Of a stretch of DNA of 24,698 nucleotides, positions 1 through 24,698 are shown piece by piece (within the stretch, counting starts at the first letter, position 1; each line of letters starts with the position of its first letter). Both the position numbers and the translations under genes were made by a program. Where the stretch lies: positions 1 through 24,698 of the IMG/VR virus record IMGVR_UViG_3300027749_000465, one strand, 5' to 3'. This DNA is from a virus. Below the pieces are notes generated by a model, which saw nothing but the letters and a program-made list of their open reading frames with translations, was not told where the DNA came from and searched no databases.

Positions 1-1648
1 GCGCCATGCGCTGCGTCTCGCTGAAGATGTGCGGGTCGCTGACGGGGATGACGTCGGTGTTGCGGTTGAAGTCGTCGCGCTGGATGTTCATGTCCTCGAC
101 GATGTCGCCCTTGCGCATCTCGTCGAAGTGCCACCGGTTCAGCCGGCACAGGATCTTGATCAGCCGCTCCTGCGACTTGTGCAACCGGGCGTGGATGGCC
201 GAGTAGACAGCCGCGCCCTGCTCGATCAGCGCCTGGGTGGTGCCCACCGGCGCGTTGGATGTGACGTCGGCGATCTTTTCTTCGCTGGTGGTCACCACCC
301 CCTTGGCGGCGGTACTCAGCCAGCCCAGGAGCTCAAACAACACCGGTGACGGCGGGTTGAACGGCATCGGCATCGCGATCTTGCGGATGTCGTCAACGCC
401 CGGCCCGCCCTCAATCTCGGCGACCTGGGTGACCTCGACCTGCTGGGTCTGGCCCGAGAGCTTGGCGCCCTTGAGCTTGAGCATCGTCGCGGCGTTGTTG
501 ATGTGCGCCGAGTCGAGCAGCGCGCGCAGGGCGCCGGTGAGCGCCGCCGACAGCCCGCCGATCAGGTGGGGCAGGCCGATCGCAAATGCACCACGCCAGG
601 GGATGAACTTGAACTCGACGATCCAGTCGAGCTTGGTCATCGTGTTGTCGCCGTCCTCCCAGTTACGGTACAGGCCGATCACCTTGCTGGACTGCTCGTC
701 CACCATCATGATGTACGGAGCCATCTCACCTTCGCTGTGCTTGTCGTCGTCGAATTCGAGGTAGGTGTAGATGTGGAAGACCTTGCGCAGGCCGTCCTCG
801 TTGTCCTGGAACGCCTTGCCCTCGATCTTGTCGTTGGCCTTCTGCGCTTTGGTCTGCTCGGGCTCGATGGACGACGTGAACGAGAACCCGTCGATGTACA
901 TGCCGGTGCTGACGCGCCGCTTGTACTCCCACTCGGTGATCTCGTGGACCTCGGCAGCGCGCTGCGCCGTGTAAAAGTTGGACGCCGCAAACGGCAGGAT
1001 GACCCGGTCGATCGGCAGGAACTCGATCATCGGGCGTTTCTGCTGCTCGTCGTACCAGACCTTGATGTACTGCGAGCCGCCCAGCGGGAGCTGGGTGAGC
1101 ATCTGCTCCTGCTCGTCCCGGAACTCCTCGATCTGCTCGGTGATCTGCCAGTTCAGGAAGTCACGCTTGCGCTCGGCGCGCTGCTGCTTCAGGTCATCAA
1201 CCTCGCCGATGATCTTGGTTCTGACAGGACCGTCAGGCGGAAACATCTCTTTGATAGCGCGTGATGCAAAGTCCACGCAGCCCTCGGCCATGATCGGGTG
1301 AACCGCGCGGCTGGCGCCCATGAAGTTGGCACCACCGGGTGCGTCCTTGCCCAGGCCAGTACGCCGAATTCCCTCCTCGTACTGCTTGTCCCGGTCCTCA
1401 CGCGCATTCTTGTCCTTCTCCAGCAAGTCAATGTAGCGCATGGCGATACGGTCGAGCTCGTAGGTCTCCATCGTCTCGGCCATGTTGGCGTAGAAGTCGC
1501 GCGACTCCTCGGGGCCGACTGTCTCCATGGCGACAACAGCCGAGCCGTCGGGCATCTCCAGTATGTCCGCGGTTTCGTCCGGCAGGTCTACGTCCACCGA
1601 CCCGTCGTCATTCTCGTCTAGGTCTTCGTCGCGGGTATCTCTGTTCAT
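1..1648 (-). CDS. portal protein (N-terminal 549 residues, cut by window edge)
   Basis: The portal forms the dodecameric ring at the capsid vertex through which DNA is packaged and ejected. The frame is open without a stop from ATG at 1646-1648 to the left edge, giving 549 codons. The product starts MNRDTRDEDLDENDDGSVDV, an acidic head, followed by an alpha/beta body with segments such as GGANFMGASRAVHP, LPLGGSQYIKVWYD and LPIDRVILPFAASNFY. It also has a long helical region around ALTGALRALLDSAHINNAATMLKLKG, as in portals of short-tailed phages. The start lies one base after the stop of the 1581-aa gene, so translation is probably coupled. The position beside terL supports the call. The C-terminus is outside the window. 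The family call rests on overall character and context, not on a catalytic motif. Confidence 0.8.
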   Translation of the reverse strand, partial: MNRDTRDEDLDENDDGSVDVDLPDETADILEMPDGSAVVAMETVGPEESRDFYANMAETMETYELDRIAMRYIDLLEKDKNAREDRDKQYEEGIRRTGLGKDAPGGANFMGASRAVHPIMAEGCVDFASRAIKEMFPPDGPVRTKIIGEVDDLKQQRAERKRDFLNWQITEQIEEFRDEQEQMLTQLPLGGSQYIKVWYDEQQKRPMIEFLPIDRVILPFAASNFYTAQRAAEVHEITEWEYKRRVSTGMYIDGFSFTSSIEPEQTKAQKANDKIEGKAFQDNEDGLRKVFHIYTYLEFDDDKHSEGEMAPYIMMVDEQSSKVIGLYRNWEDGDNTMTKLDWIVEFKFIPWRGAFAIGLPHLIGGLSAALTGALRALLDSAHINNAATMLKLKGAKLSGQTQQVEVTQVAEIEGGPGVDDIRKIAMPMPFNPPSPVLFELLGWLSTAAKGVVTTSEEKIADVTSNAPVGTTQALIEQGAAVYSAIHARLHKSQERLIKILCRLNRWHFDEMRKGDIVEDMNIQRDDFNRNTDVIPVSDPHIFSETQRMA

Positions 1649-1649
1649 A

Positions 1650-4600
1650 CTATGCCTTCGAGTTTGAGCGTCGTGCACTCAGGGCCTGCCGCATTTGCTC
1701 GGTCGATGGCGGGAGTGTAACTCCGCCACCACCCCGGTAGATGTCGGGCAATCGAACAGGCTCCCTGCGCTCCTGCCGCATCCCCGCAGGTTCTGGCCGA
1801 ACCAGTCCGTTCTTGTCCAGCTCTGCTTTGAGGGCTGCGATGTACTCTTCTTGTGATCGGCGAGGCAATGGCTCTCTCAACTCTGCCCGGGGCAAAAGTC
1901 TTACCAAATTTTTTGTAACGCCTGTTTGCGTCAAGGCTCTGCTGCGATGCCGTCCTTCATGCCCTTTTATAAAAGGCATCAACGGCAAACCAACTTCTTC
2001 TTTGTCTAGCCCTAGAAATGGAACATCGTCAAAACCACCTTTACGCAAAATGGTTGCAAGATGTTTTATATGTTCTGACGTAGGTACTGCAAACTTTTCA
2101 CCAAGATGCTTTATTACTGTTGGATCTTTGTGTCCCGTTAGAGATTCTATTATGGGCGCTGCATAGTTTTCAAAATGCGCCGGGTCCATAGTCATAACAG
2201 CTTTTGCATTATCCCCAGTAAATGCGGAATGCAAAGCCTCGGGGGAGTACATCCGCTGTAGATTTGGTATCTCATCCGATGCGCGTTCAAATCTTCGAGC
2301 CCCATACACCCCGGCGTCTTGCAGAATCTTATCGCGCAGGCTGCCCCCGGCCATATGCCCAACACCGCCACCCTCCGCTTTTTTGACAACACCGAATCCG
2401 AGTTTGCCTAGATCCTGCGGTCGTTGCCGGGGCAGGTCGGCCACGCCGGCTGCCTTATTGATTGCGGCAACTTCCTCGTCGGGCAGCACACGATTGACTT
2501 TCATCGATCCGCCGATCAGCCAGTTGCCGGTCATGTTGGGATTGGTCTTGTACCGGTAGTGCCCGCCTGTGGGCACTTGGTCGGTGATGTGCGCCTTCAC
2601 CGGCACGACGCGGCCCTTGTCGTTGGTGCCGCGGCGTTGCGCCTCCGAGTGCCAGTCGACATCGTTGGGCATCTCCACCTCGGCCCAGACGTGGTTGTCA
2701 GGCCGTACATCCGGTTTCTTCAGCCCTGGCGTGGACTTGCCGCCGATGTGCGTGGCGATCGGTAGGTCCCCAGCGTGCCAGCCTGGGCGATACGCCAGCG
2801 GGCCGATCTTAGACTTGACCTTCTCACCCGCCATCTCGCCGGCCTGGGCTGCAAGCCACTTGCCCTGCTCGATGGGCTCGTTTGCGTCCACGAACAGCGG
2901 AAACAGCTTGCCCGGGTGCTTGGGGTGCGTGCGGAACAGCTTATACGCCTTGGTTGTCTTTGTGGGCTCAGGAGCTTCTTGGAAAGCGCGCGAGGCTACG
3001 ATCGGTTGATCTTTTTTTTTAGCCAGTTCACGCTTCATCTGTTCAACAGATCCACCATCGGCCATCTTGCGCATCGGCCCGAGTGCTGCCAGCGCCTGAC
3101 CCTGCGGCGTCATCGTCAGGATGTTGCTGCCGGTAGGCTTCTGCTTGGGCGGCGGGATGTTCGGCGGCTCCAGGCCGGCAGGCTTGCCCGTGGGCATCCC
3201 TGGCTGGTTCCTGGGCAGCGGCGGTGGCATACCCGGCATGCCCGGGCCAGGGCCGCCTGGGGGCATCCCAGGGCCTCCTGGGGGCATTCCCGGCATCCCT
3301 GGCATGGTAGGGCCACCAGGGCCAGCGGGCACCGCCTGCGAGAGCTGTTGCCCCGGCATCTCGGGCTGGAAGTCAACGCCACCAGAGGGCAGGCCGATGC
3401 CGTCCCCCGGGCCCGGCGGGATGTACTGCTTGACCTTCATGTCCGGCGCCTCGTCCGCGCCGATGTTCCTGACGTTGGGGCCCTTCTTGGCCAACGTGGT
3501 GTGCGCCAGCATCTCGTCCATCGAGACGTTGCCACCCTTGGCGTAACCCCTGACCGCGCGCAACTTGGTGTAGTAATCGTTCATGATGTTCAAGTACCGA
3601 TCATCGACCACCTGATGCGGAGCTGACAACGACATGGTCCGGGTGTACGCCCCTGGGCTTGATAACTTAGGTTTGATGTAATGCGTGGCGTCCATGAATG
3701 CCAGCTCCATAGGCGCCAACTCTGGTGCTCGGCCCAAGGATGTGCCAAGAATTTTGTGGCTGTAGGTGTTGTGTTCAGCGCCTGGGACTAACTTTGCGCC
3801 GGGCCTCATTTGCCCCACCGCGTGGCCCGTCATATTGATTTCCATATTGCGGAGCTCGGGTTCGGAGATTGCATACTCTATATCCGAACCGTTTGGAAAA
3901 CCCAAGGCTTTAGTAACATTACCTAATTTCATGGTCTTGTTAAAAAACTTGCGCATTTCCGGGTCTGCCCGCATTGCCTCATACGCTTCATTTGGGTTTT
4001 CCACCCCGGGCCATTTTGGAAACGTAACTTGTATTGGGTTGCCTTGCCTGTCTCTATCCGCAAAACCTTGTTTCATTATTGCGTTAAAAGTCTGATGATT
4101 TTCAGGTTTTATTTTTGAGTTGTTTACCGCTTTTAGATTAGCATCCGCAAAATGTAAAGCGAAGTTGTTACCGGCGTGACCCATCGCCAGATGGTGCGCA
4201 ATGACACGGGGGTCTTGCCCGGTGATCTGAGCCAACTCAGTCACGCGGTTCTGAAACCCTTGCGCAGGGGCTATGCCAGACGCCCAGAAGGGCCGTTCAT
4301 TTTCTGGCAAATGTAGCTTGCCTTCTCCATAACGGGACCCGCCTTCTTGGTTTGAGCCAATGGGTAGGCCGTTTACTTCCACCAGTCGCTGGTCCGATAT
4401 AGTCTGATCACCGGGCAATACTACATTTACATCGCCTTTTTGCCCTGTGTAGATCGGGGTGGGTCGAACTGCTTGGGTTGGTGTAGTTGTGTATTGGGTC
4501 TGCTTAACCCGCTTGGCTTCTCGAATTGATCGGCCCGCCAAATTTTCTGTTTTGCCCGGCTCGGTGACATGCTCACCCAATTGCTGCCTTGCGATGCGAT

Positions 4601-6395
4601 CCACAATGGCGTTCATTTCCTGGTTTGACGGTGCCGGAGCCGGGGGTAAGTTGGCTGGCCATTTTTTTTCCGAGCCGCCTTTAGCAAAATGCTTGACCAT
4701 CAGGGCTTGCCGCATCTTCTCAACGCTACCGCCATCGCCGTACCCGAGCATGGCCTTGGTCAAGTCCTTGTGCGTGGTCTGCGTGCCGCCGCGCTGGTCC
4801 CACACGTCGTGGTGGATCAGGTGCTGCTCGTAGGGCTTGAGCTCGTTGGGGATGTTGTACCCCAGGGCTTCCTGGCGCGCGATCAGCCGGTCCACCGCCT
4901 CCTGGCCGCCCAGGCCCTTACCGCGCGACATCATGCCCTCGGGCGTCTTGGTCGGGTGCGACAGCGAGTGCAAGTTGAGCTGGCGGGCGTCCAGCGTGGG
5001 CAGGTCACCACGGCCCAGCAGCGAGCCGATGAAACCGGACTTGGCACTAGCGATGCCCTTGATGCCGCCAGCGAACTTGCGGTAGTCTGCCTTTGAGCCG
5101 GTGATCGCCTTGTTCAACCTCTCGCTCAACGACGGAGCGTTCTGCGTCGCGTACTGCATGGCCTCCACCTGGGCGTTCTGCTTGCCGAACGGTGCGAACT
5201 TTTCGCGCAGGTCCGCTAGGGCTTCCGGGTGGTCCTCGCCGCGCATCGACGCTTCCAGGTACTTCTGCCCCATGGGTGAGCCCAACCACTCGGCGAACGC
5301 ACCTTCAGGCCGCACCTCGCCGCCCGTGTTGGGCAGCTTCATGCCGCGCTTGGTAGCCGTTGCGTGCGACAGCCCGCCGCGCCCAATGCTGCTCTGCGTG
5401 ATCGTGTACGCCTTGACAAAATCGCGCGGCGTCAGCTCCCCGGATTGCGCCTTGGCGTTCATCTCGCGCATGTAGTCGGCGTAAGGTCCGACGTGCTCGG
5501 GCAGCTCGCGCCGAGCTGACAGCTCCTGGCGGATGCGCTCCATCGGGTGCCAGATCCATTCGTCAATCTTGCTGGTTTTGGGGTCCTGGTACGGGGGCTG
5601 CTTGCCTTCTTTGAGTTTGACGGGTGCCACAGCGCCTCCTTGGGCCTTGTTGATGTCGTAGTCCTCGGTGTCGTACGTACCACGGTTGCCGACCGCGGAC
5701 TTGATTGCGCCCGGGTTGTACACGCCCAGATTCTTGACGCCGCCTTCTTTGACCCAGAACGAGTCGTGGCCCAGGGCGCGGATGGCTTGTTGGACCGGCT
5801 TGGACTCGATCGTTTGCCAGTTTGCTCCGTGAGCGTAATCACCGCTCATCGCCGTGTCGAAGTCGTCTATGTGCTGGGTGTGCCCCAGCTTGTGCAGCAT
5901 CGTACGCACCGCGTGGACGTGCTTGGGGTTCTCGTAGTCGAACGGCTTCTTGGCCTGCACGTGCACCGGCATGATGTTCTGCGCGCTGGGCAGTTGCTCG
6001 GCCAGTTTGTTCGCGTAGATTGTCTGCGTGTTCGGGAGCGCCTGGGGTGAACCGATCAGTGCTATTTCGCGCTCAAAGGCTCGCATATTCCGCCGCGTCT
6101 TATTCGTGGACAATTCTTTTGCGGTCAAGTCTTTTGCCCGCTCGATCTGCTCACCGGTCAGGATCGTGCCGGCGTTGCGCTTCATCCAGGATTCGCTCAG
6201 GTCGGCGAAGTCGTGCGCGAACTTGGGGTTGGGCGTCACGAACGACGCGCCGGCTTGCTTGGGTTTGAACTGACTGATGTCGCGCGCAGTGCCGTGGTAC
6301 ATGCGCTGCTTGACCTCGCTGGGCTCCAGGAACGCCTGCCGGCCCTTCTCGCGCAGCTCGGCGCTCATCTGCTCGGTGCTGGGTGCTTTAGCCAT
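1650..6395 (-). CDS. 1581-aa polyvalent phage protein with N-terminal ADP-ribosyltransferase-like domain
   Basis: Several domains are strung on flexible linkers. Residues 32-242 look like an ART-PolyVal domain: it opens with YHGT, has a strand MPVHVQAKKPFDYE, and ends in the signature NPGAIKSAVGNRGTYD, which marks these toxin-like ADP-ribosyltransferases. Residues 280-475 contain IKGIASAKSGFIGSLLG then LPTLDARQ, resembling a helix-hairpin-helix DNA glycosylase core (inference). Residues 640-945 are a module with VNGLPIGSNQEGGSRYG. Residues 1020-1085 are Pro/Gly/Met-rich and collagen-like. Residues 1148-1320 match a widespread phage module (KLFPLFVDANEPIEQGKW, YRYKTNPNMTGNWLIGGSMK). Residues 1450-1525 carry GHEGRHRSRAL. 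The modules are separated by repeated (A/D)GGxVxxMrxxL linkers. The gene sits between terL and portal, 12 bases after the terL stop. Polyvalent proteins are thought to enter the host with the DNA. The target here is unknown. Confidence 0.75.
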   Translation of the reverse strand: MAKAPSTEQMSAELREKGRQAFLEPSEVKQRMYHGTARDISQFKPKQAGASFVTPNPKFAHDFADLSESWMKRNAGTILTGEQIERAKDLTAKELSTNKTRRNMRAFEREIALIGSPQALPNTQTIYANKLAEQLPSAQNIMPVHVQAKKPFDYENPKHVHAVRTMLHKLGHTQHIDDFDTAMSGDYAHGANWQTIESKPVQQAIRALGHDSFWVKEGGVKNLGVYNPGAIKSAVGNRGTYDTEDYDINKAQGGAVAPVKLKEGKQPPYQDPKTSKIDEWIWHPMERIRQELSARRELPEHVGPYADYMREMNAKAQSGELTPRDFVKAYTITQSSIGRGGLSHATATKRGMKLPNTGGEVRPEGAFAEWLGSPMGQKYLEASMRGEDHPEALADLREKFAPFGKQNAQVEAMQYATQNAPSLSERLNKAITGSKADYRKFAGGIKGIASAKSGFIGSLLGRGDLPTLDARQLNLHSLSHPTKTPEGMMSRGKGLGGQEAVDRLIARQEALGYNIPNELKPYEQHLIHHDVWDQRGGTQTTHKDLTKAMLGYGDGGSVEKMRQALMVKHFAKGGSEKKWPANLPPAPAPSNQEMNAIVDRIARQQLGEHVTEPGKTENLAGRSIREAKRVKQTQYTTTPTQAVRPTPIYTGQKGDVNVVLPGDQTISDQRLVEVNGLPIGSNQEGGSRYGEGKLHLPENERPFWASGIAPAQGFQNRVTELAQITGQDPRVIAHHLAMGHAGNNFALHFADANLKAVNNSKIKPENHQTFNAIMKQGFADRDRQGNPIQVTFPKWPGVENPNEAYEAMRADPEMRKFFNKTMKLGNVTKALGFPNGSDIEYAISEPELRNMEINMTGHAVGQMRPGAKLVPGAEHNTYSHKILGTSLGRAPELAPMELAFMDATHYIKPKLSSPGAYTRTMSLSAPHQVVDDRYLNIMNDYYTKLRAVRGYAKGGNVSMDEMLAHTTLAKKGPNVRNIGADEAPDMKVKQYIPPGPGDGIGLPSGGVDFQPEMPGQQLSQAVPAGPGGPTMPGMPGMPPGGPGMPPGGPGPGMPGMPPPLPRNQPGMPTGKPAGLEPPNIPPPKQKPTGSNILTMTPQGQALAALGPMRKMADGGSVEQMKRELAKKKDQPIVASRAFQEAPEPTKTTKAYKLFRTHPKHPGKLFPLFVDANEPIEQGKWLAAQAGEMAGEKVKSKIGPLAYRPGWHAGDLPIATHIGGKSTPGLKKPDVRPDNHVWAEVEMPNDVDWHSEAQRRGTNDKGRVVPVKAHITDQVPTGGHYRYKTNPNMTGNWLIGGSMKVNRVLPDEEVAAINKAAGVADLPRQRPQDLGKLGFGVVKKAEGGGVGHMAGGSLRDKILQDAGVYGARRFERASDEIPNLQRMYSPEALHSAFTGDNAKAVMTMDPAHFENYAAPIIESLTGHKDPTVIKHLGEKFAVPTSEHIKHLATILRKGGFDDVPFLGLDKEEVGLPLMPFIKGHEGRHRSRALTQTGVTKNLVRLLPRAELREPLPRRSQEEYIAALKAELDKNGLVRPEPAGMRQERREPVRLPDIYRGGGGVTLPPSTEQMRQALSARRSNSKA
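3198..3332 (-). repeat. collagen-like Pro-Gly-Met coding repeat
   Basis: Short imperfect GC-rich tandem units encode residues about 1022-1066 of the 1581-aa protein, including MPGMPGMPPGGPGMPPGGPG. The repeat keeps frame and behaves as a flexible spacer between the central module and the C-terminal module. The unit length varies, so it is an expanded coding repeat and not a CRISPR or intergenic element. Confidence 0.7.
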
Positions 6396-6407
6396 GGTGG
6401 TGCGTCC

Positions 6408-7826
6408 CTACTGGTCGTACGGGTTGCCCCGTCGCTTGTTGCTCGTCTTGTCGGCGTCCGCGTAGTCGTCCTCGTCCAGCCACTCCTTGGGGTAGTCGAT
6501 CGTCAGCCAGCCGGCGTCGCGCAGGTAGCGCAGGCCCTGGCTCATCGCGTCCACGAAGTCGTCGTGCGCCGTGCCCTCGGGGAACGAGCAGATCTGGCTG
6601 ATCATGCCCTCGGCCCAGTCACGCACGAACCCGCGCTTGTTGCTGCTCTCGGGCACCCAGACACGCCCGGCCTTAATGATGTTGGACACGATCGACAGGC
6701 GCTGGATCTTGTCGGCCCGGCCCGGATTGTAGGCCTGCACTGGCACGCCAGCGCGCTGCAGGTCCTGGATCAGGCTGATGCCGGCGCTCTTGTCCTCCAC
6801 CAGCAGCAGGTCGACGCGCTTCTTGTTCTTGCCCTCGCCGTACACCGTCTCGTATTCGTCGAGCACCTTGGGGCGCAGGTCCGGGTACTGCAGGTGCTCC
6901 TGCCAGCAGTCGACCACCAGCGCGCACATGCCGCCGTCTTCGGGCTTGAAGATTCCGATCGTGATGTGCGCCGTCGGGTCGTTGATGGTCTTCTCGCTCG
7001 TCGCGCAGTCCAGGCTCTGCAGCACGAACTCGAACTTGGGCAGGGGCTTGGACGCCGGCCAGAGCTTGAACCAGTCCCGCTTGACGATGCCGCCTTCCTC
7101 CGGGTCGATGATCTCGGCGTGGATCTCCTGGCGGCCCAGCTTCGTGCCCTCGTACTGCAGGATCTGCTTCTGGAACGATGGCGCGAGGTTCTTGATGTTG
7201 GCGTACGTGCTGGCGCGGGTGACCGCCACGTCGTCGCCGTCGCGGTCGATCAGCGCCATCACCACGTCCTTGGGCTTGGGCGTGGTCGACGCGATCAACT
7301 TGGTGTGGGTGCCCAGGCGGATGCCGAACTGGATCATGTCCCAGCTCTCCTGCAGGTACTCCCAGGCCGCGAGCTCGTCGAGCCAGCCGCCGTGGAACTG
7401 CGGGCCGCGGAACCGCTCGGGCTCCGACGCCGGTATGCCCTTGATCAGCGCGCCGTTGGTCAGCGTGAGCTCGTGCAGCGTCGAGTTGTACTTGGCCACC
7501 AGCACCGGCGGGATGACCGCCAGCAGGCCGCTGTCGCCCTCGTAGCACGTGCTGCGCAGGTCGGAGCTGGTGGGCGCCGACACCAGCCAGCGGGTGTTCG
7601 GCTGCTCCCAGGCCCACCAGCCCAGGGTCTCGGCGGCTGCCCGGGTCTTGCCGGCGCCGCGCCCGGCGCACATCAGCCAGATGCTCCACCAGTCGCCCGG
7701 CGGCTCGATCTGGTGCTTGTGCGCCTTCATCAACCAGCGCGCGCGCCAGTCAAACGCTGCCCGCTGCGCCGCGGGTAGCTGCGAGTACTGCTTGAGGACC
7801 GCCGGGTCTTCGAGCAGCTCCAGCAT
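6408..7826 (-). CDS. terL: terminase large subunit (packaging ATPase/nuclease)
   Basis: This is the motor that translocates phage DNA into the prohead and cuts the concatemer. The 472-aa product has a Walker A AGRGAGKT at residues 54-61, a Walker B GGWLDE at about 146-151, and a coupling-type motif IASTTPKP at 178-185. The C-terminal RNase H-like nuclease supplies acidic residues D273 (QSLDCA), E344/D345 (LLVEDKSAG) and D422-D426 in HDDFVDAM. Length and motif order fit the family. The ATG shares one base with the holin stop (TAATG), so translation is coupled. It is followed after 12 bases by the large polyvalent gene. Confidence 0.96.
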   Translation of the reverse strand: MLELLEDPAVLKQYSQLPAAQRAAFDWRARWLMKAHKHQIEPPGDWWSIWLMCAGRGAGKTRAAAETLGWWAWEQPNTRWLVSAPTSSDLRSTCYEGDSGLLAVIPPVLVAKYNSTLHELTLTNGALIKGIPASEPERFRGPQFHGGWLDELAAWEYLQESWDMIQFGIRLGTHTKLIASTTPKPKDVVMALIDRDGDDVAVTRASTYANIKNLAPSFQKQILQYEGTKLGRQEIHAEIIDPEEGGIVKRDWFKLWPASKPLPKFEFVLQSLDCATSEKTINDPTAHITIGIFKPEDGGMCALVVDCWQEHLQYPDLRPKVLDEYETVYGEGKNKKRVDLLLVEDKSAGISLIQDLQRAGVPVQAYNPGRADKIQRLSIVSNIIKAGRVWVPESSNKRGFVRDWAEGMISQICSFPEGTAHDDFVDAMSQGLRYLRDAGWLTIDYPKEWLDEDDYADADKTSNKRRGNPYDQ

Positions 7827-8206
7827 TACGCGGCGCCCTTAATTTTTTCCAGCGAGCGCAAGCCGCCCAGGCCGAGCATGCCGAGCATGAGCTCCCAAAG
7901 GTTGTTGTCGATGCCGGGGAGCGCCGGCCATGCGTGCCCGGTCACGATGCCGGCCCACTGCAGCAGGGGCCGCGCGATGTACTGGCAGGCCAGCGCCGCC
8001 GCGCAGACCCAGCCGATCGCCGGGCGCCAGCCGCTGGTGAACGCGCTCGGGCTGGCCGCCTCGGCGCGGTTGGTGTCGAGCTGGCCTTGGACGATCGCCA
8101 CCGCCGCGGCGAGCTGCGCCGCCTCGGCTGCGCTCTTGTCGGGCCAGATCTTGTTGATCGCCGTCGTGGCGAGCTCGATGCCGGCGGTGAGCGGGTCTAT
8201 TGCCAC
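7826..8206 (-). CDS. holin, three-transmembrane GTA_holin_3TM type
   Basis: It would make inner-membrane lesions that release the cytoplasmic endolysin at lysis. The 126-aa product begins VAIDPLTAGIELATTAINKI, has a charged Ala-rich middle, then SGWRPAIGWVCAAALACQYI, the typical motif of this holin family, followed by further hydrophobic stretches WAGIVTGHAW and LWELMLGMLGLGG. GTG at 8204-8206 is preferred because GGAG lies eight bases upstream inside the end of the lysozyme gene. An ATG at 8266 in the same frame would need a 70-base overlap. The gene overlaps the endolysin stop and shares one base with terL. The family is recognised from pattern. Confidence 0.85.
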   Translation of the reverse strand: MAIDPLTAGIELATTAINKIWPDKSAAEAAQLAAAVAIVQGQLDTNRAEAASPSAFTSGWRPAIGWVCAAALACQYIARPLLQWAGIVTGHAWPALPGIDNNLWELMLGMLGLGGLRSLEKIKGAA

Positions 8207-8616
8207 TTGTCGGACTCCATCTGCTTGGACAGACGCTTCGCACGCTCCGGCGTCTGTTGCGCCCAAAGGCTATCAAGCATCTCCACCGCCGCCTCGCCGT
8301 ACTGGCCGTCTTCAATAGACCCCAACGTGCGTTTGAACTGGAGCAGGCCGCTGACGCCCATTTGGAACGCCATGTTAATCAAGACAGCTAGGCGAGGCTC
8401 TGAGAGCCTTGCCGCCCACGGCAGGGCTTCTAAAACCTGAGCAGTTTTCTCAGCAATATCATTGGCAAGGAGAAAATCAATTTCAGCAGGACTAAGACCC
8501 CCACCACGCCGAGCATCAATGAGACGCCCAACCCCGATAGTAAGGAACCCAAAACTGTCGTGATACGCATGGCCTACCGCCCCCTCGTCGCGCCGGAGTT
8601 GTTCGGTGAGCGTCAT
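8197..8616 (-). CDS. endolysin, T4-lysozyme-like muramidase (GH24)
   Basis: It cleaves the beta-1,4 bond between N-acetylmuramic acid and N-acetylglucosamine in peptidoglycan. The 139-aa product has the catalytic triad at the T4 lysozyme positions: E11 in RRDEG, D20 in YHDS and T26 in FLTIGVG. The rest is the all-alpha lobe with INMAFQMGVSGLLQFKRTL. There is no signal peptide or signal-anchor, so export should depend on the neighbouring holin. The ATG overlaps the stop of the upstream 77-aa gene as ATGA. The protein is slightly shorter than T4 lysozyme but all active-site residues are present. Confidence 0.94.
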   Translation of the reverse strand: MTLTEQLRRDEGAVGHAYHDSFGFLTIGVGRLIDARRGGGLSPAEIDFLLANDIAEKTAQVLEALPWAARLSEPRLAVLINMAFQMGVSGLLQFKRTLGSIEDGQYGEAAVEMLDSLWAQQTPERAKRLSKQMESDKWQ

Positions 8617-8846
8617 TTGTCGGCCTTGCCGTCAAGCCGGTCAAAGATCTTGCCCAGCATCTCTTTGATGTCGCGCATGTCAGCCCGATAGTCGTCCCGG
8701 GCCACGTAGGTCCGCGGCAGGTCCTCGCGCAGCTTGGCTAGGTCGGCCTTGAGCTCTTTCACCGCCGACCAGAGCTCGCGGGCAAACCATCCGGTGACCG
8801 CGGAGGTGACCCCCAGGCCGATGTCGATCAGGTGTTGGGGGTCCAT
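8613..8846 (-). CDS. small lysis-cassette protein, N-terminal hydrophobic segment plus coiled coil
   Basis: The 77-aa product has a moderately hydrophobic stretch at residues 7-25 (IDIGLGVTSAVTGWFAREL), then a charged coiled coil (LKADLAKLREDL) and a C-terminal segment DMRDIKEMLGKIFDRLDG. Such proteins are often found beside phage endolysins, but the function is not established. It could be a membrane-associated lysis accessory. It lacks the lipobox or long periplasmic helix expected of a spanin. GAGGAA lies just before the ATG, within the end of terS. It overlaps the endolysin start by four bases. Confidence 0.75.
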   Translation of the reverse strand: MDPQHLIDIGLGVTSAVTGWFARELWSAVKELKADLAKLREDLPRTYVARDDYRADMRDIKEMLGKIFDRLDGKADK

Positions 8847-8849
8847 GCG

Positions 8850-9335
8850 TTATTCCTCGGATTGGCGCTTGAGCGCCATGTTTTTGAGCAGCTCGCCGAA
8901 TATGTCGAAGCTCACCGTGTGCTCGACCTTCGAGTCGTCCACCGTGACGTTCTGGCGCGAGCCGTACTTCTTGGGATCCCAGCAGGCCAGCAGGCGCAGG
9001 CGGACGTCAGTCTGATTCTTGCGCCACGAGATACTGCCCGGGTCGTAGCGTTTATTGCCCAGATCGTCGTGCACCGCCAATGGCTCGGTGTCGATCAGGT
9101 TCATGCAATCCTGCGCGATGATCTCGTATCCGGCATCCCGCGCGCGCGCGTACGCTACGGCGAAATCTGGGTCTTCGCGCTGCCATTCGCCGATTGTCAC
9201 GGGGTTTGGGTGACCCGGCAATGCGCACCATTGCGCCAGCGGTTTGCTAGACGCAATCCACGCCGCAACATCGAGCTTGAGCTCGGCCTTGTTGGGGAAA
9301 TTGCTTATGCCCTTTGGGCGTCCTCGTGTAGCCAT
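8850..9335 (-). CDS. terS: terminase small subunit
   Basis: This is the DNA-recognition subunit that hands phage DNA to TerL. The 161-aa product begins GRPKGISNF, has a helix-turn-helix region around residues 20-55 (VTIGEWQREDPDFAVAYARA), and a central helical part. Its C-terminus has WDPKKYGSRQNVTVDDS, as in many phage small terminases, and ends in a helix that may contact TerL. The ATG lies inside the end of the preceding coiled-coil gene (31-base overlap). The partner terL is about 1.0 kb downstream, separated by the lysis genes. Confidence 0.82.
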   Translation of the reverse strand: MATRGRPKGISNFPNKAELKLDVAAWIASSKPLAQWCALPGHPNPVTIGEWQREDPDFAVAYARARDAGYEIIAQDCMNLIDTEPLAVHDDLGNKRYDPGSISWRKNQTDVRLRLLACWDPKKYGSRQNVTVDDSKVEHTVSFDIFGELLKNMALKRQSEE

Positions 9336-9535
9336 GCGCGCGAGTCTACCCCAGCAGGCTGCGTGGCTGCAAATTCTTCAGTCCAGTCTTCCAGCGATTT
9401 GACGAGCGCGAGCTCGGCCTTGAGGTCCATGATCTGCAGCAACACGAGCGTGAGCTGAGTCGTGCGGGCCTCCAGACGGGCGCGCAGCGCCTCGACCTGG
9501 GCCTCAAGTCTGGCGATGCGTTTAGCGTCAGTCAT
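9305..9535 (-). CDS. small coiled-coil protein, unknown function
   Basis: The 76-aa product is largely a predicted coiled coil over residues 5-48 (IARLEAQVEALRARLEARTT, then LQIMDLKAELALVKSLEDW), with a short polar tail. I do not recognise a family. The ATG follows the stop of the upstream 61-aa gene by two bases, and its own end overlaps terS by 31 bases. That argues it is translated in the same unit. It may be structural or an assembly helper, but this is not shown. Confidence 0.65.
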   Translation of the reverse strand: MTDAKRIARLEAQVEALRARLEARTTQLTLVLLQIMDLKAELALVKSLEDWTEEFAATQPAGVDSRAWLHEDAQRA

Positions 9536-9537
9536 GG

Positions 9538-9723
9538 TTACCCAATATCCCGATCGCCATCGCCGTCGTCTTCGAAATCCACCGAGAGGGTGGACTCGTA
9601 CCGTTCGTCAACTTTGGTTGACGATGGCTTGCTTGCTGGCGTTGCCAACCGCTCTTGACGAGCGCGCCACTCTTCTTGAGCGCGTTTGTCCCTCTCCTCC
9701 TCAATCTGCCACCGGGTCATCAT
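9538..9723 (-). CDS. small highly charged protein, unknown function
   Basis: The 61-aa product starts MMTRWQIEEERDKRAQEEW, a charged helix, and ends in an acidic tail DFEDDGDGDRDIG. ATG at 9721-9723 is chosen because GGAGAGA lies about four bases upstream and the start overlaps the TGA of the DUF1874 gene. An in-frame ATG at 9762 has no ribosome site. No family is recognised. Its direct coupling to the ring-nuclease gene makes co-expression likely. Confidence 0.6.
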   Translation of the reverse strand: MMTRWQIEEERDKRAQEEWRARQERLATPASKPSSTKVDERYESTLSVDFEDDGDGDRDIG

Positions 9724-10037
9724 GCTGTCTCTCCATCGGCGGCCAGCGAGACGCTGACCCATTCGAAAGAACTGCCCTCGGGCAGTACGGTAGTGCCCTC
9801 GGGCAGGCGCGGCCCCTGCAACTGGGCAACGTACATCCAGTCGCCCACGTTCAACCGCACCGAAATGCGGTTCATCGATACGCCCAACAGGGCGGCGGTG
9901 TCGGCGTGACCGACGGCGCTGGTGTAGCGCCCAGCAGCCAAGGTACGCTCGGGACGTTGGCAGGGTGCGAACCGCACCCTGTGGAGATCAGCTTGGGCTA
10001 CCATGCCCAGGCTGAATGCGTTTGCGATGTAAATCAT
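9720..10037 (-). CDS. DUF1874 / AcrIII-1-family viral ring nuclease (putative anti-CRISPR)
   Basis: The 105-aa product matches the STIV B116/SIRV1 gp29 fold family in motif order. It starts MIYIANAFSLGM, then has the central SAVGHADTAALL with H44 at the place of the catalytic histidine, NRISVRLNVGDWMYVAQ, and the GPRLPEG loop with R77 and E80. Members of this family degrade cyclic tetra-adenylate and so switch off type III CRISPR ancillary nucleases. The length is usual for the family. It overlaps both neighbours by four bases or fewer in a leftward unit headed by a cassette promoter at about 10450. Activity is inferred from family. Some DUF1874 members could have other roles. Confidence 0.82.
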   Translation of the reverse strand: MIYIANAFSLGMVAQADLHRVRFAPCQRPERTLAAGRYTSAVGHADTAALLGVSMNRISVRLNVGDWMYVAQLQGPRLPEGTTVLPEGSSFEWVSVSLAADGETA

Positions 10038-10252
10038 TGCGTTGCCCCCTCGATCATGTGCCGGGGGCCGTAATTGTCGTACGTCACGAACGTGATGTCC
10101 GACCAGACTTGGCCGCCGCCGATGCGCTTCTGCGCCGCCCTGAAGTTCTTGTAGCTGACCCAGGCGTAGCCCTTCTCTTCGACCTGGATCTTCAAGCGGG
10201 TCGTGCGCCCGCTGTAGGCGGCGCGCAGGGTGGCGTAGGTGACGGTGCTCAT
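10034..10252 (-). CDS. small protein of unknown function upstream of the ring nuclease
   Basis: The 72-aa product has TYATLRAAYSGRTTRLKIQV, then VSYKNFRAAQKRIGGGQVW, and ends in an aromatic-rich strand region DITFVTYDNYGPRH. It looks like a small alpha/beta fold with many basic residues. No family is recognised. Start and stop overlap the neighbours by ATGA on both sides, so it is translated with the ring-nuclease gene. Confidence 0.65.
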   Translation of the reverse strand: MSTVTYATLRAAYSGRTTRLKIQVEEKGYAWVSYKNFRAAQKRIGGGQVWSDITFVTYDNYGPRHMIEGATQ

Positions 10253-10416
10253 TCTGCCGCCCCCTCGACTGCGTCCCAGTACGCCTGCTCGCCGGGTGTC
10301 ATGCCGGCCTCGAAGTACTCCTCGTCGGCCAGCTCGGCCTCGTAGCGGGCCTGGGCAGCGGCCACGCGGGCCTTGATGTCCCGGCTGACCAGGGCGTTGA
10401 ACTCGGCTTGTGTCAT
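10249..10416 (-). CDS. 55-aa acidic protein of unknown function, first gene of its block
   Basis: The product starts MTQAEFNALVSRDIKARVAA and continues as an acidic, Ala/Glu-rich helix ending PGEQAYWDAVEGAAE. A strong ribosome site GAGGAGAGACGAC stands directly before the ATG, and promoter cassette A lies just upstream. The stop overlaps the next start as ATGA. The function is unknown. Confidence 0.65.
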   Translation of the reverse strand: MTQAEFNALVSRDIKARVAAAQARYEAELADEEYFEAGMTPGEQAYWDAVEGAAE

Positions 10417-10429
10417 GTCGTCTCTCCTC

Positions 10430-10473
10430 GTTGCTGAAGTTGATATTGTAACCCGGAGTTTGAGGCTCCGGGT
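10430..10473 (-). promoter_or_regulatory. promoter/leader cassette A with palindrome
   Basis: Read on the minus strand, it has an eight-base inverted repeat ACCCGGAG/CTCCGGGT (loop CCTCAAA). This is followed at once by TACAAT at 10445-10450, a good sigma-70 -10 hexamer, then the shared leader ATCAACTTCAGCAAC and the ribosome site of the 55-aa gene. The same arrangement recurs in four other intergenic gaps. No matching -35 hexamer is clear, so an activator, a phage-specific RNA polymerase or an RNA role is possible. Confidence 0.6.
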
Positions 10474-10480
10474 GTCCGCG

Positions 10481-10933
10481 TCAGAAGTGCGGGTTCTGCT
10501 CGTAGTGGTGGCCGTTCACCAGCGCCCAGCCGTGCTGGAGCCAGCGGCCCGTGTTCTTGCTGCGGTTGAACACCTTGCCCTCGCTGGTCTCGACGCGCTT
10601 GAGCGACTTGCTGACCTTGACGACCGTGCCGCAGGGGTAGCAGTCGCCGTTTGACCCGTAGCTAACCTCGTCGCCGATCGCCGGGGCGCGGATGACGTCG
10701 TAGCGCGGGCTGCACTGGTCGCCGGCATCGGTGGCGACGTATGCCTCGCCGCTGAACACCGACGCGGCATCGGCCACGACCTGCGCGAACATCAGCGTGT
10801 CGAAGTCATTCCTGTTAGCCCAGCCGCCATCACCGATGGAGAACCAGCGCGTGCCCACGCCACGGTTTTCTGGGGGCAGGTTGCCCTGGATGGCGGTGAC
10901 TTCGAGGCGGCTGTTGAGGTGAAAGTAGTTCAT
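10481..10933 (-). CDS. conserved phage protein of unknown function
   Basis: The 150-aa product has an N-terminal part MNYFHLNSRLEVTAIQGNLP with WFSIGDGGWANRNDFDTLMF. Its C-terminal module, residues 86-150, has GDEVSYGSNGDCYPCGTVVK, a lysine-rich strand and the ending HHYEQNPHF. That module looks like a small beta-rich domain seen in many phage and proteobacterial small proteins, without a known job. Promoter cassette B is directly upstream, and the ribosome site is AAGGATCCGAC before ATG. It is the only gene between cassettes A and B. Confidence 0.7.
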   Translation of the reverse strand: MNYFHLNSRLEVTAIQGNLPPENRGVGTRWFSIGDGGWANRNDFDTLMFAQVVADAASVFSGEAYVATDAGDQCSPRYDVIRAPAIGDEVSYGSNGDCYPCGTVVKVSKSLKRVETSEGKVFNRSKNTGRWLQHGWALVNGHHYEQNPHF

Positions 10934-10951
10934 GTCGGATCCTTGGGGTGG

Positions 10952-10995
10952 GTTGCTGAAGTAGATATTGTAACCTGGAGTTTGAGGCTCCAGGT
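10952..10995 (-). promoter_or_regulatory. promoter/leader cassette B with palindrome
   Basis: On the minus strand the inverted repeat ACCTGGAG/CTCCAGGT keeps the CCTCAAA loop of cassette A but with a paired base change. It is followed by TACAAT (10967-10972) and ATCTACTTCAGCAAC. On the plus strand the same hairpin is followed by TAAATTTTTT, so it could also stop opposite-strand transcription. Confidence 0.6.
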
Positions 10996-11002
10996 AAATT
11001 TT

Positions 11003-11731
11003 TTACGCTGCCTGCGTGACCTTGGGGCGCATGATCATGGTCTGCGCCACGCCGTTGTAGACCGCGTGGTCTTTGATGGTGGCCTTGACCTCGCCGGTCT
11101 CGTTCAGGCCCAGGAAGTCGGCGTTGCCCTTGTAGATGACCACGTTGCCGGCTGCGTCGCGGCAGATGCTCATCCAGCTCACGCCGAACTGGGACTCCAG
11201 ACGGACCTCGCGCTCGCAGGTCAGGGTCAGGGTGACCTTGTCACCGACCGCGCCGACGTGCGCGCTGGGGGCCTTGGCACGCTTGGCGACCTCGGCGTCG
11301 ACCAGGGCGATCTGGCGCTCTGTAGGGGCCTTAGCGCGGGACAGGAAGGACTCACGGAAACCGACCCAGAAGTCGCCGTCCAGGCCCTGCAGCTTGGCGA
11401 CGAACTCGGCGTTATCGGCCACAAAAGCCGCGCGCTGGGCGATCAGCTCGGCCTCGCGGGCAGCGTAGATGGCGTTGGTCTTGGCGGTCGACGCCTCGGC
11501 GCGCTTGACCGCCGCAGCGTCGAGCTTGGCGTTCTGTTCGGCGGTGTACAGCTTGTCCACCTTGACCTTGCCGACGCCAGAGCCGCCGCACAAGAAGCAG
11601 AAGTAGCCGGTGTGGTTCCACTCGCGACGGCCACCAGCGCCACCGCAGCGGGTGCACTTCGACGTGTAGCTGTAGCCGCCAGTGCAGTTGGCGGTGCGGG
11701 GGGTTCCTGCGCGGGTGAAAAGCTGGGCCAT
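11003..11731 (-). CDS. zinc-ribbon protein with DnaJ-like cysteine motifs
   Basis: The product from ATG at 11729-11731 is 242 aa. Two CxxCxGxG-like motifs near the N-terminus, CTRCGGAGG and CFLCGGSGV, form one probable DnaJ-type zinc-binding unit. An Ala-rich helical segment follows (AEQNAKLDAAAVKRAEAS), then a beta-rich C-terminal half containing VGDKVTLTLTCEREVRLES and ICRDAAGNVVIYKG. The ATG is chosen for its ribosome site AGGAAGATCGAC. An upstream TTG in frame has none. The role is unknown. The zinc unit suggests protein or nucleic-acid binding. Confidence 0.72.
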   Translation of the reverse strand: MAQLFTRAGTPRTANCTGGYSYTSKCTRCGGAGGRREWNHTGYFCFLCGGSGVGKVKVDKLYTAEQNAKLDAAAVKRAEASTAKTNAIYAAREAELIAQRAAFVADNAEFVAKLQGLDGDFWVGFRESFLSRAKAPTERQIALVDAEVAKRAKAPSAHVGAVGDKVTLTLTCEREVRLESQFGVSWMSICRDAAGNVVIYKGNADFLGLNETGEVKATIKDHAVYNGVAQTMIMRPKVTQAA

Positions 11732-11755
11732 GTCGATCTTCCTGTTGGACGCCAA

Positions 11756-11962
11756 TTAGGCAAAATGCCGAGCGGTGGCGTCAGTAATTTCGGCAAAAAT
11801 TTTCACATCGGCGGCATGGTCGTCCAAATATTCTTGCGCGTTGTCGTAGCCCCACAAGATCGCGCAATGCGCAATTGCAGCCTCTGGGCTGGAGGCCGCA
11901 ATCACGGCAATGTTGTGCCGGTCGTTGCGTTTTGTGCTGCTGGCAAAAATTTGGTAGTTCAT
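11756..11962 (-). CDS. 68-aa protein of unknown function
   Basis: The product starts MNYQIFASSTKRNDRHNIAV, followed by an alpha-helical SSPEAAIAHCAILWGYDN and an acidic middle. It resembles a small alpha/beta domain of the kind that begins with a strand and a helix, but no named family is recognised. GGAGATCGAC precedes the ATG, and promoter cassette C lies just upstream. It heads a two-gene block with the zinc-ribbon gene. Confidence 0.65.
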   Translation of the reverse strand: MNYQIFASSTKRNDRHNIAVIAASSPEAAIAHCAILWGYDNAQEYLDDHAADVKIFAEITDATARHFA

Positions 11963-11972
11963 GTCGATCTCC

Positions 11973-11995
11973 GTTGCTGATGTAGAGATTCTAAC
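11973..11995 (-). promoter_or_regulatory. promoter/leader cassette C
   Basis: The minus strand reads GTTAGAATCTCTACATCAGCAAC, with TAGAAT at 11988-11993 as the -10-like hexamer. It is identical over 23 bases to cassette D. The next gene starts ten bases downstream after GGAGATCGAC. Confidence 0.6.
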
Positions 11996-12005
11996 TACAA
12001 GTTTG

Positions 12006-12026
12006 AGCCCCGTGGGGCTTTTTTTT
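12006..12026 (+). terminator. rho-independent terminator hairpin facing the plus strand
   Basis: The plus strand has AGCCCC-GT-GGGGCT followed by a T run (eight T's at 12019-12026), a textbook intrinsic terminator shape. No plus-strand gene ends here. The flanking genes are both leftward, so it would block antisense transcription. On the minus strand the run is A-rich and upstream of the hairpin, so it should not terminate there. Confidence 0.55.
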
Positions 12027-12035
12027 CAACTATTT

Positions 12036-12308
12036 TTACGCCCCGGTCAGGTTGTCGGCCTCGACCGCGTAGTCGTGCAACCAGACGTCAGCGACGCCTT
12101 CGAGCGTCTCCGCAAGGCCTTCCAGCGTCTCCGCGTGCTTGCGGTGGGCGCTGATGTAGCGCAGCGTGTCCACCGCCTCCTTGAGCAGGTAGCGCATGCG
12201 GTCGAGCTCGGCCTCCTGGTCCGCCAGGGCGGCGTGCAGGCCCGTTGCCAGGGTGTTGCCCGCCACGTAGGCGGAGATCTCGTTCTCGGTGTGAGTCGAT
12301 GTGGTCAT
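12036..12308 (-). CDS. 90-aa helical protein of unknown function
   Basis: The product is mostly helical, with ADQEAELDRMRYLLKEAVDT and LEGLAETLEGVADVW. It starts after AAGGAGTGTAAACA and overlaps the stop of the upstream 64-aa gene as ATGA. No family is recognised. It is the last gene of the cassette D block. Confidence 0.65.
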   Translation of the reverse strand: MTTSTHTENEISAYVAGNTLATGLHAALADQEAELDRMRYLLKEAVDTLRYISAHRKHAETLEGLAETLEGVADVWLHDYAVEADNLTGA

Positions 12309-12499
12309 TGTTTACACTCCTTGCACGCGCACAACATAACCGTGCGCAGTTTGGTTTTTGCTTCTTGCGGCGTGTCGAACCCCTCGACATGCGTTGGCGA
12401 TTGTGGGTCGCTACCCCAACGCCAACCCGGCTTCAGCGTCACGAGAATGCCGTTGCCAATGTTGCGCTCGTCATCCCAGTGCTCTACTTTGCGGTTCAT
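12305..12499 (-). CDS. 64-aa protein of unknown function, cysteine-bearing tail
   Basis: The product reads MNRKVEHWDDERNIGNGILV and then PGWRWGSDPQSPTHVEGFDT, and ends in CACKECKQ with three cysteines. GGAGGATTGAACC precedes the ATG. It is translationally coupled to both neighbours. I do not recognise the family. The short Cys tail could bind metal, but a single cluster is weak evidence. Confidence 0.6.
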   Translation of the reverse strand: MNRKVEHWDDERNIGNGILVTLKPGWRWGSDPQSPTHVEGFDTPQEAKTKLRTVMLCACKECKQ

Positions 12500-12502
12500 G
12501 GT

Positions 12503-12850
12503 TCAATCCTCCAGGAAGTAGCGGACCAACAGGTCGTGGATGTCGTCGTGGTACTCGTCGTTCGGCAGGGCAGCGCCGGCGATCACGGTCAGGCAGTCTC
12601 CGACCAGATACACCTCCAGGCCCGTCACCTGAGCGATGGCCTCGGCGATCTCGTCGAAACGCGCGACCTTGAGGTCTTCGCTGGCGATCTCGTCCTCGAA
12701 CTCCCAGGCTTCCGCCAGGAAATCGTCCAGGACATCCCTGGCGTGTTGGATTGCGCGCCGGCAATCCCGGCTGAAAATGTTGATGTCGTCCGAGATGCGG
12801 AACATCTCGTCGAGGCCGTCTACCTCGTTGTCTTGCTGAACATGCGCCAT
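12503..12850 (-). CDS. 115-aa acidic protein of unknown function
   Basis: The product is strongly acidic and helical (DNEVDGLDEMFRISDDINIF, DVLDDFLAEAWEFEDEIASE). Its C-terminal part VTGLEVYLVGDCLTVIAGA looks like two short strands. An acidic small phage protein of this type could be a DNA mimic or inhibitor, but nothing specific identifies one. The ribosome site GGAGAGACGAC is the same as that of the 55-aa gene at 10416. Cassette D is upstream. Confidence 0.65.
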   Translation of the reverse strand: MAHVQQDNEVDGLDEMFRISDDINIFSRDCRRAIQHARDVLDDFLAEAWEFEDEIASEDLKVARFDEIAEAIAQVTGLEVYLVGDCLTVIAGAALPNDEYHDDIHDLLVRYFLED

Positions 12851-12866
12851 GTCGTCTCTCCGTTGC

Positions 12867-12889
12867 GTTGCTGATGTAGAGATTCTAAC
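12867..12889 (-). promoter_or_regulatory. promoter/leader cassette D
   Basis: The minus strand reads GTTAGAATCTCTACATCAGCAAC with TAGAAT at 12882-12887, identical to cassette C. About 30 bases further upstream both copies share GTTGAA(A/G)AAAAG, an A-rich tract that could act as an UP element. Confidence 0.6.
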
Positions 12890-12971
12890 CTGCAGTTACA
12901 GCCTACTGGGGACTTTTCTTCAACTTTTTTTCGTGCTGGGTCTCTTCCGTAGGCAGGCCTTGCTGGGACCG

Positions 12972-13250
12972 TCACTTCTCCAGCTCCTTGATGCGCCGCA
13001 ACGCGCACTCGTAGTGCCTGGGGCCGTAGCTCCAGCAGTCGGGGCCGTGCGTACCAATGTGCCCTTCTCGGTCATCTTGGTACTTGAGGGCGCGTTTGAG
13101 GCGCTCGTTTTCCGTTAGGGCGTCGCCTAGCAGAAGGTCTAGGTTGCGTTCTATTTCAGTCATATCTTTTCGTCCTTTATGTACAACAGTGGCAGAATCC
13201 TGAATAGCATCAACTAGTATCTTGTGTTCGTCTGGTGTAAGTTCAATCAT
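12972..13250 (-). CDS. 92-aa protein of unknown function
   Basis: The product starts MIELTPDEHKILVDAIQDSA, continues as a helix with LTENERLKRALKYQ, and ends in HGPDCWSYGPRHYECALRRI with conserved-looking His and Cys. The ATG at 13248-13250 follows GAGGAAAACTGCA. The frame is open further upstream, but that part overlaps the next gene and has no ribosome site. It overlaps the 80-aa gene by eight bases. The function is unknown. Confidence 0.62.
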   Translation of the reverse strand: MIELTPDEHKILVDAIQDSATVVHKGRKDMTEIERNLDLLLGDALTENERLKRALKYQDDREGHIGTHGPDCWSYGPRHYECALRRIKELEK

Positions 13251-13485
13251 TGCAGTTTTCCTCATATTTATAAACGCTAACGGGAGCCCGCGTTTCAACC
13301 CCAATAGAGTGGAAATGTTTAAGCGCTTGATTAATCGCATCATCGTCAGATTCGGCGGTGACGGATATCCCGGTTTGGTTAAATCTACCGATTGCGTCGC
13401 GTTGACGAGTTTCAAACACTACAAAATAAGGCGAGCGCAAGTTAAGAATATCTCTTTGGGACGATGCTTGTTGATGTTCGTTCAT
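13243..13485 (-). CDS. 80-aa protein of unknown function, lower-GC gene
   Basis: The product reads MNEHQQASSQRDILNLRSPY, then VVFETRQRDAIGRFNQTGIS and VTAESDDDAINQALKHF. This is an alpha/beta pattern reminiscent of small strand-helix domains. Base composition is clearly more AT-rich than the flanking genes, which suggests recent acquisition. It is coupled to both neighbours by short gaps. No family is named. Confidence 0.6.
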   Translation of the reverse strand: MNEHQQASSQRDILNLRSPYFVVFETRQRDAIGRFNQTGISVTAESDDDAINQALKHFHSIGVETRAPVSVYKYEENCND

Positions 13486-13488
13486 GGC

Positions 13489-13695
13489 TCAATGCCCCCT
13501 AGTTGTTTGCTTGACAGAGTTGGTCATCATCGCGTCGACCAGCTCCCGGAACGTCGGCGTCTCCGCGAACTCAACGTCCTCCAGGTCCCGAGTGTCGACT
13601 GCCATGCCGACCCGGTCACCGTACTGCACGGCGACCACGCGCTGGCTCAGGTAGCGGAACCGAGCGGCGTCTAGCGCGTCGGTGTCGTCACTCAT
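13489..13695 (-). CDS. 68-aa protein of unknown function
   Basis: The product starts MSDDTDALDAARFRYLSQRV and has VQYGDRVGMAVDTRDLED and PTFRELVDAMM. The DAARFRYL motif near the N-terminus is common in small phage proteins of unknown function. ATG at 13693-13695 overlaps the upstream gene's stop by eight bases. An in-frame ATG 18 bases earlier is possible but gives only extra residues inside the overlap. Confidence 0.62.
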   Translation of the reverse strand: MSDDTDALDAARFRYLSQRVVAVQYGDRVGMAVDTRDLEDVEFAETPTFRELVDAMMTNSVKQTTRGH

Positions 13696-13954
13696 CGCTG
13701 CGCCCCAATACACGCTGCTCCATGAGCCGGTGGCTGTGCTTGAGTTGTCGGTTTTCCTCCTTCAGCCGGGCAATCTCGGTGGCGGAGTGCCGCAGCCGGC
13801 TCTCGGCCTGCTCGATCCAGTTCGCGACGTCCACGGGCATGCGGTAGGTGGCCGTGGAGGCCACAGGAGCCTCCGCAGGCTCCGACTGGGGCTTGGGTAC
13901 CACCCGGGTCAGTTTTCGCGCTGCTGGGGCTGTTTTAGGCGTTTGGGTTGCCAT
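13688..13954 (-). CDS. 88-aa protein with C-terminal coiled coil
   Basis: The N-terminal half is Pro/Ala/Thr-rich (QTPKTAPAARKLTRVVPKPQ). The C-terminal half is a coiled coil with LRHSATEIARLKEENRQLKH. AAGGAAACCGTA precedes ATG at 13952-13954. A longer open frame upstream lies across another gene and lacks a ribosome site. The function is unknown. It could multimerise. Confidence 0.62.
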   Translation of the reverse strand: MATQTPKTAPAARKLTRVVPKPQSEPAEAPVASTATYRMPVDVANWIEQAESRLRHSATEIARLKEENRQLKHSHRLMEQRVLGRSDE

Positions 13955-14243
13955 TACGGTTTCCTTGGTTGATGAAATTCTCGACTTGCTCGTACAGTTC
14001 CGGCCTGCCGATGTACAGGGACCCCGCGTCCCGTGTTCGGGCGAACCGGCCATCCCGCCACCCGAGCCAATAGTTGGCCTTGCGCGGCGCCTTGCCGTCG
14101 ACGACCAGCTTGCCGCTGATCCACCCCGCAGAATTCTCTTTGACCCGGAAAAAAAGAAACCAGTCAAGATCCTCGTGGTGGAACGAGTGCAGGTGCATCC
14201 ATTCGTCGGTTGCGGGGGCGTTGCCCCTGAATTTTTGAGTCAC
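13935..14243 (-). CDS. 102-aa protein of unknown function, GTG start
   Basis: The product reads MTQKFRGNAPATDEWMHLHS, then FHHEDLDWFLFFRVKENSAG and YWLGWRDGRFARTRDAGSLY, and ends in PELYEQVENFINQG. It looks like a compact mixed fold rich in aromatic residues. The GTG overlaps the TGA of the upstream membrane peptide gene (GTGA), so it is probably coupled to it. An internal ATG at residue 16 would remove a conserved-looking start. No family is recognised. Confidence 0.6.
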   Translation of the reverse strand: MTQKFRGNAPATDEWMHLHSFHHEDLDWFLFFRVKENSAGWISGKLVVDGKAPRKANYWLGWRDGRFARTRDAGSLYIGRPELYEQVENFINQGNRNGNPNA

Positions 14244-14389
14244 AGGGACAACGCCAGGGCGATGCCAATGCCCGCGAAGACCGCGAACACCAGCGCGCTG
14301 GCGACCAGCTCCCCGACGAATGCGTCAAAGAACGACCGCTCCGGCTCGGGGTCGTAGAACTGCGGCCTACGGCTTTCGGGGTCGAACAT
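14240..14389 (-). CDS. 49-aa single-span membrane peptide
   Basis: The product starts MFDPESRRPQFYDPEPERSF and has one hydrophobic segment at residues 28-48 (VASALVFAVFAGIGIALAL), so it should be an inner-membrane peptide with a cytoplasmic charged head. The start shares a base with the preceding stop (TGATG), and the stop overlaps the next GTG. The function is unknown. Superinfection exclusion or lysis timing are typical roles for such peptides, but neither is shown here. Confidence 0.58.
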   Translation of the reverse strand: MFDPESRRPQFYDPEPERSFFDAFVGELVASALVFAVFAGIGIALALSL

Positions 14390-14556
14390 CAAAAATTCCA
14401 GGGCTTCAAGCCCTTGGCCTTGCAGATGCGGCGGGCCTCGCCGAGAGTGCCGGCGAGGAACTCGCCGGTCTGGTCGTTGATCGACGGGGTTGCGTGAACG
14501 ATCACGCGAAACTTTGCGGGCCAGCCCTTGGGGGCCTTGTAGATTGATGCGTACAT
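14389..14556 (-). CDS. 55-aa basic protein of unknown function
   Basis: The product reads MYASIYKAPKGWPAKFRVIV, then HATPSINDQTGEFLAGTLGE, and ends KAKGLKPWNF. It looks like a small alpha/beta domain with two strands and one helix. A strong AAGGAGAG site precedes the ATG by about five bases. It shares one base with the membrane peptide start. No family is recognised. Confidence 0.6.
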   Translation of the reverse strand: MYASIYKAPKGWPAKFRVIVHATPSINDQTGEFLAGTLGEARRICKAKGLKPWNF

Positions 14557-14574
14557 TGCTGCTCTCCTTGGAAT

Positions 14575-14588
14575 GGGGCCGAGGCCCC
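14575..14588 (-). other. short intercistronic hairpin
   Basis: GGGGCC-GA-GGCCCC forms a perfect six-base stem with a two-base loop between the 99-aa gene and the 55-aa gene. No T run follows on either strand, so it is more likely an mRNA stability or translation element than a terminator. Confidence 0.4.
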
Positions 14589-14593
14589 GGGGT

Positions 14594-14893
14594 TTACTTG
14601 AGGGAAATCTTGACGGTGAAAACCGCCGACAGGGTGGCGTACTTCGCGATGACCTCAGGCGCCACGCCCAGGTCCTTCACGAGCTTGCTGTAGGCCACCG
14701 TGGTGCGGTCGGCCTGGACGACCGTGGCCTTGAAGAACTCGCCCTCGAACGCCTTAGGCGCGTCCACCGACGCCGTAGCGGCGTCGCGGAAGGACTCCTT
14801 GAGGGCCTCGGCCTTGGCCGTCAGGGCGGCGATCTGGGAGAGCAACGAGCCGAGCTCGTCGGCATTAGAGGCGGTGTTTGCGATTGCGTTCAT
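14594..14893 (-). CDS. 99-aa helical protein of unknown function, first gene after cassette E
   Basis: The product has an N-terminal helix LSQIAALTAKAEALKESFRD and a C-terminal part with EGEFFKATVVQADRTTVAYS, PEVIAKYATLSAVF and the ending TVKISLK. It resembles small early phage proteins found beside replication genes, but the role is not known. AAGGACAGCACC precedes the ATG. It is the first gene after the primase-helicase and the possible origin. Confidence 0.65.
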   Translation of the reverse strand: MNAIANTASNADELGSLLSQIAALTAKAEALKESFRDAATASVDAPKAFEGEFFKATVVQADRTTVAYSKLVKDLGVAPEVIAKYATLSAVFTVKISLK

Positions 14894-14913
14894 GGTGCTG
14901 TCCTTCGGGGTGG

Positions 14914-14934
14914 GTTGCTGATGTAGAGATCATA
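14914..14934 (-). promoter_or_regulatory. promoter/leader cassette E
   Basis: The minus strand has TATGAT (14929-14934) then CTCTACATCAGCAAC, matching cassettes C and D downstream of the hexamer. Just upstream is an inverted repeat TACAAC-N6-GTTGTA (14933-14950) that overlaps the -10 element and may be an operator. It lies at the left end of the iteron region. Confidence 0.58.
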
Positions 14935-14950
14935 CAACCGATTCGTTGTA

Positions 14951-15155
14951 CCCCACAAGCCCCCTCATCATCTTTTTTTTCACCGGGGGGTTGTTCCGTA
15001 CCCCTGCTCTATGTTCCAGACCTAGAGCACCCCTGTCAGGGGGTGCTCCAGGTGGTATCTGGAACAAGTAGAGCATGCACATTTGCTCTAGATCACGTCT
15101 GGAACACGTCTGGAACAGTCTGGAACATCTGGAACAGTAAAAATTTGCATGCTCC
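14951..15155. other. candidate replication origin: iterons plus strong hairpin
   Basis: The nine-base word TCTGGAACA occurs five times in direct orientation (15058, 15098, 15109, 15119, 15128) and once inverted (15012-15020). The last four are spaced 11, 10 and 9 bases, about one helical turn each. CTAGAGC/GCTCTAG-like words occur between them. The block ends in an AT-rich patch AGTAAAAATTTGCATGC and abuts the end of the primase-helicase gene. It has no supported open frame. An alternative is an operator array for a regulator. Confidence 0.5.
15025..15048. other. strong GC-rich hairpin inside the iteron region
   Basis: GAGCACCCC and GGGGTGCTC form a perfect nine-base stem around TGTCAG. The inner CCCCTG/CAGGGG can alternatively pair around a single T. 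There is no T run after it on either strand, so it is unlikely to be an ordinary terminator. It may be a structured part of an origin or a protein site. Confidence 0.5.
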
Positions 15156-17213
15156 TCAATCCCACATTCCTGCCTCATTATTAGGCAAAGTGACCCTTCC
15201 GCCGTCGTCTACCGACAGCCGCCCGACGGCCACGAGCTCGGTGATCGCGCCGTTGATTTTGGAGGGTCGGTAGTCCCGCTTGAGGGGCTTGTCTGGGTCG
15301 GGCACGAACGCGCGCCGGGCCAGCACCGCCCGCACCAGCTCGGCCTGGGTCAGGGCCCCGGCGTTGGTCGCCAACAGGGTCGTGGCCTCTTTGAGCACCA
15401 GCGGCTGCCAGACAGCCTTGGGGTCGATGTCCTTGGGCTTGCCCTTCTGGTCCACCACCGCCTGCCTGCCGACATCGGTGAACTGCACAACGCAGGTCGT
15501 CTCATCGTCCCCATCAGCGTCCTGCCCGACGACAACGGTCAAGAGCTCGAACCCATACTCGGCCCCGTCAATCCCGCCCTTCATTTTTGTGACCGTGGCG
15601 ACACGGTCATTGTCGAGCCGAAGCACCTCAATCTCGAAATCCGACGCCGCGCGCAGCCCTGACCAGCCCCGGGCGCCCTTGCTCTCGTCCTTGCCGCTGT
15701 GGTGGATCAGGATGACCATGGCGCCGGTAGCGCGGCTGATGGCCTTGCAGTACCCAAGGACCTTGCCCATGTCCTCGCCGCTGTTCTCGTTGCCCCCGGG
15801 CATGACCTGGGCGAGGGTGTCGATGATGATGACGTCGAACCCGCTGCCCTGGCGCTTGATCTGCGCGAGCAAGGCCTTGACGTCGATCTCCTCCAAGAAG
15901 TTCGGGGCCTCGCCGATGAACCGCATGTTGAACAACTCGGGCGCGATGCCCACGTGCTGGCAGTACGCCAAGCCGCGCTTGCGCATGTCCTCAACGCCCT
16001 CGGCGGCGATCCACAGGGGCGCGACCGGCCTGGGGGTCCGGTGACCGCGCCAGTCGCGCCCGAGGGTCAGGGTGGCGATCAAGTCGAACGCCACGAATGT
16101 CTTGCCGGAGCCGCTGGCGCCGTAGATCACGCCCAGGGTGGCTGCGGGCACGATGCCCTTGCAGAGCCACGTCGACTTGCGACGAACGAAGAACTCGGGC
16201 GCGGTCTCGATGCGAAATCGCTCGGCCTTGGGGGCCGCTCCGATCCGGGGTTCTCCCTCGGGGTTCTCCCCTGGGGGCGGCCCCAGGTCGTCGAACATGG
16301 CCAAGATCTCTTCGCGATTGGTGGCCTTGGGCTTGGCCTTGACGCAGTGCTCGACCCACAGGTACTGCTGCGCGCGTATCTCGTTGTCGCCGCGGTGGCG
16401 CATCGCGACGTCCATCGCGTGGCTGTTGACCAGCGTCGACAGCACCATCTGGTCGGACAGGCCCAGGCTGTACAGGCGCACACCGGCGGCGTGCACTGCC
16501 GCCGAGCCGTCGCCGTCGTCCAGGCCCTCCAGCAGGAAGGCCATGGTGTCGGCGGGCAGGTCCAGCGTGTCGATGTCGGGCATCACGACCTCGGGCCACA
16601 CCTCGGGCATCGGCGGCACGCCCCCAGGGATAACGGTGAGCCTGGGCGCGCTGCTCTTGCCGTACCGGCTGCGCAGGTTGGCTTGGGTCGCCTCGGTGAT
16701 CTCGTGGACCCCCAAGGCGTCGCTGCAGACGTCGCCGGTGATCGTCAAGAAGCGCGCGGCGTGGCCGGCGTACACCTCCACCCCCAGGTCGTGGTTGTTC
16801 CAGTCCGTCGGTGACGCGCCCCTGGCAACAATGCGCAGGCCCCGACCGCTCGGTGAGATCTCGGTGTAGCTGCCGACCATCGCGATGATCTCGATCGCAC
16901 GGGCTGAGAACGTACCCGCCTCGTCGATACAGTTGTCGATGTCGATGAACGTGAACTCGGGCAGCCCTGTCACCACGAACCCCAGGCCTGTGAAGGCGCT
17001 GGGTTTGGCCTGCAACTCGGCCTGCGCGGCCTCGAACGAGAGCCACGTCTCGGGCTTGGCAGTGCTGCGTTGGTTGCCGGGTATCTTGTCCCACTTGCCC
17101 CGCTTCTCGTTCCACTGCGCTCGCCAGGGTGACCAGCGCGCCATCGCCTTGAGCTCGCCGGGGATGTTCGCCGGCTCGTAGACCTCGCCGATCGGCGGGT
17201 GTGCTGTTGTCAT
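15156..17213 (-). CDS. primase-polymerase / RepA-type helicase fusion
   Basis: The 685-aa product would prime and unwind phage DNA. The N-terminal PrimPol-like domain has FIDID with D91 and D93, then EISPSGRGLRI (119-129) and RFLTITGD (154-161), as in phage primase-polymerases. In this protein the usual His after SG is replaced by Arg. The C-terminal half is a RecA-fold ATPase of the AAA_25/RepA type: GASGSGKT at 365-372, VIIIDT at 461-466 and ILIHHSGKD at about 501-509. A winged-helix-like tail follows. ATG at 17211-17213 has GGGACAACA before it. An in-frame ATG at 17282 would add 23 residues without a ribosome site. It lies between the Cro-like gene and the iteron block. Confidence 0.88.
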   Translation of the reverse strand: MTTAHPPIGEVYEPANIPGELKAMARWSPWRAQWNEKRGKWDKIPGNQRSTAKPETWLSFEAAQAELQAKPSAFTGLGFVVTGLPEFTFIDIDNCIDEAGTFSARAIEIIAMVGSYTEISPSGRGLRIVARGASPTDWNNHDLGVEVYAGHAARFLTITGDVCSDALGVHEITEATQANLRSRYGKSSAPRLTVIPGGVPPMPEVWPEVVMPDIDTLDLPADTMAFLLEGLDDGDGSAAVHAAGVRLYSLGLSDQMVLSTLVNSHAMDVAMRHRGDNEIRAQQYLWVEHCVKAKPKATNREEILAMFDDLGPPPGENPEGEPRIGAAPKAERFRIETAPEFFVRRKSTWLCKGIVPAATLGVIYGASGSGKTFVAFDLIATLTLGRDWRGHRTPRPVAPLWIAAEGVEDMRKRGLAYCQHVGIAPELFNMRFIGEAPNFLEEIDVKALLAQIKRQGSGFDVIIIDTLAQVMPGGNENSGEDMGKVLGYCKAISRATGAMVILIHHSGKDESKGARGWSGLRAASDFEIEVLRLDNDRVATVTKMKGGIDGAEYGFELLTVVVGQDADGDDETTCVVQFTDVGRQAVVDQKGKPKDIDPKAVWQPLVLKEATTLLATNAGALTQAELVRAVLARRAFVPDPDKPLKRDYRPSKINGAITELVAVGRLSVDDGGRVTLPNNEAGMWD

Positions 17214-17332
17214 TGTTGTCCCAATCTCATGCCGCGTCTCATAGGGGTCGGGTGAACTTACCGGCGGGGCAGAGACGGGCATGCTTTTCGACGAGGGGAT
17301 CAGCCTCGCCTAGCCGGGGTTCGGGGGCCAGT

Positions 17333-17542
17333 CTACACCTCCTTCGACAGCATGTCGGCGAGCCGTGGGTTGACAAGACGGTCCCGGCCCACGCCGGTGA
17401 CCTGCTCGACCTCGACGACCCGGGCGCTGGGCACGTACCCCTGCCTGACCCAGTAGCTGACGACCTGTTGGGTGACGCCGAGCAGGTCGGCCAAGTTGCG
17501 TTGGGTGCCCGCGACGCTGACAGCCTCTTGTATTCCAGTCAT
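17333..17542 (-). CDS. Cro/YdaS-like helix-turn-helix repressor
   Basis: The 69-aa product has a helix-turn-helix of the Cro type: QRNLADLLGVTQQVVSYWVR, followed by PSARVVEVEQVTGVGRDRLV. This is the usual size for a phage Cro-like regulator. It is the first leftward gene and has a perfect AAAGGAGGT ribosome site. A TTTGTACAAA palindrome overlaps that site, so self-repression is likely. It probably controls the divergent early promoters. No CI-like partner is visible in this window. Confidence 0.85.
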   Translation of the reverse strand: MTGIQEAVSVAGTQRNLADLLGVTQQVVSYWVRQGYVPSARVVEVEQVTGVGRDRLVNPRLADMLSKEV

Positions 17543-17552
17543 GACGACCTCC

Positions 17553-17562
17553 TTTGTACAAA
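17553..17562. promoter_or_regulatory. candidate operator TTTGTACAAA
   Basis: A perfect ten-base palindrome overlaps the 5' edge of the Cro-like gene's ribosome site. A half-site GTACA recurs at 17572-17576 within GGTACACG. It is a likely target of the adjacent helix-turn-helix protein. Confidence 0.5.
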
Positions 17563-17596
17563 AAGCCGATGGTACACGAGAAAAGTTGTAGGGGGC

Positions 17597-17624
17597 TTGC
17601 GGAGCCTCACAACAATGCTATAGT
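17597..17624 (+). promoter_or_regulatory. rightward early promoter
   Basis: TTGCGG (-35) and TATAGT (-10) are separated by 16 bases, about 45 bases before the first rightward ATG. On the opposite strand TTGTGA-N16-TACAAC overlaps it and could be the leftward promoter. Confidence 0.55.
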
Positions 17625-17668
17625 ACCCGGGCTGGACAACATTTCGATTGTCCTCTGTAGGAGCCCTA

Positions 17669-18058
17669 ATGAGTCTAGAACAAGCCCTGGCGGACAACAC
17701 CGCCGCCATCCGCGAGCTGATCGCGGTCATGCGCCCGGCAGCGCCGGCCACGGTGACCGCTGTGGTGCAAGCGATCACCGCCCCGGCGGCTGACACCAGC
17801 ACGATCCTGATCGACCCGGACGAGAAGGCCGCGCCTGAAGTGCCGTACACCATGCCAGCGTTGCAGCCGCGTGAGGCCGTGGTGGAAGCACCGGCGGCCC
17901 CGGCAGCGATCGAGTACGCCCAGGTGGCCCAGGCCATCATCGACACGTTCAAGGTCGACCGGGCCAAGGTCGTCGCGACGCTGGGCAAGTTTGGCGCCAA
18001 GAAGGGCCCCGAGCTCAAAAAGGAGGACTACGCCGCTTTTTTGGCGGAGCTGGCCTGA
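17669..18058 (+). CDS. 129-aa first rightward gene, unknown function
   Basis: The product starts MSLEQALADNTAAIRELIAV, has an Ala/Pro-rich middle, and ends in a helical module with AQAIIDTFKVDRAKVVATLG and KKEDYAAFLAELA. That C-terminal module (a helix, GAKKGPEL, then a DYA helix) is frequent in phage early proteins, but its function is unknown. TAGGAGCCCTA precedes the ATG. A TTG further upstream in frame has no support. It is the first gene of the rightward operon. Confidence 0.72.
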   Translation: MSLEQALADNTAAIRELIAVMRPAAPATVTAVVQAITAPAADTSTILIDPDEKAAPEVPYTMPALQPREAVVEAPAAPAAIEYAQVAQAIIDTFKVDRAKVVATLGKFGAKKGPELKKEDYAAFLAELA

Positions 18059-18072
18059 CCCCAGGCTTTGAG

Positions 18073-18387
18073 ATGGACCGGCAACGGGGCGAAGCGTTGG
18101 GTGAGTTCGGTATGCGGCTTGTGGAATCAAGCCAAAGCGCCGAATGGAAAGAGTTGGCAAAGCGGATGATTTTGGAGTACATCGCGGACAAAGGGCCGTG
18201 CGTCATAGAGGACGCGCGCCAGTACTGCGCTGTTTGCAACCTACCGGACCCTACGCATCCCAACGCCTGGGGGGCAATAGTCTCCGGGCTCGCCAAGTCG
18301 AACCTAATTGAACGCACCGGGGAGTGGGTGAAAGCCTCCTCTGTACTGAGTCATGCCAGCATGTACCCGATCTGGCGAATCAAATAA
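18073..18387 (+). CDS. 104-aa putative winged-helix protein
   Basis: The product contains WKELAKRMILEYIADKGPCV and IEDARQYCAVCNLPDPTHPN, then AWGAIVSGLAKSNLIERTGE. This helix-helix-helix-strand order resembles the winged-helix module of small phage replication proteins (the PNAWGA motif followed by a hairpin). The ending has HASMYPIWRIK. It may bind DNA near the origin, but no partner is shown. The gap to the upstream gene is 14 bases, and the ribosome site is weak. Confidence 0.62.
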   Translation: MDRQRGEALGEFGMRLVESSQSAEWKELAKRMILEYIADKGPCVIEDARQYCAVCNLPDPTHPNAWGAIVSGLAKSNLIERTGEWVKASSVLSHASMYPIWRIK

Positions 18388-18397
18388 AGGAACAGAA

Positions 18398-18715
18398 ATG
18401 ACTGAAAAAGTGGACACGGTTGAGAGCCTGCAGGAGAAGCTCAGACGCACGATGGCCCGCGCTAGGTTTCATCGAATGTGCGGTTACAAGGAGGAATTGC
18501 AGGCCGAACGAGAAAAGAAAGTCGGCGCGTTTGACATGTACGTCGCAGCGTTGTTACCCGCCCTGGTGTCGACGTACCCCAACATCTACGAACTCACCCA
18601 CAAAATTTGTGAGATTGTGCAGAACGTAATGGGCGCACGTGAAGAGTGGCTCCTAGCCGAGGACATGGAACTGCCCGACGATCCCGATTACCCCGACGAC
18701 GAGGACGAATTCTGA
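18398..18715 (+). CDS. 105-aa protein of unknown function with acidic tail
   Basis: The product starts MTEKVDTVESLQEKLRRTMA, continues helical through AFDMYVAALLPALVSTYPNI, and ends in an acidic tail ELPDDPDYPDDEDEF. AAGGAACAGAA precedes the ATG. Its stop shares one base with the DUF2800 start (TGATG), so it is co-translated with the nuclease. No family is recognised. Confidence 0.68.
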   Translation: MTEKVDTVESLQEKLRRTMARARFHRMCGYKEELQAEREKKVGAFDMYVAALLPALVSTYPNIYELTHKICEIVQNVMGAREEWLLAEDMELPDDPDYPDDEDEF

Positions 18716-19869
18716 TGCCCGGCACCCACGCAAAACTATCGCCCAGCAGTGCGGCGCGCTGGATGACCTGCCCAGGCTCGGTGATCCTCTGCGAGGGCCT
18801 GGAGGACAGGTCGAGCAAGGCGGCGGACGAGGGCACGATGATGCACCTCGTTGCCTCGGAGTGCCTGGACAACAACCTGGACGCCGCCGCTGATTTTGAG
18901 AGCCTCACACCAGATCAGGCGCAGTCGGTGCAGACCTACGTCAACAACGTGCGGTCGATCGTCAACGCCACCGAGGGCATCCTGCTGGTCGAGCAGCGCC
19001 TGCCGATCCACCACATGACGGGCGAGGAAGGCGCCACCGGCACGGCAGACGCGGTCATCCTGACGCCCGACGAGTTCATCGTCATCGACGCCAAGTTCGG
19101 TCGTGGGGTGGTGGTGGACGTGGTGGACAACGCCCAGCTCATGATGTACGCGCACGCGGCCTACGTTGAGTTTGGGCATGTCTACTCACCCACGCAAGTG
19201 CGGATGATCGTCGACCAGCCGCGCCTCGGCGCACTGTCGGAGTGGACGATCTCGGTGCCCGAGCTCGAAGCGTTTGCCGACAAGGTGCGGGATGCCACCT
19301 GGGCGATCAGCCTGCACGACGAGACGTTGAACCCCAGCCCCAAGGCGTGCCAGTGGTGCCGGGCCAAGGCCACGTGCCCGGCGATCCGGGACCAGATCCT
19401 GGCTGACTTTGACACGGTGGTGCCCGAGACCGCCGACGAGGCCGACTTGGGCCGCGTGATGACCAACGCACCGCTGATTGAGTCGTGGGTCAAGGCGATC
19501 AGGGCCGAGGTCGAGCGGCGCCTGCTGTCCGGTGAGTCTGTGCGGGGCTACAAGCTCGTGCAGGGCAAGCGCGGCAATCGGGCCTGGGGTGACCCGGCGG
19601 TGGCCGAGGAAGCGCTCAAGAAGATGCGTCTCAAGCACGACCAGATGTACAACTACTCGTTGGCCAGCCCGACCAACATCGAGTGGGTTTTCAAACGGGG
19701 CGACCTGGGTCCACGTCAGTGGGCCAAGGTGCAGGAGCTCATCACCCAAGCCGAGGGCCGCCCGTCGGTGGCCCCCGACACAGACAAACGACCCGCGCTG
19801 GTCACATCAGCGGTCGATTCAGATTTTGACGACGTGACACCCACAACCCCCGAAGGAGAAGAAGCATGA
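18715..19869 (+). CDS. DUF2800 family Cas4/RecB-like nuclease
   Basis: This 384-aa protein has the PD-(D/E)XK signature: D112 in GTADAV, D125 and K127 in VIDAKFGRG, then NAQLMMYAHA. C19 in CPGS and C212, C215 and C221 in CQWCRAKATC could hold an iron-sulfur cluster, as in Cas4 and AddB. It is probably a 5'-3' exonuclease for recombination or end processing. The start ATG shares a base with the upstream stop, and the end overlaps the DUF2815 gene as ATGA. This is the usual DUF2800-DUF2815-polymerase gene order of phage replication modules. Confidence 0.9.
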   Translation: MPGTHAKLSPSSAARWMTCPGSVILCEGLEDRSSKAADEGTMMHLVASECLDNNLDAAADFESLTPDQAQSVQTYVNNVRSIVNATEGILLVEQRLPIHHMTGEEGATGTADAVILTPDEFIVIDAKFGRGVVVDVVDNAQLMMYAHAAYVEFGHVYSPTQVRMIVDQPRLGALSEWTISVPELEAFADKVRDATWAISLHDETLNPSPKACQWCRAKATCPAIRDQILADFDTVVPETADEADLGRVMTNAPLIESWVKAIRAEVERRLLSGESVRGYKLVQGKRGNRAWGDPAVAEEALKKMRLKHDQMYNYSLASPTNIEWVFKRGDLGPRQWAKVQELITQAEGRPSVAPDTDKRPALVTSAVDSDFDDVTPTTPEGEEA

Positions 19870-20402
19870 AAATCAAACTCAACGCAGTCCGCCTGTCGTT
19901 CCCGCAACTGTTCGAGGCCAAGACGGTCAACGGTGAGGGCAAGCCGGCCTTCAGCGCGGCCTTCTTGATCAGCCCCAAGGATCCGCAGATCGCGATGCTG
20001 AACACCGCGATCACCACGGTCGCCGCCGAGAAGTGGGGCGCCAAGGCCGACGCGATCCTGAAGACCATCCGCGCGGCGGACAAGACCTGCCTGCACTCGG
20101 GCGACCTGAAGTCCAACTACGACGGGTTCGAGGGGATGATGTACGTCAGCGCCCGCAACCCCCTGAAGCCGTACGTAGTCGACCTCAACAAGACCCCGTT
20201 GGTGGCCGAGGATGGTCGCCCTTACGCCGGCTGCTTTGTCAACGCCGTTCTGGAGCTCTGGACGCAGGACAACAACTACGGCAAGCGCGTCAACGCGACG
20301 CTGCTGGGGGTCCAGTTCTACAAGGACGGCGAGTCGTTTGTCGGTGGCGGTGTGGCCGACGATAGCGATTTCGACGACCTGTCGAGCGAAGATTTGGTCT
20401 GA
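19866..20402 (+). CDS. DUF2815 ssDNA-binding-like protein
   Basis: The 178-aa product has the family pattern MKIKLNAVRLSFPQLFEAKT, FSAAFLISPKDPQIAMLNTA, and a beta-rich core with GMMYVSARNPLKPYVVDLNK. It ends in an acidic tail DDSDFDDLSSEDLV, like many ssDNA-binding proteins. DUF2815 members pair with DUF2800 nucleases and probably coat single-stranded DNA for replication or annealing. The pair overlaps by four bases here. Confidence 0.9.
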   Translation: MKIKLNAVRLSFPQLFEAKTVNGEGKPAFSAAFLISPKDPQIAMLNTAITTVAAEKWGAKADAILKTIRAADKTCLHSGDLKSNYDGFEGMMYVSARNPLKPYVVDLNKTPLVAEDGRPYAGCFVNAVLELWTQDNNYGKRVNATLLGVQFYKDGESFVGGGVADDSDFDDLSSEDLV

Positions 20403-20408
20403 TGCACC

Positions 20409-20438
20409 GGGGCGCTTTGCGATGATCAGCGGCGCCCC
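20409..20438 (+). other. stem-loop between DUF2815 and Tad2-like genes
   Basis: GGGGCGC at 20409-20415 pairs with GCGCCCC at 20432-20438 around a 16-base loop, directly after the DUF2815 stop. No T run follows. A direct repeat AGACGGAG then leads into the ribosome site of the Tad2-like gene. It may set the level of the downstream gene. Confidence 0.4.
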
Positions 20439-20473
20439 ACCTTCAACAAGAGACGGAGAGACGGAGAGACGAG

Positions 20474-20956
20474 ATGAACTTCAGTACAGCGATTGAGCTA
20501 TTCAAAAACAAACGGTGTATGTGGCGGAAGAGCTGGGGCAGCAGTGCCTACGTGGGCATGCAGATGCCTGAGCGCGCGACCAGCCTGCTGACGTTGCCCT
20601 ACTTTTTCCGACGGGGTAAGGACGGCACGGAGCCCTGGTTCCCGACCATCGAGGACATGTTTGCCACTGATTGGGAGATCGTTACCTCGAACCAAAAGAA
20701 CGCGCCGGAAGAGGCCGCGAAGGAGAGACCCGATTACGTACCGACCCCGACGGTCGAAGAGATGGCCGCATTCAACAAGGCGCGAATTCTGCGAGCAAAG
20801 AAGGCCAAAGAAGCCAAAGCAAAGAAAACTCCGAGGGTGATCGATCCCGAGGCGCCATGGGGTCGCAAGAAAGACGGCACGCCGGCCAAGCGCCGTGGCC
20901 CTTTCTCGGCAGCCGAGAACATGGCCATCGCGGCATCTGAAGCCCCACTGATCTGA
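20474..20956 (+). CDS. DUF2829 / Tad2-like protein (putative anti-Thoeris) with basic tail
   Basis: Residues 1-72 follow the DUF2829 pattern: MNFSTAIELFKNKRCMWRKS, YVGMQMPERA, then PYFFRRGKDGTEPWFPTIED and TDWEIVT. Tad2, the founding member, binds the cyclic ADP-ribose messenger made by Thoeris and so blocks that defence. Some homologs also bind CBASS cyclic nucleotides. The last 85 residues are a Lys/Ala/Arg-rich tail (ARILRAKKAKEAKAKK) not typical of the short family. GGAGAGACGAG precedes the ATG. It sits inside the replication operon between DUF2815 and polymerase genes. The ligand is unknown. Confidence 0.82.
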   Translation: MNFSTAIELFKNKRCMWRKSWGSSAYVGMQMPERATSLLTLPYFFRRGKDGTEPWFPTIEDMFATDWEIVTSNQKNAPEEAAKERPDYVPTPTVEEMAAFNKARILRAKKAKEAKAKKTPRVIDPEAPWGRKKDGTPAKRRGPFSAAENMAIAASEAPLI

Positions 20957-20966
20957 GGACCCAAAA

Positions 20967-21194
20967 ATGTTGACAGACTACTACCAGAAAATGCTCAAGG
21001 ACGCGGTGGCCACTAAGAGCACCGACTACAGCAAAACTAACAACGCGCTGAAAGAAGTGATTTTGAAGCTCAAGGCGTCGTGCCCGGACAAGTTTCACGA
21101 CGCCCGATCGCTCAAGTACCGGGTGTTCTGGAACGAACCCAAGAACTTGCCCAGCAACATGTACGACTACTACGTCAACCGCGCACCGCGATGA
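20967..21194 (+). CDS. 75-aa protein of unknown function before the polymerase
   Basis: The product reads MLTDYYQKMLKDAVATKSTD, then NNALKEVILKLKASCPDKFH, and ends in FWNEPKNLPSNMYDYYVNRA. It is helical and rich in Tyr and Lys. GAGGACCCAAAA precedes the ATG. It overlaps the polymerase start as ATGA, so its translation is coupled to the polymerase. No family is recognised. Confidence 0.65.
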   Translation: MLTDYYQKMLKDAVATKSTDYSKTNNALKEVILKLKASCPDKFHDARSLKYRVFWNEPKNLPSNMYDYYVNRAPR

Positions 21195-23269
21195 TCGATC
21201 TCTACCTGGACCTGGAGACGTACTGCACCGTGCCGATCACGCACGGCACCCACGCCTACGCCGACAAGGCCGAGGTCATGCTGTTGGCCTACGCGGTGGG
21301 TGAAGATGAGCCGCAGGTGCTCGAATTCCCCGCCGATAACCATAGCGATCGCTGGGCGCAACTGCGGGCCACGCTCGACGATCCCCGCGTCCGGGTAGTC
21401 ATCCACAACAGCCACTTCGACCGCACGATCCTCCGGCGCGCCATGGGCATCGACATTCCCACGCGCCGGATCCACGACACCATGGTCCAGGCCCTGAGCC
21501 ACGGCCTGCCGCCCAGCCTGGGGCTGCTTGGCGAGGTCCTGGGCCTGCCGGCGGACAAGGCCAAGGACAAGGACGGCAAGAAGCTGATCATCTTGTTCTG
21601 CAAGCCCTTGCCGGGTAACTGGACTTTGCGGCGCGCGACAGCGACGACCCACCCAGCGGAGTGGGAGCGGTTCCGGGCCTACGCGGCCAACGACATCGTC
21701 GCGATGCGCGAGTGCCATCGGCGCATGCCTTCGCTCAACAACACCGAAACCGAGATCGCACTCTGGCAGTTGGACCAGAAGATCAACGACCGGGGCGTGT
21801 CGATTGATCTAGATCTGGCCCGGTCTGCGATCGCGGCGGTGGCCAAGGCCCAGGTCGATCTGAAGCAGCAGGCCCACGACATCACCGGTGGCGTGGTGCG
21901 CAGCACCACCCAGGGCGCGGCGCTGCGTCTGCAGATCATGGAGCAGTTCGGGATCGACATGCCCGACCTGCAGATGGGCACGGTCGAGAAGTACCTCGCC
22001 GACCCGAAGGTGCCCAAGGCGCTCAAGGAGCTGCTGGAGGTCCGCCTGCAGGCCAGCAGCACGAGCACCAAGAAGTACCAGACCCTCATCAACGGTGTCA
22101 GCACGGATGGCCGGCTGCGTGGCACCCTGCAGTTCAACGGCGCGGCGCGCACGGGCCGGTGGGCCGGCAGGCTGTTCCAGCCGCAGAACCTGCCCAGGCC
22201 CACGCTCAAGCAGCCCATGATCGACGCCGGCATCGAGGCGATCAAGGCCGGCATTGCCGACATGATCACCGACAACGTCATGGAGCTCGCCAGCTCGGCC
22301 ATCCGCGGCACCATCATCGCAACGACCCGTACGTTGAATGGTCGCAAGCTGGTGGTGGCCGACCTCGCCAACATCGAAGGCCGGGTCCAGGCGTGGTTGG
22401 CGAACGAGGAGTGGAAGCTCCAGGCATTCCGTAACTTTGACGCCGGGATCGGCCCCGACCTGTACAAGCTGGCCTACAGCAAGTCGTTCGGCGTCAGGCC
22501 GGAGGACGTCACCAAGGACCAGCGGCAGGTCGGCAAGGTGCAGGAGCTGGCCCTGGCCTACGCGGGCGGCGTGGGGGCATTCGTGACGTTTGCCGAGGCG
22601 TACGGGATCGACCTCGACGCGATGGCCGCCAAGGTCCTGCCGCTGGCGCCCGAGATGGTGGTGGAGGAGGCCGATCGGTTCTTCGAGTGGACGATGCGGG
22701 AAAACCGATCGAGATTCAACCTGTCAGACGATGCGTTCGTGGCCTGCGACACGCTCAAGCGGGTCTGGCGGTACGCACACCCCAACATCACCGACTACTG
22801 GAAGCGCCTGCAGACGCTGGTGAAGCAGGCCCTGGGCACGAGGGGCACGACCTACGCCGACCTGGGCCTGCGGATCAAGGGCACCAAGACGTGGCTGCTG
22901 ATCACGTTGCCATCGGGCCGGGTGGCGTGCTACCCGGCGCCGCAGATCAAAGACAACGCCATCACGTACACGGGCGTCGACCAGTTCACCCGCAAGTGGA
23001 CCCGCATCCAGACGCACGGCGGCAAGCTGTTTGAGAATCTGGTGCAAGCGATCGCCCGAGACGTCCTGGCGCACAGCATGCCGTTGATCGAGGCCGCCGG
23101 CTACAAGATCGTCCTGACGGTGCACGACGAGATCATCGCCGAGACACCAGACAGCATCGAGTTCAGTGCCGAGCACCTGTCGGCGCTGATGTCGACGCCA
23201 CCGGCCTGGGCCGCGGACATGCCGCTGGCCGCCGAGGGCTTCGAGACCTATCGCTACCGAAAGCAATGA
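21191..23269 (+). CDS. family A DNA polymerase with 3'-5' exonuclease
   Basis: The 692-aa product replicates the phage genome. Exonuclease motifs are DLE (D7, E9), NSHFDRTI (D77) and YAANDIVAM (D168). Polymerase motif A is VVADLANIEGR with D391 and E396. Motif B is RQVGKVQELALAYAGG (R445, K449, Y457). Motif C is VHDEI with D646 and E647. The start ATG at 21191 overlaps the upstream stop (ATGA) and gives MIDLYLDLET. A longer frame starting at 21080 is a shadow in another gene. All catalytic residues are present. Confidence 0.95.
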   Translation: MIDLYLDLETYCTVPITHGTHAYADKAEVMLLAYAVGEDEPQVLEFPADNHSDRWAQLRATLDDPRVRVVIHNSHFDRTILRRAMGIDIPTRRIHDTMVQALSHGLPPSLGLLGEVLGLPADKAKDKDGKKLIILFCKPLPGNWTLRRATATTHPAEWERFRAYAANDIVAMRECHRRMPSLNNTETEIALWQLDQKINDRGVSIDLDLARSAIAAVAKAQVDLKQQAHDITGGVVRSTTQGAALRLQIMEQFGIDMPDLQMGTVEKYLADPKVPKALKELLEVRLQASSTSTKKYQTLINGVSTDGRLRGTLQFNGAARTGRWAGRLFQPQNLPRPTLKQPMIDAGIEAIKAGIADMITDNVMELASSAIRGTIIATTRTLNGRKLVVADLANIEGRVQAWLANEEWKLQAFRNFDAGIGPDLYKLAYSKSFGVRPEDVTKDQRQVGKVQELALAYAGGVGAFVTFAEAYGIDLDAMAAKVLPLAPEMVVEEADRFFEWTMRENRSRFNLSDDAFVACDTLKRVWRYAHPNITDYWKRLQTLVKQALGTRGTTYADLGLRIKGTKTWLLITLPSGRVACYPAPQIKDNAITYTGVDQFTRKWTRIQTHGGKLFENLVQAIARDVLAHSMPLIEAAGYKIVLTVHDEIIAETPDSIEFSAEHLSALMSTPPAWAADMPLAAEGFETYRYRKQ

Positions 23270-23547
23270 TGCGCGAATCCGCGATTGAGAAGTACTTGGC
23301 CCGGCATGTCATCCTGATGGGCGGTGAGATCCGCAAGACCCAGTGGATTGGGCGCGTCGGCGCGCCCGACCGCCGGGTCATGCTGCCAGGGCGCAAGCCG
23401 TTCTGGGTCGAGCTCAAGGCCACCGGCGAGAAGCCGACCGCCCAGCAGGTTCGCGAGCACAACCGCATGCGACGGCTCGGTGAGCTGGTGCACGTGGTCG
23501 ATTCAATCGAGGGCGTGATCGCCCTCCTCAACCAAACAGAAGGCTAA
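23266..23547 (+). CDS. VRR-NUC domain nuclease
   Basis: The 93-aa product is a stand-alone PD-(D/E)XK nuclease of the VRR-NUC type: IGRVGAPDRRVMLPG with D35, FWVELKA with E49 and K51, then the PTAQQVREHNRM helix. Such small phage nucleases are thought to resolve branched replication intermediates. ATG at 23266 overlaps the polymerase stop. An ATG three bases later is equally possible. It sits in the polymerase-nuclease-helicase order. Confidence 0.92.
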   Translation: MMRESAIEKYLARHVILMGGEIRKTQWIGRVGAPDRRVMLPGRKPFWVELKATGEKPTAQQVREHNRMRRLGELVHVVDSIEGVIALLNQTEG

Positions 23548-23775
23548 ATGTGTCCCTTATGTCGTACCGACCACAGCAAGGTCCTGGAAACCCGTCGCCA
23601 CGACGACCAAGTATTCCGTCGGCGGCTCTGCGAATGCGGGGAGAAGTTCATCACGCGCGAGTACGCGAAGGCGGGCATGCAGTTCCCGGAGGAGTTCAGG
23701 GAAGCCAGCCTGCAGCGGATACGGGAGCACGAGGAGAGCAAGGACAAGCCCCGCGACCGCTGGGGCTACAGGTGA
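23548..23775 (+). CDS. NrdR-like zinc-ribbon protein
   Basis: The 75-aa product begins MCPLCRTDHSKVLETRR, then RRRLCECGEKFITRE, the NrdR/Ogr-type zinc ribbon with C2, C5, C28 and C30. The second pair is CxC instead of CxxC. The ATP-cone of true NrdR is absent; a charged tail EHEESKDKPRDRWGY follows. It starts immediately after the VRR-NUC stop. It may be a small transcriptional or recombination regulator. The true target is unknown. Confidence 0.78.
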   Translation: MCPLCRTDHSKVLETRRHDDQVFRRRLCECGEKFITREYAKAGMQFPEEFREASLQRIREHEESKDKPRDRWGYR

Positions 23776-24698
23776 CCAAGCGCCAGACGTTCACGCCCCG
23801 CCCGTACCAGACGCTGATCATCAACCACATCCTGGACGGGAAGCGCGTCGCGGTGTGGGCCGGCATGGGCACCGGCAAGACCGTCGCGACCCTGTCGGCG
23901 CTGGAGATCCTGCAGATGGTCGAGGACGGCCCGGCGCTGGTGATAGCACCGTTGCGCGTGGCGACGACGACATGGCCCGAGGAGGTGCTCAAGTGGGAGC
24001 ACCTCAAGGGCATGAACGTGGTCCCGATCGTGGGCACCGAGCGCGAGCGCATCGCCGCCGTGCGGTCGCCGTCTCAGGTCTACACCACCAACTACGAGCA
24101 GCTCGTCTGGCTGGTGGCATACTGGGGCGACAAGTGGCCCTACGCGACGGTGGTCCTGGACGAGTCCACCAAGGTCAAGGGGTTCAGGCTGCGCCAGGGC
24201 GGAAAGCGCGCCCAGGCCCTGGGCAGCATCACCCACACCCGCATCAACCGCCTGATCGAGCTCACCGGCACGCCGGCCAGCAACGGCCTCAAGGACCTCT
24301 GGGGGCAGGCGTGGTTCATCGACGCAGGCGCGCGCCTGGGCCGCACCTACAGCGCGTTCTCGCAACGGTGGTTCCGGCCCGACAGGACGGGCTACGGGGT
24401 CGAGCCGCTGGCGATCGCCCAGGTCGAGATCCAGGACAAGCTGCGCGACGTCTGCCTGACGATCGAGGCGGCGGACTGGTTCGACCTGCGCACGCCCATC
24501 ATCAACAACATCATGGTCAAGCTGCCGCTCAAGGCCCGCAAGCACTACCAGGACATGGAAGACGAGATGTACACCGCCCTCGACACGGGCGACGAGATCG
24601 AGGCGTTCAACGCCGCGGCCAAGACCCAGAAGTGCCTGCAGATCGCCAACGGCGCGATGTACGTGGGCGACGGGGCGCTGGCGTGGCAGGAGGTCCAC
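23772..24698 (+). CDS. SNF2-type helicase/ATPase (N-terminal part, cut by window edge)
   Basis: The 309 codons in frame to the right edge encode VTKRQTFTPRPYQTLIINHI, Walker A GMGTGKT (residues 31-37), APLRVATTTWPEE (motif Ia), VLDESTKVKG as motif II, and LTGTPASNG as motif III. This is an SF2/SNF2-like ATPase of the type found after VRR-NUC in phage replication modules. It probably remodels or migrates branched DNA. The GTG start overlaps the preceding TGA (GTGA). The second RecA-like lobe is outside the window. Confidence 0.92.
   Translation, partial: MTKRQTFTPRPYQTLIINHILDGKRVAVWAGMGTGKTVATLSALEILQMVEDGPALVIAPLRVATTTWPEEVLKWEHLKGMNVVPIVGTERERIAAVRSPSQVYTTNYEQLVWLVAYWGDKWPYATVVLDESTKVKGFRLRQGGKRAQALGSITHTRINRLIELTGTPASNGLKDLWGQAWFIDAGARLGRTYSAFSQRWFRPDRTGYGVEPLAIAQVEIQDKLRDVCLTIEAADWFDLRTPIINNIMVKLPLKARKHYQDMEDEMYTALDTGDEIEAFNAAAKTQKCLQIANGAMYVGDGALAWQEVH

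Follow-up and report, generated by a model that had tools for sequence, protein, structure and literature searches.

A compact predicted ring nuclease of the AcrIII-1 family in a tailed phage

Type III CRISPR complexes sense phage RNA and respond by making cyclic tetra-adenylate (cA4), which switches toxic effectors on. Viral AcrIII-1 enzymes have been described as directed at this molecule (PMC12657218, PMC12409355). SIRV1 gp29 cleaves cA4 with a rate of 5.4 per min, whereas the H47A variant binds the molecule but does not cut it (PMC7213978). When the protein I3VYU1 of phage THSA-485A was assayed as AcrIII-1 in E. coli carrying the Csm complex of M. tuberculosis and Csx1 of T. sulfidiphilus, Csx1-mediated plasmid immunity was almost completely prevented (PMC7371418). 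Cleavage of cA4 by Crn2 needs one conserved histidine (PMC7293037). In AFV3-109, His45 touches Arg64 and, across the dimer, the other monomer's Glu86; Arg83 takes part in dimer contacts, and the pocket is lined by Asn6 (PMC1796864). Here, we analysed a 24,698-nucleotide stretch of viral DNA (the window; IMG/VR virus record IMGVR_UViG_3300027749_000465, positions 1 to 24,698), in which an earlier note, made from the sequence alone, had read the gene at 9720-10037 as a putative AcrIII-1 ring nuclease of a tailed phage. The same note held that phage members of the family are less studied than archaeal ones. This is true only in part, since an in vivo test of the THSA-485A member exists (PMC7371418) and an earlier count found AcrIII-1 in 36 phage genomes (PMC12409355).

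The gene and its neighbours are as follows.
8850..9335, minus strand: terminase small subunit, the conserved downstream neighbour
9720..10037, minus strand: DUF1874 / AcrIII-1-like ring nuclease, 105 aa, with predicted catalytic H44 and with R57, R77 and E80
10034..10252, minus strand: upstream small gene, 72 aa, no assigned function, with a 4-nt ATGA overlap with the DUF1874 start
10249..10416, minus strand: gene 1 of the mini-operon, 55 aa, no assigned function

The coordinates given by the earlier note were exact, and the strand, which it had left out, is minus: the frame runs from 10037 to 9720 and opens with an ATG that has no earlier in-frame start. A Shine-Dalgarno-like GAGGGGG lies about 9 nt ahead of the ATG (context GAGGGGGCAACGCA-ATG), and the start codon overlaps the upstream stop. 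This start signal and the overlap give the gene the look of a translated phage gene. The plus-strand reading of 9720-10037 gave PfaD_N as its best Pfam match (E = 0.24, sub-threshold) and was dropped.

To assign the family, we compared the window protein with PF08960 (STIV_B116-like, formerly DUF1874), which it matched with E = 6.6e-6 and 26.6 bits, just over the curated cut-off of 26 and in agreement with the DUF1874 call made before. It also matched phrog_5063 (PHROG, function not assigned; E = 7e-12) and, as a single sequence, AFV3-109 (E = 5.9e-5). Since the PF08960 margin is thin, an alignment of 31 proteins (the window protein and proteins of IMG/VR contigs) was built, and support for the family rests on this profile together with the fold. 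Searched against the PDB, the profile recovered all four solved archaeal-virus members (2j6b, 7.6e-15; 2x4i, 3.9e-14; 2j85, 3.4e-12; 6scf, 5.2e-12). PF08960 matched 31/31 rows of the alignment, and no second Pfam family was found at E <= 0.01. Membership in DUF1874 is beyond chance. In a tree, the window protein clustered with its relatives in contigs L003, L006 and L008 (support 95/99); the deeper forks of this tree were not resolved.

The AlphaFold2 model of the monomer had a mean pLDDT of 93.4. Foldseek matched it with probability 1.00 to SIRV1 gp29 (2x4i and 6scf, the latter with bound cA4), STIV B116 (2j85), AFV3-109 (2j6b) and Csx1-Crn2 of Marinitoga, and the next-ranked PDB match after the DUF1874 structures had a probability of 0.06. 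The top viral match was I3VYU1 of phage THSA-485A (E = 3.9e-10, 41% identity). The DUF1874 fold that the earlier note had anticipated was thus found in the modelled monomer, with DUF1874 structures as the only significant PDB matches.

The three residues singled out before are placed correctly in the translated frame, with H44 in SAVGHADTA and R77 and E80 in GPRLPEG. H44, R57, Q72, R77 and E80 align with H47, R66, Q81, R85 and E88 of SIRV1 gp29, as counted from the printed profile alignment to 6scf, where the alanine in the H44 column is the engineered H47A of that crystal. Likewise, N6, H45, R64, R83 and E86 of AFV3-109 correspond to N6, H44, R57, R77 and E80 of the window protein. The 31-protein set was fetched with peptide patterns that included AVGHADTA, and conservation of H44 there is partly built in; six relatives found by plain tblastn were therefore used as a fair test. 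H44, R57, R77 and G81 were kept in 6/6 of these and E80 in 5/6. Among close relatives, dN/dS was 0.09-0.33, showing that they evolve under purifying selection. A relative in a phage of Methanobacteriales (L069 101-421, vir080) carries Ile in place of the conserved Glu (GRLPIG) and keeps the His and Arg residues; judging from this substitution, its activity is possibly altered.

Compared with the tested members, the window protein is six residues shorter between TAALLG and the NR motif, a part of the helix that follows the catalytic histidine. The deletion is common to the close clade (L003-L009) and to the more distant L010, L014, L015, L039 and L040, while the full helix is retained in THSA-485A, the plasmid copies and the archaeal proteins. 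R57, directly past the deletion, remains in register.

Because the terminase small subunit is adjacent, the DUF1874 gene sits in a tailed phage, and the record carries terminase, portal, DNA polymerase and lysozyme genes. A near-identical neighbourhood with the terminase small subunit downstream was found in four contigs (L001, L002, L004 and L005), and the gene is also near terminase in L008 and L009. In addition, a 93%-identical copy occurs in the otherwise unrelated contig L003, and copies of 65-69% identity occur in L006 and L007, contigs of much lower G+C. To judge from these sequences, the gene behaves as a mobile accessory gene, turning up with 65-93% identity in phages that are unrelated in other respects, as would be expected of a counter-defence gene. 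Elsewhere in the window, a 1581-aa polyvalent protein (1650-6395, minus strand), whose residues 138-240 match an ART-PolyVal (ADP-ribosyltransferase) domain, lies between portal and large terminase. ARAGORN called a tRNA-Trp at 3139-3228 (plus strand) within this long gene of the minus strand, antisense to a stretch rich in Gly, Pro and Met; this call is probably spurious.

DNA-level relatives (the Bordetella phage BPP-1 group) cover only about 2% of the window. By terminase and portal, which are about 75% identical, the nearest named phage is MW202545.1 (Manatee Spring), in which DUF1874 had no match. From this slight DNA kinship and the relation to MW202545.1, no host can be deduced. Csm1-type Cas10 scored above the family cut-off in 3/9 bacterial bins with a relative compared with 9/99 controls (one control family), an excess that is suggestive only, as the numbers are small and the groups differ. 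One of the bins is a Rhodopila bin; when 289 genomes of its class were searched, PF08960 was matched in that bin only, below the cut-off, and the family looks rare in these chromosomes.

Upstream of the DUF1874 gene, a repeated element was found at the head of its mini-operon.
10430..10473, minus strand: repeated promoter/leader-like element (putative function) heading the 55aa-72aa-DUF1874 mini-operon
10952-10995, 11973-12016, 12867-12910 and 14907-14930, minus strand: further copies of the element

The element reads GTTA(C/G)AAT(C/A)TCTAC(A/T)TCAGCAAC, with the farthest of the five copies deviating in the first part, and each copy immediately precedes a minus-strand mini-operon of small genes. 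Several copies have a GC-rich inverted repeat just upstream, and copies were also found in L004 and L005. A sigma-70 consensus scan of 9300-17700 returned no promoter, so we call the element promoter-like solely from its position and repetition; Rfam gave no match. The gene at 10481-10933 (minus strand) encodes a 150-aa protein of phrog_9742 (function not assigned) with relatives in Vibrio, Aeromonas, Brevundimonas and Dinoroseobacter phages. In the otherwise syntenic L005, the same element copy heads the same genes, yet the neighbouring 150-aa gene is missing, which suggests that the small-gene units are exchangeable cassettes. In archaeal viruses, counter-defence genes have been found through shared early regulatory sequences (PMC11065993). 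By analogy, the DUF1874 gene would be expressed early and the small-gene block may be a fair hunting ground for counter-defence genes, with the repeat ahead of the operons as a concrete handle for choosing further candidates.

The same phage also carries a gene related to another anti-defence family.
20474..20956, plus strand: Tad2-like (PF11195, Thoeris anti-defence 2-like) N-terminal domain, a candidate second signal-molecule antagonist

The PF11195 match scored 54 bits against a cut-off of 25. The protein has an extension of about 85 aa, its gene comes shortly before that of DNA polymerase A, and its sequence similarity to solved Tad2 chains is marginal. On the 235-kb viral contig L015, a Tad2-like gene (1517-2083) and a DUF1874 gene (5001-5294) are about 3 kb apart, and a gene with a flotillin/SPFH domain lies between them. 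No Tad2 was seen in 30/33 records searched, many of which are fragments; hence we claim no general link between Tad2 and DUF1874. With a predicted ring nuclease and a Tad2-like protein, a single phage may weaken two signalling defences that are unrelated to each other.

Taken together, the PF08960 match, the fold, the residues and the kinship with THSA-485A support the earlier reading of an AcrIII-1 gene in a tailed phage, and we consider the gene to encode a viral member of the AcrIII-1 (DUF1874) ring nucleases, with predicted activity, at a probability of about 0.88. Because of the THSA-485A immunity assay and the enzymology of SIRV1 gp29, we propose the following mechanism. In a host that would carry type III CRISPR, the 105-aa protein would dimerise and its cradle would close over cA4, the presumed specific substrate. 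H44 would protonate the leaving group in a pocket shaped by R57, by R77 and by the partner subunit's E80, and cA4 would be converted to di-adenylate, rapidly and without a metal ion if the protein behaves as an AcrIII-1 enzyme, silencing the alarm.

Three other explanations bear on this assignment. Loss of six residues from the helix could alter the pocket, so that the protein would cleave or bind a CBASS signal or a cyclic oligoadenylate other than cA4 and counter a different signalling system. The deletion in the window clade and in the more distant records would fit such a shift, as would a Tad2-like gene on the same phage that is aimed at other signals. However, every catalytic or pocket residue known from the cA4 enzymes is retained, R57 is in register immediately after the gap, and cA4 is the described target of AcrIII-1 (PMC12657218, PMC12409355), and we regard a shifted substrate as unlikely. 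A Csx16-type ring nuclease, in place of AcrIII-1/Crn2, would lead to the same outcome, cleavage of cA4. The PADLOC Csx16 model weakly matches the window protein (E = 3.1e-5) and matches all 31 relatives, and Csx16 is present in two phage genomes and has a weak structural likeness to AFV3-109 (PMC12409355). Against it, the NCBIfam Csx16 models gave no match, whereas PF08960 was the one Pfam family found throughout the alignment and the significant PDB matches were all DUF1874, which makes Csx16 very improbable. The DNA-binding regulator originally proposed for AFV3-109, which is reported to bind nucleic acid (PMC1796864), survives as the label 'DNA binding protein' in some lipothrixvirus records. 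We give this role hardly any credence here, as conservation falls on the residues of the catalytic site and ring nuclease activity was later found for the family, a phage member included (PMC7371418, PMC7213978).

Beyond the AcrIII-1 assignment, we offer a speculation that we think doubtful: the shortened-helix clade may be a phage ring nuclease in its own right, differing in substrate range or in kinetics, and may form one cassette of an anti-defence block with a shared, repeated promoter-leader. If this were true, the other small genes behind the repeated element (10481-14893) would be undiscovered counter-defence genes.

Among known systems, AcrIII-1 of the Thermoanaerobacterium phage THSA-485A (Tsac_2833, I3VYU1) is the closest tested relative, and in E. 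coli it does away with type III immunity that depends on cA4 (PMC7371418). It too is a tailed-phage gene, about 42% identical over nearly the full length, with the same fold and an N/S/M/H/D/R/Q/R/E set identical to that of the window protein; it differs in its host, Thermoanaerobacterium, and in its complete helix past the histidine. SIRV1 gp29 (AcrIII-1; 2x4i, and 6scf with cA4) has the fold and the five aligned site residues in common with the window protein, but is only about 22% identical (structure alignment), has a longer helix and belongs to an archaeal rod-shaped virus. AFV3-109 (2j6b) and STIV B116 (2j85) share the fold and the His/Arg/Arg/Glu site, but are archaeal-virus proteins, and in the relative from AFV8 the NAFS motif is missing. 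Crn2, as in the Csx1-Crn2 fusion of Marinitoga (8y7f, 8y7g), has the same domain fold and is found inside type III CRISPR loci, whereas the window gene stands alone in the genome of a phage, and the window proteins that were scanned showed no cas genes. The gene is not a new kind of system. It is a compact-helix member of the AcrIII-1 family. This family is known best from archaeal viruses, and the gene gives it a well-supported member, a compact form of the enzyme, whose close relatives occur in tailed phages that are otherwise unrelated.
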